Shown here: positions 1 through 64,000 of the stretch, in pieces
Layout of the letters: each line of letters starts with the position of its first letter
How positions within the stretch are numbered: the stretch's first letter is position 1
Origin: Lysobacter sp. Root690
GTDB lineage: Bacteria > Pseudomonadota > Gammaproteobacteria > Xanthomonadales > Xanthomonadaceae
Length of the DNA: 64,000 nucleotides
Direction of reading: 5' to 3'
NCBI RefSeq assembly: GCF_001427785.1
Contig: NZ_LMHM01000018.1
Location: forward strand, 1 to 64,000
The notes under the pieces: model-generated
The model's input: the letters and a program-made list of their open reading frames with translations, nothing else
Told to the model about the DNA's origin: nothing
Databases searched by the model: none
Made by a program: the position numbers and the translations under genes

Positions 1-127
1 CGGTGGCGCGCGGCGCACATCCATGTGCGCCGCCCTTCGGGTGTCCTGTTGCTAACGCGAGTTGCAAGCCTCGCAGCGCTGGATGAACTGCGCGGCTGCG
101 GACTCAAGCAAAGGCCATATGAGCTAC

Positions 128-158
128 CTGTAGGAGCGGCGCAAGCCGCGACCGCGAA
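128..158 (+). repeat. Dispersed repeat R1, copy 1
   Basis: A 31-base GC-rich element beginning CTGTAGGAGCGGCGCAAGCC and ending ACCGCGAA. A copy with one mismatch lies at 21206-21236 and an inverted, interrupted copy at about 21128-21181. It is noncoding and sits in a gene-free stretch (1-379). It resembles the dispersed intergenic elements common in Xanthomonadaceae. I infer a REP-like element; no function can be read from the sequence. Confidence 0.7.
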
Positions 159-240
159 ATCCCGACTACGGCGCAGATCTCGACACCGCTTCGCGAGCCG
201 GATACGTCGCCGGGGCAGAACAACAGAGGTGCAAAGGGCA

Positions 241-277
241 AAAAAAGCAAATCCCCCGCGCACGGGGGATTTGTTTA
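241..277. terminator. Rho-independent terminator, bidirectional
   Basis: The inverted repeat CAAATCCCCCG / CGGGGGATTTG is flanked by an A-run on the left and T-rich sequence on the right. It could therefore end transcription from either strand. On the minus strand it lies about 100 bases after the stop of the ABC permease/peptidase gene (380). A C-rich repeat fragment (family R4, about 304-325) lies in between. Bases 1-379 otherwise hold no gene I can support. Confidence 0.7.
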
Positions 278-379
278 CCGCATCGTTGTAACGCCGGGCG
301 TCCGCCCCCCCTTTTGCAAAGGGGGCATGCGGTTCACCGAGAAAAGCCCGATCTCGGCCGCCTATCTACACCAACCCAA

Positions 380-3300
380 TCACAACTTCTTGCGATTATC
401 CGCCGGCACCCGATCAATCAACTTGTTGTACGGATCGAACCCGACCTCGTACGGCGCCTGATCGACCACCACCGTCACCGTCTGATCGTTCTTGGTGATG
501 CGACGACGCTCCAGCGACAACACCTTCTCGTCGCCCTCCTTGCCCGACGGCCCGCGCGCGAACACGCCGATCTCGATCCAGTCGTCCAGCGGCGCGGCGG
601 TCTCCTTGCCCTTGCCGTCGGCGTACAGCTTGGCCGCGTGCAAATTCAAAGTGACCTCGTACTTGCCGTCGGGGCGCTTCTTCGAACTCGCCTCGACCAC
701 GCGGTTGTCGTAGAAGCTGATCTTCTCGAACAGGTCGGTGATCAGCTGCTGCTGCTCGGGCTTGGCTTCCGCGCGCAGGTACTCCAGCAACTCGGCCGAA
801 GTGGTGTACGGCGGGTTCTGGTAGCCCTTGTCCTCCAGGAAGCGCTTGAGCGCGCGATTGACCGTCGCTTCGCCCAGTTCCTCGCGCAGGCGATAGAACA
901 CCAGCGAGCCCTTGCGGTAGTGGATGTACTGCTGGTTCTCGACCCGGTACAGCGGCAATTCCTCCAGACGCTCGCCGCCGCGCTCGGACAGGTAACGGTC
1001 CAGTTCGTACTTGAGGAAGCGGCGCATCTTGGCCCGGCCGTATTCCTTCTCCATCACCATCAGCGCCGAATACTGCGACAGCGACTCCGACAGCATGGTC
1101 GAACCCTGCACGTTGGCGCCGATCACCTGATGCGCCCACCACTGGTGCGCGACCTCGTGCGCGGTCACGTAGAACACGTAGTCGACCGCCTCGGGATCGC
1201 GCAGGTCGGCGACGAAGCCGATCGATTCGGAGAACGGGATGGTGTTGGCGAAGCTCTGGGCGAAACGCGAGTAGCCCGGGAACTCAAGGATGCGTACCTG
1301 CCGATGCTGATACGGGGTGAAGTTGGCCTGGAAATAATCCAGCGACTTCTTGACCCCGTCGATCATGCGATCGACGTTGTAGGCGTGCTTGGGATCGTAG
1401 TACACCTCGATCGGAATGCCGGCGTGCTCGGCGCGGCGCACGTCCCAGCGCGCCGACAGGTACGAGTAGAACGGCAGCATCGGCCGGTCCATCGCATACT
1501 CGAAGCAACGGCGGCCCTCGCGACGGAACTCGCGCTTGAGATAGCCCGGCGACAACGCGATCTGGTCCGGCGCGGTGCACACCGTGGTCTTGAAGTCGAT
1601 CCAGTCGGCATCGGCGGCGATGTAGTGGTTCGCGCGCGCGGCCTGATCCTCCAGCTTGGGCATGCGCGGCGCTTCGCCGAGGCCGCGCTTACGGCGTTCG
1701 TTGCGGTCGCTGAGCTGGCGGCCTTCGCTGTAGCCGAAGCTCGGAAACACCGCCGAGTTGAAGAAGCTGCCGTTCGCGACGATCTGGGTATTGCCCGGTT
1801 CGTTGGAGAAGCCGCGCTGGGCATAGGACTGGACGAAGTTCAGCTGACGGTGTTCGCCCGGCTGCATCGGTTTGTCGAGGCGGTAGATGCGATAGCCCAC
1901 GCGTGCATCGTCATGGATCAGCTTGGCGCCGCCGAATTCGAGCTTCTCGACCGTCGCCTCGGGATCGACCGCGATATGGAACTCGGCGATCGGCGCGGCG
2001 TGCTGGTTGACGATCTCGTAATGACCGCGGGTGCGCACGCTGAGAGTTTCCGGACGCAAGTCGACTTCGTTCTCGACCGCGACGATCCGCGGCTGCGGCA
2101 GGTTGTGGTACTTGCGGTAGTCCTTCTCGTAACGCGCCTGCTCGTCCATCGCCACGTCCGACGGCACGTAGCGGTTGAGCACGTTGGTGTTCCAGAAGAT
2201 CCAGCCGCCGGCCGCAACCCAGGCCAGCACCGCGACCGCGAGGGTAACGCCGCGGCCGCCGCGCAGGCGCGAACGCGCCAGCTTGATGCGTTCGCGCAGG
2301 CTCGGCGCCACGCCGCGCACCCAGAACGCCGCGGCCAGCAGCATCAAGGCGAGCAGCAGCAGGCCCCAATAGGTCTGGAACCACAGCCGCGCGCCGAGGA
2401 ACTGGCCGTAGCCGTTCATGTCGGAATACGGCGCGGCCGGTGCGTTGGCGTAGTTGTAGAGGTTGTGTTCGAAGTGCATCAGGCCGAGCGTGGCCTGCAG
2501 GATCACCACCACGATCAACAGGCCGTAGCCGATGAACTTGTTGTTGGTCAGCACCTGCAGCACCAGCGCCAGCCCGCCCATCAGCACGAACGGAATCGCG
2601 TCGAGCAGCAACTGCTTGACGTAGAGCAGCGGCTCCAGGGTGCTGTAGCCCTTGAACAACTGCATGACCATCGAGGCCACGCCGCCGATCGCCTGGAACA
2701 CCAGCACCACCGCGATCAAGGCGATGAACTTGCTCAGCAACGGCAGCCAGTTGGGCACCGGCATGGCGTCGCTGACTTCGGCCAGCTTGACTCCGCGTTC
2801 CTTGAACACCAGTTCGCCGGCGTAGAACATCACCACGAAGATCAGCATGAAGCTGTAGCTGCCTTGCAGCGCGGTGAGCATCAGCGAGGTGGTCGGATAG
2901 GTCTTGGTGCCGAAGATGCTCTGGACCGAGCCGGCGCTGGCCAGGAAGCTGGTCACGGCGAAGGCGAGCATGATCAGGAACGGCACGCTCTTGAGCACGC
3001 CGACGGTATCGAAGCGCAGCGCATGCAGGAACTGGGTGCGCACGGTCGCGGCCGCGAACGTCGGCTGCACTTTCGGCGCCGGCTTACCGGCGCTTTGCGT
3101 GTCGACCGCCACGGCCTTGCGCTTGCGCCGGAACCAGGCCTTGCCGGTACCGGTGCGCTGCGGTTTGAACAGGGCGAACGCGGCGGCGATCATCGCCACG
3201 CCGACGCCGAGCCACAGCGCGCGATTGACCAGCAGATAACCGGCGATCGCAGGCAGGCGGGTGTTGAGTTCGGGCGCGGACCAATAGCGGACCGTGCGCC

Positions 3301-3949
3301 GGAACGCGGTCAGGCCGAACGGGTCCATCATCGTCGCCAGCCACTCGTTGTCGAGATCGGCGAGCAGGCTGTTGGCCACGCCGCGCAACACGAAGAAGCC
3401 GATCACGCCCAAATACACGATCAACAGGCTGCGCCCGGTGACCGCCAGCAGCGCCAGCAAGGCGCCGATGAATATCAGGTTGGGCAGCACGAACACCGCG
3501 AAACTCCACAGGTACGGCTGCAGCGAGAACGCGCCGACCCGCTCGGGATCGACCCAGGGCATGTACGGCGCGATCAGCAGGCCGACGGTGATCATCAAGA
3601 ACACCAGCAGGCTCGCCGCCAGCGCGCCGGCGAAGCGGCCGATCAGGAAGTCGCGCTTGCGCATCGGGCTGGAGAAGAACAGGTCGGCGGTGCCCAGTTC
3701 GAAATCGCGCAACAAGGCGCCGGACACGAACACCGCGATCACCAGCAGCCCGAGCAGGCTGAACATGCCGTAGAAAGTGGCGATGGTGGTCGGCGCATTG
3801 CGGTTGACGTTGCCGACGCCGCCGCCGATCTGGATCGCGTCGCTGGAGGCGGCGCCGAAGGCCATCAGGCCGAACAGCAGCGCGAACAGCCATAGCAACG
3901 GCGAGCGCAGCTGCTGGCGCAGCTCGAAGCGGAAAAATTCAAGGATCAT
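380..3949 (-). CDS. ABC-2 type permease fused to M1-family aminopeptidase domain
   Basis: A protein of 1189 residues. The N-terminal half has two groups of about six hydrophobic helices, as in ABC-2 permeases (first group roughly residues 15-265, second from about 310 to 570). The C-terminal part is a periplasmic-type M1 peptidase: HEVAHQWWAHQ near residue 930 carries the HExxH zinc site, and the glutamate of the following SESLSQYSA segment is the probable third ligand. The family is known as 'ABC transporter permease/M1 family aminopeptidase'. The ATPase lies 13 bases upstream on the same strand, so the two genes very likely form one transporter operon. I infer export or processing of a peptide or membrane component; the substrate is unknown. 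Long open frames on the opposite strand are codon-bias shadows. Confidence 0.9.
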   Translation of the reverse strand: MILEFFRFELRQQLRSPLLWLFALLFGLMAFGAASSDAIQIGGGVGNVNRNAPTTIATFYGMFSLLGLLVIAVFVSGALLRDFELGTADLFFSSPMRKRDFLIGRFAGALAASLLVFLMITVGLLIAPYMPWVDPERVGAFSLQPYLWSFAVFVLPNLIFIGALLALLAVTGRSLLIVYLGVIGFFVLRGVANSLLADLDNEWLATMMDPFGLTAFRRTVRYWSAPELNTRLPAIAGYLLVNRALWLGVGVAMIAAAFALFKPQRTGTGKAWFRRKRKAVAVDTQSAGKPAPKVQPTFAAATVRTQFLHALRFDTVGVLKSVPFLIMLAFAVTSFLASAGSVQSIFGTKTYPTTSLMLTALQGSYSFMLIFVVMFYAGELVFKERGVKLAEVSDAMPVPNWLPLLSKFIALIAVVLVFQAIGGVASMVMQLFKGYSTLEPLLYVKQLLLDAIPFVLMGGLALVLQVLTNNKFIGYGLLIVVVILQATLGLMHFEHNLYNYANAPAAPYSDMNGYGQFLGARLWFQTYWGLLLLALMLLAAAFWVRGVAPSLRERIKLARSRLRGGRGVTLAVAVLAWVAAGGWIFWNTNVLNRYVPSDVAMDEQARYEKDYRKYHNLPQPRIVAVENEVDLRPETLSVRTRGHYEIVNQHAAPIAEFHIAVDPEATVEKLEFGGAKLIHDDARVGYRIYRLDKPMQPGEHRQLNFVQSYAQRGFSNEPGNTQIVANGSFFNSAVFPSFGYSEGRQLSDRNERRKRGLGEAPRMPKLEDQAARANHYIAADADWIDFKTTVCTAPDQIALSPGYLKREFRREGRRCFEYAMDRPMLPFYSYLSARWDVRRAEHAGIPIEVYYDPKHAYNVDRMIDGVKKSLDYFQANFTPYQHRQVRILEFPGYSRFAQSFANTIPFSESIGFVADLRDPEAVDYVFYVTAHEVAHQWWAHQVIGANVQGSTMLSESLSQYSALMVMEKEYGRAKMRRFLKYELDRYLSERGGERLEELPLYRVENQQYIHYRKGSLVFYRLREELGEATVNRALKRFLEDKGYQNPPYTTSAELLEYLRAEAKPEQQQLITDLFEKISFYDNRVVEASSKKRPDGKYEVTLNLHAAKLYADGKGKETAAPLDDWIEIGVFARGPSGKEGDEKVLSLERRRITKNDQTVTVVVDQAPYEVGFDPYNKLIDRVPADNRKKL

Positions 3950-3962
3950 CGGGATGCTCCGC

Positions 3963-4859
3963 TCAGGCCGCGACGCGCGCGTGCTGGCGCAGGCGCTGGA
4001 AGTACACGTCTTCCAGATCGGGCGCGACGCGTTCGAAGCCCTCCTCGGGCGAGTCCGGACTGAACACGTGGATCACTGGCTGGCCGCCGACCAGTCGGGT
4101 CGACAGCACGGTGAAACGGGTTTCGTAGCTCGACAAGGTGGTCTTGCTGACCTGCTTGCGCCAGACCTGATCGCTGAGCGCGGCGATCGCCGCGTTCGGC
4201 TCGCCGCTGAGCAGCACCTTGCCCTTGTTGATGATGGCCATGCTCGGGCACAGGTCGGTGACGTCCTCGACGATGTGGGTCGACAGGATCACCGCGACGT
4301 TCTCGCCGATCTCCGCCAGCAGGTTGAGGAAGCGGTTGCGTTCTTCCGGATCGAGGCCGGCGGTGGGTTCGTCGACGATCACCAGGCGCGGATCGCCGAG
4401 CAGCGCCTGGGCGATGCCGAAGCGCTGGCGCATGCCGCCGGAGAAGCCGCCGAGTTTCTGCTTGCGCACGTTCCACAGGTTGACCTGGTGCAGCAGGCCG
4501 TCGACCACTTCGCGGCGCTGCTTGCGCTGGGTCAGGCCCTTGAGCACGGCGAAGTGTTCGAGCAGGTCGAGTGCGCTGACCTTCGGGTACACGCCGAAAT
4601 CCTGCGGCAGGTAGCCCAGTTGCCGGCGCACCGCGTCCTTGTCGCGCAGCACGTCGATGGCCGGGCCGTCGCCGTTGTCGAGGATCGCGCTGCCGGCGTC
4701 GGCCTCCTGCAAGGTCGCCAGGGTCCGCATCAGCGAGGACTTGCCGGCGCCGTTGGGACCGAGCAAGCCGAACATGCCGCGCGGAATGTCCAGCGAAATG
4801 CCGTCGAGCGCGCGCACGCCGTTGGCATAGGTCTTGGTGAGGTCGCGAATGGTCAGCAT
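3963..4859 (-). CDS. ABC transporter ATP-binding protein
   Basis: A 298-residue single nucleotide-binding domain. Walker A is GPNGAGKS (residues 34-41), the Q-loop is in LPQDFGVYP (83-91), the signature is GFSGGMRQR (137-145, a variant of LSGGQ), and Walker B is VIVDEP (159-164). A switch histidine follows in ILSTHIVED. It has the usual length and layout of ATPases that pair with ABC-2 permeases. It energises the permease/peptidase encoded 13 bases downstream. A CTAG-containing sequence about 60-90 bases upstream of the ATG may belong to its promoter, but no clear -35/-10 pair is visible. Confidence 0.93.
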   Translation of the reverse strand: MLTIRDLTKTYANGVRALDGISLDIPRGMFGLLGPNGAGKSSLMRTLATLQEADAGSAILDNGDGPAIDVLRDKDAVRRQLGYLPQDFGVYPKVSALDLLEHFAVLKGLTQRKQRREVVDGLLHQVNLWNVRKQKLGGFSGGMRQRFGIAQALLGDPRLVIVDEPTAGLDPEERNRFLNLLAEIGENVAVILSTHIVEDVTDLCPSMAIINKGKVLLSGEPNAAIAALSDQVWRKQVSKTTLSSYETRFTVLSTRLVGGQPVIHVFSPDSPEEGFERVAPDLEDVYFQRLRQHARVAA

Positions 4860-5182
4860 GCGGCGGGCTCCAGGGAAAAGGACTCGGCCGCGGCGGTGGC
4901 GCGGCCCGTGCAGATTGAGACGATGCTAGTAAGACGATCCTAGCCAGAAAACGTGACCCGGCCATGGGCGCTTGGTCGGCATGACCGATGGCAGGGCCGG
5001 GTCGCGCGCGCGGCGGACGCGATCGTCGACGCCATCATGCTGGAGCGCGGGCGCGCCCGCGCCATGTCCGAATGGTCAGCGTGACCGACGACAGGGATCG
5101 CCGCGCATGGGTAGGGAGTGGCGGCCGATCTGCGTTGGCGACCAAGGTCGCGGCGCTCACGGACCGGCGCGCGTGTCCGCGC
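4860..5182. other. Gene-free stretch between ATPase and AraC genes
   Basis: These 323 bases hold the promoter region of the minus-strand ABC operon and the 3' flank of the AraC gene. GATGCTAGTAAGACGATCC at about 4922-4940 contains repeated CTAG-like blocks and is the only AT-richer part. A degenerate inverted element rich in GCGCG lies around 5040-5075. I see no gene and no convincing terminator. Confidence 0.5.
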
Positions 5183-6067
5183 TCAGCCGCGCTGGCGGTA
5201 CTCGCTCGGGGTGATGCCGTACTGCCGCTTGAACACCGCCGACAGATGACTGTGGCTGGAGAAACCGCTGCCGATCGCGATCGTGGTGATGTCGTCGTCG
5301 CCGCGGCGCAGGCGCGTGCAAACGCGTTGCAGGCGCTGCCCGAGCACGTACTGGATCGGCGTGGCGCCGAAACTGGCGCGAAACGCGATCAGCAAGCGAT
5401 GAGTGCTCAGGCCGGTCAGCGCGGCCAACGCGGCCAGACGGATCGGCTGGTCCAGATGCGACTGGATATAGTCCTCGACCCGTTGCCGCTGCGGCTCGCT
5501 CAAGCGCGGCGCCAGTTCGCGCAACGGTCGCGGCGGCGCGGCGCCGCCGTGTTCGCGCAGCAGATGCAGGCACAGGCTCTGGCTCAACGCCTCGCACAGC
5601 ATCGCCGCGAGGTCGTCGGATTCACCGCTCAGTTGGGCGAGCCGAGCAGCCAGCGCATGCACCAGCGGGTCGTGGTATTTCATGCGCGCGGCCAGGCCGG
5701 GGTAGCGGGCCGGGTCGATGGTCAGTTCGGCGTAGGCGATCTCGCCGCCGCGGGCCTCGCCCTGGTAACGCCGGCCCGCCGGAATCAGCCACAGGTCGCC
5801 CACCGCGGCCGGCGCGCGCAGGCGGCCGACGCCGTCGATGCGGGTTTCGAGCCGGCGCATCGCGCCGTCGAGATGCACGATCAAGGTGTGGCGGTCGTGA
5901 TGCACGCTCCACTGGGTCGGCTGAGCGATGCGTTCGGTGGCGAAGGCGAACTGCACCCCGTCGCCCAGCGTCAGCTCGCGGCGCATCACCTCGCGCTGGC
6001 CCGGCCCATGGCCGGGCACAACCGGGATCGCCGGCGGCGGCGGAGAAACTGACAGCGCGTCGGACAT
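5183..6067 (-). CDS. AraC-family transcriptional regulator
   Basis: A 294-residue protein when started at the ATG at 6067; a GTG start at 6151 would add 28 residues and run towards the divergent gene. The N-terminal two thirds is a cupin-like effector region (conserved VGDLWLIPAG segment). The C-terminal ~100 residues form the double helix-turn-helix of AraC/XylS regulators: RLAALAALTGLSTHRLLIAF is the first HTH and IAIGSGFSSHSHLSAVFKRQ the second, followed by YGITPSEYR. It is divergent from the short-chain dehydrogenase at 6183, whose expression it probably controls through the 115-base gap. The effector is unknown. Confidence 0.9.
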   Translation of the reverse strand: MSDALSVSPPPPAIPVVPGHGPGQREVMRRELTLGDGVQFAFATERIAQPTQWSVHHDRHTLIVHLDGAMRRLETRIDGVGRLRAPAAVGDLWLIPAGRRYQGEARGGEIAYAELTIDPARYPGLAARMKYHDPLVHALAARLAQLSGESDDLAAMLCEALSQSLCLHLLREHGGAAPPRPLRELAPRLSEPQRQRVEDYIQSHLDQPIRLAALAALTGLSTHRLLIAFRASFGATPIQYVLGQRLQRVCTRLRRGDDDITTIAIGSGFSSHSHLSAVFKRQYGITPSEYRQRG

Positions 6068-6182
6068 CGTGAAAGCACCGGGGACCCAGGCCGATGTAAA
6101 CACGACTTCGGTCACATGCGCGTCAACGCGGCGGGTGGCCAGCGCCCTCACTCACTCCCCTGTTTACCGGAGCAAGCACCCC

Positions 6183-6956
6183 ATGCCCAACCGTTCCCTC
6201 ACCGGCAAGGCCGTCGTCATCGGCGGCGGCGCCAAGAACCTCGGCGGCCTGATTTCGCGCGAACTCGCCGCCGGCGGCGCCGGCGCGATCGCCGTGCATT
6301 ACAACAGCGACGCCACCCGCGCCGCGGCCGAAGACACCGTCGCCGCGGTGCGCGCGGCCGGCGCCTACGCCTTCGCCCACCAGGGCGACCTGACCCGACC
6401 CAGCGAGGTCGCCGCCCTGTTCGACGCGGCCAAGACGCGGTTCGGCAAGCTCGACATCGCCATCAACACCACCGGCATGGTCATCAAGAAGCCGCTGATC
6501 GAAGTGACCGAGGACGAATACGACCGGATGTTCGCGGTCAATTCCAAGGCCGCGTTCTTCTTCATCCAGGAAGCCGGCAAGCAGCTCGCCGACGACGGCA
6601 ACATCTGCACCATCGTCAGCTCGCTGCTGGCCGCGTACACGCCGCTCTATGCGGTCTACCCCGGCAGCAAGGCGCCTATCGAGCACTTCACCCGCGCCGC
6701 GTCCAAGGAGTTCGGCGAACGCGGCATCTCGGTCAACGCGGTCGGCCCGGGGCCGATGGACACGCCGTTCTTCTATCCGGCCGAGTCGAAGGAATCGGCC
6801 GCCTACCACGCCACCGCCGCGGCGCTGAGCAGCCGCACCAAGAGCGGGCTGACCGAGATCGCCGACATCGCGCCGCTGATCAAGTTCCTGGTCAGCGACG
6901 GCTGGTGGATCACCGGCCAGACCATTTTCGCCAATGGCGGTTACACCACGCGTTGA
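6183..6956 (+). CDS. Short-chain dehydrogenase/reductase (SDR)
   Basis: A 257-residue NAD(P)-dependent oxidoreductase. A Rossmann glycine motif lies in VVIGGGAKNLGG near the N-terminus. The active-site segment has a serine in IVSSLLA followed by YPGSK, the YxxxK catalytic pair. The family-typical SVNAVGPGPMDTP and the C-terminal GQTIFANGGY are also present. The ATG at 6183 has GGAG 10 bases upstream; in-frame extension to 5928 would overlap the divergent regulator and is rejected. Pairing with an AraC regulator suggests an inducible catabolic or detoxifying step. The substrate cannot be inferred. Confidence 0.92.
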   Translation: MPNRSLTGKAVVIGGGAKNLGGLISRELAAGGAGAIAVHYNSDATRAAAEDTVAAVRAAGAYAFAHQGDLTRPSEVAALFDAAKTRFGKLDIAINTTGMVIKKPLIEVTEDEYDRMFAVNSKAAFFFIQEAGKQLADDGNICTIVSSLLAAYTPLYAVYPGSKAPIEHFTRAASKEFGERGISVNAVGPGPMDTPFFYPAESKESAAYHATAAALSSRTKSGLTEIADIAPLIKFLVSDGWWITGQTIFANGGYTTR

Positions 6957-7102
6957 GGCGGCAAGACCGTCGGCGCGTGCGTGCGCGCCGCATGCACGCG
7001 CCGCGGCCAACCATGAGCGCGGTAAATGGTTGGCTGCGCACGATATGCCGACAACCGCGCTAAGGTGACCACGACAGAGCGCCATCGACCCAGGGGATCG
7101 GC

Positions 7103-7387
7103 ATGCACACGGTACTGGTGATACTCGGCGGTTTCGCCCTGCTGGCGCTGTGCCTGCTGGCCGCGCGCGTGCTCGTCGGCCCCGGCACGGCCCCGTTGCG
7201 CAGCGCGATCAGGATCTTCCTGCCGCTGTGGTTGATCGGCGCGGGCATCAACATGGCGGTCGGCGTGATCCACGCCGGTTACAGCGTGGCCGAGGAACTG
7301 CCGATCTTCCTGCTGATCTTCGCCGTGCCGGCCGCGGTCGCGCTCCTACTTGGGTGGATACTGTCGCGAACCCGATCCACGCCCTAG
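7103..7387 (+). CDS. Small integral membrane protein, unknown function
   Basis: A 94-residue protein with three predicted hydrophobic helices: residues 2-24, about 34-55 and about 67-88. The loops carry few charges and the C-terminus is basic (SRTRSTP). I do not recognise the family by name. The ATG follows CAGGGGATCGGC, a usable ribosome site. The LtrA-family gene starts 14 bases after its stop, so the two may be cotranscribed. Confidence 0.7.
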   Translation: MHTVLVILGGFALLALCLLAARVLVGPGTAPLRSAIRIFLPLWLIGAGINMAVGVIHAGYSVAEELPIFLLIFAVPAAVALLLGWILSRTRSTP

Positions 7388-7401
7388 CCCAAGGCCGCGC
7401 C

Positions 7402-8601
7402 ATGACCGACCAACGCCCCACCCTGCTGCGCAGCCGCGAAGGCCACGCCAAGGTCGGCTATGCCGAACTGTTCTTCGACCTGGTGTTCGTGTTCGCGGTG
7501 ACCCAGCTGTCGCACACCCTGCTCGAACACCTCAACCCGGTCGGCGCCCTGCGCACCGGCCTGTTGTTCCTCGGCGTGTGGTGGCTGTGGATCTACACCT
7601 CCTGGGTCACCAACTGGCTCGACCCGGAGAAAGTGCCGGTCCGGATCATGATCTTCGGGCTGATGCTCGGCGGCCTGCTGCTGTCGTCGTCGCTGCCCGA
7701 TGCGTTCGGCGAACGCGGGCTGATCTATGGCGCGGTGTTCGCCAGCATGCAGGTCGGCCGCAGCACCTTCATGCTGTGGGCGTTGCGCGGCGGGCGCAGC
7801 CCCGGCAATTTCCGCAACTTCATCCGCATCACGTTATGGCTGCTGGTATCGGCGGCGTTCTGGATCGGCGGCGGCCTGGCCGAACCCGAGGCGCGGGTCG
7901 GCTGGTGGCTGATCGCGGTGGCGATCGAATACCTCGGGCCGATCGCATTCTTCCGCGTGCCCGGCCTGGGCCGCTCGACCCTGTCGGACTGGGACGTGGA
8001 AGGCGGCCATCTGTCGGAACGCTGCGGCTTGTTCATCATCATCGCGCTCGGCGAATCGATCCTGATCACCGGCGCGACCTTCGCCAAGCTCGACTGGAAC
8101 CCGACCACCGTCGCCGCGTTCTGCATCGCCTTCCTCGGCAGCGTGGCGATGTGGTGGATCTATTTCGACAGCGGCGCGGCGCGCGGCGAACACCGCATCG
8201 CCCACGGCGACGACGTCGTCCATCGCGCGCGCCTGGCGCGTTTGGCCTACACCTACATGCATCTGCTGATCGTCGGCGGCATCATCGTGTGCGCGGTCGC
8301 CGACGAACTGGTGCTGGTCCATCCCGATCACGCCGACGCCGCCGGCATCGCCGCGATCGTCGGCGGCCCGGCGCTGTACCTGCTGGGTTGCGGCTTGTTC
8401 AAATGGGTGACCAATACCCGCCGGTTCCCGCCGATTTCGCACTGCGCCGGGTTGCTGATGCTGGCGGCGCTGTGGTTCGCCAGCGCGCCGCTGCACTTGT
8501 CGGCGTTGATGCTCGGCGCGGGCACGACGCTGGTGTTCGTGATCGTGGCGGGGTGGGAGACCGCGGCGTTGCGGCGGATGCCGGCGAGCGCGACCCACTG
8601 A
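7402..8601 (+). CDS. Low temperature requirement protein A (LtrA) family membrane protein
   Basis: A 399-residue polytopic membrane protein. It opens with the family hallmark: LRSREGHAKVGYAELFFDLV, followed by FVFAVTQLSHTLL. A central HLSERCGLFIIIALGESIL segment is also characteristic of LtrA proteins. About ten to twelve hydrophobic helices are visible. LtrA was named from a Listeria locus needed for growth in the cold; the molecular function is still unclear. The ATG at 7402 follows the stop of the small membrane protein by 14 bases. Longer in-frame starts upstream would overlap that gene and lack LtrA sequence. Confidence 0.9.
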   Translation: MTDQRPTLLRSREGHAKVGYAELFFDLVFVFAVTQLSHTLLEHLNPVGALRTGLLFLGVWWLWIYTSWVTNWLDPEKVPVRIMIFGLMLGGLLLSSSLPDAFGERGLIYGAVFASMQVGRSTFMLWALRGGRSPGNFRNFIRITLWLLVSAAFWIGGGLAEPEARVGWWLIAVAIEYLGPIAFFRVPGLGRSTLSDWDVEGGHLSERCGLFIIIALGESILITGATFAKLDWNPTTVAAFCIAFLGSVAMWWIYFDSGAARGEHRIAHGDDVVHRARLARLAYTYMHLLIVGGIIVCAVADELVLVHPDHADAAGIAAIVGGPALYLLGCGLFKWVTNTRRFPPISHCAGLLMLAALWFASAPLHLSALMLGAGTTLVFVIVAGWETAALRRMPASATH

Positions 8602-8682
8602 GTCCATGCTTCTTGGTCAGGCGCTCGCTGTCGACGACGCGACGGTCACGCCACTCAACAACGCCGAAGACGACAACACACT

Positions 8683-9198
8683 ATGAGCCTGTGGAAAAAA
8701 CCGCTGATGGGCCTGCTATGCGCAGGCACGATGGCATTGGCGGCCTGCGAAGATCCGATGACGATCGCATCGATCACCGGCTACAACCACAACACCGAAG
8801 CATTGGGGCTGCACGTCCAGGGATTCTCGGTCGATGACGCGAGCGGCTCGAACGCCGAGCCCGAGGGCGGGGCCGGCGCCACTTGCTGCGTCCAGATACC
8901 CAAGCGCTGGCACCCTGGGTTACAGGCCAAGGTGAAATGGAGCTACAGCCGTCTGGCGAACGACAAGCGCCCGATTCCTCCTCCGCGCGAAGCCACGGTG
9001 GGTATTCCCGATTACAACGCGAGAGGGCCGGGCTCGCTGCAGGTTCACTTCTACCCCGACGACAAGATCAAGATCGTGATCAGCAGCCTCGGCATCGAGC
9101 ATCCGTACTATCCGATGAGCGAAACGGACAAGCGTCCTTGGCAAACCAGCAAGGAGCGCCTCGAATACCTGCGCGCCAACCCGGAACAGAAAGACTGA
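8683..9198 (+). CDS. DUF3304-like lipoprotein
   Basis: A 171-residue protein. A lipobox (ALAAC, Cys22) follows a short hydrophobic signal, so the mature protein is probably membrane-anchored. The mature part begins ASITGYNHNTEALGL and contains CCVQIPKRWHPGLQAKVKW, the pattern I associate with DUF3304 lipoproteins. These are often found beside type VI secretion effector genes in Proteobacteria. No effector or T6SS gene lies nearby, so this copy is an orphan here. Family assignment is from motif memory, not a search. Confidence 0.75.
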   Translation: MSLWKKPLMGLLCAGTMALAACEDPMTIASITGYNHNTEALGLHVQGFSVDDASGSNAEPEGGAGATCCVQIPKRWHPGLQAKVKWSYSRLANDKRPIPPPREATVGIPDYNARGPGSLQVHFYPDDKIKIVISSLGIEHPYYPMSETDKRPWQTSKERLEYLRANPEQKD

Positions 9199-9308
9199 GG
9201 CACATCCCCAGAAAGAGCGATATCGGGGGACAGATGCGAGTCGCGCCACCCGGATTTTTCCCGCGCACCGCACTATCGCGACAGCGTGAAGGCCGAAAAA
9301 CTCACGTC

Positions 9309-9317
9309 TGTTAAAAT
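9309..9317 (+). promoter_or_regulatory. Candidate extended -10 promoter for the BCCT gene
   Basis: TGTTAAAAT matches an extended -10 box in an AT-poor setting, with no good -35 upstream. Similar TG-N-TAAANT boxes precede other genes in this window (18979, 34900, 41456). It lies 172 bases before the ATG chosen for the BCCT gene. That distance implies either a long leader or one of the upstream in-frame starts. Confidence 0.4.
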
Positions 9318-9488
9318 CGCCCCGCTCCGCGCACCGCACCGGACTTGCACGTCCGCTTGCGCCGTCACCGCTACGGCCATGGCTCGCAGCGCGGATCGCC
9401 CTCAACAGCCTTGCTGTCGACTCACCCGCCCGCTGATCGCGGCGGTGATCGCGCGTGCGTGATGCGCGCGTCGACGCGGCTGTGCCTC

Positions 9489-11108
9489 ATGCCTGTCAAC
9501 GCGCCGCGCGCGTCCGGCACGCCTCACGCGCGCGATGCGTCGCGCGCCTGTCTGGAGTGGATTTTGGTTTTCCGACTTTCGATCGTTCTGCTCGCCGCGC
9601 TGGTGGCCGCCGGCGTGCTCGCCCCGCAATCGTTCAACGAAACGATCCAGCACGCGCTGTCGCTCACGGTGGCGCGGGCCGGCTGGTTGTACCTGTTGAT
9701 CGTGTTCGCCTCGCTGCTGTTCCTGCTGTATCTCTCGCTCGGCCGCTTCGCCGATCTGCGCATCGGCGGCGACGACGCCGAGCCGGAATTCTCGCGCCTG
9801 AGCTGGCTGTCGATGCTGTTCGCCGCCGGCATGGGCATCGGCCTGGTGTTCTGGGGCGCGGCCGAACCGGTGTCGCATTACCTGCATCCGCCCGAAGGGC
9901 TGACGGCGCAGAGCATGCCGGCCGCGCGCGCATCGATGCGCTACGTGTTCTTCCATTGGGGCCTGCATCCGTGGGCGGTGTACGCGCTGGTCGGGCTGGC
10001 GATGGCGTGGTTCCAGTTCAACCGCGACGGCCGCGGCCAGATCAGCGATTTGCTGCAACCGGTGATCGGCCGCTGGCACCAACGCTGGCCGGGCCAGTTG
10101 ATCGATGTCGCGGCGGTCGTCGCCACCGCGATCGGCGTGGCGACCACGCTGGGCTTCGGCACCGTGCAGATCAGCGCCGGGCTGGCGCGGGTGTTCGGCC
10201 TGAGCGTGACCCCGGCGCTGCAACTGTGCGTGGTCGCGGTGGCGTTCGCGCTGTACATGGCGTCGAGCCTCACCGGCCTGCACCGCGGGATCAAATGGCT
10301 GAGCAATCTCAACCTCGCCCTGGCCGCGCTGTTGCTGGCGTTCGTGCTGGTGGCCGGGCCGACCAGTTTCATCTTCGAGACCTTCACCACCACCCTGGGC
10401 AGCTACATCAACCAGTTGCCGAACATGAGCCTGCGCATGGCGCCGTTCTCGCGCGATCCCTGGGTCGGCGAGTGGACGATTTTCTACTGGGCGTGGTGGA
10501 TCGCCTGGGCGCCGTTCGTGGGCAGCTTCATCGCCCGCATCTCGCGCGGCCGGCGCGTGCGCGAGTTCGTGTTCGGCGTGGTGCTGGTGCCTTCGCTGAT
10601 GAGCTTCGTGTGGTTCGCCGCGTTCGGCGGCAGCGCGCTGTGGGCGCAGATGTTCGGCGGCGGCGACCTGGCCGGCGCCTTGAGTCAGGGTTACGAGCAG
10701 GTGCTGTTCGCCTTGCTCGAAAGTCTGCCGTGGGCGCCGCTGTTGATGGCCGCGGCGATCGCGCTGTTGATGCTGTTCTTCGTGACTTCGGCCGACTCGG
10801 CGACCCTGGTGTTGGCCAGCATGTCCAGCGAGGACCGCGCCGATCCACCGCTGTCGCGACGCGCGACCTGGGGCGTGATCCAGGCGCTGATCGCGGTCGC
10901 GCTGTTGCTGGCCGGTGGCCTGGACGCGTTGCAGGGCGTGATCATCATCGCCGCGTTGCCGTTCGCGCTGCTGCTGGTGCTGATCATGTGGTCGCTGTAT
11001 CGGGTGCTGGATCAGGACTATCTGCACAAACAGCGCGAGGCCGCGCGCTTCCGGCATGCGATGCAGCGCTGGATCGCGCGCGAGAACGATGGCGCGGCGC
11101 CGCCCTAA
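9489..11108 (+). CDS. BCCT-family transporter (betaine/carnitine/choline type)
   Basis: A polytopic transporter of 539 residues from the ATG at 9489. BCCT hallmarks are GMGIGLVFWGAAEPVSHY, HWGLHPWAVYAL, the tryptophan-rich FYWAWWIAWAPFVGSFIARI followed by SRGRRVREF, and FVTSADSATLVL late in the protein. The family imports quaternary ammonium compounds or ectoine with Na+ or H+; the substrate cannot be read here. The start is uncertain. ATGs at 9462 and 9489 have no good ribosome site. A TTG at 9564 has GGAG six bases upstream and begins just before the first membrane helix. A frame running from 9345 is probably too long. Confidence 0.88.
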   Translation: MPVNAPRASGTPHARDASRACLEWILVFRLSIVLLAALVAAGVLAPQSFNETIQHALSLTVARAGWLYLLIVFASLLFLLYLSLGRFADLRIGGDDAEPEFSRLSWLSMLFAAGMGIGLVFWGAAEPVSHYLHPPEGLTAQSMPAARASMRYVFFHWGLHPWAVYALVGLAMAWFQFNRDGRGQISDLLQPVIGRWHQRWPGQLIDVAAVVATAIGVATTLGFGTVQISAGLARVFGLSVTPALQLCVVAVAFALYMASSLTGLHRGIKWLSNLNLALAALLLAFVLVAGPTSFIFETFTTTLGSYINQLPNMSLRMAPFSRDPWVGEWTIFYWAWWIAWAPFVGSFIARISRGRRVREFVFGVVLVPSLMSFVWFAAFGGSALWAQMFGGGDLAGALSQGYEQVLFALLESLPWAPLLMAAAIALLMLFFVTSADSATLVLASMSSEDRADPPLSRRATWGVIQALIAVALLLAGGLDALQGVIIIAALPFALLLVLIMWSLYRVLDQDYLHKQREAARFRHAMQRWIARENDGAAPP

Positions 11109-11171
11109 CGACGCGCACGCCGCTCAGCGTGCAGAAAGCTCAACTTGCGAGCGACGCAGCGCGCAAGTTAT

Positions 11172-11588
11172 TCAGCGCGAAAGCCGACGCAACGCGATGC
11201 CGAGCGCGATGCGATAACTCATCGCCAGATCGCCGTTGATCACGATCGTCGCCAGCGGCGGCGCGTGCGCATGCAGGCGTTCGTCCAGCGTGGTAGCGCT
11301 GGCGTCGTGAACTTCGATGTAAGCGCTGGGCAATTCGTCCAGCGCCTGACGCAGGGCGTCGGGTTCGGCCAAGGCTTGCGGCGCGAGCTCGCCCGGGTCG
11401 AGCAGCACGAATTCGCTGCGGCGACGGCGCGCGGCGCGCAGGCTGCCGACCAGCTCGCGCAGGCTGGCGCAGGGGCGCAGCTCGAGGTTGCGGCCGACCG
11501 CCGCGGCGAGGCCGCGCAGTTCGAGCAGGAATTGCGATTGCAGCGGTTGCGAAGACAGATGACGGCCTTGCAGAATCAGGATGCTCAC
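11172..11588 (-). CDS. Degenerate type II 3-dehydroquinate dehydratase (AroQ)-like protein
   Basis: A 138-residue protein from a GTG at 11588. Its whole length lines up with AroQ dehydroquinases: ILILQGRHL matches the usual LVLNGPNLN strand, FVLLDPGEL matches ILINPGAY, AYIEVHDAS matches PVVEVHLSN, and TIVINGDLAMSYRIALGIAL matches the last strand and helix. Key active-site features are missing. The Asn of GPNLN is replaced, the flexible loop with the catalytic Tyr is shortened away, and the HAREPFR block with its Arg is absent. Only a histidine (His94) is kept. It is therefore unlikely to be a dehydratase. The reading frame is intact, so I call it a diverged paralogue rather than a pseudogene. 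The start is uncertain because there is no clear ribosome site. It overlaps no neighbour. Confidence 0.6.
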   Translation of the reverse strand: MSILILQGRHLSSQPLQSQFLLELRGLAAAVGRNLELRPCASLRELVGSLRAARRRRSEFVLLDPGELAPQALAEPDALRQALDELPSAYIEVHDASATTLDERLHAHAPPLATIVINGDLAMSYRIALGIALRRLSR

Positions 11589-11841
11589 GGGAAGTGTTGA
11601 CGGGGAAGACGCCGACAGCTTGCGCGCGGGTCCGGTAAAGCTTCCATGCCTTCGCCGCGCCGGCCGCATAAATTCTGCGCAAATCGTTGCGGTCATTGTT
11701 CGCCGCGGCCTCAACCTGCACGATGGGCCGGCATCTGCGAGGTCAGCGCGCGTGCGCGCAATCGCCGCCGCGCGGTAAAAGCCCGCGCCCGCTGGTTGCT
11801 GGCCGCATCGCGCCGGCCGCGATCGGGCGCGGCGCACTCGC

Positions 11842-13215
11842 CTACACCTCCAGCGTCATCCCCGGCCGCGCCAACGCCACCTTGGTGCCGAAGCGTTCGC
11901 CGATTTCCCCGGCCAGCGCCTCGCGCGCCTTGTCTTCGCCATGCACCAGCACCAGCGGCGGATGGCCTTCGATATTCCCGTACCACTCGATCAAACCGTT
12001 CTGATCGGTATGCGCAGACAAGCCGCCGATGGTGTGGCGCTGCGCCTCGGCGCGGGTGTCGCGACCGTGGATGCGCACCCACTTGGCGCCCTCGACCAGC
12101 CGTCGGCCGATCGTGCCCTCGGCCTGATAGCCGACGAACACCACATGGGTCTGCGGCTTGCCGAGGTTGTGTTTGAAGTGGTGCAGGATGCGGCCGGCGT
12201 TGGCCATGCCCGAGCCGGCGATGACGATCGCGCCGCGTTCGATCTGGTTGATCGCCATCGAGTCCTGCGCCGATTCGGTCAGCTGCAGGTTCGGCAGATG
12301 GAACGGATCGGGCTTGTGCTTCCACACCCGCAGCGCGTCTTCATCGAACAGTTCGACATGGCGGTCGTAGACGCCGACCACCTTGCTCGCCATCGGGCTG
12401 TCGAGAAAAATCTTGAAGCGGCCGACGTTCCACTCGTCCCAGTATTTGGCGAACCAGTACAGCAACTCCTGGCTGCGGCCGACCGCGAACGCCGGGATCA
12501 GCACGTTGCCGCCGTCGTTCCAGGCCGCCTCCAGAATGCGGCCGAGTTCGAGGATGGTCTCGGCGCGGTCCTTATGCAGGCGATCGCCGTAGGTCGATTC
12601 CATCAACACCAAGTCGGCTGTGTCGATCGGCGCGGGGTCGCGCAGGATCGGCGTGCCCTTCGGCCCCAGATCACCGGAGAACACCAGCTTGCGACCATCG
12701 GCGAACAGCTCGACCACCGACGAACCCAGGATGTGCCCGGCCTCGCGGAACTGCACCGTCACGCCCGTCAGGATTTCGCGGCGCGTGTCGTAGGGCAGCG
12801 GCTGCACCCGTTGCATGGTCGCTTCGACGTCTTCGCGGGTGTACAGCGGCAGCAGTTCGGGTTCGCCGTGCGCGCGCCTGCGATTGCCGCGCTCGGCCTC
12901 GCTTTCGGCGATCGAGGCTGAGTCCAGCAGCATGATCCGCATCAGGTCGGCGGTCGCAGCCTGGGCGAAGATCGGCCCGCGGAACCCACGCTTGACCAGC
13001 AGCGGCACGCGGCCGATGTGATCGATATGAGCGTGGCTGATCACCAGCGCGTCGAGCGTCGCCGCATCGAACGCGAACGGATCGAGATTGCGCAGTTCGG
13101 CCTCGGGGCTGCCCTGGATCATGCCGCAGTCGAGCAGGATGCGATGACCGGCGGCCTCGACTTCGTGCAGGGAGCCGGTGACCTCGCCGGCGGCGCCGTG
13201 AAAGTGGACGCGCAT
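11842..13215 (-). CDS. Beta-CASP metallo-beta-lactamase fold RNase-like protein
   Basis: A 457-residue protein of the Cft2/RNase J-like 'MBL fold exonuclease' group. It begins MRVHFHGAAGEVTGS and has the zinc motif SHAHIDHIG. Later motifs typical of the beta-CASP insert follow: LMESTYGD, VLIPAFAVGRSQELL, IFLDSPMA and IAGSGMANAGRILHH. The C-terminal GGLSAHTDQ and LVHGE segments complete the zinc site. It probably processes or degrades RNA; bacterial members of this subgroup are poorly characterised. AAGGAG lies nine bases before the ATG. The gene is divergent from the first M13 peptidase across a 367-base gap. Confidence 0.9.
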   Translation of the reverse strand: MRVHFHGAAGEVTGSLHEVEAAGHRILLDCGMIQGSPEAELRNLDPFAFDAATLDALVISHAHIDHIGRVPLLVKRGFRGPIFAQAATADLMRIMLLDSASIAESEAERGNRRRAHGEPELLPLYTREDVEATMQRVQPLPYDTRREILTGVTVQFREAGHILGSSVVELFADGRKLVFSGDLGPKGTPILRDPAPIDTADLVLMESTYGDRLHKDRAETILELGRILEAAWNDGGNVLIPAFAVGRSQELLYWFAKYWDEWNVGRFKIFLDSPMASKVVGVYDRHVELFDEDALRVWKHKPDPFHLPNLQLTESAQDSMAINQIERGAIVIAGSGMANAGRILHHFKHNLGKPQTHVVFVGYQAEGTIGRRLVEGAKWVRIHGRDTRAEAQRHTIGGLSAHTDQNGLIEWYGNIEGHPPLVLVHGEDKAREALAGEIGERFGTKVALARPGMTLEV

Positions 13216-13582
13216 TGCTATCGACTCCTTCGCTGAGTGCGGCGGCCGGGCGCGGCCGCAGTGTGGGTCTGGAACTTAGCATGCAGGCGATGCGGGCGAG
13301 GTCGCGCCCTCGATCCGAGGCGAACCCGCCGATCCCGCGCACCCCACATGACTGACGACACCCTTCCGCGCGCGCGAACGGGTTTATCGTCGGCCGATCA
13401 CGTTGAGGGCCGACGACGACGGGCCGCATCGAGAGCCATCGCCAGTCACGCAGGCGTCGCAGCCGTGGGCGTTCGCGCCATCGCCGCTGCATCGTGGCCG
13501 CCGCCACGCCGCCGTTTCGTTCACAACCCCGATCTGCGCCACGTCAGATCCTTCCCATGCCCGTCGGCCCGGAGTCTCACTG
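13216..13582. other. Divergent intergenic region with duplicated promoter-like block
   Basis: This 367-base region carries the promoters of the minus-strand RNase-like gene and the plus-strand M13 gene. Bases 13342-13395 (starting CCCCACATGACTGACGACAC) align without gaps to 15890-15943 upstream of the second M13 gene. About 43 of 54 bases match, including ACGGG-TTATCGT, which may be a -10 region. GGAG at 13571 is the ribosome site of the M13 gene. No additional coding sequence is supported. Confidence 0.6.
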
Positions 13583-15688
13583 ATGCCCATGAAATCGTCC
13601 CCCCTGCTGCTGTCGCTGGCGATCGCCGCCGCGCTCGCGGCCTGCAGCAAGCCCGAAACCCCGGCTCCGGCCGCGAGCGCGCCCGCGGCCAAGCCCGCCG
13701 AAGCCACCGCGCTCACGATCGACGAAAGCCAGCTGCCGCAGCCGGTGCGCTTCGCCGTCGGCGATCTCGATCCGGCCAAGAACGCCTGCGACAACCTCGG
13801 CGAGTACGTCAACGGCCGCTGGTTCGCCGCCAATCCGATCCCCGGCGATCGTTCGTCCTGGGGCGTGTCCGACGTACTGGCCGAACGCTCGCTGGCGGTG
13901 CAGCACCAACTCGCGCAGCAGGCCGCCGCCGATCCCAAGGCCAGCGGCATTGAAAAGCTGATCGGCGACCTGTGGTCGACCGGCATGGACGAAGCCAAGA
14001 TCAACGCCCAAGGCCTCACGCCCGTGCAGGCCGACCTGGCCGCGATCGCCGCGCTCGACAGCCCGGACAAGATCGCCGCCTACCTGCGCAGCAGCGCCGC
14101 GCAAGGCCATAACGTGGTGTTCGATTTCGGCGCCGAGGCCGACTTCAAGAATTCCTCGATGAACATCGCCTTCGCCACGCAAGGCGGCCTGGGCCTGCCC
14201 GACAAAGGCTACTACTTCGACAAGGACAAGCACGACAAGCTCGCCGCGTACCAGCAGCACATCGCCAAGGTGCTGGAGCTGTCGGGCGTCGCCGCGGCCG
14301 ATGCCGCGCAGCAGGCCAAGGCCGTAGTCGATTTCGAAACGCGGCTGGCGCGCGCGTCGCTGTCGAGCGAACAACTGCAGCGCGACGTCGCCCTGTACTA
14401 CCAGCCGATCAGCGTCGCCGCCGCCAACGAACTCACGCCGAATTTCTCGTGGACCAAGTTCTTCGAATCGCAGGGCGTGGCCACGCCGGCGCAGTTCTCG
14501 CTGGCGATGCCCGACTTCCACAAGGAAGTCAGCAAGATGATCGCCGACACGCCGGCGGCGACCTGGCAGGCGTATCTGCGCTATCACACCGTCGACGACG
14601 CTTCGCCGTACCTGGCCGACAACTTCGTCGCCGAGCACTACGAGTTCCACAACAAGACCATGCGCGGGCAGAAAGAACCCAAGGCGCGCTGGAAGCGCGT
14701 GCTCGGCGACATCGACGATCAGGCCGGCGAAGCGATGGGCCAGTTGTACGTCAAGGTCGCGTTCCCGCAGCAGTCCAAGGCGCAGATGGAAACGCTGGTG
14801 CAGGGCCTGCGCACCGCGCTCAAGACACGGATCGAGAATCTGAGCTGGATGAGCGATGAAACCAAGAAGAAAGCGCTGGAGAAATGGGCCAGCTTCACGC
14901 CCAAGATCGGCTATCCGGACAAGTGGCGCGACTGGTCGGGGCTGAAGACCGATCGCGACAGTTATTACGCCAACGCCCAGGCAGCCAATCGTTTCAATTA
15001 CCAGTGGAACCTGAGCAAGATCGGCAAGCCGGTCGACAAGACCGAATGGGGCATGTCGCCGCAGACGGTCAACGCGTACTACAACCCGCTGCAGAACGAG
15101 ATCGTGTTCCCGGCGGCGATTCTGCAACCGCCGTTCTTCGATCCCAAGGCCGACGAGGCCACCAACTACGGCGGCATCGGCGCGGTGATCGGCCACGAGA
15201 TGACCCACGGTTACGACGACCAGGGTTCGCGTTTCGGCCCCGACGGCAATTTCAACAACTGGTGGACGCCGGCCGACGCCAAAGGTTTCGCCGAGCGCAG
15301 CGCCAAGCTGGTGCAGCAGTTCGATGGCTACCAGGCCGCGCCCGGGTTGAAGGTCAACGGCAAGCTGACCCTCGGCGAGAACATCGCCGACCTCGGCGGC
15401 ATCGCCACTGCGTACGATGCGATGCGGCTCGCGGTCGGCGACACGCCCGATCCCAAGACCGACGGCCTCAGCCGCGACCAACGCTTCTTCTACAGCTTCG
15501 CCACCAGCTGGCGCGATCGCTACACGCCGGACATGCTCAAGGTACTGGTCAATTCCGACCCGCACGCGCCGAGCGATTTCCGCGCGATCGGCGCGCCGTC
15601 GAACCTGCCGGCGTTCGCCGCGGCGTTCTCGTGCAAGGCCGGCCAGCCGATGGTGCGCGGGGCTGGTGAGCAGGTCGTGATCTGGTGA
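13583..15688 (+). CDS. M13-family metallopeptidase lipoprotein, paralogue 1
   Basis: A 701-residue zinc endopeptidase related to neprilysin and PepO. The signal peptide ends in a lipobox (ALAAC, Cys21), which suggests anchoring in the envelope facing the periplasm. The active site is complete: NAYYNPLQNEIVFPA for substrate binding, HEMTH (His538-His542) for zinc, and ENIADLGG with the third ligand Glu. The C-terminus ends VVIW, as usual in M13 enzymes. GGAG lies eight bases before the ATG. The next gene is a close paralogue, and a third lies further on. M13 enzymes cleave small peptides; the physiological substrate here is unknown. Confidence 0.94.
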   Translation: MPMKSSPLLLSLAIAAALAACSKPETPAPAASAPAAKPAEATALTIDESQLPQPVRFAVGDLDPAKNACDNLGEYVNGRWFAANPIPGDRSSWGVSDVLAERSLAVQHQLAQQAAADPKASGIEKLIGDLWSTGMDEAKINAQGLTPVQADLAAIAALDSPDKIAAYLRSSAAQGHNVVFDFGAEADFKNSSMNIAFATQGGLGLPDKGYYFDKDKHDKLAAYQQHIAKVLELSGVAAADAAQQAKAVVDFETRLARASLSSEQLQRDVALYYQPISVAAANELTPNFSWTKFFESQGVATPAQFSLAMPDFHKEVSKMIADTPAATWQAYLRYHTVDDASPYLADNFVAEHYEFHNKTMRGQKEPKARWKRVLGDIDDQAGEAMGQLYVKVAFPQQSKAQMETLVQGLRTALKTRIENLSWMSDETKKKALEKWASFTPKIGYPDKWRDWSGLKTDRDSYYANAQAANRFNYQWNLSKIGKPVDKTEWGMSPQTVNAYYNPLQNEIVFPAAILQPPFFDPKADEATNYGGIGAVIGHEMTHGYDDQGSRFGPDGNFNNWWTPADAKGFAERSAKLVQQFDGYQAAPGLKVNGKLTLGENIADLGGIATAYDAMRLAVGDTPDPKTDGLSRDQRFFYSFATSWRDRYTPDMLKVLVNSDPHAPSDFRAIGAPSNLPAFAAAFSCKAGQPMVRGAGEQVVIW

Positions 15689-15699
15689 GATGTTGAAAA

Positions 15700-15850
15700 A
15701 ACAGTGGAGAGGAGTGAGGAGTGAGTCAGAGCGGCTTTGCTCGTTTCTCACTCCTCTTTCTCGTTTTCCTCGCCGCAGCGTGAGTAAGCGACGAGCGGCC
15801 TTTACTCACTCCTCACTCCTCTCAACTCGTTCCTCGCTTCCCGCCTCGCT
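15700..15850. repeat. Dispersed repeat R3 (GAGGAGTGAGGAGTGAGT family), copy 1
   Basis: GAGAGGAGTGAGGAGTGAGT at about 15708 is followed by an inverted counterpart TTACTCACTCCTCACTCC at about 15802, with further CTCACTCCTC fragments between. The same element and its inverted partner recur at about 37270-37350 and 54467-54545. Each copy starts shortly after a stop codon. The arms could pair into a hairpin. It is noncoding and its origin and role are unknown. Confidence 0.7.
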
Positions 15851-16034
15851 TCCCGCCAGACGGGGCAAAACTGAACGGCCCCCGCCCCACCCCACATGAC
15901 CTTCGACACCCTTCTCACGAGCGGAACGGGACTATCGTCCGCCCGTGTCCTGGCTGCGACCTCACCTCGTGGTCGGAAATCCGCGACAATTCCCGATTCG
16001 TTTCTCGCCTATGCCTTCCCGGCTGGAGCCCGCT

Positions 16035-18146
16035 GTGACCTTCAAGAAACCGCAAGTCCTGCTGTTGTCCCTCGCCATCGCCACGGTCGTGGCCGCCTGC
16101 GGCAAGACCGAAGCCCCCGCGCCGACCGCGCCGGCCGACACCACCGCCGCCGCGCCCGCCGAGGCCACCCTCAAGCTCGACGAAAGCAAGCTGCCGCCGG
16201 TCAACCGCTTCCTGGCGACCGACCTGGACACCACCAAGGACGCCTGCACCGATTTCGGCGGCTACGTCAACGGCAAGTGGCTCGCCGCCAACACCATCCC
16301 GAACGACCGCACCTCGTGGGGCGCGTTCGAAATGCTCGATGAGCGTTCCAACGCCGTGCAGCGCCAGCTCGCCGAGCAGGCCGCCGCCGACACCAAGGCC
16401 ACCGGCGTGGAGAAGATCGTCGGCGACCTGTGGGCCACCGGCATGGACGTGGCCAAGGTCAACGCCCAGGGCCTGGAGCCGCTGAAGGCCGACCTGGCCA
16501 AGATCGACGCGGTCGACAGCCCGGAAAAGATCGCCGCCTACCTGCGCGATGCCGCCGCGACCGGCGACAACAACCTGTTCGGCTTCGGCGCCGAAGCCGA
16601 CTTCAAGGATTCGGCCAACAACATCGCCTACGCCTCGCAGGGCGGCCTGGGCCTGCCGGACACCACCTACTACACCGACGCCAAGCACAAGGACAAGCTC
16701 GCCGCGTACGAAGTCCACGTCGCCAAGGTGCTGGAACTGGGCGGCGCGAAGCCCGAAGACGCCGCCAAGCAGGCCAAGGACGTGATCGCGTTCGAAACCC
16801 GCCTGGCCAAGGCCTCGAAGTCGCGCGAAGAACTCTCGCGCGATGTCTCGCTGTACTACAACCCGGTCAGCCCGGCGCAGGCCGACGAACTGACCCCGAA
16901 CTTCTCCTGGACCAAGTTCTTCGAATCGCAGAAGGTCGCCGTGCCGGCGAAGTTCTCGCTCGCGGTGCCGGCGTTCCACCAGGAAGTCAGCAAGATGATC
17001 GGCGAACTGCCGGCCGCGCAGTGGCAGGCCTACCTGCGCTTCCACGCGATCGACGGCGCCTCGCCGTACCTGTCGGAAGCGTTCGTCAACGAAAGCTTCA
17101 ACTTCTACAACAAGACCCTGCGCGGCCAGAAGGAACTCAAGGAGCGCGGCAAGCGCGTGCTCGACACCATCGAAGGCCAGACCGGCGAAGCGATGGGTCA
17201 GCTGTACGTCAAGGTCGCTTTCACGCCTGAGTCCAAGGAGCGCATGCAGAGCCTGGTCAAGAACCTCAGCGAGGCCCTCAAGGCGCGCATCGAGAACCTG
17301 TCCTGGATGAGCGCGGACACCAAGAAGAAGGCGCTGGAGAAGTGGGCGAGCTTCACCCCGAAGATCGGCTACCCGGACAAGTGGCGCGACTGGAGCGGCC
17401 TGAGCACCGGCCGCGACAGCTACTACGCCAACGTCAAGGCGGCCAACGAGTTCAACTACAAGTGGAACCTGAGCAAGATCGGCAAGCCGGTCGACAAGAC
17501 CGAATGGGGCATGCCGCCGCAGATGGTCAACGCCTACTACAACCCGTTGCAGAACGAGATCGTGTTCCCGGCCGCGATCCTGCAGCCTCCGTTCTTCGAT
17601 CCGAAGGCCGACGACTCCGCCAACTACGGCGGCATCGGCGCGGTGATCGGCCACGAAATGACCCACGGTTACGACGACCAGGGCTCGCGTTTCGGACCGA
17701 CCGGCAACATGGAAGTGTGGTGGGCGCCGTCGGACGCGAAGGCGTTCTCGGGCCTGACCGACAAGCTGATCAAGCAGTTCGACGGCTATGAAGCCGCGCC
17801 GGGCGCACACGTCAGCGGCAAGCACACCCTGGGCGAGAACATCGCCGACCTGGGCGGCCTGGCCACCGCGTACGACGCGATGAAGAAGGCCGCCGGCGAC
17901 ACGCCGGACCCGAAGACCGACGGCTTCACCCGCGAGCAGCGCTTCTTCCTCAACTGGGGCACCGTGTGGCGCCGCAACTTCACCCCGGAAGAGCTGAAGG
18001 TGCGTCTGCAGACCGACGAGCACGCGCCGGCCAACTTCCGCGCGATCGGCGCGCCGTCGAACCTGCCGGCGTTCGCCGCGGCGTTCTCGTGCAAGCCTGG
18101 CCAGCCGATGGTGCGCGAAGGCGACAAGCAGGTGGTGATCTGGTGA
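16035..18146 (+). CDS. M13-family metallopeptidase lipoprotein, paralogue 2
   Basis: A 703-residue protein, closely similar to the gene upstream over its whole length. I chose the GTG at 16035 because GGAG lies six bases before it and the product then begins with a clean lipoprotein signal (MTFKKPQVLLLSLAIA, Cys22); an ATG at 16011 is the alternative. HEMTH (His540-His544), ENIADLGG and NAYYNPLQNEIVFPA are all intact, so it should be active. The mature N-terminus has an Ala/Pro/Thr-rich linker. A strong terminator follows the stop. The duplicated leader upstream (15890-15943) suggests the same regulation as paralogue 1. Confidence 0.93.
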   Translation: MTFKKPQVLLLSLAIATVVAACGKTEAPAPTAPADTTAAAPAEATLKLDESKLPPVNRFLATDLDTTKDACTDFGGYVNGKWLAANTIPNDRTSWGAFEMLDERSNAVQRQLAEQAAADTKATGVEKIVGDLWATGMDVAKVNAQGLEPLKADLAKIDAVDSPEKIAAYLRDAAATGDNNLFGFGAEADFKDSANNIAYASQGGLGLPDTTYYTDAKHKDKLAAYEVHVAKVLELGGAKPEDAAKQAKDVIAFETRLAKASKSREELSRDVSLYYNPVSPAQADELTPNFSWTKFFESQKVAVPAKFSLAVPAFHQEVSKMIGELPAAQWQAYLRFHAIDGASPYLSEAFVNESFNFYNKTLRGQKELKERGKRVLDTIEGQTGEAMGQLYVKVAFTPESKERMQSLVKNLSEALKARIENLSWMSADTKKKALEKWASFTPKIGYPDKWRDWSGLSTGRDSYYANVKAANEFNYKWNLSKIGKPVDKTEWGMPPQMVNAYYNPLQNEIVFPAAILQPPFFDPKADDSANYGGIGAVIGHEMTHGYDDQGSRFGPTGNMEVWWAPSDAKAFSGLTDKLIKQFDGYEAAPGAHVSGKHTLGENIADLGGLATAYDAMKKAAGDTPDPKTDGFTREQRFFLNWGTVWRRNFTPEELKVRLQTDEHAPANFRAIGAPSNLPAFAAAFSCKPGQPMVREGDKQVVIW

Positions 18147-18193
18147 GGAACGCGGCGCGGGGATAGTCCCGCACCAACGCGAATCGCCTGACG

Positions 18194-18225
18194 AAGGCCC
18201 GGGGATTCCCGGGCCTTTGTTTTTT
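18194..18225. terminator. Rho-independent terminator after M13 paralogue 2
   Basis: The perfect hairpin AAGGCCCGGG-GATT-CCCGGGCCTT is followed by TTGTTTTTT. It ends the M13 paralogue 2 transcript and may also stop the convergent gene at 18301. Confidence 0.9.
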
Positions 18226-18300
18226 GGGCGTTTTGTGGCTTCGAGAGGCGGCTCGTCTACGCCGGCAGGCCATCGGCGCGGTGTGTCCGCGCGCGATCGC

Positions 18301-18705
18301 TCACGCCTCGCTCCAGCTCAGGTACTCGCCGTGCGCGGCGGTGAAAAACCGCATCCGCGCCGCGACGATGTGGGCGAACCACGGGCGATGGACGCCTTCG
18401 ACCGCGAAACGGAAGACCTCGCCACCGTTGCCGTCGAAGAAGCGCTCGCGCATCTCGTCCGGCAACGTGGCTGGATCGATGTTCGAGAACACATGCGCGT
18501 CGGTGGCGGTGCGCCAGGTCATCGGGCAATCGAGATAGCCCACATCGCCGAACTCGATCTGCAGCTGGTAGCCGCAGCTCACGTCCAGGGTGCCGCGGAC
18601 GATCAGGCTGACCTCGTCGTAAGCGACCAGATGAAAATCCATCCACGGGTAGGCCCGGATGGCCGCGTCGAGCGCCTGCTCGCCGGTTTTGTAGTCTGGG
18701 GTCAT
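18301..18705 (-). CDS. Hypothetical protein, 134 residues
   Basis: A soluble, acidic protein with no signal peptide or membrane segment. Notable segments are YPWMDFHLVAYDEVSLIVRG and FAVEGVHRPWFAHIV. I do not recognise the family. The composition (aromatic-rich, acidic, single small domain) is like that of many immunity or adaptor proteins, but there is no toxin gene beside it. It is convergent with M13 paralogue 2 and divergent from paralogue 3. Codon use matches its neighbours. Confidence 0.65.
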   Translation of the reverse strand: MTPDYKTGEQALDAAIRAYPWMDFHLVAYDEVSLIVRGTLDVSCGYQLQIEFGDVGYLDCPMTWRTATDAHVFSNIDPATLPDEMRERFFDGNGGEVFRFAVEGVHRPWFAHIVAARMRFFTAAHGEYLSWSEA

Positions 18706-18782
18706 GGGTATCCGGATGTACGCAACGCGTCGCCGAGTCTACTTCGATCGACTGCCCGTCCTGTCCAAACACCCTCTTCAAG

Positions 18783-18905
18783 CTCCCTCTCCCGCTTGCG
18801 GGAGAGGGTTGGGGTGAGGGCCCGCCTCAAGCAGCGACAGTTCACATCCCGCGCACCCTCATCCGCCCTTCGGGCACCTTCTCCCGCGTTGCGGGAGAAG
18901 GACCG
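18783..18905. repeat. Inverted repeats R6 (CTCTCCCGC / GCGGGAGAG family)
   Basis: CTCTCCCGCTTGCGGGAGAG at 18786 and the related CTTCTCCCGCGTTGCGGGAG at about 18880 are two short palindromes about 95 bases apart, each followed by typical flanks (GGGTTGGGGTGAGGGC; CTCATCCGCCCTTCGGG). A related copy (CTCTCCCGTGGACGGGAGAG) lies at about 47438 in the tgt-yajC gap. They are noncoding REP-like elements. Confidence 0.65.
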
Positions 18906-18978
18906 CATGCACCGTCCCAGCACAACCGCACCGCCCGCCACAACCGCCAAACCCGTTCATCGCCTCACCCGCCCCAGT

Positions 18979-18987
18979 TGTTAAACT
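18979..18987 (+). promoter_or_regulatory. Candidate extended -10 promoter for M13 paralogue 3
   Basis: TGTTAAACT is an extended -10 match 27 bases before the chosen ATG at 19014. That spacing suits a short leader. No clear -35 is visible, as is common with extended -10 promoters. Confidence 0.45.
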
Positions 18988-19013
18988 CCCGCATCCCCAG
19001 GATGGAATACGCG

Positions 19014-21026
19014 ATGTCGACCCTACGCCCGCTTGCCTGTGCCCTCGCCCTGAGCCTGATCGCCGGCCTGGCCTCGCCCGCCGCCGATGCCGCCAAGAAG
19101 AAGGCCGCCGCCAAGCCGAAGGCGCCGGCCGCCGCCAACGCCTGCGGCGATTTCTACGCCAGCGCCAACGCCGATTGGCTGCGCGCCAACCCGCTATCGG
19201 GCGCCGCATCGGTGTCCTCGCTGGAAACCCTGGCCGCCAACGCCCGCCGCCAGCAGCTGGAACTGCTCAACAGCGCGATGACCGCGCCGCAGGGCAACGT
19301 GCAGAAGCTGCTCGGCGACTTCTGGGCCAGCGGCCTGGACGAAGCGGCGGTCGAACGCGACGGCTCGCAGCCGATCGCACCGCTGCTCGGCCGCATCAAC
19401 GCGATCAAGAAGGCCAAGGAAATCCCGGCCTCGATCGCCGCGCTGCATCAGGTCGGCATCCCGGTGCTGTTCAACTTCGGCGCCGACATCGACCTGCAGG
19501 ACCTCGACCGCCACATCGGCTACTTCAGCCAGGGCGGCCTCGGCCTGCCCGACCCGGCCTATTACACCCGCAGCGACGCCGACACCCGCCAGCTGCTCGG
19601 CCACTACAACAACTACGTGCAGAAGATCCTGACCCTGACCGGCACGCCGAAGGAAAAACTCGCGGCCGAGTCGCAGCAGGTGATCGACCTGGAAACCCGC
19701 ATCGCGCGCGCGTCCAAGGCGCTGCCGGACCTGCGCGATCCGCGCGCCAACTACGCGCCGGTGCAGGTCGCCACCCTGGCCAAGACCTACAAGGGCCTGC
19801 AGCTGGCCGACTTCCTCAAGGCCCAGGGCGTCAGCGACGACAGCGTCTCGCTGGCCAACCCGCAGCTGTTCGCCGAACTCGACAAGCTGCTGGGCAGCCT
19901 CAAGCCCGACCAGTGGAAGACCTACCTGCGCTGGCGGGTCGGCGATTCGATGGCGCCGTACCTGGCCAAGCCGTTCCGCGACGCCGAATTCGATTTCCGC
20001 GGCAAGGTCCTGCGCGGCCAGCGCGAACAGCCCGCGCGCCAGCAGGCCGTGCTCGACGCGATCACCCTCGCCGCCGGCCCGATGGTCGGCCACGAATACG
20101 CCGCGCGTTATCTGCCCGCCGCCACCGACGCGCGCGCCGAGCAGATCGCCTCGCAGGTGCGCGAAGCGCTGGGCAAGGACGTCGACGCCGACACCCGCTT
20201 CAGCGAGGCGGTCAAGAACGAAGCCAAGGCCAAGCTGGCCAAGCTCAAGATCGAAGTCGGCACGCCCAAGCGCGACCTGGATTACACCGTGCAGCCGATG
20301 GGCCGCGGCAGCTTCGGCAGCAACATGCTGATCGCCTCGACCTGGCGCCATCGCGAGGAAATGAAGCGCATCGGCCGCGGCAACGCCGACCGCCGCTGGG
20401 ACGTGCTGCCGCAGGAGCCGTCGCTGGCCTACGACATCGCCCAGAACCGCCTGATCGTCACCGCCGCGATGCTGCAGGCGCCGGTGCTCGACATGAGCAA
20501 GCCCGAAGCCGCGCAGTACGGTTCCTACGGCGCGCTGGTCGGCGCCGAACTGACCCACGGCATCGACGGCCGCGGCCGCTACGTCAACGCCAAGCAGGAA
20601 GTGCGCGACTGGTGGACGCCGACCGAAGTCGCCGCCTGGGAAGCGCTCGGCAGCCGCGTCGCCGCGCAGTACAGCGCCGAATCGTATCCGGGCCTGACCG
20701 CGACCAAGATCAACGGCGGACAGGTGCGCGAAGTCGCGATCGCCGATCAGGCCGGCGTCGAACTCGCCTGGTCGGCCCTGCATGCCGCTCAGCCTTCGGC
20801 CAGCAAGGACGCCAATCAGGCGTTCTTCCGCGCCTGGGCCGGCCTGTGGGCGCAGCAGCTGAGCCCGGAAGTCGCCGCCCAGCGCGCCGCCACCGGCATC
20901 CACGCGCCGGGCCCGGCGCGCACCAACGTGCCGCTGTCCAACCTGCCCGCGTTCGGCGAAGCCTTCGGCTGCAAGGCCGGCACCGCGATGCAGCGCAAGG
21001 CCGATCAGCAGATCAAGATTTTCTGA
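19014..21026 (+). CDS. M13-family protein with lost zinc site (probable pseudopeptidase)
   Basis: A 670-residue M13 homologue with an ordinary signal peptide (about residues 1-27, ending SPAADA) rather than a lipobox. It aligns with the two upstream paralogues, but HEMTH reads AELTH (Ala511, Glu512, His515). ENIADLGG reads VAIADQAG, so the third zinc ligand Glu is Val574. The NAYYNP substrate motif reads LAYDIAQNRLIV. Two of three zinc ligands are therefore absent and catalysis is unlikely. The frame is open and full length with normal codon use, so it is kept by selection or was lost only recently. It could act as a binding or chaperone-like protein. The start is either 19002 or 19014; 19014 has the better spacing to GGA. 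Confidence 0.9.
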   Translation: MSTLRPLACALALSLIAGLASPAADAAKKKAAAKPKAPAAANACGDFYASANADWLRANPLSGAASVSSLETLAANARRQQLELLNSAMTAPQGNVQKLLGDFWASGLDEAAVERDGSQPIAPLLGRINAIKKAKEIPASIAALHQVGIPVLFNFGADIDLQDLDRHIGYFSQGGLGLPDPAYYTRSDADTRQLLGHYNNYVQKILTLTGTPKEKLAAESQQVIDLETRIARASKALPDLRDPRANYAPVQVATLAKTYKGLQLADFLKAQGVSDDSVSLANPQLFAELDKLLGSLKPDQWKTYLRWRVGDSMAPYLAKPFRDAEFDFRGKVLRGQREQPARQQAVLDAITLAAGPMVGHEYAARYLPAATDARAEQIASQVREALGKDVDADTRFSEAVKNEAKAKLAKLKIEVGTPKRDLDYTVQPMGRGSFGSNMLIASTWRHREEMKRIGRGNADRRWDVLPQEPSLAYDIAQNRLIVTAAMLQAPVLDMSKPEAAQYGSYGALVGAELTHGIDGRGRYVNAKQEVRDWWTPTEVAAWEALGSRVAAQYSAESYPGLTATKINGGQVREVAIADQAGVELAWSALHAAQPSASKDANQAFFRAWAGLWAQQLSPEVAAQRAATGIHAPGPARTNVPLSNLPAFGEAFGCKAGTAMQRKADQQIKIF

Positions 21027-21070
21027 TTGGTTTCGCCGCGGCATTGCGCCGCAAATGCGATAACGCGAAA

Positions 21071-21095
21071 AGCCCGGCGCACGCCGGGCTTTTTG
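21071..21095. terminator. Rho-independent terminator after M13 paralogue 3
   Basis: Hairpin AGCCCGGCG-CA-CGCCGGGCT followed by TTTTTG. It lies 45 bases after the stop codon, between convergent genes. Confidence 0.9.
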
Positions 21096-21127
21096 TTGGG
21101 CGATGATGATTCGTCGTAGTCGGGGTG

Positions 21128-21236
21128 TCGCGGTCGCGGCTTGTGACCGAAGGAAATCCAGTAGGACGCCGCTCCTACAGGGGGATACGCAAGCCACGTT
21201 TCAAACTGTAGGAGCGGCGCGAGCCGCGACCGCGAA
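21128..21236. repeat. Dispersed repeat R1, inverted pair
   Basis: A direct copy of R1 occupies 21206-21236. On the opposite strand, an R1-like sequence split by an insert of about 25 bases occupies 21128-21181 (GCCGCTCCTACAG at its right end). The two copies face each other and could form one large hairpin between the terminator and the convergent bpX6 gene. Confidence 0.65.
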
Positions 21237-21305
21237 CCATCGACTTCCGCGCAACGTCATCGCGGCGACGCAACCACACACCCGACGCCAGGCAAGGCGC
21301 ACGAA

Positions 21306-24074
21306 TCACAGCAACGTAAACGTCCGCACCTTCGAGGTATCACTGGCGATATCCATCACCCGCCCCTGGTGATCGAACAGCAACACCCCGCCCTCGTACT
21401 CGCGCGTGCGCAACGCCGCCGACGGCCAATCGATGCTCGCCGCCACATCCGCATGCAACGGCCGCACCAGATGCAATCGCATCGCACGGTCGCCGCGCAA
21501 CCACACCAGGCAACCCTGGGTCAGCGGGATCACGCCGTGCCCGCTGAGCTCGCCGGACGGCGGCGACAGCCGTATCTGGAAATCGCGCGTGCCCCAGGTG
21601 TAAGCGAAGCGGACGGCGCCATCGTCGTCCTGGGTCAGTTGCAGCGGCAACACGCCCATCGCCGGATGCAATTGACGGAAACGTCCGTCCTCGACAATCG
21701 GATCGCGCGACAGCAAGCGCCGCTGCGGCGCATTGCGATAACGCCACAGCACCTGCTCGCGATCGCCGCGCACCAGAAACGATTCCTCGATCGGGAAGAA
21801 TTCCGCCGCGATCACCGGGCCGCCCAGATCGCCCACGCTCCACAGCACGTCCAGCGACGCGCGCGCCGCATCCACCACCATGATCCGCTCGCCCGACACC
21901 ACCGACCAGGCGATGCCGTCGAAGCGATCGGCGAAGAACTGCAGCGGCATCGCGCCCAGATCGGTGATGTCGTGATGGGGCAGATCCAGCCGCGCGATCC
22001 GCGACACCGAATCGCGCCGCGCGATCGCCAGCGCGATCTGGCCGCTGTGGCTCATCACGAACCGGTACGCGGGCACCGCATAGCTGCGCACGCGTCGGCC
22101 GCCGCGATCGACCACCGCGGCGCCGGCCTCGCCCAACGCCACCAGATAGCGGCCGTCGCCGAGCGCGGCCACGTCGTGCAGCGATTGCAGGCCCGGCGCA
22201 TCCGGCGCGCTCGCGTTCAACGCGCCCGTCGTTTCCCACAAACGGCGCCGGCCCGGCGGCGTTGGCAGCGACCATCCGGGCAGATCGGCGTTGAGCCACG
22301 GATCGTCGGCCAACTTGCGCAGGCGTTCGAACTGCACGCGCTCGATATCGTTCGCGCACGCGGCGCGATCGGCGGCCAGCGCCGGCAACACCTGGGCCGC
22401 GAGCGCGCGCAGCGCCGGGTTTGTTTGCTTGACCTCGGCCAGATCGCGGCCCAAGGCCTCGCGTGGCGCGGCCGGCGAAGCCGGATCGGCCAGGCGCGCG
22501 ATGCGTTCGGCGTAGTGGTGCACGGTATCGGGCAACAGACTCGCGCGTTGCACCAGCGCGCGCGCGGACAATTCGGCGCCGGCCGCTTCGGCCGCCAACA
22601 GCCAGCGCCCGGCTTGCTCGCGCGCCTGCGGATCGGGCCACACCGCGTCGACCGCGGCCAGCCACAGGCCCTGCTCGGCCAGCGCCTGTCCCCACTCGCC
22701 GCGCAATTGCCGCGCCTGCTGCGGATGGCCGTTTTCCAGCAGCGCGACCGCCGCGGCGAAGGCATTGTCGCGACGCGCGACCAGCACCGCGCGTTCGCGG
22801 TCGCCGGCCAACATCAGCAAACGGATGATCAGATCCGGCGCCATGTCCCAGCTCAGCGCCAGTTCGGCGGCCTGGGCGAAACGCTCGTGCTTGACCAGAT
22901 AGTCCAGCGCTTCGTTGCGCGCGCTCAGCAATTCGGCGAGCACGAACACTGCTTCGTCGATCTTGCCCTGGCGATCGAGTTGTTCGAACGCGTTGCGGTA
23001 CAACTTGCGCAAGCGATCGCGCGCGCTGTCGCCGAAATCGATCGAAGGCGCCGCGCCGTTGCCCTGGCTCAGGCGCAGACTGTCGCGCCGACCCGGCGCA
23101 CTGAACGCCTGCCCCAGCGAATCGCCGCTGCCGTCGATCGGCAAGGCATTGCGCAAGGCTTCGTTGAGATCGCCGCGATCGAACTGCTCCATCAGCCGGC
23201 GCAGGTACGCGCCGTGACGCATGCCGATCAGCCGCGACGCGCGGCTGGCGATGGCGAAACGCACCAGCATGTCGCGCCAGCGTTGCGGCACGATCGAGGG
23301 ATTACGCGGCCGCACGCTGCCGCCGCCGGTGCCCACGCCCCGGCCGCTGTTCGCCGCGCCGCCACCGCCACCGGCTGGCGCACCGCCGCCCGACAAACCG
23401 GGGAAACGCTGCAACAACCAGTCGGCCATGCGATCGCGCGTGCCGACCGCGCGTTCGCGCAAACTCGGCTTTGCGCTGGAGAATCCCTCGCCGACGGATT
23501 TTCCGCTGGCGTCCCTGCCCGCGCCGCGCGCCGCCGCATCGCGCAGGAACGCTTCGCGCTCCTGGCTCGGCGGCGGAATCTTGTCGCCCAATACGTCGCG
23601 CAAGGGTTTGCCGGTCAAGCGGCCGGCCTTGGGCAAGGCCAGGCTGCGGCGGCCGTCGTAAGTGTCGTGCAAGGCGTAGTCGTCGATGTCGATCACCAGC
23701 GACGGATCGAGCGCCTGCGCCTTGGCGAACTGCAGCGCCTGCAACTGTCCGCCGATCACCAGATGTACGTCGCCCGCTTCGAGCGTGGCGCGTTCCTCGG
23801 CGGTCAGCGGGCCGGCGTACAGACCCTGCGCGCCGACCTGGCGCAGCGGCGTGCCGCCAGCGAATTCGCATTGCAGCATGCGCGGCGCTTCGAAACACAG
23901 CACATCGCCGTGCTCGAATCGCCATGCGCGGCAGCCGGGCATCCATTCGTGCAGGATGCGTTCGCTGCGCTGCTCCGGCGACAGCCAGTCGGCGGCCAGC
24001 CACAGCCCGTCGACCGTCTGCCGGCCGCGCCAGATCGGGTAGCGCACGTTCGCGCGAGCGGTCGGCTCAGTCAT
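21306..24074 (-). CDS. bpX6-type beta-propeller protein of a MoxR-vWA ternary system
   Basis: A large soluble protein of 922 residues with no signal peptide. The N-terminal ~150 residues (VRYPIWRGRQTVDGLWLAAD onward) look like the domain named bpX6 in MoxR-vWA-beta-propeller ternary systems. A Gly/Ala-rich low-complexity linker follows at about 260-290. A helical, TPR-like middle comes next. The C-terminal ~330 residues have repeated beta-strand patterns (DGRYLVALGEAGAAVVDRGG and similar) suggestive of a propeller. The ATG at 24074 overlaps the upstream gene by eight bases; a start at 24089 is less likely. It is the last gene of the four-gene MoxR operon. The domain name is from memory and should be checked by profile search. 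Confidence 0.7.
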   Translation of the reverse strand: MTEPTARANVRYPIWRGRQTVDGLWLAADWLSPEQRSERILHEWMPGCRAWRFEHGDVLCFEAPRMLQCEFAGGTPLRQVGAQGLYAGPLTAEERATLEAGDVHLVIGGQLQALQFAKAQALDPSLVIDIDDYALHDTYDGRRSLALPKAGRLTGKPLRDVLGDKIPPPSQEREAFLRDAAARGAGRDASGKSVGEGFSSAKPSLRERAVGTRDRMADWLLQRFPGLSGGGAPAGGGGGAANSGRGVGTGGGSVRPRNPSIVPQRWRDMLVRFAIASRASRLIGMRHGAYLRRLMEQFDRGDLNEALRNALPIDGSGDSLGQAFSAPGRRDSLRLSQGNGAAPSIDFGDSARDRLRKLYRNAFEQLDRQGKIDEAVFVLAELLSARNEALDYLVKHERFAQAAELALSWDMAPDLIIRLLMLAGDRERAVLVARRDNAFAAAVALLENGHPQQARQLRGEWGQALAEQGLWLAAVDAVWPDPQAREQAGRWLLAAEAAGAELSARALVQRASLLPDTVHHYAERIARLADPASPAAPREALGRDLAEVKQTNPALRALAAQVLPALAADRAACANDIERVQFERLRKLADDPWLNADLPGWSLPTPPGRRRLWETTGALNASAPDAPGLQSLHDVAALGDGRYLVALGEAGAAVVDRGGRRVRSYAVPAYRFVMSHSGQIALAIARRDSVSRIARLDLPHHDITDLGAMPLQFFADRFDGIAWSVVSGERIMVVDAARASLDVLWSVGDLGGPVIAAEFFPIEESFLVRGDREQVLWRYRNAPQRRLLSRDPIVEDGRFRQLHPAMGVLPLQLTQDDDGAVRFAYTWGTRDFQIRLSPPSGELSGHGVIPLTQGCLVWLRGDRAMRLHLVRPLHADVAASIDWPSAALRTREYEGGVLLFDHQGRVMDIASDTSKVRTFTLL

Positions 24075-25929
24075 CGCCGCCTCCGGCATACACCAGCACG
24101 CTCTTGGCGCGATCGCGCAACACCACCAACCGGCCTTGCAGATCGATCAGTGCGATCGCGTCGCAATCGGTGGCGACGCTGATGGCCGAGATCTGATAGG
24201 GCGATTCGTACAACGTCGCGCGGCCTTGCGCACCGATGCTGACCACCGCTCTGCGATCGGGCCGCAGCGCGATCAGGTCGAGTTCGTCGGCGTCGTTCAT
24301 GCTCAAGCCCACGACCTTCCAGTCCGCCGGCAGCACGATCTCGTGATCGGCGGACTTGGCCCGATGCTTACTGCGCAGGAACACGCGCCAGATGCTGGAG
24401 CGCTCGCCGCCATGACCACCCACCGGCTGTTCCACGCAACAGCCGCCGTGCCAACCGGGCCAACCTGTGCCGACCCAACGCCCACACAGGAAACCGGTAC
24501 GGGCTTCGCCCGACAACGCGATCTTTTCCAGGAGTCGACCGGTTTGTACACCCAGCAGCTCGCAACGCAGCTCATTGCCCAACTGGCGCAAATGCAAGGC
24601 ATGATCGTTGCCGGCATGGGCGATCGCCAGAGTGCGGCCGGCGAAAATCTCGTACTCCGCGCGCGGCGCGCCGAAGTTGGTCTGGGTCCACGACAACAGC
24701 CGCCCCTGGCCGGACAGCAACAGCAAGCGTGCGTGCGGGCGGGCATTCGAAGTTCCCCTGAGCGCGGCGCAGGGCAACCACCGCGCCCGGCTGGCCGCTG
24801 GATCGAACTCCTCCACCGGCGGCAAATCGACGCCGCGCAGCGGCGCGAGTTGCCAGAATTCGAGTCGCTCCGAATGCGCCACCACCCCGCCAAAATGCCG
24901 ACCGACCAAGGTCGCCGCCAGCAGCGTTTTCTCCCTGGCCCAGCGCGTGATCTTCGGCGGCGACTGCGGTCGCATCGTCGCGCGCGGCAGCCGGTAGACG
25001 TTGGCGGCGTTTTCCCCGAGCAGCGGCACGGCGACGCTGTGGCCGTCGAACGAAATCAATGGCGGTTGCTTCAGCGACAACCTGCCGGTGCCGGACAGCA
25101 CCGACTCATCGCGTAAGACCGACGCGAACTGCCCGCGCAACAGGCGTGAGGACAATTTCGGATCCGGCAGATTCAGCCGCCCCTCGCGCCGCGCCTGCCG
25201 CGCGGCGATCACGATCGCCAACTCGCTTTCGCTCGCGCGCTGCACGTCGACGCGATGACCCAGGCCATAACCGTGCGCATGCGAGCCGATCGACCAGCGT
25301 TCGCCCGGGCTGGGTTGCGCCGCATCCAGCCATTGCTGCCATTCGCGTTCATGATCCTCGCGCGGCGGCGGCAGTCCGGCCTGCGCCGCGCGTTGCCACG
25401 CGGCTTCGCCGCCCGGGGTGAAGCTGCGTTCGTTCAACAGCCGCTTGAGCGCATCGGCGTTGTCGGCGTCGAACAACTCGCCCGGCTTGCCGAGCACGCC
25501 CCAGGCGAAGCGCGCCTTGGCCGCCTGCGCGCGCTGCGCCAGCAGGATCCACATCGCCACATGCACCAGCCGCGGCGCGCCCAGTTGCGAGGGGCCGGTG
25601 TCGAACACCGCCACGGTCAGCGCATCGACTTCGCGCGCGACCAGTTTCGGCGACAGGAACAGATGCTCGCCGGCGGCGGCGCGGCGATCGAATTCTTCCG
25701 GCACCACGTCGGCCATCGCCCATTCGCTCAGCAACAGGCGTTCGTAACTGCCGCGCCGGCGCAGGTCGTCGATGCCCTCAGGCTCGACCGCCCCGCGCAA
25801 CGCGCGCATGCGGAACGCACCGAGCATCGGATGCAGGCGCAGCATCAACTCGCCGAGCACGCCGGCCAGTTCCGGGTCGAACCACCCCAGCCAGGCATGC
25901 CACGGTTTGAGCGTATCGGGCAGGCGCAT
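24067..25929 (-). CDS. vWA-like / beta-propeller protein of the ternary system
   Basis: A soluble 620-residue protein. Residues about 105-190 resemble a von Willebrand A fold: LTVAVFDTGPSQLG sits where the DxSxS metal site is expected, followed by helix-strand alternation (RFAWGVLGKPGELFDA). The metal motif reads D-T-G-P-S, so it is partly degenerate. From about residue 220 on the protein is strand-rich with repeated segments such as RLEFWQLAP and RLLSWTQTNFG, consistent with a beta-propeller. It is expected to form a client or adaptor complex with the MoxR ATPase, by analogy with other MoxR-vWA pairs. It starts four bases after the bpX5-like gene ends and overlaps the bpX6 gene. No membrane segment is visible. 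Confidence 0.7.
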   Translation of the reverse strand: MRLPDTLKPWHAWLGWFDPELAGVLGELMLRLHPMLGAFRMRALRGAVEPEGIDDLRRRGSYERLLLSEWAMADVVPEEFDRRAAAGEHLFLSPKLVAREVDALTVAVFDTGPSQLGAPRLVHVAMWILLAQRAQAAKARFAWGVLGKPGELFDADNADALKRLLNERSFTPGGEAAWQRAAQAGLPPPREDHEREWQQWLDAAQPSPGERWSIGSHAHGYGLGHRVDVQRASESELAIVIAARQARREGRLNLPDPKLSSRLLRGQFASVLRDESVLSGTGRLSLKQPPLISFDGHSVAVPLLGENAANVYRLPRATMRPQSPPKITRWAREKTLLAATLVGRHFGGVVAHSERLEFWQLAPLRGVDLPPVEEFDPAASRARWLPCAALRGTSNARPHARLLLLSGQGRLLSWTQTNFGAPRAEYEIFAGRTLAIAHAGNDHALHLRQLGNELRCELLGVQTGRLLEKIALSGEARTGFLCGRWVGTGWPGWHGGCCVEQPVGGHGGERSSIWRVFLRSKHRAKSADHEIVLPADWKVVGLSMNDADELDLIALRPDRRAVVSIGAQGRATLYESPYQISAISVATDCDAIALIDLQGRLVVLRDRAKSVLVYAGGGDD

Positions 25930-25932
25930 CGC

Positions 25933-26349
25933 TCAACCCCGCCAATGGCTGCGGATCTGCGCGATCAGCGCCGCCGTCGCCGGCAAGGCGCGATGCAGCG
26001 GCACGATTTGCGCCGGTTCGCGCAGCAGCAACAACGGCGACTGCGGATGCCGGCGCGCGATCGCGCGATGCAGCAGGTCCAGCGGCAAGTCGGGACGTTC
26101 CACCGTCGACAGCCACAGCGCCGGCGCATCGGCGCGCGGCGCGACATAGGCCACGCCCTCGCTCCACGGCAGCGATTGCGCCGCGCCGGTCACGATCACC
26201 ACATCGTCGTTGGCGGTCAGCATCAGGCGCTCGCGCAAGGCCTCGTCCAGACGCTCAATCGCGTCCAGCAGCCCCCGCGCCGCCGCGCCGACCCCGACCG
26301 CGCCCTGCGGCGGCGGCGGATCGGCTTCGCTCCGCCAACCCCACTTCAT
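25933..26349 (-). CDS. bpX5-type small protein of the ternary system
   Basis: A 138-residue soluble protein. It starts MKWGWRSEADPPPPQGAVGV and contains LPWSEGVAYVAPR and ALWLSTVERPDLP, a pattern I associate with the bpX5 domain of MoxR-vWA-beta-propeller systems. The ATG at 26349 overlaps the MoxR stop as ATGA, so translation is coupled. Longer in-frame starts fall inside the MoxR gene and are rejected. The function is unknown; it is presumably a structural component or adaptor of the complex. Confidence 0.68.
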   Translation of the reverse strand: MKWGWRSEADPPPPQGAVGVGAAARGLLDAIERLDEALRERLMLTANDDVVIVTGAAQSLPWSEGVAYVAPRADAPALWLSTVERPDLPLDLLHRAIARRHPQSPLLLLREPAQIVPLHRALPATAALIAQIRSHWRG

Positions 26350-27488
26350 GTCGGCGTCGCGACCCGTTCGATCAGCCGCGCGCGCTCGGCGGCGAGTTCG
26401 GGCGGCAGCGATTTCGCGTCGAAGTTCGCATCGATTTCGCGCAGCAGCGCTTCGGCGATGGTCGCTGTGCCCGGTGCGTCGGCGCCGGCCTGCAGGCAGC
26501 TGCGCGCGGCTTCGACCAGGCGCGCGGCGCGCGACACCGGCTGCAGCACCGCGTGTTCGACCGCGGCGCGCAGGGTCGGATTGGCCGCGGCCGACATCGA
26601 ATCGCGCAGCACGTCCTGGGCGCTGGCCTGCGCCTCGCGGGTCGGCATGACGTAGAACAGCGGCCACAGATCGGCATCGGTCGCGGTGTCGCGGCCGGCC
26701 AGCACCGTGGCCGCGGCGATCAGGCGCTGGACCTTGACGATGCGGCGGTCCGACAGGCTCAGGCCGGCGCCGCGCAATTTACGGATCGCATCGGCGAGTA
26801 AGCCGCGCGCGTGGGTCAGATCGACCAGCGGCACGCGCCGGCTGAGTTCGTCGATGTCGGACAATTCGGTGCGATGCGCCAGCGGCGCGCGCTCGGACTG
26901 CCAGCCGCCTTCGAGCAAGGCTTCGAGCTGATGATCCGGCACCGGCTCGACGAACAGATGCAGCAGGAAACGATCGGCGAACGCGGCCAGCGATTCGTCG
27001 TCTGGCAAGGCATTGGCCGCGCCGACGCAGACCCGCAGCGGGCATTCGATCTGGGTGTGGCCGCGACGGAAACGGCGCTCGTTGAGCACGCCGAGCAAGG
27101 TGTTGAGGATCGCGGTCGAACCCAGGAACACTTCGTCGAGGAACGCGACCTCGGCCTCCGGCAGCATGCCGCTGACATCGGTCTCGACCACGCCCTCGCG
27201 CAGCCGGCGCAGGTCGACCGGGCCGAACAATTCCGACGGCTCGGTGAAACGGCCCAGCAGGTATTCGAAATAACGCCCGCCCAATGCGCTGGCGACGCGG
27301 CGCACGACCGCGCTCTTGGCGGTGCCGGGCGGGCCGAGGATCAGCAGATGCTCTTGCGCGACCGCGGCCAGCACGATCAGCTCGGCGAGTTGCTCGCGTT
27401 CGATCAGGCCGACGGTGGCCGAATGCACGGCATCGCGGACGCGGGCCGCGGCCTGCTGCGCGGCGGTGGGTTCGATCGGAAGAGTCAT
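26346..27488 (-). CDS. MoxR-family AAA+ ATPase
   Basis: A 380-residue ATPase. Walker A is GPPGTAKS (52-59), Walker B is VAFLDE (114-119), followed by the MoxR-typical FLGSTAILNTLLGVLNERRF and the sensor segment GAANALPDD. A lid region with the sensor-2 arginine area follows, and the C-terminal ~120 residues are helical. MoxR ATPases act with vWA proteins as chaperones for assembly or activation of partner complexes. The ATG at 27488 gives the family-like N-terminus; upstream in-frame codons lie in the divergent promoter region. It is the first gene of the ternary operon (MoxR, bpX5-like, vWA-like, bpX6-like), and the genes overlap or nearly touch. Confidence 0.88.
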   Translation of the reverse strand: MTLPIEPTAAQQAAARVRDAVHSATVGLIEREQLAELIVLAAVAQEHLLILGPPGTAKSAVVRRVASALGGRYFEYLLGRFTEPSELFGPVDLRRLREGVVETDVSGMLPEAEVAFLDEVFLGSTAILNTLLGVLNERRFRRGHTQIECPLRVCVGAANALPDDESLAAFADRFLLHLFVEPVPDHQLEALLEGGWQSERAPLAHRTELSDIDELSRRVPLVDLTHARGLLADAIRKLRGAGLSLSDRRIVKVQRLIAAATVLAGRDTATDADLWPLFYVMPTREAQASAQDVLRDSMSAAANPTLRAAVEHAVLQPVSRAARLVEAARSCLQAGADAPGTATIAEALLREIDANFDAKSLPPELAAERARLIERVATPT

Positions 27489-27750
27489 GGAGTGGACGGC
27501 CTGGATCCTTGGCGGCCCGCGCGAGGCGGACAACGGCGACGTGCGGACGGGACGCGGCGCGCGTTCGGCTTGCGACCGGCGCCACATTGCGCACTGTAGG
27601 CGCGCGCCCGCGCGTCCCGCAACCACGGCATGCGAGGATCGCGCGCGGCGCCGTCGCGACCGGCTCGGCGTTGACACATGAACGGCCTGTGCCGGCCGAT
27701 TTTTCATTACCCTATCGGCTCGCGACACCGGCCAGGATCCCGCTCACGCC
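27489..27750. promoter_or_regulatory. Divergent promoter region between MoxR and CDC48-like operons
   Basis: These 262 bases separate the two operons and must hold both promoters. TTGACA at 27671 and the AT-rich TTTTTCATTACCCTATCGG at about 27700-27718 are the likeliest plus-strand elements, but the spacing does not fit one standard sigma-70 pair. The shared region suggests joint control of the two operons. Confidence 0.4.
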
Positions 27751-29118
27751 ATGCCCGACACCTCTCTCGACGACCTGCTCGCCGCGCTCGCGGCCAGTCC
27801 GCAGAACCCGGCCCTGCGGATGCTGGTGGTCAACGCCTGCCTGGCCGAGGCCGATGCCGAGGCGCTGAGCCGCGCGATCGAACTGGCCGGCGACGATCTG
27901 CTCAGCGATCCGACCCAGCGCGACGCCGCCGTGCGCGTGCTGCTGCAATACGGTCGCGACGAACTGGTCGCCCGGATCGCCCCGGACGATTCCGCCGCCG
28001 CGCTGTTCGCGCTCGCCCGCCTGCGCCTGGCCGAAGGCGATCGCGACAGCGCGCGCGGGTTGTACCAGCAGGCGGTCGCGCTCAATCCGGCGTTGGAAGA
28101 CGCCGCGCTCGCGAACGAACTGGCCGGCAAGGTGATTTCCTTCGCCAACGCCAAGCGTCAGCAGTCCGAAGGCCTGCGCCCCGGCGCGCAGGCCAGCCTG
28201 GCCAACGACGACACCGACGCCGACGACGTGACCCGGCTGTTGCAGCCGCCGCAGGCACGGATCGCGTTCGGCGACGTCGGCGGGCTCGACGAGGTCAAGC
28301 ACCAGATCCGCCGCCGCATCATCACCCCGTTCCTCAAGCCCTCGCTGTTCGAGCGCTTCAAGCGCCGCTCCGGGGGCGGCATCTTGCTGTATGGCCCGCC
28401 CGGCTGCGGCAAGACCCTGCTCGCGCGCGCTACCGCCGGCGAATGCGGGGCGAAGTTCTACAACGTGGCGATCACCGACGTGCTCGACATGTATATCGGC
28501 GAATCCGAGCGCAAGCTGCACGCGATCTTCGAAACCGCGCGGCGCACCGCGCCGGCGGTGGTGTTCTTCGACGAAGTCGAGGCGATCGGCGGCAAGCGCC
28601 AGTATTCGCGCGAGGCGACGTCGGCCAAATTGGTCAGCCAGTTCTTGACCGAACTCGACGGCTTCGCCCAGAACAACCACGGCGTGCTGATCCTGGGCGC
28701 GACCAACGTGCCGTGGGCGGTCGACGCCGCGTTCCGCCGTCCCGGCCGCTTCGACCGCGTGCTGTTCGTGCCGCCGCCGGACGAAACCGCGCGGCGCTCG
28801 ATCGTCGATCTGCTGCTGCGCGATCGCCCGCTCGGCGAGGGCATCGATGCGGGCGAACTGGCGCGGCTGACCTCGGGGTTTTCCGGCGCCGACCTGCGCA
28901 ACCTGGTCGAGACCGCGATCGACGAAGCGATCGAGGATTCGATCGAACAGGGCCGCGAAACCCCGTTGACCATGACCCACCTGCGCGCCGCGCTCAAGGA
29001 CACGCGCTCGACCACGCTGGAATGGCTGACCACCGCGCGCAATCACGCGCGCTATGCCAACCAGGGCGGCCAGTACGACGAGGTGCTGGATTTCCTCAAG
29101 CGCCACGGAGGCGGCTGA
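27751..29118 (+). CDS. CDC48-like AAA+ ATPase with N-terminal TPR-like region
   Basis: A 455-residue protein. Residues 1-135 are helical and repeat-like (ALFALARLRLAEGDRDSARG followed by LYQQAVALNP is a TPR unit). An AAA+ module of the CDC48/FtsH/spastin type follows: DVGGLDEVKHQIRRRI (175-190), Walker A GPPGCGKT (215-222), Walker B VVFFDE (270-275), and the second region of homology ATNVPWAVDAAFRRPGRFDR. There is no protease domain, so it is probably an unfoldase or disassembly chaperone. It overlaps the next gene by one base (TGATG). The position opposite the MoxR operon suggests it is part of the same system. Confidence 0.87.
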   Translation: MPDTSLDDLLAALAASPQNPALRMLVVNACLAEADAEALSRAIELAGDDLLSDPTQRDAAVRVLLQYGRDELVARIAPDDSAAALFALARLRLAEGDRDSARGLYQQAVALNPALEDAALANELAGKVISFANAKRQQSEGLRPGAQASLANDDTDADDVTRLLQPPQARIAFGDVGGLDEVKHQIRRRIITPFLKPSLFERFKRRSGGGILLYGPPGCGKTLLARATAGECGAKFYNVAITDVLDMYIGESERKLHAIFETARRTAPAVVFFDEVEAIGGKRQYSREATSAKLVSQFLTELDGFAQNNHGVLILGATNVPWAVDAAFRRPGRFDRVLFVPPPDETARRSIVDLLLRDRPLGEGIDAGELARLTSGFSGADLRNLVETAIDEAIEDSIEQGRETPLTMTHLRAALKDTRSTTLEWLTTARNHARYANQGGQYDEVLDFLKRHGGG

Positions 29119-29594
29119 TGGCGGCCCTGCCCTATCGCCTGCCGGACGAACCGCGGCCGTCCGGGCTGTCGCGTTACGCGGTCGATCCCTTATGGCCGTT
29201 GCTGACGCTGATGCTTGCCGGCGGCGGCTTCGGCCTGGCCTGGTTCGCGTTCAACAGCGCCGCGCTCGGCAGTCCGACCCGCGGCCGCGAATGGGCCTGC
29301 GTCGCGCTGAGCGTGTTCGGCACCGTCGCGCTGGTGTTCACGATCGGCGTGCTGCTGGGCAGCGGTTGGCTGCGGCCCGAGCATCAGGCCTACGCGTTCT
29401 TGTCGTTGTTGCTGCTCAAGGTCGGCGTGGCCTATGCGCTGTATCTGATGCAGCAACGCTGTTTCGAAATCTTCGAGCACTACGGCGGCGAGCCGCGCAA
29501 CGGCATGCCGCTGATGATCCTGCTCGCCGTGGTCGGCCGCGGCGCGCTCGACATGACCGGCTGGCCGCTGATGCTGCGGTTGGTGCTGCAATGA
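29118..29594 (+). CDS. Membrane protein, four predicted helices, unknown function
   Basis: A 158-residue protein. Hydrophobic helices are at about 27-48, 59-84, 92-113 and 131-155. The N-terminal 20 residues are Pro/Arg-rich and probably cytoplasmic. I do not recognise the family. The start overlaps the stop of the AAA+ gene (TGATG), and its stop overlaps the next start (ATGA), so all three are translationally coupled. It may anchor the AAA+/TPR proteins at the membrane. Confidence 0.75.
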   Translation: MAALPYRLPDEPRPSGLSRYAVDPLWPLLTLMLAGGGFGLAWFAFNSAALGSPTRGREWACVALSVFGTVALVFTIGVLLGSGWLRPEHQAYAFLSLLLLKVGVAYALYLMQQRCFEIFEHYGGEPRNGMPLMILLAVVGRGALDMTGWPLMLRLVLQ

Positions 29595-30517
29595 GCCGCC
29601 ACGATCATTTTTACCGCATGGCCGAGCGTTATTACGCCAACGGCCAGATCGACGACGCCATCGGCATGCTGCTGCAGGCGCTCGGCGAAGACCCGGACCA
29701 ATCCGATGCGCATGCGTTCCTGTCGCTGTGCCTGATCAAGCGCCAGCGCCTGCACGCGGCCGAACTGGAAGCCGCGCGCGCGCTCGAACTCGAACCCGAA
29801 TCGCCGTTCGCCCACCTCGCCGCCGCGATCGCGGCGATCGCGCGGCGCAATCTGAAACAGGCGCAGGCGCATCTGGACTCGGCGCGCGAACTGCAACCCG
29901 ACTCGGCCGCGATCGCCGACGCCTACGCCCGCCTGTACCTGGCCTGGGGCCGCGACGCGCAGGCGCTGGAGGAAGCGCGACGCGCCTGCGAACTCGACCC
30001 GGACGATCCCGATTACCCGGCCCTGCTCGCCTCGCTGGAGCTGCGTCGCGGCGATCGCGCGCGCGCCGAAGCTTTGGCGCGCGACGTGCTGCGCGGCCAT
30101 CCCGAACACGTCGAGGCCTTGTGCGTGCTAGGTCACTGCGAACTCGCCGCCGGCCGCACCGACAGCGCGCGCGATCACGCCGCCTGGGCCTTGCAGATCG
30201 ATCCGATGGACGGCGAAGCGCTGACCCTGATGGCCGCGGTCAAGGCGCGGCGCAGCTGGCTGCTGGGCCTGTGGTGGCGTTTCCAGAGTTTCGTCAGCGC
30301 CGGCTCGCGCACCCGCGCGGTGGTGCTGCTGATCGGCATGTTCCTGATCTACCGCATCGCCCTGATCGCGCTTCCGCAGAACGGCCTGCCGCAGTGGACC
30401 GGTCCGCTTTCGTATGCGTGGCTGCTGTTCTGCGCCTATACCTGGATCGCGCCGAGTCTGTTCTGGCGGTCGGTCAAGAAGGAACTGGAACAGGTGAAGC
30501 TGCGGCCGGGTTTTTAA
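29591..30517 (+). CDS. TPR-repeat protein with C-terminal membrane anchor
   Basis: A 308-residue protein with about six tetratricopeptide units from residue 5 to about 205. Examples are RMAERYYANGQIDDAIGMLL, AYARLYLAWGRDAQALEEAR and ALCVLGHCELAAGRTDSARD. Two hydrophobic helices follow near residues 238-260 and 272-290, and a basic tail ends in RPGF. The TPR region would lie in the cytoplasm as a protein-binding platform. It is the last gene of the AAA+ operon, with a four-base overlap to the membrane protein gene. Confidence 0.82.
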   Translation: MSRHDHFYRMAERYYANGQIDDAIGMLLQALGEDPDQSDAHAFLSLCLIKRQRLHAAELEAARALELEPESPFAHLAAAIAAIARRNLKQAQAHLDSARELQPDSAAIADAYARLYLAWGRDAQALEEARRACELDPDDPDYPALLASLELRRGDRARAEALARDVLRGHPEHVEALCVLGHCELAAGRTDSARDHAAWALQIDPMDGEALTLMAAVKARRSWLLGLWWRFQSFVSAGSRTRAVVLLIGMFLIYRIALIALPQNGLPQWTGPLSYAWLLFCAYTWIAPSLFWRSVKKELEQVKLRPGF

Positions 30518-30527
30518 GTCCGCGAGC

Positions 30528-30830
30528 TCAGACTCGGCGCATCACACTGGCGCGAACAGTCGGATCGAATCGGAGCTCGTCCACGGCGATGACGTCGGCG
30601 GCAGCAACATCGCCGATCGTGCCCGTATCGAAAACGGCCCGTGCGGCCTCAAGTTCGTTGCCAACGAACTTGACCCGGAAGAACGGCGGATATTCGTCGG
30701 CGTCATCGTCGAACTGCGAATCCAGCAGCCAAAAACCATCATCGTTGTTGCCCGCGAGCGCCCATCGCGGGACATCGCAGAAATCAGCGTAAACAACGAT
30801 AGACAACCACGTCGTAACGGGCATCTTCAC
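30528..30830 (-). CDS. Hypothetical acidic protein, 100 residues
   Basis: A small acidic protein with no signal or membrane segment. It contains ADFCDVPRWALAGNNDDGFW and SQFDDDADEYPPFFRVKFVG. The GTG at 30830 has GGAG eight bases upstream; an ATG two codons later is the alternative. The family is not recognised. The gene lies convergent to the TPR gene. It is slightly less GC-rich than its neighbours, which may reflect recent acquisition. Confidence 0.6.
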   Translation of the reverse strand: MKMPVTTWLSIVVYADFCDVPRWALAGNNDDGFWLLDSQFDDDADEYPPFFRVKFVGNELEAARAVFDTGTIGDVAAADVIAVDELRFDPTVRASVMRRV

Positions 30831-30873
30831 TGAAGTCGCTCCAACATGAGACCGTTGCGGCCGGGCAAAGGCC

Positions 30874-31602
30874 TTACTTCACCACCCGCAGCTTGGACGC
30901 CTTTCTGCGCTCGCGCAGTTCCCGCATCCGCGCATCGCGGCGGGCGGCGTCGCTGTTACCGCCACCGCCGTTCTTCGGCGGGTACTTGCGCCAATAGCGG
31001 ATCACCATCCAGCCCACGATCATCCCGCCCAGATGGGCGAAATGGGCCACGCCGGTGCCGGTGGTGAACACGCCGTAGAACACCGACGCCAGCGCGTAGA
31101 TGATCACCAGGGTGCGCGCCTTGAGCACGATCGGGAACGGCAGCAAGGTCACGCGGCGATTGGGAAACAACACGCCGTACGCAAGCAGCAAGCCATAGAT
31201 CGCGCCGGATGCGCCCAGGGTCAGATACAGCTGGCCCTCGTAGATCGCGATCGAGGCGAACAGCAACTGCAGCAACGCCGAACCGATCAGGCAGACGAAG
31301 TAATAGATCGCGTAACGGCGCGCGCCCCAGTGATATTCCAGCGACGCGCCGAACATCACCAGCGCGAGCATGTTGAACACCAGGTGGCCGATGCCGCCGT
31401 GCATGAAACCCGAGGTCAGCAACTGCCACGGCATGAAGCCCGGGCCGTCGACTTCGAACTGCGACGGCACCCACGGCCACAGCTCGAACCACAACGGCCA
31501 GGCGCGGGTGGACTCGCTCAGGCCCAGCAGCGATTGCAGGACGAATACGACGACATTGGCGATCAACAGTCGGCGGGTGATCGACGGGATACTGGAAAAC
31601 AT
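30874..31602 (-). CDS. Rhomboid-family intramembrane serine protease
   Basis: A 242-residue membrane protein with six predicted helices. Rhomboid motifs are present: HGGIGHLVFNML (His and Asn of the oxyanion region), LGASGAIYG with the catalytic Ser, and FAHLGGMIVGW with the catalytic His. The C-terminal ~40 residues are cytoplasmic and strongly basic (RRDARMRELRERRKASK). Rhomboids cleave single-pass membrane proteins within the bilayer; the substrate is unknown. GAGGAG lies six bases before the ATG. Confidence 0.93.
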   Translation of the reverse strand: MFSSIPSITRRLLIANVVVFVLQSLLGLSESTRAWPLWFELWPWVPSQFEVDGPGFMPWQLLTSGFMHGGIGHLVFNMLALVMFGASLEYHWGARRYAIYYFVCLIGSALLQLLFASIAIYEGQLYLTLGASGAIYGLLLAYGVLFPNRRVTLLPFPIVLKARTLVIIYALASVFYGVFTTGTGVAHFAHLGGMIVGWMVIRYWRKYPPKNGGGGNSDAARRDARMRELRERRKASKLRVVK

Positions 31603-31694
31603 CGCGACTCCTCGGGGCGGGCGCTATGGTAGCCGCGAGCGCGCCGCGAGGACGTGAGCGCCGCGTGCAAGCCGCGCGCCCGCGCAGGAGGCGT

Positions 31695-32033
31695 TCAGTC
31701 CTCCGGCGGACCCCAGATCTGCGCGTCGATGGTCGGCGCCGCGCGCTGGCCGCGGACCCGGCCGTTTTCGACCGTCACCCCTTCCGCGCGCAGCCGTTGG
31801 CATTGCTCGCGATAGCCCTTGGAGCCTTCCGGCAGCGCGATCCGGCCGTCCGAGCGCAATACCCGGTGCCAGGGCAGCTTGGGGTCGTCGTTTTCGCTGA
31901 GCAGGCGCGCGACCAGGCGCGCGCGGCCGGGCAGTCCGGCGCGGCGCGCGACCTCGCCGTAACCGGCGACCTCGCCCTTGGGAATGGCGCGGATCGCGGC
32001 GCGGATGCGTTTGGCGGCAGTTTCGCTGTCCAT
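31695..32033 (-). CDS. Alkyltransferase-like (ATL) DNA-binding protein
   Basis: A 112-residue protein of the MGMT C-terminal domain family. The active-site PCHRV of O6-alkylguanine alkyltransferases reads LPWHRVL, so the acceptor cysteine is Trp. This is the hallmark of ATL proteins, which bind and flip alkylated guanines and hand them to nucleotide excision repair. GEVAGYGEVARRAGLPGRAR is the helix-turn-helix and recognition region. The ATG at 32033 was chosen over 32075, which would run into the divergent gene's leader. Confidence 0.9.
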   Translation of the reverse strand: MDSETAAKRIRAAIRAIPKGEVAGYGEVARRAGLPGRARLVARLLSENDDPKLPWHRVLRSDGRIALPEGSKGYREQCQRLRAEGVTVENGRVRGQRAAPTIDAQIWGPPED

Positions 32034-32073
32034 CGCGGTAGCATATGCGCTGCAACGCGCAGGAGTCGCCCCC

Positions 32074-32481
32074 ATGCAATTCGAACAAATCCGCCATCAA
32101 CTGACCCGGGCCGGGTTCCACCTCACCGTTCACGACGAGAGCGTGATCTGCATCGAGCTGTCGCTCGAACAGGGCACCCGCCATCAGGCCTTGTTCCTGT
32201 CCGAGATCGAGGACGACGACGGCCGTGCGTTCCTGCGCGTAAGCACCGCGGTCGCCCCGACCACCGGCCTGGACGCGCGCCGCGCGCTGGCCTTCAACTG
32301 GGAAAGCCACGTCGGTTATCTGGCGATCGGCGACCTCGACGGCGTGCCGTACCTGCAACTGTGCGAGAACCGTCCGCTGGAAACCCTGGACGCGGCCGAG
32401 GTGCAGCGCCTGGTGATGGAGATCGGCGGCGTGGGCGATCGGATGGAGCGGGTGCTGTCGGCTAATGGGGATCTGTTGTAA
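32074..32481 (+). CDS. Hypothetical protein, 135 residues
   Basis: A soluble alpha/beta protein. AGGAG lies eight bases before the ATG. Segments include FHLTVHDESVICIELSLEQG and NWESHVGYLAIGDLDGVPYL, followed by a C-terminal helix. The layout (helix, several strands, helix) is like that of YbjN or secretion-chaperone folds, but I cannot assign a family. It is divergent from the ATL gene with only 40 bases between them, so the two promoters overlap. Confidence 0.7.
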   Translation: MQFEQIRHQLTRAGFHLTVHDESVICIELSLEQGTRHQALFLSEIEDDDGRAFLRVSTAVAPTTGLDARRALAFNWESHVGYLAIGDLDGVPYLQLCENRPLETLDAAEVQRLVMEIGGVGDRMERVLSANGDLL

Positions 32482-32642
32482 GCGGATCGGAATCTGCTTT
32501 AAGCGGATGTGCTGAGTCTTGGGTTTGCGGGGCTTGGTTATGTCCGGGACGGTTTTGGTCCTAGGGATTAGTGCAAGTCGCATCGACGACATGCGACATC
32601 AATCCAGGCGCATCTAAGCAACAACCGCGCCCCCTCCCGACC

Positions 32643-32800
32643 GTCATTCCCGCGAAGGCGGGAATGACGATCTGAAAGATGGCGCTGAAGTCTCTGGATC
32701 CCCGCCTTCGCGGGGATGACGACCTGAAAGATCGCGCTGAAGTCTGTGGATGTTCGGCTTCGCTGAAGTAAAGCGGAGCCCGCCTACGCGGCAATGACGA
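32643..32800. repeat. Dispersed repeat R2 (GTCATTCCCGCG family), complex copy
   Basis: GTCATTCCCGCGAAGGCGGG at 32643 is a short palindrome. It is followed by diverged units: GATCTGAAAGATGGCGCTGA, CCCCGCCTTCGCGGGGATGA, and a third more decayed copy to about 32800. Simpler and perfect copies lie at 37117-37217 and 56140-56258. It fills most of the 415-base gap between the 32074 gene and the phosphate transporter. It is noncoding. Confidence 0.75.
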
Positions 32801-32833
32801 CTCGGAAGGCCGCGCCTGCCATGACACCCAAAC

Positions 32834-32860
32834 AAAAGGCCCGCATGCGCGGGCCTTTTG
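32834..32860. terminator. Rho-independent terminator of the phosphate transporter operon
   Basis: The hairpin AAAAGGCCCGC-ATG-CGCGGGCCTTTT lies about 40 bases after the PiT stop codon (minus strand). It is symmetric and could act in both directions. Confidence 0.88.
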
Positions 32861-32896
32861 CGTACCGTTAACGACCTGCGGCCAACACCGCCGCGA

Positions 32897-34024
32897 TCAA
32901 ATCCACCCCAAAAACCGCATCAATTCAAACAACCCATAAGCGATACCACCCGCGGCCGGAATCGTCAGGATCCACGCCCAGATCATCTTCTCGACCACGG
33001 TCCACTTGATCGAGTTGAAACGCTTGGCCGTGCCCACGCCCATGATCGCGGCGGAGATGTTGTGGGTGGTCGAAACCGGGATACCCAACGAGGAGGCGAA
33101 CATGATCACCGTCGCGGCGCTGGTCTCGGCGGCGAAGCCGTGGATCGGGTGCAGCTTGACCAGCTTGTGACCCAGAGTCTTGATGATGCGCCAGCCGCCC
33201 GCGGCGGTGCCGGCGGCCATGACCACCGCGCAGGTCAGCTTGATCCAGGTGTCGATGTCGTTGTTGGCGATCGCTTCGGGCGAAGGATGCAGGAACGCCA
33301 GCCACGCCGGCAGGTTGTCCAGGGTGCCGGCGGCCTGCGCGCTGATCAGGGCCAGGGCGATGATGCCCATGGTCTTCTGCGCATCGTTCATGCCGTGGGC
33401 GAAGCCCATGCCGGCGGCGCTGAGCAGCTGCGCCTTGCCGAAGAAACCGTTGACCCAGCGCGGCCGCGCCAGCCGGCGCAGCACGCCGCCGCTGCGCGCC
33501 ATGAATGAGATCAGCGCGAACAACACGCCCATCACCAGGAAACCGGCGGCGAAGCCGAGCACCGGGGATGTGAACATCGGCACGATCACCTTCCACAGCA
33601 CGCCGGCGCTCTTCCAGATCGGCTCGGCCGGATGCGACCAGACCACCGCGTGCCAGTTGTTCGACGAGGCCGCGACCGCCGCGCCGCACAGGCCGCCGAT
33701 CAGGGCGTGCGAGGACGAGGACGGCAGGCCCAGCCACCAGGTGATCAGGTTCCAGATGATGCCGCCGAGCAGCGCGCACAGCAGCAGCTGCGAACCGACC
33801 TCGACCACGCCGGCGTCGATCAGGCCCGAGGCGATGGTCTTGGCCACCGCGGTGCCCCACAGCGCGCCGATCAGGTTGGTCGAGGCGGCCAGGATCACCG
33901 CCTGCATCGGCGACAGCACCTTGGTCGCGACCACGGTGGCGATCGAATTGGCGGTGTCGTGGAAGCCGTTGACGTATTCGAAGATCAGCGCGGCCAGCAC
34001 TACCACGATGACGAGCGTAAGCAT
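32897..34024 (-). CDS. PiT-family inorganic phosphate transporter
   Basis: A 375-residue polytopic protein. The PiT signature appears twice as inverted repeats: FEYVNGFHDTANSIATVVAT near the N-terminus and GMGFAHGMNDAQKTMGIIAL in the middle. A late segment, GIPVSTTHNISAAIMGVG, is also typical. It moves phosphate, probably as a metal-phosphate complex, with protons or sodium. The DUF47 gene lies 10 bases upstream on the same strand, the usual partner arrangement. GAGG lies before the ATG. Confidence 0.94.
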   Translation of the reverse strand: MLTLVIVVVLAALIFEYVNGFHDTANSIATVVATKVLSPMQAVILAASTNLIGALWGTAVAKTIASGLIDAGVVEVGSQLLLCALLGGIIWNLITWWLGLPSSSSHALIGGLCGAAVAASSNNWHAVVWSHPAEPIWKSAGVLWKVIVPMFTSPVLGFAAGFLVMGVLFALISFMARSGGVLRRLARPRWVNGFFGKAQLLSAAGMGFAHGMNDAQKTMGIIALALISAQAAGTLDNLPAWLAFLHPSPEAIANNDIDTWIKLTCAVVMAAGTAAGGWRIIKTLGHKLVKLHPIHGFAAETSAATVIMFASSLGIPVSTTHNISAAIMGVGTAKRFNSIKWTVVEKMIWAWILTIPAAGGIAYGLFELMRFLGWI

Positions 34025-34034
34025 CGCGCGCGCC

Positions 34035-34661
34035 TCAGGAGTTTTTCAGGACGATCTGGTAGGCGACCACGCCGGCCTCGCGGCAGCGGTCGATCGCCTT
34101 TTCCAGGATCTCGAAGAACTCCTTCAGCAAGAACATCTGCAGGTTGTCGAGTTGGCCGGAATAGATGTCGCGGTACAGCTCCAGCATGAGGCGGTCGGCC
34201 TCGTTCTCCAGCGCGCGCAGCTGGTCGTTGAGCGCCTTCATCGGTTCCAGCTTGAGATGGCGCAGCTGGTGGACCATCTTGACCACGACCTCGGCGGCCT
34301 GCTCCAGCATCGCCGCGCGCGGCGCGAAGTCGATGTGTTCCAGGTGGCGGGTGGCCAGCGAATAGCGGTCGGCGAACTTCTCGACCTGCTTGGGGATCTT
34401 GTACAGCGCGGTGCTCAGCGACTCGATGTCCTCGCGCTCGATCGGGGTGATGAAGCTGTCGACCAGCTCCTGGCTGATCTTGTCGGACGCCTCGCGCTCG
34501 CGCTGGCGGGCGAGCTTGAACGCGTCCAGCGCGGGCTGGCGGTCGGCGGCCTTGAGCATGGCGTGCAGGGCCTTGGTGCTGTCGTGGGCGGCGACGGCGG
34601 CCTCCTCGAGCAGGGTATAGAACTGGTTGCCTTGGCCGAAAATGGTCTGCAGGGAAAACAT
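34035..34661 (-). CDS. DUF47-family (PhoU-like) protein
   Basis: A 208-residue helical protein. The N-terminus MFSLQTIFGQGNQFYTLLEE, the conserved ITPIEREDIESLSTALY block and the C-terminal KEFFEILEKAIDRCREAG are typical of DUF47/PhoU-like proteins that regulate or stabilise PiT transporters. The glutamate- and aspartate-rich helices probably bind metal ions. The ATG at 34661 gives the standard N-terminus; extension to 34784 adds only low-complexity sequence. Confidence 0.9.
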   Translation of the reverse strand: MFSLQTIFGQGNQFYTLLEEAAVAAHDSTKALHAMLKAADRQPALDAFKLARQREREASDKISQELVDSFITPIEREDIESLSTALYKIPKQVEKFADRYSLATRHLEHIDFAPRAAMLEQAAEVVVKMVHQLRHLKLEPMKALNDQLRALENEADRLMLELYRDIYSGQLDNLQMFLLKEFFEILEKAIDRCREAGVVAYQIVLKNS

Positions 34662-35068
34662 GCTGGAAAGCCTCTGGGCCGTAAGCCGCTGATTTGCCGG
34701 CCGCGCCGGTGGGTGTTCTGGCGCCGGCTGGGCCGGCACGGGTTTGCGGGCGCGATTATGACCGTTTGACGACGCCGCGCCCACCTTGGCCTGTCCGGAC
34801 GGCCGGCGCGCTTCGCAAAAACGCCGTCGCGGGCCGATCCGCGCGCCACCGGCGCCCGGTCCGGTCCGGCCGCTTTCACGAAGAGGCGTCGTGAATGCCT
34901 GCTAAGATCGGCCCCGGTCCGGCTCCGGCCATGCCGCCTTTCCCTACCGTTTCCCCCGCAACCCATGGACGACGACCCAAAACCGCGACCCAGCCGGCAC
35001 TTCCCGGCCCGTTCCGCCCGCAATGCGCGCTCCTTCCGTGAACCCACCGGCCACAGGAGGCATTGCCG
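34662..35068. other. Divergent intergenic region between DUF47 and CNNM-type genes
   Basis: This 407-base stretch carries the promoters of both neighbours. TGCTAAGAT at 34900-34908 is a candidate extended -10 box for the plus-strand gene, about 160 bases before its ATG. AGGAGG at 35055-35060 is a strong ribosome site for that gene. The rest is GC-rich and I see no coding sequence or repeat family. Confidence 0.45.
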
Positions 35069-36409
35069 ATGCTGGAACTACTGATCGTCATGGCCCTGAT
35101 CGTCCTCAACGCTTTCTTCGCGATGTCGGAGATGGCGCTGATGACCTCGCGCAAGCTGCGCCTGAAGCAGATGGCCGAGAACCCGACCCACCCCAGCCGC
35201 GGCGCCCGCATGGCCCTGCAACTGGCCGAACACCCCGACAACCTGCTGTCGACCGTGCAGGTCGGCATCACCGCGATCGGCGTGCTGACCGGCACCTTCG
35301 GCGGCGAGTCGATCGGCCTGGCGATCGCCGGCTGGATCGGCGGCATCTTCCCGGGGGCGGCCGAGTACGCGCGCACCATCGGCATCGGCACCGCGGTCAC
35401 CCTGATCACCGCCGCCAGCGTGATCTTCGGCGAGCTGATCCCCAAGCGGCTGGCCCTGACCAACCCGGAAAAGATCGCCAGTTCGGTGGCGATCGTGCTG
35501 GCCGGCCTCGCCCGCTTCGCCAAGCCGGTGGTCGCCACACTGGGCGCGATCAATCGCTTGGTGCTGCGGCTGCTCGGGATCAAGGACGATGCGCGTAGCG
35601 AGATCAGCGAAGAAGAGATCCGTCTGTTGGTGAGCGAAAGCCACGAGCAGGGCGTGATCGACGCCGACGAACGCAAGATGATGAACCGCGTGCTGAGTTT
35701 GGGCGACCGCACCACCGACAGTCTGATGACGCCGCGCACCCGCATCACCTGGCTCGACGCCAGCGCTTCGATCGAGGACAACCTCGCGGCGATGCGCGAA
35801 TCGCCGTTCTCGCGCTTCCCGGTCTACCGCGGCAGCGATCAGGACGTGCTCGGCGTGCTCGAGGCCAAGTCGCTGCTGCGCAACCTGGGCGTGGGCAATC
35901 TGCCGGACCTGTTCGGCCAGTTGACCGAAGCCTTGTTCGTGTCCGAATCCACCCACGCGCTCAAGCTGCTGGAAATCTTCCGCGAGGAACAGCAGTCGCT
36001 GGCGCTGGTGGTCGACGAATACGGCGACGTGACCGGTTTGATCACCGTCAACGACCTGATGGGCGCGGTGATAGGCCGGGTCCAGACCGCCGAGTCCGAC
36101 GACCAGGCCGGGCCGGTGGTGCAGCGCGAAGACGGCTCGTATCTGATCGACGGCGCGCTGCCGGTGGAAGAACTGCGCGAAGTGATCGGCGGCGGACGCC
36201 TGCCGAACGAGGACGAGCACGACTTCCATACCGTGGCCGGCATGGTGATCGCCCACTTCGGCCGGATTCCGCATGTGGGCGAATACTTCGCCTGGCATGG
36301 CTGGCGGATCGAGGTGATCGATCTGGACGGCCCGCGCATCGACAAGCTGCTGCTGCAGCGGCACCTGCCCAAGCCCGCCGAGTCCACCGACGATGACGGC
36401 AGCGGCTGA
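35069..36409 (+). CDS. CNNM/CorC-type membrane protein (DUF21-CBS-CorC_HlyC)
   Basis: A 446-residue protein. The DUF21 membrane domain occupies about residues 1-180 (MLELLIVMALIVLNAFFAMS, four helices). A CBS pair follows (LMTPRTRITWLDASASIEDN near 225 and ALVVDEYGDVTGLITVNDLM near 320). A C-terminal transporter-associated domain is last (GRIPHVGEYFAWHGWRIEVI). Members are annotated as 'hemolysin family' but are better known as Mg2+/Co2+ efflux-related proteins. AGGAGG lies eight bases before the ATG. The ExoD-like gene overlaps its 3' end by 17 bases. Confidence 0.92.
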   Translation: MLELLIVMALIVLNAFFAMSEMALMTSRKLRLKQMAENPTHPSRGARMALQLAEHPDNLLSTVQVGITAIGVLTGTFGGESIGLAIAGWIGGIFPGAAEYARTIGIGTAVTLITAASVIFGELIPKRLALTNPEKIASSVAIVLAGLARFAKPVVATLGAINRLVLRLLGIKDDARSEISEEEIRLLVSESHEQGVIDADERKMMNRVLSLGDRTTDSLMTPRTRITWLDASASIEDNLAAMRESPFSRFPVYRGSDQDVLGVLEAKSLLRNLGVGNLPDLFGQLTEALFVSESTHALKLLEIFREEQQSLALVVDEYGDVTGLITVNDLMGAVIGRVQTAESDDQAGPVVQREDGSYLIDGALPVEELREVIGGGRLPNEDEHDFHTVAGMVIAHFGRIPHVGEYFAWHGWRIEVIDLDGPRIDKLLLQRHLPKPAESTDDDGSG

Positions 36410-37088
36410 CCGCGGGCCGGACGGCGGCAAGCGTGGCGGCGATCGCGACGGCGCGCGTCGCCGCGACGTCCACGAGGCCGGTACCCGCGCCTTGCTCGAC
36501 GCCATCGTCGCCGGCGATCCGGACGAGGTGGTCAAGTTCGGGGATGTGTTCAACGGCCTGGGCAACCGCTCGTTCGGCATGCTGCTGTTCGTCTCCACCC
36601 TGCCCGCCTTCATCCCGATCCCGGGCGTCGGCGGCGCGATCAGCGGCCCGCTGGTGGTGCTGGTCGGTCTGCAACTGCTGATCGGCCTGCGCCGGCCGTG
36701 GCTGCCGGGCTTCATCGCCCGGCGCGGCCCGCATCGCAGCGCGATGGCCAGGTTCCGCAATCTGCTGGCGCCATGGCTGACCCGGCTGGAGCGTTTCGTC
36801 AGCCCGCGCGCGACCGCGCTGCTCGATCATCGCGCCGCCAATGCCTTTACCGGTTTGTTGCTGGTGCTGCTCGGCATCCTGTTGTCGCTGCCGATCCCGT
36901 TCACCAATTTCCTGTTCGGCGCGCTGCTGCTGTTGTTCGCGTTCGCGCTGCTGGAACGCGACGGCAAGCTGATGGGCATCGCCTGGGTCGCCGGGGTGAT
37001 CGCGGTGGCGGTGTTCGGGGTGCTGTCGGGCAGCCTGGCGCAGGCGGCGGCGGAGTGGATTGCGTTGTTGCGGGCTAAGTTGGGCTGA
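36393..37088 (+). CDS. ExoD-like exopolysaccharide synthesis protein
   Basis: A 231-residue membrane protein matching the ExoD family. A charged N-terminus is followed by FGDVFNGLGNRSFGMLLFVS, TLPAFIPIPGVGGAISGPLV and four to five hydrophobic helices. GLQLLIGLRRPWLP is a characteristic loop. ExoD was linked to exopolysaccharide production and stress in rhizobia; the mechanism is unknown. The start overlaps the previous gene by 17 bases, so translation is probably coupled. Confidence 0.87.
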   Translation: MTAAADRGPDGGKRGGDRDGARRRDVHEAGTRALLDAIVAGDPDEVVKFGDVFNGLGNRSFGMLLFVSTLPAFIPIPGVGGAISGPLVVLVGLQLLIGLRRPWLPGFIARRGPHRSAMARFRNLLAPWLTRLERFVSPRATALLDHRAANAFTGLLLVLLGILLSLPIPFTNFLFGALLLLFAFALLERDGKLMGIAWVAGVIAVAVFGVLSGSLAQAAAEWIALLRAKLG

Positions 37089-37116
37089 CTCGCGGGCGCC
37101 TTACGCCGCGTCTTCG

Positions 37117-37217
37117 CTTTTGCTCGTCATTCCCGCGAAGGCGGGAATCCAGGGCTTCACCGCGACATGACTCTGAAGTCTCTGGATTCCCGCCTTCGCG
37201 GGAATGACGAGCAAAAG
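37117..37217. repeat. Dispersed repeat R2, perfect inverted pair
   Basis: Two perfectly complementary arms of about 36 bases (CTTTTGCTCGTCATTCCCGC... and its reverse complement) are separated by about 29 bases. Each arm itself contains the CCCGCGAAGGCGGG palindrome. It lies just after the ExoD-like stop and could fold into a long cruciform or hairpin. Confidence 0.85.
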
Positions 37218-37269
37218 CAAAAAGCGCTGGTGCGGGACGCAAGCGGAACCGAACGCCATCGATCAACAC

Positions 37270-37350
37270 AGTGATGAGTAGAGAACAGTGAGGAGTGAGT
37301 AAAAGCCCAGAACCCTTACTCACTCCTCACTCTTCTGCACTCACTTTCTC
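37270..37350. repeat. Dispersed repeat R3, copy 2
   Basis: GTGAGGAGTGAGTAAAAGCC is followed after 10 bases by TTACTCACTCCTCACTC. The two arms are inverted repeats. The element lies in the tail-to-tail gap between the ExoD-like and GGDEF-EAL genes, next to the R2 pair. Confidence 0.75.
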
Positions 37351-37353
37351 GCT

Positions 37354-39486
37354 TCAAGCCAGCAGCAGCAAAAACTCCTGCGCATTCACCGGATGCCCAA
37401 GCCAGTACCCCTGCGCCAGATCGCAGCCGCGCTCGCGCAGCACCGCGTACTGGCCTTCCTTCTCCACGCCCTCGGCGACGACGATGATGCCCAGCGAATG
37501 CGCCATCGCGATGATCGCGGTGGTCAGCGCCAGATCGTCGGGATCGCGCAGCACGTCGGCGATGAAACTGCGGTCGATCTTGACCCCGTCCACCGGCACC
37601 CGGCGCAGATGGCTCAGGCCGGAGAAGCCGGTGCCGAAGTCGTCCAGCCACACCTTCACCCCGCTCGCGCGCAACCGCGACAGCAGGCTGCTTGCGTGGA
37701 CCTCGTCGCCGATGACCGCGGTCTCGGTGAGCTCCAGATGCAGTTGCTGCGCGGGCAGTCCGGTTTCGTGCAGACAGGCCGCGACCACGTTGGGCAGGTC
37801 GCCGCTGCGCAACTGGCGCGGCGAAACATTGACCGATACGAACAGCGACTCCGCGCCAATACGCGTATTGCGCCACGACACCGCGTCCTCGCAAGCCGCG
37901 CGCAACACCTGCGGACCGAGGGTTTCGATCAGGCCGCTCTGCTCGGCGACATCGATGAACACCGACGGCGCGATCAGGCCCTGCTCGGGATGCTTCCAGC
38001 GCAACAGCGCCTCGGCGCCGACCATCTTGCCGTCGGCGAGGCGGAACACCGGTTGATACACCAGACTCAGTTCGCCGCGATCCCAGGCGCCGCGCAATTC
38101 GTGCTCCAGGTGAACCCGGCGCTCCACCGCCTGATCCATCGCCCGGCTGTAGAAGCGATAGCAATTCTTGCCGGCGACCTTGGCCTGGTACATGGCGATG
38201 TCGCCGTTCTTCATCAGCGCTGTCGCGCCGGACGCGTCTTCGGGATACAGGGTCACGCCGATCGAAGTGCCGAGAAACACCTGACGATCGTGCACCACGA
38301 TCGGCTGGCCGAGTTCGGCCACCAGCACTTCGGCCAGATGCGTGGCGACGGTGCGCGCCTCGCCGTTGCGCTCGCGGCTGCCCTCGACCAGGATCACGAA
38401 TTCGTCGCCGCCGAAGCGCGCCAACAGCGCGCGTTCGCCGCCGATCCGGCGCACCGTGTCCTGGATGCGCTGGGCGAACTGCAGCAGCACATCGTCGCCG
38501 GCATCGTGGCCGAGGGTGTCGTTGACGCGCTTGAAATCGTCGATATCGGCGAATAGCAGGCCGAGCTGGCCGCCGTCGCCGCGCAGATGCAGCAGCCGCT
38601 GGTCCAGCCACTCGCGAAACGCGAGCCGGTTGGCCAGCCCGGTCAGCGCGTCGGTGTAGGCCATGCGGCGGATGTCGCGATCGTGCCGCGCGAGGCTGTG
38701 GCTCATGCGGCTGAACGCATGCATCAGGTCGCCGACTTCGTCGTTGGGATGCCCGGCCGGAGGCGCGCTGTCGAACTGTCCGTTCTCGATCGCCTGGGCC
38801 GCGTCGGCGAGTTCGCGGATCGGCTTGACCAGCCAACGCTGGATCAGCCACACCATCAGCACGCCGAGCGCGAGCAGGCCCACGCTGAGCAGCCCGACCC
38901 ACAGCAACTGGCGCCGGCCCAGTTCCTCCAGCCGTTGCCGCAGTTGATCGAGGGCGCTGTCCTGATACGTGCGCATCGCCTTGAGGTCGTAGCCTACGCG
39001 CACGCCGCCGAGCCGCTGTTGGCCGATCTTGATTGGCATCGACACGTCGAAGGTGTGCTCGCCCCATTGAGTGTGCAGCGCGCGCGCGGCGACCACCTGC
39101 CTGGCCATCGCATCGTCCATGCGCTTGCCGTAGCTGGGAATCTCCTCGCTGCCGTCGTGGACGATGTTGCCGTCGCTGTCGTAGACGATCACGTAGCGCA
39201 CGCCCGGATTGGCCAGCGCCGCGCGGCTGAGTTCGCCGATCGCGTCCAGGTCGAAGTAGTACAGCGGGTTGGTCAGCGAGCCGGCGAGCTGCGCCACCTC
39301 GCCTTCGCCGTGACGGCGCAGGCTTTCGACGAAGCTGTCGCGCATCGCATCGCGGCTGACCCCGACCACTTCGGCCTGAATGCGCTCCTGCCGATACAGC
39401 AACAGCGCGATCAGCGTGACCACGACCAGAAACGCCACTCCCATGATCGACAGGAACTTGGCCTGCAGGCCGGCGCGCAGTCTCAT
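37354..39486 (-). CDS. Membrane receptor with HAMP, GGDEF and EAL domains
   Basis: A 710-residue protein. Membrane helices at about 11-31 and 194-215 enclose a periplasmic sensor region of ~160 residues. A HAMP segment follows (216-268), then GGDEF (359-363, intact GGDEF) and EAL (492-494, with DDFGTG at 615-620). No RxxD inhibitory site stands in the usual place before GGDEF. Both catalytic signatures look intact, so it could make or break cyclic di-GMP. The ATG overlaps the stop of the upstream PhnD-like gene as ATGA. This suggests the binding protein delivers the signal sensed by the periplasmic domain. Confidence 0.92.
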   Translation of the reverse strand: MRLRAGLQAKFLSIMGVAFLVVVTLIALLLYRQERIQAEVVGVSRDAMRDSFVESLRRHGEGEVAQLAGSLTNPLYYFDLDAIGELSRAALANPGVRYVIVYDSDGNIVHDGSEEIPSYGKRMDDAMARQVVAARALHTQWGEHTFDVSMPIKIGQQRLGGVRVGYDLKAMRTYQDSALDQLRQRLEELGRRQLLWVGLLSVGLLALGVLMVWLIQRWLVKPIRELADAAQAIENGQFDSAPPAGHPNDEVGDLMHAFSRMSHSLARHDRDIRRMAYTDALTGLANRLAFREWLDQRLLHLRGDGGQLGLLFADIDDFKRVNDTLGHDAGDDVLLQFAQRIQDTVRRIGGERALLARFGGDEFVILVEGSRERNGEARTVATHLAEVLVAELGQPIVVHDRQVFLGTSIGVTLYPEDASGATALMKNGDIAMYQAKVAGKNCYRFYSRAMDQAVERRVHLEHELRGAWDRGELSLVYQPVFRLADGKMVGAEALLRWKHPEQGLIAPSVFIDVAEQSGLIETLGPQVLRAACEDAVSWRNTRIGAESLFVSVNVSPRQLRSGDLPNVVAACLHETGLPAQQLHLELTETAVIGDEVHASSLLSRLRASGVKVWLDDFGTGFSGLSHLRRVPVDGVKIDRSFIADVLRDPDDLALTTAIIAMAHSLGIIVVAEGVEKEGQYAVLRERGCDLAQGYWLGHPVNAQEFLLLLA

Positions 39487-40445
39487 TCGACCTCCGCGCG
39501 CACCCGCGCCACGCCCGAACCGATATGGTCCAGCGCGCGCTGCGATTCGGCGTCGATCGGCATGAAGCGGGTGGTCTTGAAGAAACGCAGCAGCGCTTCG
39601 CCGGCCTCGGGATCGCCGGCCGCGTCCATCAGCACCTCGCGCAGGCGCGCGGCGACTTTCGGATCGAGATCGCCGCGCACGACTTCCAGCGCGCGCGGAT
39701 AGTCCTCGCTGCGGCCGATCTCGATCAGGTCGCGGCGGAACGCTTCGGGCATGCGCCGCGGGTTGTTCCAGTCCAGGTTGCTCATCACCCCGGCGTCGAC
39801 CAGGCGCTTGTGCACCCAGGTCGAGACGTTGAGCTCGGAGCGCGCGAACAGATAACCGACCCCGCCGCGGTTGATGCGGTCGGTCGGCGACAACAGGATT
39901 TCCAGGGTCAGGCCGCGTTCGAGCAAGGTCGCGGCCGGGACGAAATAGGCGCTGGTCGAGGTCGGCCGTTGAAACGCGACGTTGTGGCCGCTGAGGTCTT
40001 CGAGCGAGCGCAGCCCGCTGTCGCGACGGGCGAAGAACACGCTGTGGTAGTGGCTGACCCCGTCGCGCTCGGTCAGCAGCAACGGCCGCGCGTCGGCGCG
40101 CTGCCGCAGCAGCATCGCGGTGCCGGCGGTCTCGCTGACCCAGTCGACCCGGCCGCGGCGCAGATAGCTGCCCATCTGCTGCACATCCTTGGCCATCAGG
40201 ATGCGGCCCTCGCGGATGCCGACCTCGGCCATGCGCGGGACCACGTAATCCAGCAGCGGCTTGAGCTGTTCGTAATGGGCCTTGGGATCGTCGCTGATCC
40301 GGCCCAGCACCAGCACATGCGCATCGGTGTCTTCCGGGTGGCCGCCGCGCCCGTCGTGCATATCGGGCGACGCCGCGACGCAGGCCGACGCCCCGGCCAG
40401 GACGAGCCCCCACAGCACTCTCAGAATCCGCGCGCTAGCGATCAA
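39483..40445 (-). CDS. PhnD-like periplasmic substrate-binding protein
   Basis: A 320-residue protein with a signal peptide (about residues 1-25, ending ACVAAS). It resembles phosphate/phosphite/phosphonate-type binding proteins: VLVLGRISDDPKAHYEQLKP near the start, then YHSVFFARRDSGLRSLEDLS, AFQRPTSTSAYFVP, and a C-terminal LLRFFKTTRFMPI. No ABC permease or ATPase gene is adjacent. Instead it is coupled by an ATGA overlap to a GGDEF-EAL receptor, so its role is probably ligand sensing rather than uptake. Confidence 0.88.
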   Translation of the reverse strand: MIASARILRVLWGLVLAGASACVAASPDMHDGRGGHPEDTDAHVLVLGRISDDPKAHYEQLKPLLDYVVPRMAEVGIREGRILMAKDVQQMGSYLRRGRVDWVSETAGTAMLLRQRADARPLLLTERDGVSHYHSVFFARRDSGLRSLEDLSGHNVAFQRPTSTSAYFVPAATLLERGLTLEILLSPTDRINRGGVGYLFARSELNVSTWVHKRLVDAGVMSNLDWNNPRRMPEAFRRDLIEIGRSEDYPRALEVVRGDLDPKVAARLREVLMDAAGDPEAGEALLRFFKTTRFMPIDAESQRALDHIGSGVARVRAEVE

Positions 40446-40578
40446 CTCAAGTCACCCGGTCGGATTGCCACCGCAGCGTAATCGAACCGCCGCCGCGCCG
40501 ATACGCCCGCGTTGTGCCCCCGCAACGGCCCGGCGGCGCGCGCGCAAGGCGGGTGACGGCCCGCCCATGCCCACCGGC

Positions 40579-41448
40579 TCAGCGACGCTGGCCGGCCAGC
40601 ATCGCCATGCGCTCGACGTCGGCGAGCACCCCGCGCAGCAGGCGCACTTCGCGCTCGTCCAGGTCGGCGCGCAGGAACAGCCGGCGCAGCTTGCGCATCG
40701 CCGATTCGGGCGCGCGGCCCTTGTGGAAGTCGATCGCGTCCAGCGCCTCGCCGAGCTGGCCGAAGAAGCCTTCCAGTTGCGCGTGCGAGGCCGGCGGGTC
40801 GCGGTGATCGCCGGCCGGATCGGCGGCGGCCGCGGCCAGCGCCGCGATGCGCAGCTCGTAACTGAGCACCTGCACCGCCGCGCCGAGGTTGAGCGAGCTG
40901 TAATCGGGATTGGCCGGGATATGGACCGCGGCATGGCACAGTTGCAATTCGTCGTTGTTCAGACCGGTGCGCTCGCGCCCGAACACCAGCGCGACCTGCG
41001 CGCCTTCGCGGGCGCGGGCGTCAACGCGCTCGGCGGCGAAGCGCGGCGCCAGTTCCTCCAGCGCGATCCGGCGGCTGCGCGCGGTGCAGCCCAGGACCCA
41101 GTGGCAATCGGCGATCGCCGTGGCCAGGTCGGGCAGGATCGGCGCGGCCTCCAGCACGTCGTCGGCGCCGGCGGCCATCGCGTAGGCATCGCGGTCGAGC
41201 GGTTTCTCGGGCGCGACCAGGATCAACCGCGACAGGCCCATGGTCTTCATGGCCCGGGCCGCCGAGCCGATATTGCCCGGGTGCTGGGTGCCGACCAGGA
41301 CGATGCGGATGCGGGCGGCGGCCGGGTCCGGTTCGGCGGCGGGTTGGGCCGCGCCGGGCGCGGCGGCGGGGTCGCCCTGGGCCGCGGCGGAGTTGGCACT
41401 TTCGGGCCGCTCGGGCGGCGGCGTGGTTTCGCGAGGATCGGAGTTCAT
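40579..41448 (-). CDS. trmJ: TrmJ-type tRNA (cytidine/uridine-2'-O-)-methyltransferase
   Basis: A 289-residue SpoU/SPOUT enzyme. After a ~50-residue Ala/Pro-rich N-terminal extension comes IRIVLVGTQHPGNIGSAARA (motif 1), then LVFGRERTGL (motif 2) and IPANPDYSSLNLGAAVQVLS (motif 3). TrmJ methylates the 2'-O of position 32 in certain tRNAs. It is divergent from suhB, an arrangement found in many gammaproteobacteria. The disordered N-terminal extension is longer than in E. coli. The ATG at 41448 was chosen; two extra codons upstream are possible. Confidence 0.92.
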   Translation of the reverse strand: MNSDPRETTPPPERPESANSAAAQGDPAAAPGAAQPAAEPDPAAARIRIVLVGTQHPGNIGSAARAMKTMGLSRLILVAPEKPLDRDAYAMAAGADDVLEAAPILPDLATAIADCHWVLGCTARSRRIALEELAPRFAAERVDARAREGAQVALVFGRERTGLNNDELQLCHAAVHIPANPDYSSLNLGAAVQVLSYELRIAALAAAAADPAGDHRDPPASHAQLEGFFGQLGEALDAIDFHKGRAPESAMRKLRRLFLRADLDEREVRLLRGVLADVERMAMLAGQRR

Positions 41449-41455
41449 GCGCAAA

Positions 41456-41464
41456 TGGTAAACT
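41456..41464 (+). promoter_or_regulatory. Candidate extended -10 promoter for suhB
   Basis: TGGTAAACT is an extended -10 match in the 96-base gap between the divergent trmJ and suhB genes. It lies 80 bases before the suhB ATG. No clear -35 is seen. Confidence 0.4.
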
Positions 41465-41544
41465 CCCCGCCCCGGCCATACGCGCCGGCCCGCTCTTTAT
41501 CCCCGTCAGTCCTGCCCCACCTCACCCGTTCGAGGCCGTAAACC

Positions 41545-42363
41545 ATGCAGAAACCCGCCGTCACCCTCATGGTCAAGGCCGCTCGCTCCGCCGGCAACGT
41601 GCTGCTGCGCCACATGCACCGCCTGGATGCGCTGAACATCGTCGAGAAGGACCGCATGGACTACGCCAGCGAAGTCGACAGCCTGGCCGAAGCGGAGATC
41701 ATCAAGGAATTCCGCCGCGCCACCCCCGACTACGCCATCCTCGGCGAGGAAAGCGGCCCGATCGGCCAGGCCCGTTTCACCTGGGTCATCGATCCGCTCG
41801 ACGGCACCAGCAACTACCTGCACGGCATCCCGCATTTCTGCGTGTCGATCGCGCTGTGCGAAAACGGCGAACCGATCCACGGCGTGATCTTCGATCCGCT
41901 GCGCAACGACCTGTTCACCACCAGCCGCGGCAGCGGCACCCAGCTCAACGAAAAGCGCGTGCGCATCGCCGAGCGCAAGGACCTGACCGGCGCGATGCTG
42001 ATCACCGGCTTCCCGCCGCGCGAACGCGCCCGCGCCAGCGCCCACCTCAAGTGTCTGGACAATCTGCTGGTCGACGCAGAGGACGTGCGCCGCACCGGCT
42101 CGGCCGCGCTCGACCTGGCCTACGTCGCCTGCGGCCGCGCCGACGCTTATTTCGAAGCCGGCCTGAAGCCGTGGGACATCGCCGCCGGCGCCCTGATGGT
42201 GCGCGAGGCCGGCGGCAAGGTCTGCGACTTCAAGGGCCGTTCGACTGGGCCGATGGACAATCGCGGCTTGCCGCCGCGGCAGTTGGTCGCTGGTAATTTG
42301 AAGATCGCCGATGCGTTGCAGAATCGGATCGTCAATACGGGGTATGCGGCGGCGTTTGATTGA
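41545..42363 (+). CDS. suhB: Inositol-1-monophosphatase (SuhB)
   Basis: A 272-residue phosphatase of the usual length. Metal-binding motifs are GEES (67-70), [15 protein letters not shown] (80-94) and [18 protein letters not shown] near residue 210. SuhB hydrolyses inositol monophosphate and in E. coli also takes part in rRNA antitermination complexes. The gene is monocistronic here, with a terminator after it. Confidence 0.94.
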
Positions 42364-42392
42364 CGCGCATGCCGTAGCATTGACTGGGCATA

Positions 42393-42426
42393 AATGAAAA
42401 ACGCCGCGATTTTCGCGGCGTTTCTC
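42393..42426. terminator. Bidirectional terminator after suhB
   Basis: The hairpin GAAAAACGCCGCG-ATTTT-CGCGGCGTTTCTC lies between two convergent genes. The A-run and T-run on either side make it usable for both strands. Confidence 0.9.
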
Positions 42427-42469
42427 GTATTGCGTCCGATCCAACGTTGCAGACCGTTTGCTCCGGCGC

Positions 42470-42886
42470 CTAAGTGAGGCTAATGAACTCCTTGCGCAAA
42501 GGGTCGAAAACAAAGGCGCCCTCGATGCCACACAAGTACTCCATCATCCAGATCACGTGATTGGTGTATACCCTGTCATCGTCCGAGCCAAACACCACGC
42601 GTACTCGACGCCCGATACCGGAAAGGTCCGGGATATCAGGCGTTCCCGCGATGCGCTGTATTTCCCGCGAGTCGGCGAGAACCGACGGCCCATCCTCGTA
42701 AAACACCAAGATTGCCCAGTTCGGCCAACGCAGCCTCAACGAACGCTCGGTCGTGAACGGCAGCACTTCGAATTGCGCGACCAGATCGGTTTCCAGGGCG
42801 AAACACCGGCCCAGTTCAGTATCGATCCGTTCGATCGACGTCAGCGGCGAATCCTCGCCGAGCAATGCGTACAAGACGAAGCTCAT
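42470..42886 (-). CDS. Hypothetical protein, 138 residues
   Basis: A soluble protein beginning MSFVLYALLGEDSPLTSIER. It also contains LRLRWPNWAILVFYEDGPSV and TNHVIWMMEYLCGIEGAFVF near the C-terminus. The family is not recognised; the pattern of short strands and an aromatic-rich C-terminal helix is like small immunity or bacteriocin-associated proteins. The start overlaps the methyltransferase stop (ATGA), so the two are translated together. Lower GC than its neighbours hints at transfer. Confidence 0.65.
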   Translation of the reverse strand: MSFVLYALLGEDSPLTSIERIDTELGRCFALETDLVAQFEVLPFTTERSLRLRWPNWAILVFYEDGPSVLADSREIQRIAGTPDIPDLSGIGRRVRVVFGSDDDRVYTNHVIWMMEYLCGIEGAFVFDPLRKEFISLT

Positions 42887-43755
42887 GATATGTCTGCGCG
42901 CTTGTTGATCGCGGTCACCACCCAAGTCGCTCCGTTCACCGCGATGCCCTCATCGGTGGCGATCGCCTCCAAGGCCTCTTCGATGGCCTGCGCCGCCCGC
43001 GCACGAACATCTTCGCTCTGCGCCGCCAACAGCCGCTGGATTGGCCCGACCCGGAACACCTGCTGCAACGCATCCTCGGCCATGGCCTCGCGAGTGTCGC
43101 CGCGGCCGTGGTAGAACGGCGCCTCGAAGGCGCGCAGTTCGATCTGGGCGAATCCGGCCTCGGTCAGAATCCGCTCGACCCGCTGCGGGTCGCTGAAGGC
43201 GAACGGGCCGGGCGCGCTCGTGTCGACGCTCGGCTGTTCGACGATCCCGGCGATCGCGTTCAACGGCAGCACGTACCAGTCGTTCTTCGCCGGTTCCTGC
43301 CAGCACGCGAAGGCGATCCGGCCGCCGGGCTTGAGGGTTTCGCGCAGTTCGGTGAACGCGGCGACCGGGTCGTCGAAGAACATCACGCCGAAGCGCGAGA
43401 ACAGTAGATCGAAGCTGTGCGGCGCGAACAAGGGCGCGCTGGCGTCGGCGAGGTGGAACTCGACCGGCAGCCCGGACGCCTGCGCGCGTTCGCGCGCGCG
43501 ACCGATCAGCGGTTCGGACACGTCCACGCCGATCACGTTGCCATCCGCTCCGACCGCGCGTGCCAGCGCTAGCGAGGTCGCGCCCGCGCCGCAACCGATG
43601 TCGAGCACTGATTCGCCGGGTCGCGGCGCGGCAGCGGCGAACGCCACCTCGCCGTAGGCGGCGGTGCGCTCATCGAGCCAATCGTTGTAGGTCAGCCAGC
43701 GATCGCCGACCGGGCCGTTCCAGTCGTTGATCTGTTGTTGGTTGCGTGCGGACAT
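42883..43755 (-). CDS. Class I SAM-dependent methyltransferase
   Basis: A 290-residue enzyme. The SAM-binding motif I is VLDIGCGAGATSLALARAVG, followed by VIGVDVSEPLIGRARERA (motif II) and FDLLFSRFGVMFFDDPVAAF (post-II). RETLKPGGRIAFACWQ is motif III. It belongs to the broad UbiE/Methyltransf_11 group; the substrate cannot be inferred. It forms a two-gene operon with the small protein downstream. Confidence 0.9.
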   Translation of the reverse strand: MSARNQQQINDWNGPVGDRWLTYNDWLDERTAAYGEVAFAAAAPRPGESVLDIGCGAGATSLALARAVGADGNVIGVDVSEPLIGRARERAQASGLPVEFHLADASAPLFAPHSFDLLFSRFGVMFFDDPVAAFTELRETLKPGGRIAFACWQEPAKNDWYVLPLNAIAGIVEQPSVDTSAPGPFAFSDPQRVERILTEAGFAQIELRAFEAPFYHGRGDTREAMAEDALQQVFRVGPIQRLLAAQSEDVRARAAQAIEEALEAIATDEGIAVNGATWVVTAINKRADIS

Positions 43756-43910
43756 GTTCGCTCCAGGGAATCAGGTCTGGCCTTCGCCTTTCGATAAGGA
43801 TATCGCCATGGCCGGCGAAGCCGATCTGCCACCGCATCATCGAACGACGACACGAAAATATCGACTACGCCCCGCCTCGCCAGCGCCATCAGCCGGGCGG
43901 CACCGCCCAA

Positions 43911-43942
43911 GAAAAAGGCCGCGCAATGCGCGGCCTTTTTCG
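43911..43942. terminator. Rho-independent terminator after secF
   Basis: The hairpin AAAAAGGCCGCGC-AAT-GCGCGGCCTTTTT lies about 20 bases beyond the secF stop (minus strand). It ends the Sec operon before the methyltransferase gene. Confidence 0.9.
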
Positions 43943-43962
43943 TCCAACCAACCCGCCGTCGG

Positions 43963-44928
43963 TTACGGACGACGCGCTAGCGCCGCGTCGTCCTTGGCCT
44001 TGGGCAGCAAGTCCTGCTTGGTGACCTTGAGGAAGCCCAGGGTCAGCAACGGACAGGCGACGAAGATCGAGGACACGGTGCCGATGATGATGCCGAGCAT
44101 CTGCGATTCGGCCATGCCGCGCAGCGAACCGCCGCCGTAGATGTACAGCGCGACCACGGTCAGGAATGCCACGAACGAAGTGATCACCGTGCGCGACAGG
44201 GTCTGGTTAATCGACTTGTTGAGGATGACCTCCGGATCGGCACGCATCGAACGGAAGTTCTCGCGCACGCGGTCGAACACCACGATGGTGTCGTTGATCG
44301 AGTAGCCCATCACCGACAGGATGCCGGCCAGCACGGTCAGGTCGAATTCGTGGCCGCTGAGCGCGAACCAGCCGGCGACCACAATCACGTCGTGCAAGGT
44401 GGTGATGATCGCCGCCACCGCGAACTTCCATTCGAAGCGGAAGGCGATGTAGATCAGGAAGCCGACGACCACGAAGATCAGCGCTTTCAGGCCGTTGAGG
44501 GCCAGTTCCTTGCCGATCTGGGGACCGACGAATTCGTTGCGCAGGATCTTGCCGGTGTTGCCGCTGGCGGTGACCGCCTTCATCACCGCCTGGGCGGCGT
44601 GCGCGGTGGCGGCGGAGGAATCGTCGCCCTCGCGCGGCTGCAGACGCACCAGCAGTTCGTTGCCCGAGCCGTAGGTCTGGACCTGGGCGCTGTCGTAACC
44701 GTCGGCGGCGAGCTTGTCGCGGATGGCGTCGAGCGAGGCGGCCTTGTCCAGGTGCACTTCGACCAGGTTGCCGCCGGTGAAGTCGAGGGCGAAGTTGAAG
44801 CCGCGGGTGGCCATCGCCCCGATCGCGACGAACATGATGATGGCGGCGATGGCGATCGACAGCCACCGCATCTTCATGAAGTTGATGTTGGCGTCGTTCG
44901 GCAGCAGGGTCAGCGGGAAAATTTTCAT
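43963..44928 (-). CDS. secF: Protein translocase subunit SecF
   Basis: A 321-residue inner-membrane protein with six helices. Family motifs are the N-terminal FNFALDFTGGNLVEVHLDKA and, later, VMGYSINDTIVVFDRVREN. SecF works with SecD and YajC to use the proton gradient for late steps of Sec-dependent export. The ATG at 44928 gives the usual N-terminus; the in-frame extension to 44982 overlaps secD and is rejected. It is the last gene of the yajC-secD-secF set. Confidence 0.96.
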   Translation of the reverse strand: MKIFPLTLLPNDANINFMKMRWLSIAIAAIIMFVAIGAMATRGFNFALDFTGGNLVEVHLDKAASLDAIRDKLAADGYDSAQVQTYGSGNELLVRLQPREGDDSSAATAHAAQAVMKAVTASGNTGKILRNEFVGPQIGKELALNGLKALIFVVVGFLIYIAFRFEWKFAVAAIITTLHDVIVVAGWFALSGHEFDLTVLAGILSVMGYSINDTIVVFDRVRENFRSMRADPEVILNKSINQTLSRTVITSFVAFLTVVALYIYGGGSLRGMAESQMLGIIIGTVSSIFVACPLLTLGFLKVTKQDLLPKAKDDAALARRP

Positions 44929-44944
44929 GTCTGGAGTATTCCCG

Positions 44945-46807
44945 TCAGATCGCGATGGACTTGAGCTTGCGGCGGTTGCCACCGTAGATCAGCGTGGCGA
45001 TGCCGCGCGACACGGTGACGGCGGTGAACACCGAGGTCAGGATGCCGACGATCATGGTGATCGCGAAGCCCTGCAGCGGACCGGTACCGAAGGCGTACAG
45101 GGCCACGCCGGCCAGCAGCGCGGTCATGTTGGAGTCGAAGATGGTGCCCGAGGCCTTGTCGTAACCGGTCGCGATCGCGGTCTGCGGCGGTATCCCGGCG
45201 CGCAACTCTTCTCTTATTCGTTCGTTGATCAGCACGTTGGCGTCGACCGACATGCCCACCGACAAGGCCAGGCCGGCGAAGCCGGGCAGGCTCATGGTCG
45301 CGCCGACGATCGACATCAGCGCCACCACCATCAGCAGGTTGAGCACCAGCGCCATGCAGGTGATCAGGCCGAACATTCGGTAATAGATCAGGAAGAAGCT
45401 CAGCGCGAAGATGAAGGAGTACGCCACCGCCATGGTGCCACGCTTGACGTTCTCGGCGCCCAGGCTCGGGCCTACCACGCGCTCTTCGACGAAGATCATC
45501 GGCGCGGCCAATGCGCCGGACTTGAGCTGGCTGGCCAGGGCCTTGGACTCTTCCGCGCTCAGGCCGGTGGTCTGGAAGCTCTTGCCGAACACGCCCTGGA
45601 TGGTGGCCGAGTTGATCACGCGCTCGTCGGTGCGGATGGTCTGCACTTCCTTGCCGTCGACGATCGAGGTGATCGGGGTCTGCTCGACATACACGATGCC
45701 CAGGCGCTTGCCGACGTTTTCCAAGGTGTGGTCGAGCATGCGCTGGCCGCCGACGCTGTTGAGCGTGATCTGCACGCCCTGGCGGCCGTCCTGCGGATCG
45801 GTCATCGGCTGAGCGTTGACCAGTTGCTCGCCCGACACCAGCAGGCGCTTGGACAGCAGCAGCGGCTGCTTGGTCTCGGTGTAGTACACGCGCGCATCCG
45901 GCGGGACGCTGCGGTCGCGCACCGCCGCGTCGGCGGTGGCTTCGTTGCCGATCACCGCGCGGAACTCCAAGGTCGCGGTCGCGCCGATCTGGCGCTTGGC
46001 CTCGACCGTGTCCTGCAGACCCGGCAACTGAATCACGATGCGGTCGGTGCCCTGGCGCTGGATCACCGGCTCGGCCACGCCGAAGGCGTTGATGCGGTTG
46101 CGCAGGGTGTTGAGGTTCTGTTCGATGGCTTCCAGCGAGATGCGCTGCAGTTCAGCCTGCGGCACTTCCAGAGTCAGGGTCTGGTCCTGGAGATTCTGGG
46201 TCAGGGTCGGGAACGCGGTGCGCAACTGGGTCTGCGCCTTGGCGGTATCGGCGCCGGTGCCGAGCGTGGCGACCAGCGCCTCGTTGCCGCGGCGGACCAC
46301 CGAGGTGTACGGCACGCGGTTGTCGCGCAGGGTCGAGCGGACGTCTTCGACATAGGCGTCCAGACGCTTGTCGATCGCGCTGGCCTGGTCGACCTGCATC
46401 ACGAAGTGCACGCCGCCCTGAAGGTCGAGGCCGCGCGGCATCGGCTTGGCGCGCAGGAATTCCAGCCAGGCCGGAGCGGTCGGCGCCAGGCTCAGCGCGA
46501 CCACGTAGTCGTTGCCCAGTTGCGGACGCAGCAGGTCGGCGGCGCGGGTCTGCTGGTCGGTGTCTTCCAGCCGCACCAGCAGGTTGCCCTGGTCCTCGAT
46601 CTTGATCGACTTGGACGGGATCTTGGCCTGACTCAGCAGGCTTTCGACCTTCTTGGCCAGGCTCGCGTTGACCTGGATGCCGTCACTCCGCGACGCGGAA
46701 ATCTGTACCGATGGGTCCTGCGGGTAGGCATTGGGCAGCGCGTAGATCACGCTGACCGCAAGGACTAGCAGGATGACGAAGTATTTCCAGCGCGCGAAGG
46801 TCAGCAT
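44945..46807 (-). CDS. secD: Protein translocase subunit SecD
   Basis: A 620-residue protein of typical length. The first helix is at about residues 8-27, followed by the large periplasmic domain that opens GLDLQGGVHFVMQVD and contains RINAFGVAEPVIQRQGTDRI. The C-terminal five helices include GFAGLALSVGMSVDANVLIN with ERIREELRAG, the family signature. secF begins 16 bases downstream. Confidence 0.97.
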   Translation of the reverse strand: MLTFARWKYFVILLVLAVSVIYALPNAYPQDPSVQISASRSDGIQVNASLAKKVESLLSQAKIPSKSIKIEDQGNLLVRLEDTDQQTRAADLLRPQLGNDYVVALSLAPTAPAWLEFLRAKPMPRGLDLQGGVHFVMQVDQASAIDKRLDAYVEDVRSTLRDNRVPYTSVVRRGNEALVATLGTGADTAKAQTQLRTAFPTLTQNLQDQTLTLEVPQAELQRISLEAIEQNLNTLRNRINAFGVAEPVIQRQGTDRIVIQLPGLQDTVEAKRQIGATATLEFRAVIGNEATADAAVRDRSVPPDARVYYTETKQPLLLSKRLLVSGEQLVNAQPMTDPQDGRQGVQITLNSVGGQRMLDHTLENVGKRLGIVYVEQTPITSIVDGKEVQTIRTDERVINSATIQGVFGKSFQTTGLSAEESKALASQLKSGALAAPMIFVEERVVGPSLGAENVKRGTMAVAYSFIFALSFFLIYYRMFGLITCMALVLNLLMVVALMSIVGATMSLPGFAGLALSVGMSVDANVLINERIREELRAGIPPQTAIATGYDKASGTIFDSNMTALLAGVALYAFGTGPLQGFAITMIVGILTSVFTAVTVSRGIATLIYGGNRRKLKSIAI

Positions 46808-46865
46808 CGAGAACCCCTGCGGCGACCTCCCCGGTCGCCGCTTGTAAAAATGGCGTGGCGTCGGC

Positions 46866-47219
46866 TCAGGCCGACTTCAAGGTGCCCTTGGGCAAAACGT
46901 TGGCGATCGCGCCCTTCTGCACGCGGATGCGCACGTTGTCGGCGATTTCCACGGTGATGAAGTTCTCGCCGATATCGGTGACGGTGCCGGCGATGCCTCC
47001 GTTGGTCAGCACTTCGTCGCCCTTGGACAGCTTCTCGAGCATGCCGCGGTGTTCCTTGGCGCGCTTGGCCTGCGGGCGGAAGATCAGGAAGTACATCACC
47101 GCGATCAGCACCAACGGCAGGATCAGGCCGCCGAGGCCGCCGCCGAACAATCCGCCCTGCGCCGCGGCTGGAGCGGCTTGGGCATGGGCGGGAGCGATCA
47201 GGAGGTCGAGCAGATTCAT
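46866..47219 (-). CDS. yajC: Preprotein translocase subunit YajC
   Basis: A 117-residue protein with one membrane helix (about 30-50, LGGLILPLVLIAVMYFLIF). It is followed by RPQAKRAKEHRGMLEKLSKG and VLTNGGIAGTVTDIGENFIT, both characteristic of YajC. It associates with SecDF. An Ala/Gly-rich N-terminus precedes the helix. AGGA lies eight bases before the ATG. Confidence 0.95.
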   Translation of the reverse strand: MNLLDLLIAPAHAQAAPAAAQGGLFGGGLGGLILPLVLIAVMYFLIFRPQAKRAKEHRGMLEKLSKGDEVLTNGGIAGTVTDIGENFITVEIADNVRIRVQKGAIANVLPKGTLKSA

Positions 47220-47495
47220 CGGAAAGTCCTGGAGCGAAAAATAGCCGGGGATTATGCCACGGCTGGGTGGGGGCTACGGCCGGGGCCCAAATGGGCGCCA
47301 GCGCACGGTTTTATGGGCTTTCGCCGGTCTGGGTTGGGGCCCGGAGCCGGCGGTGGCGGCCTTGGCGACTTGGCCGCCTTCCGGGATTCCGGTTGGGGGA
47401 TGGGTCGAGGCCGGCAGGTGAGCCCTCAGCCCTGCCCTCTCCCGTGGACGGGAGAGGGGGACAGGGAGTTCGTCCGCTCGCGGACGAACGGCTTC

Positions 47496-48614
<1,119 letters not shown>

Positions 48615-48761
48615 TTATATGGTGAGGCGCATGTGGTGTCGCGCGGGTGGGAGCGGTCGGAATTCATTGGCTTGGGTTGCGAGGGCGCCCGGTTGCCGTC
48701 GGTTGCGGGTGATTCCACCAGGACGGCTTACGGTTTTTCGCTTCTTGAGAGGACGGCGGGG

Positions 48762-49811
48762 CTAAGTAGCTTCGAGTGGCCACAGCAGCATCGCGTCGCC
48801 ATAGGAAAAGAAACGGTAGCGCTGCGCGATCGCGTGTTCGTACGCGGCGAATACCTGCTCCTTGCCGGAGAACGCCGAGACCAGCATCAGCAGCGTGCTT
48901 TCGGGCAGATGGAAATTGGTGATCAGGCCGTCGACCGAGGTGATCCGATAGCCCGGCAGGATGAACAAGCGGGTTTCGCCCGCGAACGGCAGCAGCTCGC
49001 CGTCTTCGGCCGGGTTCAGCCGGATCGCGCTTTCCAGCGCGCGCACCACGGTCGTGCCGACCGCGATCACCCGCCCGCCGCGCGCCCGGCAGCGACGGAT
49101 CTGTTCGATCAGGCCGGCGCCGACGTTGAGCCACTCGCTGTGCATCACGTGCTGGTCGAGGCTGTCGGCGCGCACCGGCTGGAAGGTGCCGGCGCCGACG
49201 TGCAGGGTCACGTGGCCGAATTCGATCCCGCGCTCGCGCAACCGCGCCAGCAGGGTTTCGTCGAAATGCAGGCCCGCGGTCGGCGCGGCGACCGCGCCGA
49301 TCTCGCGCGCGAACACGGTCTGGTAACGCTCGTCGTCGTCCTGCCCAGGCTCACGCTGGATGTACGGCGGCAGCGGCAGGCGGCCGGCGTGCAGCAGCCA
49401 TTGCTCCAACGATTCGGGCACGTGGAAGCGCAGGCGGTAGAACTCGCCGTCGCGGCCGAGCACCTCGGCCTCGCCGCCAGCGTCCAGGGCGATGCGCGCG
49501 CCTTGCTTCGGCGATTTGCTCACCCCGAGCTGGGCCCGCGCTTCGCTGCCGCCGAGCAAGCGCTCGATCAATATCTCGACCCGCCCGCCGGTGCTTTTCT
49601 GCCCGAACAGCCGCGCCGGGATCACCCGGGTGTCGTTGAACACCAGCAGGTCGCCGGGCTGCAGCAGTTGCGGCAGATCGCTGAACACCCGGTCCTCGCG
49701 CGGCGCGGGAGCGGGCGGGACCACCAGCAGGCGGCTGGCCGAACGCTCGGCCAGGGGCGCCTGGGCGATCAGCTCGGGCGGAAGTTCGTAGTTGAAATCG
49801 GACTTTTTCAA
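48762..49811 (-). CDS. queA: S-adenosylmethionine:tRNA ribosyltransferase-isomerase
   Basis: A 349-residue protein that transfers the ribosyl part of SAM to preQ1 in tRNA to form epoxyqueuosine. Motifs include FNYELPPELIAQAPLAERSA at the N-terminus, DLLVFNDTRVIPARLFG, PTAGLHFDETLL, GAGTFQPVRADSLDQHVMHS and TNFHLPESTLLMLVSAFSGK. The conserved N-terminus begins at a TTG codon (49811) with no ATG in reach and a weak ribosome site, so translation may start inefficiently. tgt follows after a 159-base gap with no recognised content. Confidence 0.95.
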   Translation of the reverse strand: MKKSDFNYELPPELIAQAPLAERSASRLLVVPPAPAPREDRVFSDLPQLLQPGDLLVFNDTRVIPARLFGQKSTGGRVEILIERLLGGSEARAQLGVSKSPKQGARIALDAGGEAEVLGRDGEFYRLRFHVPESLEQWLLHAGRLPLPPYIQREPGQDDDERYQTVFAREIGAVAAPTAGLHFDETLLARLRERGIEFGHVTLHVGAGTFQPVRADSLDQHVMHSEWLNVGAGLIEQIRRCRARGGRVIAVGTTVVRALESAIRLNPAEDGELLPFAGETRLFILPGYRITSVDGLITNFHLPESTLLMLVSAFSGKEQVFAAYEHAIAQRYRFFSYGDAMLLWPLEAT

Positions 49812-49989
49812 GAAACCGGATCGTTGGACGCGATGCGCCGCGGGCGTCGGGACCGGTGCAAACCGGCTCGGACGGGCGGACGCGGGCGATGCCGGACGGC
49901 GGCTAATGCCGGGGCCGGGATCGGGGAGGCGGTCATTATCCGGGGTGTTGGGTGGATCGGCAAAAGTGAGGGGCTTGGGGCGGGTGGGG

Positions 49990-50196
49990 CAAAAGCGAAT
50001 CCCCCCTGCCCCCCTTTTGCAAAGGGGGGAAAAGCAACGGCGTCGGATCGGGATTGAGATCGGACCGGATCGGATCGGATCTGCGCGAAAGAGCTTGCCG
50101 CGCCCTCAAAAGCTAGCGACTCATCCGCCCGCCGCGCCAGTACGAGACGGGTTCCCCCCTTTGCAAAAGGGGGGCCAGGGGGGATTCGCTTTTGCT
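49990..50196. repeat. Dispersed repeat R4 inverted pair
   Basis: GCAAAAGCGAATCCCCCCTG plus a CCCCCTTTTGCAAAGGGGGG palindrome occupy 49990-50030. A reverse-oriented copy (CCAGGGGGGATTCGCTTTTG) occupies about 50152-50196. The pair flanks about 120 bases that include a short GGATC repeat (CGGACCGGATCGGATCGGAT). More R4 copies lie at 304-325 and 61400-61900. The 443-base queA upstream gap holds no gene. Confidence 0.75.
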
Positions 50197-50254
50197 TTGC
50201 TCCGCCTTTGCTTTGCTTCGCTTTAGCGCTGCCAAGCCCTTGTCGCCCGCCCCC

Positions 50255-50857
50255 TCACAACCACCCGTTCTGCCTCGCCCGCCGATACGCCTCAATCCGG
50301 TTGCTGCTGTCGAGCTTGCCGATCGCCTCGGACAAATAATTGCGCACGGTCCCCTGGCTCAAATGCAGCCGCTCGCCGATCTCGGCGGTCGACAGGCCCT
50401 CGCCCGCCAGCCGCAGCACCTGCCGCTCGCGTTCGGTCAGCGGGTCTTCGTCGCTCCACGCGGCGACCGCGAGCTGCGGGTCAATCGCGCGGCCGCCGCG
50501 ATGCACCTGACGCAGCGCTTCGGCCAATTGCCCGGCCGGCGCGTCCTTGAGCAGGTAACCGCGCACGCCGGCGTCCATCGCCCGGCGCAGATAACCGGCG
50601 CGGCCGAACGTGGTGACGATCACCACTCGGGTCGGCATGCCCGAGTCGCGCACCCGCATCGCCAGGTCGATACCGGTCATGCCGGGCATCTCGATATCGG
50701 TCACCACCATGTCGGGCTGGACGCGTTTGACCGCTTCCCAGGCGGTGGCGCCGTCGCCGGCTTCGGCGACGACTTCGATGTCGGGTTCCAGGTTCAGCAG
50801 CGCGGCGAGCGCGCCGCGTACCAGGGCCTGATCTTCAGCGAGCAACAAACGGATCAT
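50255..50857 (-). CDS. NarL/DesR-type response regulator
   Basis: A 200-residue two-domain protein. The receiver has AED near the N-terminus, the phosphoacceptor Asp54 in VVTDIEMPGM, and Lys104 in YLLKDA. The LuxR-type helix-turn-helix follows at about 138-195: PLTERERQVLRLAGEGLSTA, then EIGERLHLSQGTVRNYLSEA. The ATG overlaps the upstream kinase stop (ATGA). It acts as the transcriptional output of that kinase; the targets are unknown. Confidence 0.94.
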   Translation of the reverse strand: MIRLLLAEDQALVRGALAALLNLEPDIEVVAEAGDGATAWEAVKRVQPDMVVTDIEMPGMTGIDLAMRVRDSGMPTRVVIVTTFGRAGYLRRAMDAGVRGYLLKDAPAGQLAEALRQVHRGGRAIDPQLAVAAWSDEDPLTERERQVLRLAGEGLSTAEIGERLHLSQGTVRNYLSEAIGKLDSSNRIEAYRRARQNGWL

Positions 50858-52038
50858 GCGGTACCTCGTTCTAGCAGGACCGGCTCGCGCGCGGTCCCGG
50901 ATGTGGCGGCGGGCGCCGGCAGCCGGCGCGCGGCGGCGAGCGCCTCGCGCGACACCAGCAGACTCAGGCGCGTGCCGGCGCCGTTCGGACTTTCGATTTC
51001 GACCACGCCGCCGACCGAGTGCAGGCGTTCGCGCATGCCGGTCAGGCCGTGGCCCTCGCCGCTCACGCCGCCGCGGCCGTCGTCGGCGATGCGCAGCACG
51101 ATGCCGCCGCGCGCGTCCTGGGTCAGTTCGACATCGACCCGGCGCGCGCGCGCATGCCGCAGCACGTTGGTGACGGACTCGCGTAAGGCCAGCGCCAGCG
51201 CGGCCTCGACGTTGAGCGGAATATCCACCGGCGCGAGCTTGTGATCCAGGCTGATCTCGCCGCCAAGCAAGGCCAGTCGCGCCGCCGCGAGTTCGGCCTG
51301 CAGGCCGTTGGCGCGGATGCCGGCGACTGCTTCGCGCACCTGGGTCAGCGCTTCGCGCGCGACCCGCTCGACTTCGCAGATCTGATCCTGCGCGGCCTTC
51401 TTATCGTGTTCAAGCAGGCGCGCGGCAAGCTGCGACTTGAGCACCACCACCGACAAGGTGTGGCCGAGCAGATCGTGCAGATCGCGGCCGATGCGTTCGC
51501 GCTCGGCCAGGCTGGCCAGGCGCCGCACTTCCTCTTGCGTCAGGCGCAGCTCAGCGTTGCGCAGTTCGCGCGAACGCGCGGCCAGCACGCCGGCGTAGAC
51601 GATCGCGCCGACCAGGGTCTGTATCAGCACGCTCGACACCGGCGAGAACTCCGGCGGCAGGATCATCAGCGCCTCGACGCTGAAGATCGCGAACAGCGCC
51701 ACCGCCAGCGCCATCCCGTGCCAGCGCGGCAGGAAGCTGGCGATCATGCCGGCGGCGAAAATCAGATAGGTGCCGCCGCCGATGCCGTACGGCAACACCC
51801 CGTAACCGATGCCCGCGACCGCCAGCACCAGCCACAACCGCAGCTTGGAACCGCCGCGATAGAACGCCCAGTACATCGGCAGGAACGCGACCACCGAGGC
51901 GATCGCCATGGCGATGATCCACCACGGCGGTTGCCAGAAAAACAGCGGGATGAACACGAAACTCAGATACAGCAACGACGCCAGGTGCCAACCCAGCAGG
52001 TTGTCTTGGGTGTCGATCGGCGGAGTGTGCAGACGCAT
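50854..52038 (-). CDS. Sensor histidine kinase (HisKA_3, DesK/NarX type)
   Basis: A 394-residue membrane kinase. Five to six hydrophobic helices cover about residues 15-155 and form a compact sensor without a large periplasmic domain. A coiled-coil linker leads to ERERIGRDLHDLLGHTLSVV with His188 as phosphorylation site. The ATPase domain has LRIADDGRGG and GHGLTGMRERLHSVGG. This architecture resembles DesK-type thermosensors, but the ligand is unknown. The ATG at 52038 gives a clean start. It is coupled to the response regulator gene. Confidence 0.92.
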   Translation of the reverse strand: MRLHTPPIDTQDNLLGWHLASLLYLSFVFIPLFFWQPPWWIIAMAIASVVAFLPMYWAFYRGGSKLRLWLVLAVAGIGYGVLPYGIGGGTYLIFAAGMIASFLPRWHGMALAVALFAIFSVEALMILPPEFSPVSSVLIQTLVGAIVYAGVLAARSRELRNAELRLTQEEVRRLASLAERERIGRDLHDLLGHTLSVVVLKSQLAARLLEHDKKAAQDQICEVERVAREALTQVREAVAGIRANGLQAELAAARLALLGGEISLDHKLAPVDIPLNVEAALALALRESVTNVLRHARARRVDVELTQDARGGIVLRIADDGRGGVSGEGHGLTGMRERLHSVGGVVEIESPNGAGTRLSLLVSREALAAARRLPAPAATSGTAREPVLLERGTA

Positions 52039-52689
52039 GTTCGAAGGTCCTACGGTGCGATCGGCACCCGCGCCGGGCGGGTGCGTGCAGCTCGACGGCG
52101 AGTGATCGGAGCGCAACGATGCAAACGGGTCGATCTGAACAATTCAGGCCGACCGCGGGTCACGGTCGTTGCGGACTTTAACGGAGTTCGACGGCTTCGA
52201 TCCCGAATGCGTAGATCGCCGGCATCACAGCCATGCCTCGCGCGGCATGAGCAACACTGCGCGACCGCGTCGATGCGCGAGCGGATGCCGGCGCAATCGT
52301 CCGCATCCGCGGCATGGCGGGCGCGCGGCGGCGACCTCAAGAGATTCGCACCGGGCCAGTGGTGCTCCGGTGCTCGACGCCGGCGAGATTCGCGATCGGC
52401 GTGGCGCTCGCGGTGCCGCAGCGGTAACGCAGCCACGGCGCCAGCACGGCGGGCACGGGCGCTACCACGGCCGCTGCGCCAGCGGCGCGCACGGTGGCGG
52501 CGACGACACGGTGGAACGGATGGATCGCGGTCATGAGCGGCTCCACGCGACTGGCCGGAAGGTGACTTCACTGTCGGCGCCACGCCGCGGCCGCGGCAGT
52601 GGGCGAAAGCATCCATCGCCGGTGACAAGCGTCACCAGCGGCGGAAACAGCGGCTCGGCGCGGCCCGTGAACCGCCCGTAGCCAGGGGG
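52039..52689. other. Mostly noncoding stretch upstream of the two-component operon
   Basis: About 650 bases with no confidently assigned gene. It should hold the promoter of the kinase operon. One possible small ORF (52337-52534) is listed separately. The sequence is GC-rich with several short inverted repeats but no recognised repeat family. Confidence 0.5.
52337..52534 (-). CDS. Possible small hydrophobic protein, 65 residues
   Basis: The ATG at 52534 has GGAG six bases upstream, and the product has one hydrophobic stretch (about residues 10-35, VVAATVRAAGAAAVVAPVPA). It lies upstream of the kinase gene in the same direction, 298 bases away. I recognise no family, and the long GC-rich setting makes chance ORFs common. 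It may be a small membrane protein or nothing. Confidence 0.3.
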   Translation of the reverse strand: MTAIHPFHRVVAATVRAAGAAAVVAPVPAVLAPWLRYRCGTASATPIANLAGVEHRSTTGPVRIS

Positions 52690-52960
52690 TTATCGGCGCT
52701 CGGGGGACGTGATAGACTCCCATAAATCATTGAAATGAAACGAAAAAACGTCGAAAGGCGATAGCGCCACGCAAAATTCTTGCGCGACGTTCCGGCATTT
52801 CAAGGAGTTAGCGAAGCGACCGTTTCCGGGCCGCTTCGGTTTGTGAGAGATGGCGCTTGGCAGCCGGGGGCTGCTGCAACTGCGAGCGTCCAGCCATGAA
52901 GGCGGACGGTCTCCCACGCAGTCAACCCGGCCGGACGCCGGACACCTTTTGGAGATCGAG
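52690..52960 (+). promoter_or_regulatory. Candidate structured 5' leader of the aminotransferase gene
   Basis: Between an AT-richer, promoter-like stretch (CATAAATCATTGAAATGAAA, about 52720-52739) and the ATG at 52961 there are several consecutive hairpins: CGAAGCG...CGCTTCG (52812-52838), GCAGCC-GGG-GGCTGC (52860-52874) and CGTCC...GGACG (about 52888-52910), followed by CCGGCCGGACGCCGG and the GGAG ribosome site. The arrangement resembles a cis-regulatory RNA. It matches no riboswitch consensus I know. Confidence 0.35.
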
Positions 52961-54460
52961 ATGACCAACCTGCTCAACCAACTCGCGCCGCTGCGCGCCC
53001 ATGCCGGCAAGCGCCGCACCCTCGGCCTGGACGACGACACCGTCGTGCGTTTCGCGGTCAATCATCCCGACCTGACCGAAGCCATCGCCGCCGCCGCCGC
53101 CGAATACGCGCTGATCCGCGACCTGCACGCCGACCTGCTCGACCTGGACGAAGACGCGCAGATCCACGCGGTCCAGGACGGCTACGTCAATTTCTACCCC
53201 GACGACGCCGTCAACCCGTACATCGCCCTGTCCGCGCGCGGCCCCTGGGTGGTCACCCTAAAGGGCGCGGTGCTGCACGACTCCGGCGGCTACGGCATGC
53301 TCGGTTTCGGCCATACCCCGTCGGCGGTGATCGCGGCGATGGCCAAGCCGCAGGTGATGGCCAACATCATGACCCCGTCGCTGTCGCAGCTGCGCTTCGA
53401 GCGCGCCCTGCGCGCGGCCATCGGCGTGGAACGCGGCGGTTGCCCGTACGAGCGTTTCTTCTGTTTGAACTCGGGTTCCGAATCGGTCTCGCTGGCCGCG
53501 CGCATCGCCGACGTCAACAGCAAGCTGATGACCGACCCGGGCGCCAAGTACGCCGGCCGCGCGATCAAGCGCATCGTGGTCAAGGGCAGCTTCCACGGCC
53601 GCACCGAGCGCCCGGCGCTGTATTCGGATTCCTCGCGCAAGGCCTACGTGCAGCACCTGGCCAGCTTCCGCCACGAGGACTCGGTGATCACCATCGAGCC
53701 CTACGACATCGACGCGCTGAACAAGGCCTTCGCCGACGCCGACAGCAACGGCTGGTTCGTCGAGGCGATGTTCCTGGAACCGGTGATGGGCGAAGGCGAC
53801 CCGGGCCGCGGCGTGCCGCCGGCGTTCTATGCCGCCGCGCGCGAACTCACCCGCAACCAAGGCTCGATGCTGCTGGTCGATTCGATCCAGGCCGGCCTGC
53901 GCGCGCACGGCGTGCTGTCGATCATCGACTACCCCGGCTTCGAAGGCCTGGACGCGCCGGACATGGAGACCTACTCCAAGGCGCTCAACGCCGGCCAGTA
54001 CCCGCTGTCGGTGCTCGCGGTCGGCGAACGCGCCGCCTCGCTCTATCGCAAGGGCCTGTACGGCAACACCATGACCAGCAACCCGCGCGCGCTCGACGTC
54101 GCCGTCGCCGTGCTGCAGCAGGTCACCCCGCAGCTGCGCGCCAACATCCGCGCGCGCGGCATCGAGGCGATTGAAAAGCTGGAGAAGCTCAAGAGCGAAC
54201 TCGGCGGCCTGATCACCAAGGTCCAGGGCACCGGCCTGTTGTTCTCGTGCGAACTCGCCCCGCAGTTCAAGTGCTTCGGCACCGGCTCCACCGAGGAATG
54301 GCTGCGCGAGCGCGGCATCGGCGTGATCCACGGTGGCGTCAATTCGCTGCGCTTCACCCCGAACTTCACCATCGCCAGCGACGAGCTGGAACTGCTGGTG
54401 TCGATGGTGGGTCGCGCCCTGCGCGAAGGGCCGCATGCGCAGCAGGCGGTCGCGGCCTGA
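52961..54460 (+). CDS. Class III PLP-dependent aminotransferase
   Basis: A 499-residue enzyme of the aspartate aminotransferase superfamily, class III. GYGMLGFGHTPSAVIAAMAK, FFCLNSGSESVSLAARIADV and MLLVDSIQAGLRAHG (cofactor Asp) are class III features. The PLP lysine is probably in METYSKALNAGQYPLSVLAV, and GNTMTSNPRALDVA follows. The order is standard, but the segment around the lysine differs from ornithine or GABA transaminases, so the substrate is uncertain. GGAG lies six bases before the ATG. Expression may be controlled by the leader upstream. Confidence 0.88.
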   Translation: MTNLLNQLAPLRAHAGKRRTLGLDDDTVVRFAVNHPDLTEAIAAAAAEYALIRDLHADLLDLDEDAQIHAVQDGYVNFYPDDAVNPYIALSARGPWVVTLKGAVLHDSGGYGMLGFGHTPSAVIAAMAKPQVMANIMTPSLSQLRFERALRAAIGVERGGCPYERFFCLNSGSESVSLAARIADVNSKLMTDPGAKYAGRAIKRIVVKGSFHGRTERPALYSDSSRKAYVQHLASFRHEDSVITIEPYDIDALNKAFADADSNGWFVEAMFLEPVMGEGDPGRGVPPAFYAAARELTRNQGSMLLVDSIQAGLRAHGVLSIIDYPGFEGLDAPDMETYSKALNAGQYPLSVLAVGERAASLYRKGLYGNTMTSNPRALDVAVAVLQQVTPQLRANIRARGIEAIEKLEKLKSELGGLITKVQGTGLLFSCELAPQFKCFGTGSTEEWLRERGIGVIHGGVNSLRFTPNFTIASDELELLVSMVGRALREGPHAQQAVAA

Positions 54461-54466
54461 GACCTA

Positions 54467-54545
54467 AGAGTGAGTTAAGAGGAGTGAGGAGTGAGTGGGC
54501 GGCTTGTCGCTTATACTCATTTCTCACTTTTCTCCACTCACTTCT
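54467..54545. repeat. Dispersed repeat R3, copy 3
   Basis: GAGGAGTGAGGAGTGAGTGG is followed by the inverted CTCATTTCTCACTTTTCTCC-ACTCACTTC. It begins directly after the aminotransferase stop and runs almost to the ribosome site of the next gene, so any transcript joining the two carries it. Confidence 0.7.
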
Positions 54546-54563
54546 GCTTCAAGGGGCCCAGGA

Positions 54564-54806
54564 ATGATTCGTTTGTCGAACAAGGAAACCGGCGCCGACA
54601 TCGGCGAGATCAGCGAAGAGGAACTGCAGATCCTGGTTGCCGCGCTGGAAGAAGAAGACAGCAAAGATCAGGACTACTGGATCGATCACGCGGTGGTCGA
54701 CATGATCGAGATCGATCATCTCAACGCCGGCTCGCTGATCACCGTGCTGCGCGCGGCGATCGGCGGCAGCGACGGGATCGAGATCAAGTACGTGCGTACC
54801 GCCTGA
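54564..54806 (+). CDS. Small acidic protein, 80 residues, unknown function
   Basis: A soluble, highly acidic protein. It begins MIRLSNKETGADIGEISEEE, and YWIDHAVVDMIEIDHLNAGS precedes the C-terminal half. AAGGGG lies seven bases before the ATG. I cannot name the family, but the codon use and ribosome site support it as a real gene. The next gene is 33 bases away in the same direction. Confidence 0.75.
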   Translation: MIRLSNKETGADIGEISEEELQILVAALEEEDSKDQDYWIDHAVVDMIEIDHLNAGSLITVLRAAIGGSDGIEIKYVRTA

Positions 54807-54839
54807 GCCGGGTCGGTAATCGAGCACGACACCGCCACG

Positions 54840-55280
54840 GTGTTTCCCCGTATCGTCGCCACCGAGTCGTTCGAACTGCCGGTGGCGAACGGCGTGCGGC
54901 TCAAGGACGGGCGTTGGTTCGCTCTACACGGAAGTCCCTTCGACCAGCTGCAATTGGCCGATCAGGATTCGCTTCCACCGCCTTGCGACGATGCCGGCAT
55001 GGCGACGCTCTATCCCGGGTTCGAAGCTCGGGCCGCGGACGGGCGCATCGCCATCGGCGGCGGCGGGGCCTTCGAAGCGGAAGGCTTTCTCGCTTTATTC
55101 GATGCCGGCATGCAAACGCCGCGCTGGCTGCTGTATTGCGATTGCGCCGAAATCTTCGTTTCGGTGATATTCGAAGCGCGCGGCATCGTCGCGATTTCCG
55201 AAGACCCGCCTTACCGTTATCGCTGGACCTTCGACGACGCCATGCCGCCAAGCTTGCGGGTGGAACGCATCGCGCCGTGA
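54840..55280 (+). CDS. Hypothetical protein, 146 residues
   Basis: A soluble protein from a GTG start at 54840; there is no ATG upstream before an in-frame stop. Segments include ESFELPVANGVRLKDGRWFA, GRIAIGGGGAFEAEGFLALF and SVIFEARGIVAISEDPPYRY. The strand-rich pattern suggests a small beta fold. Family not recognised. The ribosome site is poor. It lies between the 80-residue gene and upp. Confidence 0.55.
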   Translation: MFPRIVATESFELPVANGVRLKDGRWFALHGSPFDQLQLADQDSLPPPCDDAGMATLYPGFEARAADGRIAIGGGGAFEAEGFLALFDAGMQTPRWLLYCDCAEIFVSVIFEARGIVAISEDPPYRYRWTFDDAMPPSLRVERIAP

Positions 55281-55411
55281 AACCGCGCCGCGTGCCCGAA
55301 TCGGATGACAAGCCGCGGCTTCCGATTCGGTCGACGCCCAAGCCGCGCTTGCGCGTCGACCCGTAACCATCAATCCTTGCGGCAACCGCCGCCCGCATCC
55401 CCAGGCCCCTC

Positions 55412-56047
55412 ATGAAAATCGTAGAAGTCCGCCACCCCCTGGTGCAGCACAAACTCGGCCTGATGCGCCGCGCCGACAACAGCACCAAGTCGTTCCGCGA
55501 ACTGGCCTCGGAAGTGGCGACCCTGCTGACCTACGAGGCCACCGCCGATCTGGAAACCGAAGAGGCCGTGGTCGAAGGCTGGGCCGGGCCGGTGGTCACC
55601 CGCCGGATCAAGGGCGCGAAAGTCACCCTGGTGCCGATCCTGCGCGCGGGCCTGGGCATGCTGCCCGGCGTGCTGGAACTGATTCCGGCGGCGAAGGTCG
55701 GCGTGGTCGGTTTGCAGCGCGACGAACAAACCCTGCAGCCGGTCGGCTACTACGAAAAACTCACCGGCCGCATGGACGAGCGCACCGCGCTGATCCTCGA
55801 TCCGATGCTCGCCACCGGCGGCAGCCTGATCGCCACCGTCGACCTGCTCAAGAACGCCGGCTGCAAGCGCATCAAAGGCTTGTTCCTGGTCGCCGCGCCG
55901 GAAGGCCTCAAGGCGCTGGAAGCCCGGCATCCGGACGTGGAAGTGTTCACCGCTTCGGTCGACGAACGCCTCAACGAAGTGGGTTACATCCTGCCGGGGT
56001 TGGGCGATGCGGGCGACAAGATTTTCGGGACCAAGCATTACGCTTGA
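55412..56047 (+). CDS. upp: Uracil phosphoribosyltransferase
   Basis: A 211-residue enzyme that salvages uracil to UMP with PRPP. The PRPP-binding motif is [20 protein letters not shown]. Other family segments are [17 protein letters not shown] at the N-terminus, [20 protein letters not shown] and the C-terminal [16 protein letters not shown]. Length is normal. No permease is linked here. Confidence 0.97.
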
Positions 56048-56139
56048 TGGTTTACGCGGTTTGCGCGGCTTAGAGGTTTAGAGGCTTACGCGTAGTCGAA
56101 TCGGCCCGCGCTTCACAGGAAGCGTCGATCCCACCCGCC

Positions 56140-56258
56140 GTCATTCCCGCGAACGCGGGAATCCAGCGACTTTCGTGCCGATAAGGTCAGACTGTCGATG
56201 CATCGACGGACAAGTAGCAAGATCAAAGTCGCTGGATTCCCGCGTTCGCGGGAATGAC
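56140..56258. repeat. Dispersed repeat R2, inverted pair, copy 3
   Basis: GTCATTCCCGCGAACGCGGG... (56140-56173) and its exact reverse complement (56225-56258) form arms of 34 bases separated by 51 bases. The element fills most of the 344-base gap between convergent genes after upp. No other content is seen there. Confidence 0.85.
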
Positions 56259-56391
56259 GAGCTATAAGGGCGAAACGCGTCGCCTCGAATCAAAGTCGAT
56301 GCGGCGCGATTCACGGCCAGCTCGACGCGATGCGAATGCGCTCCGAAGCCATGCGACCCAAAGCGACGCACCCCGAAGCAAAAACGCGCGC

Positions 56392-57177
56392 CTACGACTT
56401 CGCCGCCGCCTTCGCCCGCCGCCTCCTGCGCAAGCGATACAGCAACCCGAGCGCGAACACGACCGCCAGCGCGAACCACCCCGGCGACCAGCGCTTGTCC
56501 TCCGGCTCCGGCCCCGCCACGATCGCGCGCTCACGCGCCGCCGCCGGATTCAAGGCCGCGGCGATCGCCTCCGGCCGCAGACGCCACACGCCGTCGCGCA
56601 GTTCCAACTTGCCTTCCAGCGACGGCAGGCGCAGTTCGCGCCAGGTCACGCGCAAGTCGCCGATCTGCGGGTCGAGCGGATTTTCCGAACTGCCCAGACC
56701 ATCGCCTTCGGGCTGAAACGTCGCCGCCAGATTCGCCGGCAAGCGGCTGAAATTCGGCCGGAACACCCGCCACTCGCCGACCGCGCGCAACACCTCGCTG
56801 CCGAGCGGCTTGCCGTCGAGCGTCGCCGACTCCGACCACCAGCGCTTGTTTTCCAGCGGCATCTTCGGCGGATTGACGTAGCCCGAGGTGAAACCGGCCG
56901 AATCGATCGGCGCCGCGTTCCAGACCCGCTCGTAGCCGTCGCCCTGGGTGGCGATGCCGAATTCGCGCCGCCACTGATACATCTCGACCCGGCGATCGAG
57001 CCCGAACTGGCGCGTGGTCACGCCGAAATCGCGATCCGACAAGGCCTTGCCGGCCTGCGGGTCGCCGAGCGGCTCGCCGTCCGCGGTTTCCTGCGCCGAC
57101 AGCGGGCCGGCGCAGATCAGCAGCACCGCGGCGAGCGCGAGATCGCGCCAACGCCGCGTCGCGCGGCGCAAGTTCAT
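56392..57177 (-). CDS. TMEM43-family membrane protein
   Basis: A 261-residue protein with an N-terminal signal or anchor helix (about 11-28), a long extracytoplasmic region and a C-terminal helix (about 232-250) with an Arg/Lys-rich tail. [28 protein letters not shown] and [16 protein letters not shown] are segments I associate with the TMEM43 family, which is better known from eukaryotic inner-nuclear-membrane proteins. It is shorter than the usual ~380 residues. The ATG at 57177 overlaps the metallo-hydrolase stop (ATGA). Confidence 0.8.
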
Positions 57178-58064
57178 GCAGCCAGCGCCCGCGCCTGCAA
57201 TTCGGCGACTTCGTGGGTGGTGCCGAACTTGCCCTTGTCGTCGCGCACCACCTGGGCCAGCGCGCACTCGGGGTCGTGGGTGAAAAACAGATGCACGTTG
57301 CGTTCGAGCTTGTCGCTGAGGAAGGCTTTCTTCTCGTCGATCAACAGCTCGGCGTTGCGGTCGTAACCCATCGTGATCGGCACATGCACCCACGGCCGGC
57401 CGGGAATCAGGTCGGCGCAGAACACCACGCCGCCATGCGGCTGGCCGTCCTCGCGCTCGGGACCGACGATCTCGGCCAGCATCAACCCGGGCGTGTGGCC
57501 GTCGCTGTAGTGGAAGCGCACGCTGTCGCCGAGCAGTTTCGAATGCGCGCCTTCGACCAGTTCCAGCCGGCCGGTGGCTTCCAGCAACTGCGGCAGTTCG
57601 GCGATGAAACTCGCGCGGTCGCGCGCATGCGGATGGCGCGCGCGCTCGTAGTGTTCGCGGCCGACCAGATAGGACGCATTCGGGAACAACAGCCGCGACG
57701 CCTGCCCTTCCGACCACGGCGCGAGCAGGCCGCCGGCGTGATCGAAATGCAGATGCGACAGCACCACCACGTCGATGTCCTGCGGCGCGAAACCGGCCTT
57801 GGCCAGCGACTCGATCAGCACATGGCGATCTTCGACCACGCCGTAGCGCTCGCGCAGCTTGGGTTCGAAGAACGCGCCGATGCCGGCCTCGAACAACACC
57901 GTCTTGCCGGCCAACGGGCTGGCGAGCAGCGCGCGGCAGGCCAGCGCGATACGGTTGTGTTCATCGGGCGGCGACCATTTGGCCCACATCGCGCGCGGCG
58001 CGTTGCCGAACATCGCGCCGCCGTCGAGCTTCTGCGAGTTGCCCAGGATCGACCAGAGTTTCAT
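57174..58064 (-). CDS. MBL-fold metallo-hydrolase
   Basis: A 296-residue enzyme. The zinc motif is [13 protein letters not shown], preceded by [20 protein letters not shown]. Further ligands lie in SDGHTPGLM and [15 protein letters not shown]. It belongs to the broad lactonase/hydrolase branch; a lactonase role is possible but unproven. It is coupled to the TMEM43-like gene by an ATGA overlap, which suggests a joint membrane-related function. Confidence 0.87.
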
Positions 58065-58112
58065 GGCGGTTCTACCGGGTTGGCGGGGGAAGGTCGATTT
58101 TAGCCGGTCAGG

Positions 58113-58308
58113 GCCGGGAATCGGGAATGGAGAATCGGGAATCGTAAAAGCAGGCCGCGCCGGCTTTTGTCGGTTCCACTCCCTACTCGCGATTCACCAT
58201 TTCCGGCGTCACTGCCGGTCTAAGCCGGGAATCGGGAATCGAAACATCACGATCGCAGCGGGCCGCTTTTACGATTCCCTATTCCCCATTCCCGATTCCC
58301 GGCCCCAC
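58113..58308. repeat. Dispersed repeat R5 (GGGAATCGGGAAT family), copy 1
   Basis: CGGGAATCGGGAATGGAGAA at 58115 and several CGGGAATCGGGAATCG units face the inverted CCCATTCCCGATTCCCGG at about 58285. A second cluster lies at 58985-59205. Both flank the hypothetical membrane protein gene. The repeats are short, imperfect, noncoding and inverted. Confidence 0.7.
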
Positions 58309-58312
58309 AGGC

Positions 58313-58894
58313 TCACTGCGCCGTAGCCACCGCAGCGAAATGAAACACGAACTCGCCATCGCGCGGATCGGCCGCGACCACCCGTACCGGCGCGAGCGCG
58401 CGCTCGGCGACCAGGGTCGCGGTGCCGCTGGCCGAGGTCTTGCTGATCAATCCGGAGGAGCGGCCGCTGATCTTGATCAGCATTTCCTGGCCCGGCACCA
58501 GGACCACCCGGCCCATCGACGGGTCGCTGGTGCGCGGGGTGACGTTGCGGCTTTCCTCGGTATCGAGATAATCGCGCGCCGGCAGTTCGAACAGGTCCTG
58601 ACCGCCGGCGCTGACGTCGAACGACCACGAGGTGCTGCCGCTGGTGCCGTCGTTGATCACTTCGATCTTTTCCAGGGTCAGCAGCACCGAATAGCGCGAC
58701 GGCGCCTTGGGCGCCTCGGGCTTGACCAGCGGCGCGGCCGGCGTGGCGGCGGCCGGCGCCGGCGGGGTCTTGTCCTTGAGCCCGCCGATCTCGCGCACGT
58801 TGTTGATCAGCGTGGTCAGGGCGACGAGAAACGCGACCAGCGCGATCGAGATCGCGGGCACGCGGGTGTACCAACGCTTGTCGTCGTCACTCAT
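58313..58894 (-). CDS. Hypothetical membrane-anchored protein, 193 residues
   Basis: One membrane helix (about residues 13-31) follows a charged cytoplasmic start. A linker rich in Pro and Ala (about 43-65) leads to a strand-rich outer domain of ~125 residues: RYSVLLTLEKIEVINDGTSG, ALAPVRVVAADPRDGEFVFH and similar. No family recognised. It probably projects into the periplasm. It stands alone between two R5 repeat clusters. Confidence 0.75.
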   Translation of the reverse strand: MSDDDKRWYTRVPAISIALVAFLVALTTLINNVREIGGLKDKTPPAPAAATPAAPLVKPEAPKAPSRYSVLLTLEKIEVINDGTSGSTSWSFDVSAGGQDLFELPARDYLDTEESRNVTPRTSDPSMGRVVLVPGQEMLIKISGRSSGLISKTSASGTATLVAERALAPVRVVAADPRDGEFVFHFAAVATAQ

Positions 58895-58984
58895 TGCCGA
58901 TTCCCCTGTGCTGAAACGCCGTGCGTGCTGTCCATGCGGCGCAATCTACTGCACGGCGTGGCGGGTGCGCCATCGTTTGACATG

Positions 58985-59205
58985 CGGCGGGAATGGGGAA
59001 TCGGGAATTGGGAATCGGAACTGCAAAAACCGATGCAGCCGTTCTTACGATGCCAGACTCTCAACTCCCGGCCCGTCAGGGCCTCAACAATACTTACGCC
59101 TGCTGCCCTGACGCGCAGGAGCAGTCAGGAATCGAAACAGCCAAAGCCGACGCAGCCGCTTTTACGATTCCCGACTCCCAATTCCCGATTCCCGGTCTCT
59201 CAGGG
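58985..59205. repeat. Dispersed repeat R5, copy 2
   Basis: GGGAATGGGGAATCGGGAAT at about 58990 and the inverted CGATTCCCGACTCCCAATTC at about 59165 bracket diverged units (CAAAAACCGATGCAGCCGTT; CCAAAGCCGACGCAGCCGCT). The right arm runs into the 3' end of the ggt gene. Confidence 0.7.
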
Positions 59206-60954
59206 CTTCAACACCACCTCAGCCAACCCCACCGGATTGCGCGGATCGGTGCCGCCCGACAAGGTGTTGGCGCGCTTGTCCCACATCACCGTCTGCAGGT
59301 TGCCCCAGCTCGATTCGCCGGCGTTGACCTTGTGGCCCATGGCCTGCAGCTTCTTGACCGTATCGGCGTCGAGCGCGCCCTGTTCGGCCGAGATCACGTC
59401 CGGCATCCACTGGTGGTGGATGCGCGGCAGCGCGGCGACCGCCTGCGGTTGCAGGCCGGCGTCGTAGGCCAGGATCGCCAGCAGCACCTGGGTGATGATG
59501 CGGCTGCCGCCCGGGGCGCCGACCGCGACCACCTTGTCCTGCGATTCCAGGAAGCTCGGGGTCATCGAGCTGAGCATGCGCTTGCCGGGTTCCGGCGCGT
59601 TGGCGCCGAAGCCCATCACACCGAAGGCGTTGGGCGTGCCCGGGCGCAGGGCGAAGTCGTCCATCTCGTTGTTGAGCAGCACGCCGGTGCCCGGCGCGAC
59701 CATGCCCGAGCCGTACAGCAGGTTGACCGTCTGGGTCGCCGAGACCCGGTTGCCGTCGCGGTCGATGATTGAGAAATGGGTGGTCTCGTCGTCTTCCAGC
59801 GGCGCCGGCTGGCCCGACAGCAGATCGCTCGGGGTGGCCTTGTCCGGATGGATCGTCGCGCGCAGGCCGGCGGCGTAATCCGGGCTGGTCAGGCGCTTGA
59901 GCGGCATCTTCACGAAGTCCGGATCGCCCAGGTAGATGGTGCGGTCGCGGTAGGCGCGGCGCATCGCCTCGGCGAGGATGTGGGTGCGGTGCGCGGGATC
60001 GAGCTTGCTCAGGTCCCAGCCTTCGATCACCTGCAGGATTTCGGCCATCGCCACGCCGCCCGAGGACGGCGGCGGCGCGGTGACGATGTCCCAGCCGCGG
60101 TACTTCAGCCGCAGCGGTTCGCGTTCGCGGATCTTGTAACCGGCCAGTTCGCTGGCCTGCCATTGGCCGCCCTCTTCCTTGACCGCGGCGAGCAGCTTGT
60201 CGGCGACGTCGCCGCGATAGAACCCGTCGAAGCCCTTGGCCGCGAGCAGTTCCAGCGTGCGCGCCAGATCGGGTTGCTTGAGGATCTCGCCGGTCTTGGG
60301 CGCATGGCCGGCGGCGAGGAATACTTCGCGGGTGCCGCGGTAGCGCTCCATCACCTCGCGGCGGCTGCCGTAGCCTTTTTCCAGGCGCGCGTAGATCGGG
60401 AAGCCTTCGCGCGCGATCCGGATCGCCGGCGCCAGCGAGGTCTTGAGCGGCAACTTGCCGTACTTCTGCGCCAGGTGCACCAGCGCGGCGGGCAGTCCCG
60501 GAATGCCGGCCGACCACGGGCCGTTGGTGGCGCGGTCGCGGTTGAGTTCGCCCTTGTCGTCGAGGTACGCGGCCGGGGTGGACGCGGCCGGCGCGGTCTC
60601 GCGCGCGTCGACGAACACGTCGCGGCCGCTCTTCGCATCGTGCAGCAGGAAGAAGCCGCCGCCGCCGATGCCCGAGCTGATCGGTTCGACCACCGACAAG
60701 GTCGAGGACACCGCGATCGCGGCGTCGAAGGCGTTGCCGCCCTTGCCGATGATTTCCAGGCCGGCCTGGGTCGAGAGCGAATGCGCGCTGGCGATCGCGG
60801 CGCCGGGCGGATGCGCGGCGGTCGTGCCGGCCTGCGCGCGCGCCGCGGTTTTCTGCGCCGGCGCTTCGCAGTAGGCGGGCGCGGCGATCAGCAACAGCGA
60901 GGCCAGCAGCCACGGGGACAACGCACCGGCTCGCGGCCACGGCATCTTGCGCAT
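59200..60954 (-). CDS. ggt: Gamma-glutamyltransferase
   Basis: A 584-residue precursor with a signal peptide (about residues 1-29). It contains IASAHSLSTQAGLEIIGKGG, NAFDAAIAVS and SSGIGGGGFFLLHD in the large subunit. The self-cleavage site is before the Thr of DDETTHFSIIDRDG, which becomes the catalytic nucleophile of the small subunit. YGSGMVAPGTGVLLNNEMDD is a further signature. It acts in the periplasm on glutathione and gamma-glutamyl peptides. The ATG at 60954 has GGAG eight bases before it. The ferredoxin gene ends six bases upstream, so the two may share a transcript. Confidence 0.95.
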   Translation of the reverse strand: MRKMPWPRAGALSPWLLASLLLIAAPAYCEAPAQKTAARAQAGTTAAHPPGAAIASAHSLSTQAGLEIIGKGGNAFDAAIAVSSTLSVVEPISSGIGGGGFFLLHDAKSGRDVFVDARETAPAASTPAAYLDDKGELNRDRATNGPWSAGIPGLPAALVHLAQKYGKLPLKTSLAPAIRIAREGFPIYARLEKGYGSRREVMERYRGTREVFLAAGHAPKTGEILKQPDLARTLELLAAKGFDGFYRGDVADKLLAAVKEEGGQWQASELAGYKIREREPLRLKYRGWDIVTAPPPSSGGVAMAEILQVIEGWDLSKLDPAHRTHILAEAMRRAYRDRTIYLGDPDFVKMPLKRLTSPDYAAGLRATIHPDKATPSDLLSGQPAPLEDDETTHFSIIDRDGNRVSATQTVNLLYGSGMVAPGTGVLLNNEMDDFALRPGTPNAFGVMGFGANAPEPGKRMLSSMTPSFLESQDKVVAVGAPGGSRIITQVLLAILAYDAGLQPQAVAALPRIHHQWMPDVISAEQGALDADTVKKLQAMGHKVNAGESSWGNLQTVMWDKRANTLSGGTDPRNPVGLAEVVLKP

Positions 60955-60959
60955 CGGGT

Positions 60960-61208
60960 TCACTCCAGTTGTAGACGCCGCAGTTTTTCCAGCAGCTGCG
61001 GCTCGGATTCGGGGTGGGCGGGGTCCTTGTCGATGCACTCGACCGGGCACACGACCACGCATTGCGGTTCGTCGTAGTGACCGACGCATTCGGTGCAGCG
61101 CGCCGGATCGATCACATAGATCGTCTCGCCCTGGGCGATGGCCTGATTGGGACAGGCCGGTTCGCAGACGTCGCAGTTGACGCACAGTTCGTTGATCTTC
61201 AGCGACAT
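60960..61208 (-). CDS. YfhL-family 4Fe-4S ferredoxin
   Basis: An 82-residue ferredoxin with two clusters of cysteines: CVNCDVCEPACPNQAI and CTECVGHYDEPQCVVVCPVE. The longer spacing in the second cluster (CxxCx8CxxxC) is typical of YfhL/Alvin-type ferredoxins. It carries electrons in the cytoplasm; partners are unknown. Its linkage to coaD and rsmD (next to them across the repeat region) is common in gammaproteobacteria. Confidence 0.95.
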   Translation of the reverse strand: MSLKINELCVNCDVCEPACPNQAIAQGETIYVIDPARCTECVGHYDEPQCVVVCPVECIDKDPAHPESEPQLLEKLRRLQLE

Positions 61209-62074
61209 GGGCAGGCAGCGCCGTGGGGGCAGCGGAATTCGCTATGGCAGCGCATGCGCGCAGTTTAGGGCGCGCGGGGCCTGGGGCATAGCCATGGGCC
61301 GGAATGCTGCGTCGCGTGGGCGGGGGGCCGCGGGCTGACGGTGTTGTTCAGGTGGATCGACGTTGCGGGGATTGTCTTTTTCTTTCTCTTCTCTACGAGT
61401 GGAGCAAAGCCAAAGCGAATCCCCCGCGCTGCAGAGTTTTCCGACCTCGCGGTTGCGCCGGGCGCCGCCCCCTTTTGCAAAGTGGGCTGGGTCACGCGCT
61501 TAGCCGGGTGTGCTTGAGCCGCGTTCGGGCTTGAGCACGCCATCTCGAACCGATCCGCTACTGCTGTTTCCCCTTTGGAAAAGGGGGGCTGGGGGATTCG
61601 CTTTTGCTCTGCTCCGCCTGTGAGGCAAAAGCCAAAGCGAATCCCCCGCGCTGCAGAGTTTTCCGACCTCGCGGTTGCGCCGGGCGCCGCCCCCTTTTGC
61701 AAAGTGGGCTGGGTCACGCGCCTGGCCGGGAGTACAGGACTCGTGCTTAGCGAATTGCTTCAGACATGTGCTTGAGCAGTGTGCTTGAGCTTGAGCAAGA
61801 CATTCCGAACCGGTTCGCCACCGCTGTTCCCCCCTTTGGAAAAGGGGGGCTGGGGGGATTCGCTTTTGCTCTACCCCGCGAGCGGATCGACAGCAAAAGC
61901 GAATTCCCCGCGCTAAAAAAATCGAGCCGCATAAGCGGCTCGATTCGATATTGCCAGCGCTGCAATGCCGCGGTGCCATACCGGGCGCTAACGCGACCGA
62001 CATGTGCCGACCCGTCGGCGACACGGTGAACGCTCCGCGCCGCCAGCCTGATCGGACCGGCTTGCCTGAGCCGA
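61209..62074. repeat. Repeat-filled intergenic region with a partial tandem duplication (R4)
   Basis: Within this 866-base gap, bases 61409-61508 and 61631-61730 are near-identical direct repeats (about 98 of 100 bases). Each begins GCCAAAGCGAATCCCCCGCG and ends in GCCGGG. Between and after them lie two further related units (about 61543-61610 and 61803-61872; TTTGGAAAAGGGGGGCTGGG). The pattern A-B-A-B suggests a partial tandem duplication of a ~220-base unit. Short ORFs here are not credible. The rest has no gene. Confidence 0.8.
61917..61946 (-). terminator. Rho-independent terminator of the lipoprotein/coaD cluster
   Basis: On the minus strand, AATCGAGCCGC-TTAT-GCGGCTCGATT is followed by a T-run (AAAAAAA on the plus strand). 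It lies about 130 bases after the lipoprotein stop. Confidence 0.85.
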
Positions 62075-62566
62075 TTACTTGACCTGCACGAACACGTAGT
62101 TCACGCCGGCCGGCGCGGAGGCGGCCTTGACGCGTTCGCTGTCGGCGGCGTCGCCGATGAAGATGAACTTGACGCCCTTCATCGTGCTCGGCTCGGCCTT
62201 CGACAGCGCGGCCACGGCGAGGTCGGCGCTCTTGGCCGAATTCGGCGAGCCGAACGCGACCAGGTTGCCTTCGAGGATGCCGCGCGACAGGTCGGTCTGC
62301 GCCTTCTCGACCATGCGCTCGTATTCGCCGGCGAAGGTCGGCGCTTCCGGCGCCGGCAGGACGTACACGTAGGTGCTGCCGGTGACGTTGTCGAGATTGC
62401 GCTTGACCACGTCGGTCAGATACGCGTTCCAGGCGTTTTCGTCGCTGGTCTTGGGCGCCGACAGCGGCGCGGCTTCGACGACCTCCTTCTTCTCCTCTTT
62501 CTGGCAGGCGGCCACGAACGGCAGCGTCAGGCAGGCGATCAGCAGCAAGCGGGAGGAAGTTTTCAT
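62075..62566 (-). CDS. Hypothetical lipoprotein, 163 residues
   Basis: A lipobox (FVAAC, Cys21) follows the hydrophobic signal. The mature part has a charged Lys/Glu linker, then SDENAWNAYLTDVVKRNLDN, SRGILEGNLVAFGSPNSAKS and GVKFIFIGDAADSERVKAAS. The fold looks alpha/beta with a Rossmann-like strand order; no family recognised. It lies 40 bases downstream of coaD on the same strand. AAGGGG precedes the ATG. Confidence 0.8.
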   Translation of the reverse strand: MKTSSRLLLIACLTLPFVAACQKEEKKEVVEAAPLSAPKTSDENAWNAYLTDVVKRNLDNVTGSTYVYVLPAPEAPTFAGEYERMVEKAQTDLSRGILEGNLVAFGSPNSAKSADLAVAALSKAEPSTMKGVKFIFIGDAADSERVKAASAPAGVNYVFVQVK

Positions 62567-62606
62567 CGTAAGCCCCTTAAGGATTGGTCGTGTGTCGTGT
62601 GGATGA

Positions 62607-63203
<597 letters not shown>

Positions 63204-63248
63204 TCAGCACCCTGATTGGCCGTCGCGCCGGGGGCGCGGCCAGGTCGC

Positions 63249-63923
63249 TCAGGCCGGCCGGCGGCGGTACAGCGCGTAACGCACCTCGCGGGTGGCGCCT
63301 TCGCGATGGCGGTCCCACTGCGCGGGCAGGTCGATCGCGGCCTCGCCGGGGGCTTCGACGTACAGCCAGGCCGCAGGCGCCAGTGTCGGCAACAACAGCG
63401 GCCAGACCGCGTCCCACAGCCCGGCCGCGAACGGCGGATCGACGAAGGCCAGATCGAAACCCGCCGCACTGCCCTCGCCGGCCGGCGGCTGTTGCGCCAG
63501 CCACGCCAGCGCGTCGGCCTGGACCACCTGGGCCGCCTCGCCGCCCTGCAGGCGACCGGCCAGCGCGCGCAGTTCCGCGGCCAGGGCCGGGTCGCGTTCG
63601 ACCAGCACCGCCGACGCCGCGCCGCGCGACAGCGCCTCCATGCCGAGCGCGCCGCTGCCGGCGAACAGGTCGAGCACGCGCGCGCCGGGCAAGGCCGGGA
63701 TCAGCCAATTGAACAGGGTTTCGCGCACCCGGTCGGAGGTCGGCCGCAGCCCGGGGGCGTCGCCTACGTTCAGACGGGTGCCGCGCCAATGCCCGCCGAT
63801 GATCCGCACCTTGCCGGCCTGCGCGTTGTGACCGCCGCCGGCGCTTGGCTTGGCGGGGTTGCGCGGGGACCGTGGCGGGCCGGCGTCGGCGCCGCCACGC
63901 GGGCCACGTCGAAAAGTGTTCAT
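63249..63923 (-). CDS. rsmD: 16S rRNA (guanine(966)-N(2))-methyltransferase
   Basis: A 224-residue enzyme. The N-terminal ~38 residues are basic and glycine-rich and probably disordered, longer than in E. coli. The core starts RIIGGHWRGTRLNV and has RPTSDRVRETLFNWL, the SAM motif VLDLFAGSGALGMEALSRGA, and the catalytic DPPF in LAFVDPPFAAG. It methylates G966 of 16S rRNA. The gap to coaD is 135 bases. Bases 63924-64000 hold its leader and nothing else recognised. Confidence 0.95.
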   Translation of the reverse strand: MNTFRRGPRGGADAGPPRSPRNPAKPSAGGGHNAQAGKVRIIGGHWRGTRLNVGDAPGLRPTSDRVRETLFNWLIPALPGARVLDLFAGSGALGMEALSRGAASAVLVERDPALAAELRALAGRLQGGEAAQVVQADALAWLAQQPPAGEGSAAGFDLAFVDPPFAAGLWDAVWPLLLPTLAPAAWLYVEAPGEAAIDLPAQWDRHREGATREVRYALYRRRPA

Positions 63924-64000
63924 CGGGGGACTCTGGGGGCCGGTGCTAGCATGTGGTGATTCTCGCGCATGGCCCCATCTCCCGTCTCATGCTCAGCTTT

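Follow-up and report, generated by a model that had tools for sequence, protein, structure and literature searches.

The window analysed here is the stretch of 64,000 nucleotides at positions 1 to 64,000 of contig NZ_LMHM01000018.1 of Lysobacter sp. Root690. It carries seven genes arranged as two diverging operons, one on each strand (Table 1). The first-pass annotation, made from the letters and their open reading frames, had described four touching or overlapping minus-strand genes, three overlapping plus-strand genes and a 262-base gap between them, and its coordinates were reproduced exactly. A codon-usage gene caller returned the identical seven genes; as its training set consisted of the same seven plus one more ORF, this agreement is a consistency check and not independent proof.

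Table 1. Coordinates of the genes and other features at the divergent locus
Feature	Position	Strand	Remarks
M13 peptidase-like gene	19002-21026	+	Pfam Peptidase_M13_N 284.6 bits; synteny
bpX6 protein (third component)	21306-24089	-	927 aa; bpX6 domain at residues 14-182
Predicted divergent vWA, then beta-propeller, protein	24067-25929	-	620 aa; vWA at ~residues 33-196; 23-bp overlap with bpX6 gene
Putative exchanged propeller cassette	24101-25200	-	eleven 100-nt windows of low identity to G248
bpX5 protein	25933-26349	-	138 aa; 3 bp from vWA gene
bpMoxR AAA+ ATPase	26346-27488	-	380 aa; 4-bp overlap with bpX5 gene
Divergent intergenic gap	27489-27750	.	262 bp
AAA+ ATPase, CDC48-like, classical clade	27751-29118	+	455 aa
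Membrane protein	29118-29594	+	158 aa; 1-bp overlap with AAA+ gene
TPR protein, at least one C-terminal membrane segment	29591-30517	+	308 aa; 4-bp overlap with membrane-protein gene

Three of the minus-strand products were matched in Pfam with scores far above chance level, as was the plus-strand AAA+ protein. The MoxR protein matched bpMoxR (PF20030) with 306.7 bits (E 6.1e-92), and the next MoxR paralogue in its own genome reached only 64.7 bits with that model. Its P-loop, GPPGTAKS at residue 52, fits the GXXXTAKS variant, which is frequent but not universal in the beta-propeller MoxR proteins described in PMC7159879. The bpX5 protein matched PF19921 (163 bits, E 3.9e-48) and the bpX6 protein PF19922 (207.6 bits, E 1.5e-61). 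Beyond the bpX6 domain itself, neither TPR nor propeller was detected by Pfam in the latter, and no effector domain was found among the Pfam matches of the operon. No bpX5 match was present in the plasmid and phage collections searched, and therefore no mobile setting was seen.

The remaining, 620-residue protein gave nothing useful in sequence searches of Pfam, NCBIfam, PADLOC or the PDB. It is assigned as a vWA protein by homology, through profile-profile comparison with 18 planctomycete vWA components (hhalign 97.1%, E 6.8e-11), of which 17 match bpX1, 10 match bpX0 and 4 match ivWA (best 5.1e-5); the position of the ivWA match, seen in one member, was 226-285 (E 0.046). At residue 110, DTGPS was found in place of the DxSxS form of the MIDAS motif, and an intact MIDAS is thus lacking. 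This loss is not defining, because a subset of the beta-propeller class is reported to lack one or both MIDAS aspartates (PMC7159879). In an AlphaFold model (6 sequences), the vWA part was too poor for its fold to be judged, and the part from approximately residue 400 was all-beta and mostly confident. Among the 50 Foldseek rows seen, most were WD40 or other propeller entries. The model therefore places a predicted beta-propeller C-terminal to the vWA. The Pfam matches to bpMoxR, bpX5 and bpX6, together with the profile-profile vWA link, bear out the earlier reading of the minus-strand operon, which by its domain content is a MoxR-vWA-beta-propeller ternary system of the kind already proposed by Kaur et al. 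(2020); of the individual family calls, only that of the vWA protein had no Pfam match. The operon is a predicted conflict system.

The plus-strand AAA+ protein was found to be nearest to Cdc48/p97 by sequence and fold. Pfam AAA was matched with 137.2 bits, as a single domain at residues 211-341, and the closest NCBIfam model was CDC48 (5.4e-64). The Walker motifs are intact, and an aromatic pore loop (YIG) and RRPGRFDR are present. The TPR-like N-terminus fell below the Pfam cut-off and was modelled as helical repeats over residues 11-120 (pLDDT 88-96), in agreement with the first-pass description, which had called the protein CDC48-like and its N-terminus TPR-like. Membership of the Cdc48/p97 family itself was rejected: Cdc48/p97 has two AAA domains, whereas the protein here has one, with a TPR-like N-terminus and a C-terminal GQYD motif, and its TIGR01243 score of 216.7 bits is far below the cut-off of 802.65. 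A cross-phylum alignment delimited the C-terminal motif as ARN...GQYD (ARNHARYANQGGQYD). The family occurs in several phyla (at least three), with a TPR gene beside the AAA+ gene in 40 of 43 loci examined; no model of its own was seen among the Pfam and NCBIfam matches.

The 158-residue protein gave no family match above cut-off in Pfam and NCBIfam. It had been described as a four-helix membrane protein; its membrane character stands, but two of the four helices pass a strict hydropathy cut-off. The small proteins of L095, L096 and L216 match the TM4 profile weakly. The membrane-anchored TPR protein was confirmed by a match to TPR_19 (71.5 bits) and a hydrophobic segment at residues 243-261. 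Extra hydrophobic segments in planctomycete TPR proteins suggested that the small membrane protein had been fused into them, but the TM4 profile gave no support for this.

A generic promoter scan of the intergenic gap found none. In an alignment of 12 genomes, a TTGCGG-18-TACAGT-like pair that reads towards MoxR (27622 to 27593) is conserved, as is a TTACCCTA-like block at 27707, ahead of the AAA+ start; these motifs may be promoters. The M13 peptidase-like gene has lost its zinc ligands at the present locus. Of 15 Lysobacteraceae loci compared, 9 have it immediately upstream of the AAA+ operon, and it adjoins that operon in G048, G229 and the inspected g14 genomes. It is the usual neighbour of the AAA+ operon in Lysobacteraceae, the bpX operon lying between them in one Lysobacter clade only.

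Linkage of the operons was counted, by profile on six-frame ORFs, in 43 AAA+ loci, a non-random sample with some short contigs. MoxR/bpX genes were near AAA+ in 5 loci, all Lysobacter, and in none of the other 38, which include G391, G338, G395 and Planctomycetota. On this count, a single conserved two-operon system is rejected outside Lysobacter. Nor was an AAA+ of the GQYD family found near the bp system of G551, complete and with the same four-gene layout as here, within the stretch examined; within four planctomycete bp loci of ∼19 kb; or in 14 planctomycete bp loci of 8.5 to 10.5 kb, which hold less flank (L243-L256). The plus-strand operon is a module separate from the ternary system, widespread on its own and little known; as a membrane machine that has yet to be characterised, the AAA+/TPR family marked by the GQYD motif deserves a name.

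Among the 247 genomes of the family, both modules co-occurred in 12 versus 1.2 expected, uncorrected for relatedness. The co-occurrence beyond expectation that the first-pass annotation would lead one to look for is therefore present in the family, but adjacency is confined to Lysobacter among the 43 loci. Both operons were found in 15 of 20 genus genomes and neither in 4; in 14 of the 15 they are adjacent and divergent, with AAA+ identity among genomes with adjacent operons going down to 79%. In the genus tree, which leaves out G090 (short contig), G229 groups with the four genomes that have neither operon (G015-G229 node support 0.987), yet it has both, ∼194 kb apart. Unlinked pairs were also found in G061, G156, G216, G228 and G551, and bpX5 without AAA+ in G157, G064, G118, G189 and G219. 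The ternary operon is patchy (17/247 family genomes), and chromosomal and syntenic in all 14 clade A genomes. A bp-scoring MoxR was seen in none of six AAA+-bearing family genomes, which were chosen for lacking bpX5, and in 6 of 14 distant genomes found through AAA+, L096 (112.7 bits) being kept as ambiguous in this count. In Planctomycetota, AAA+ was also present in 7 of 19 strong bp genomes versus 3.5 expected (p 0.04, or p 0.08 without the centre genome, itself found through AAA+). Before counting, 20 of 28 matches in one set were dropped (≤182 bits, ∼585- to 726-aa frames, read as FtsH), as were 28 of 65 genomes in one set (≤321 bits); one count among 199 genomes was made two ways, giving 19/199 and 35/199. 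Among the weaker MoxR matches, which also include G580 and, as fragments at the ends of contigs, G578, two were inspected, L257 (G579, 262 bits) and L258 (G584, 210 bits); at neither could a bpX or vWA gene be recognised next to MoxR, which counts against a bp reading of the weaker matches.

The two operons evolve at different tempo in clade A, where identity is 0.88 for MoxR, 0.85 for AAA+ and 0.46 for residues 141-620 of the vWA protein, and the bpX6 protein has a mean pairwise identity of 0.63. Between close relatives the propeller proved to be mosaic. Protein identity between G000 and G248 was 0.985 in the neighbours, 0.97 in the vWA N-terminus and 0.48 in the propeller, and the corresponding values between G249 and G241 were 0.96, 0.92 and 0.41. 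The low-identity block is sharp-edged and 1.1 kb long: all 11 of its 100-nt windows have a nucleotide identity to G248 of 0.39 to 0.67, where the median for 19001-31000 is 0.94, and two isolated windows outside it (G000 versus G248) have 0.77 and 0.79. Values of dS were 0.75 to 1.4 in the propeller windows, and ten further genes at the locus gave 0.07 to 0.23. Because the search gave no donor allele for the propeller, we infer exchange from the mosaic itself, which suggests that the propeller half may be an exchanged cassette; the propeller is probably the recognition part. The mosaic is a new finding and singles out residues ∼241-620 of the vWA protein as a concrete candidate for the sensor. 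Such a candidate matters since beta-propeller ternary systems were termed enigmatic for want of a conventional effector module (PMC7159879).

Relaxed constraint or decay, rather than exchange or recognition, could be read from the omega values, 0.23 to 0.49 in the vWA/propeller protein and 0.03 to 0.08 in MoxR in six pairs. We consider it very unlikely, because a block dS several-fold that of other genes and sharp edges are not produced by relaxed constraint; moreover, the gene was called at full length in 14/14 clade A genomes and at 7 loci of other lineages. Nor does the mosaic sit easily with a role other than conflict, in which the ternary operon would be a NorQ/NorD- or RavA/ViaA-like assembly chaperone serving a fast-evolving cell-envelope complex. 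A sharply divergent propeller block with dS near 1 would be unusual with a fixed client, and presence is patchy; the studied MoxR-vWA pairs, on the other hand, serve complex assembly and metal insertion (PMC7159879), and the syntenic chromosomal setting, the bpX5 family without phage or plasmid copies and the operon without a detected effector domain all suit such a role. On balance we hold the chaperone unlikely.

The first-pass annotation had joined the two operons into one machine. Restricted to Lysobacteraceae, such a machine would have the MoxR-vWA-propeller complex mark or load targets and the membrane AAA+ extract or unfold them, as the second AAA+ that Kaur et al. describe in FtsH systems may do (PMC7159879). 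Persistent divergent adjacency in the genus despite the AAA+ divergence, the co-occurrence in the family and the unlinked pairs argue for it. Against it stand the rarity of bpX near AAA+ homologues outside one clade, the absence of a bp-scoring MoxR from the six genomes noted above, the genomes with bpX5 but no AAA+, the weak enrichment in Planctomycetota, with all counts uncorrected for relatedness, and the conserved promoter-like site that MoxR appears to have of its own. Rare adjacency of homologues, which the first-pass annotation had itself named as refuting its view, was observed outside that clade. Since AAA+ is usually linked to M13 in Lysobacteraceae and bpX lies between them in one Lysobacter clade only, one machine is not supported, and we rate even the restricted form as rather unlikely.

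The explanation to which we give about an even chance is that two independent ATP-driven modules stand back to back, a MoxR ternary system with an exchanged recognition propeller and a membrane AAA+ module. A MoxR hexamer would pair with the degenerate vWA protein, whose beta-propeller, swapped among related bacteria through recombination, would be the specificity part; the partner that it recognises would vary and would in all likelihood be a protein of foreign or non-kin origin. ATP hydrolysis by MoxR might then remodel the vWA-propeller/bpX6/bpX5 complex so that bpX6 is released or activated. The single-ring CDC48-like ATPase may be recruited via TPR contacts to the membrane TPR protein and the small membrane protein, and could thread and remodel proteins associated with the membrane; the bpX operon would have come to separate this module from the M13-like gene in a single Lysobacter clade. 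A bolder variant, which we think improbable, has MoxR in Lysobacter read a swappable, allele-exchanged propeller sensor, with the neighbouring membrane AAA+ module captured in this clade as an output arm that extracts the recognised protein from the inner membrane or draws it across. If true, two motors would here combine recognition with extraction, and their targets would be specific to the lineage.

With PADLOC defence models (E up to 0.1), only the two ATPases matched, and the models concerned were nucleotide-binding ones, among them IetA and TRIP13; the other five proteins gave no match, and nothing beyond generic AAA similarity was seen. Among the matches listed in a literature search, no paper dealt with the AAA+/membrane/TPR operon or reported that bp systems exchange their propeller. 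The beta-propeller section of PMC7159879 makes no mention of this operon, and 'CDC48' is absent from the main text of that article.

The beta-propeller ternary systems described there (Kaur et al. 2020, eLife 9:e52696, subsystem 4; Pfam bpX0-bpX6, bpMoxR) share with the present operon a bpMoxR with a GXXXTAKS-type P-loop, a vWA-propeller homologue, bpX5, bpX6 and a close gene order. Their section stresses variability in the N-terminus of the third component, whereas here it peaks in the vWA-linked propeller. Their third component is described with a variable N-terminus, TPR and a propeller, and it has a membrane-spanning segment, a descriptive and not a class-defining trait; by hydropathy, no such segment was seen here (no 19-residue window ≥1.6). 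Island RGP_32 of Pseudomonas syringae clade 2b-a (BMC Microbiol 22:278, PMC9677677) holds a ravA ATPase, bpX5, an annotated '6ND4' group and bpX6 together; should '6ND4' be the vWA protein, the island would have the same set of four genes. The passage on the island includes no AAA+/TPR operon and proposes no function. FtsH ternary systems (PMC7159879, subsystem 3) likewise combine a MoxR-vWA pair with a second classical-clade AAA+, but that protein carries two domains of FtsH type, of which the first is inactive, and membership was rejected for the single-domain AAA+ here, whose motifs are intact and whose gene belongs to a separate operon. VMAP ternary systems (PMC7159879, PMC10907252), as described there, resemble the present one in that MoxR is coupled to a vWA protein to which a variable domain is fused, a domain proposed as effector or antigen sensor. 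By analogy with these retroelement-diversified vWA-linked sensors, the propeller may be a sensor, with the difference that the VMAP domain is C-type-lectin-like (FGS/CLec) and diversified by reverse transcriptase, whereas the variable domain here is a propeller whose pattern resembles allele replacement.

The seven genes and the 262-bp gap from which the two operons diverge were found where the first-pass annotation had placed them. In the minus-strand genes (bpX operon), Pfam domains matched the calls of bpX6 (207.6 bits), bpX5 (163 bits) and bpMoxR (306.7 bits; P-loop GPPGTAKS), but the 620-aa protein encoded between bpX6 and bpX5 had no match in Pfam. Its residues 33 to 196 were aligned, profile against profile, with 18 planctomycete vWA components (bpX1 match in 17/18, bpX0 in 10/18 and ivWA in 4/18), giving 97.1% and an E value of 6.8e-11. 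By this sequence comparison the N-terminal part appears to qualify as the vWA component, with a degenerate metal motif (DTGPS). The C-terminal part is predicted to form beta strands, mostly at good confidence, and its Foldseek matches were in the main WD40 and other propeller entries. The plus-strand operon encodes an AAA+ ATPase (137.2 bits in Pfam), a small membrane protein that belongs to no family (TM4) and a TPR protein that carries a membrane segment. A TTGCGG-18 bp-TACAGT-like pair directed towards MoxR is kept, with slight changes, in 12 genomes of the genus, although a consensus promoter scan reported none there.

Coordinates of the features discussed (window positions unless a locus is named)
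Feature	Coordinates	Strand	Description
M13-family cluster	13583-21026	+	Three genes inside 7.5 kb
M13 peptidase-like gene	19002-21026	+	Motifs AELTH and VAIAD or VAVAD
bpX operon	21306-27488	-	MoxR, bpX5, vWA/propeller protein, bpX6
bpX6	21306-24089	-	Third component
Low-identity block	24101-25200		Propeller region of the vWA gene
Promoter-like pair	27593-27622	-	Intergenic gap
AAA+ operon	27751-30517	+	AAA+, TM4, TPR protein
Rhomboid-family gene	30874-31602	-	Membrane protein; adjoins TPR gene
Expected AAA+ operon site in genome G157	L076, 11501-11865		365 bp
Planctomycete bp system	L225, 7782-15843		~210-aa gene precedes MoxR

In the excerpted text of Kaur et al. 2020 (PMC7159879), beta-propeller ternary systems combine MoxR and a third component with a vWA protein whose C-terminal part is a propeller, and Xanthomonas is listed among the carriers. 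The minus-strand operon fits this description (bpMoxR, vWA by profile alignment, propeller and bpX6), as the annotation had proposed. The order MoxR-bpX5-vWA-bpX6 is whole in genome G551, and genome G254 has MoxR-bpX5-vWA in the same order up to a contig end within the vWA gene. An ATPase, bpX5, one further group and bpX6 stand together in the excerpted table of a P. syringae island (PMC9677677). The order in planctomycete loci is parallel: MoxR is followed by a protein of ~240 aa, then by the vWA protein and a third protein of ~900 aa; in those scanned, bpX2 (L225) and bpX3 (L220, L225) occupy the bpX5 and bpX6 places. The ternary system is thus already known, and the operon is a further instance of it. 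A ~210-aa gene also precedes MoxR in L225, L220 and L224, matching bpX4 in L225, the sole one scanned.

The annotation had joined both operons into one machine with two AAA+ ATPases. A search with the AAA+ C-terminus (ARN......GQYD; W425, ARN and GQYD invariant across 16 proteins) returned 29 loci: Lysobacteraceae account for 15, and the other 14 are from Planctomycetota (including Kuenenia records), Myxococcales, Bacteroidota and Armatimonadota. With 14 loci picked from other searches, these formed a non-random sample of 43, four with short flanks (L087, L092, L101 and L107). A TPR gene lay on the same strand within 1.5 kb of AAA+ in 40/43, the exceptions being L087 and L107, cut by contig ends, and L215. 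TM4 profile matches were found in 18/43, and an M13 gene immediately upstream in 9/43. MoxR/bpX genes accompanied AAA+ in 5/43 loci, Lysobacter every time. The annotation's proposal is thus supported in part: its ternary half held, but the AAA+ operon is a module of its own, independent of the bpX operon. The AAA+ model predicts a helical-repeat N-terminus (residues 11 to 120, pLDDT 88 to 96) and a p97-like AAA module; the nearest NCBIfam model, CDC48, scored far under its cut-off. No published description of the AAA+/membrane/TPR module was found.

Across 247 family genomes, bpX5 occurred in 17, TM4 in 17 and AAA+ in 18. bpX5 and TM4 occurred together more often than expected (12 versus 1.2 expected, Fisher 4e-13), a figure inflated by relatedness among the genomes; counted by genus, the overlap was 2 (p 0.02). 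The pair was adjacent in 7 of the 12, every one from the window's genus, and apart in 5. Within that genus (n=20), bpX5 was present in 16, AAA+ in 15 and both in 15. Of 321 genomes in a class sample, 3 had bpX5, 8 had the AAA+ family and 2, one being the window's own genome, had both. Among 199 Planctomycetota, the AAA+ family occurred in 37 and a strong bp-type MoxR in 19, with both in 7 versus 3.5 expected (p 0.04), or in 6 (p 0.08) once the centre genome, found via AAA+, was removed. A bp-scoring MoxR was detected in 6/14 distant AAA+ genomes, two of which (G579 and G584) had no recognized bpX/vWA gene beside it, and in 0/6 AAA+-bearing family genomes without bpX5. The association is clear within Lysobacter and weak outside. 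The MoxR genes of G579 (L257, 262 bits with bpMoxR) and G584 (L258, 210 bits), one genome myxobacterial and the other planctomycete, perhaps represent another ternary class.

A tree of seven flanking genes from 20 genomes, 19 of the window's genus plus outgroup G048, divided the genus into clades A (14 genomes) and B (5 genomes). The clade A order is M13, bpX operon, AAA+ operon, rhomboid; genome G157 has the bpX operon and a clean absence of the AAA+ operon. In four clade B genomes with neither operon, M13 adjoins rhomboid, which stays where the AAA+ operon is missing. The AAA+ operon occupies the M13-rhomboid slot in the fifth, G229, with the bpX operon ~194 kb off, and in the outgroup, where bpX5 is absent. 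Read most simply, clade A would have gained the bpX operon by insertion into the space that separates M13 from the AAA+ operon.

The adjoining M13-like protein has changed HExxH and ENxAD motifs, which we take to mean loss of the zinc ligands, in 14/14 clade A genomes, and looks like a conserved pseudo-peptidase. HELSH/ENIAD is kept in 5/5 clade B genomes, and the orthologues of g14, another group of compared genomes, are degenerate otherwise than in clade A. The first and second genes of the M13 cluster retain HEMTH/ENIAD, and a 134-aa opposite-strand ORF separates the second and third.

Variation within the bpX operon, compared using one genome per species, was concentrated in the vWA protein. 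Between the window's genome and G248, five other proteins (M13, two from the transport region, MoxR and rhomboid) averaged 0.985 identity, and vWA residues 1 to 140 reached 0.97 versus 0.48 for the propeller half (241 to 620). Nucleotide identity in the low-identity block was 0.39 to 0.67 in 11/11 100-nt windows, against a median of 0.94 over 19 to 31 kb, where two windows outside the block fell below 0.80. dS was 0.75 to 1.4 in propeller windows versus 0.07 to 0.23 in ten other genes. The sequences thus point to a propeller half swapped for divergent DNA, and not to relaxed constraint. No donor allele was found. The same pattern separates G249 from G241 (other proteins 0.96, vWA N-terminus 0.92, propeller 0.41) and is more patchy in G116; five further close pairs maintained propeller identities of 0.81 to 0.94. 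Clade A means were 0.84 for vWA residues 1 to 140 and 0.46 for 141 to 620, with MoxR at 0.88, AAA+ at 0.85 and M13 at 0.90. bpX6 was the second most variable part (0.63), peaking at residues 186 to 280 (0.47) and 561 to 926 (0.57), with 281 to 560 least variable (0.74).

From the observed domain composition, gene order, distribution and mosaic, a mechanism may be proposed in which the vWA-linked propeller would bind a variable partner, whether a phage, a competitor or a kin marker. Through the degenerate vWA and MoxR, this binding would drive ATP-dependent remodelling, by which bpX6 is freed or activated. The AAA+ module might thread membrane-associated proteins, tethered by TPR contacts. The interest of the locus lies in the apparently swapped propeller more than in the two-operon layout. 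In the systems of Kaur et al., as described in the excerpted text (PMC7159879), it is the third component that varies, at its N-terminus, whereas here variability peaks in the propeller of the vWA protein.
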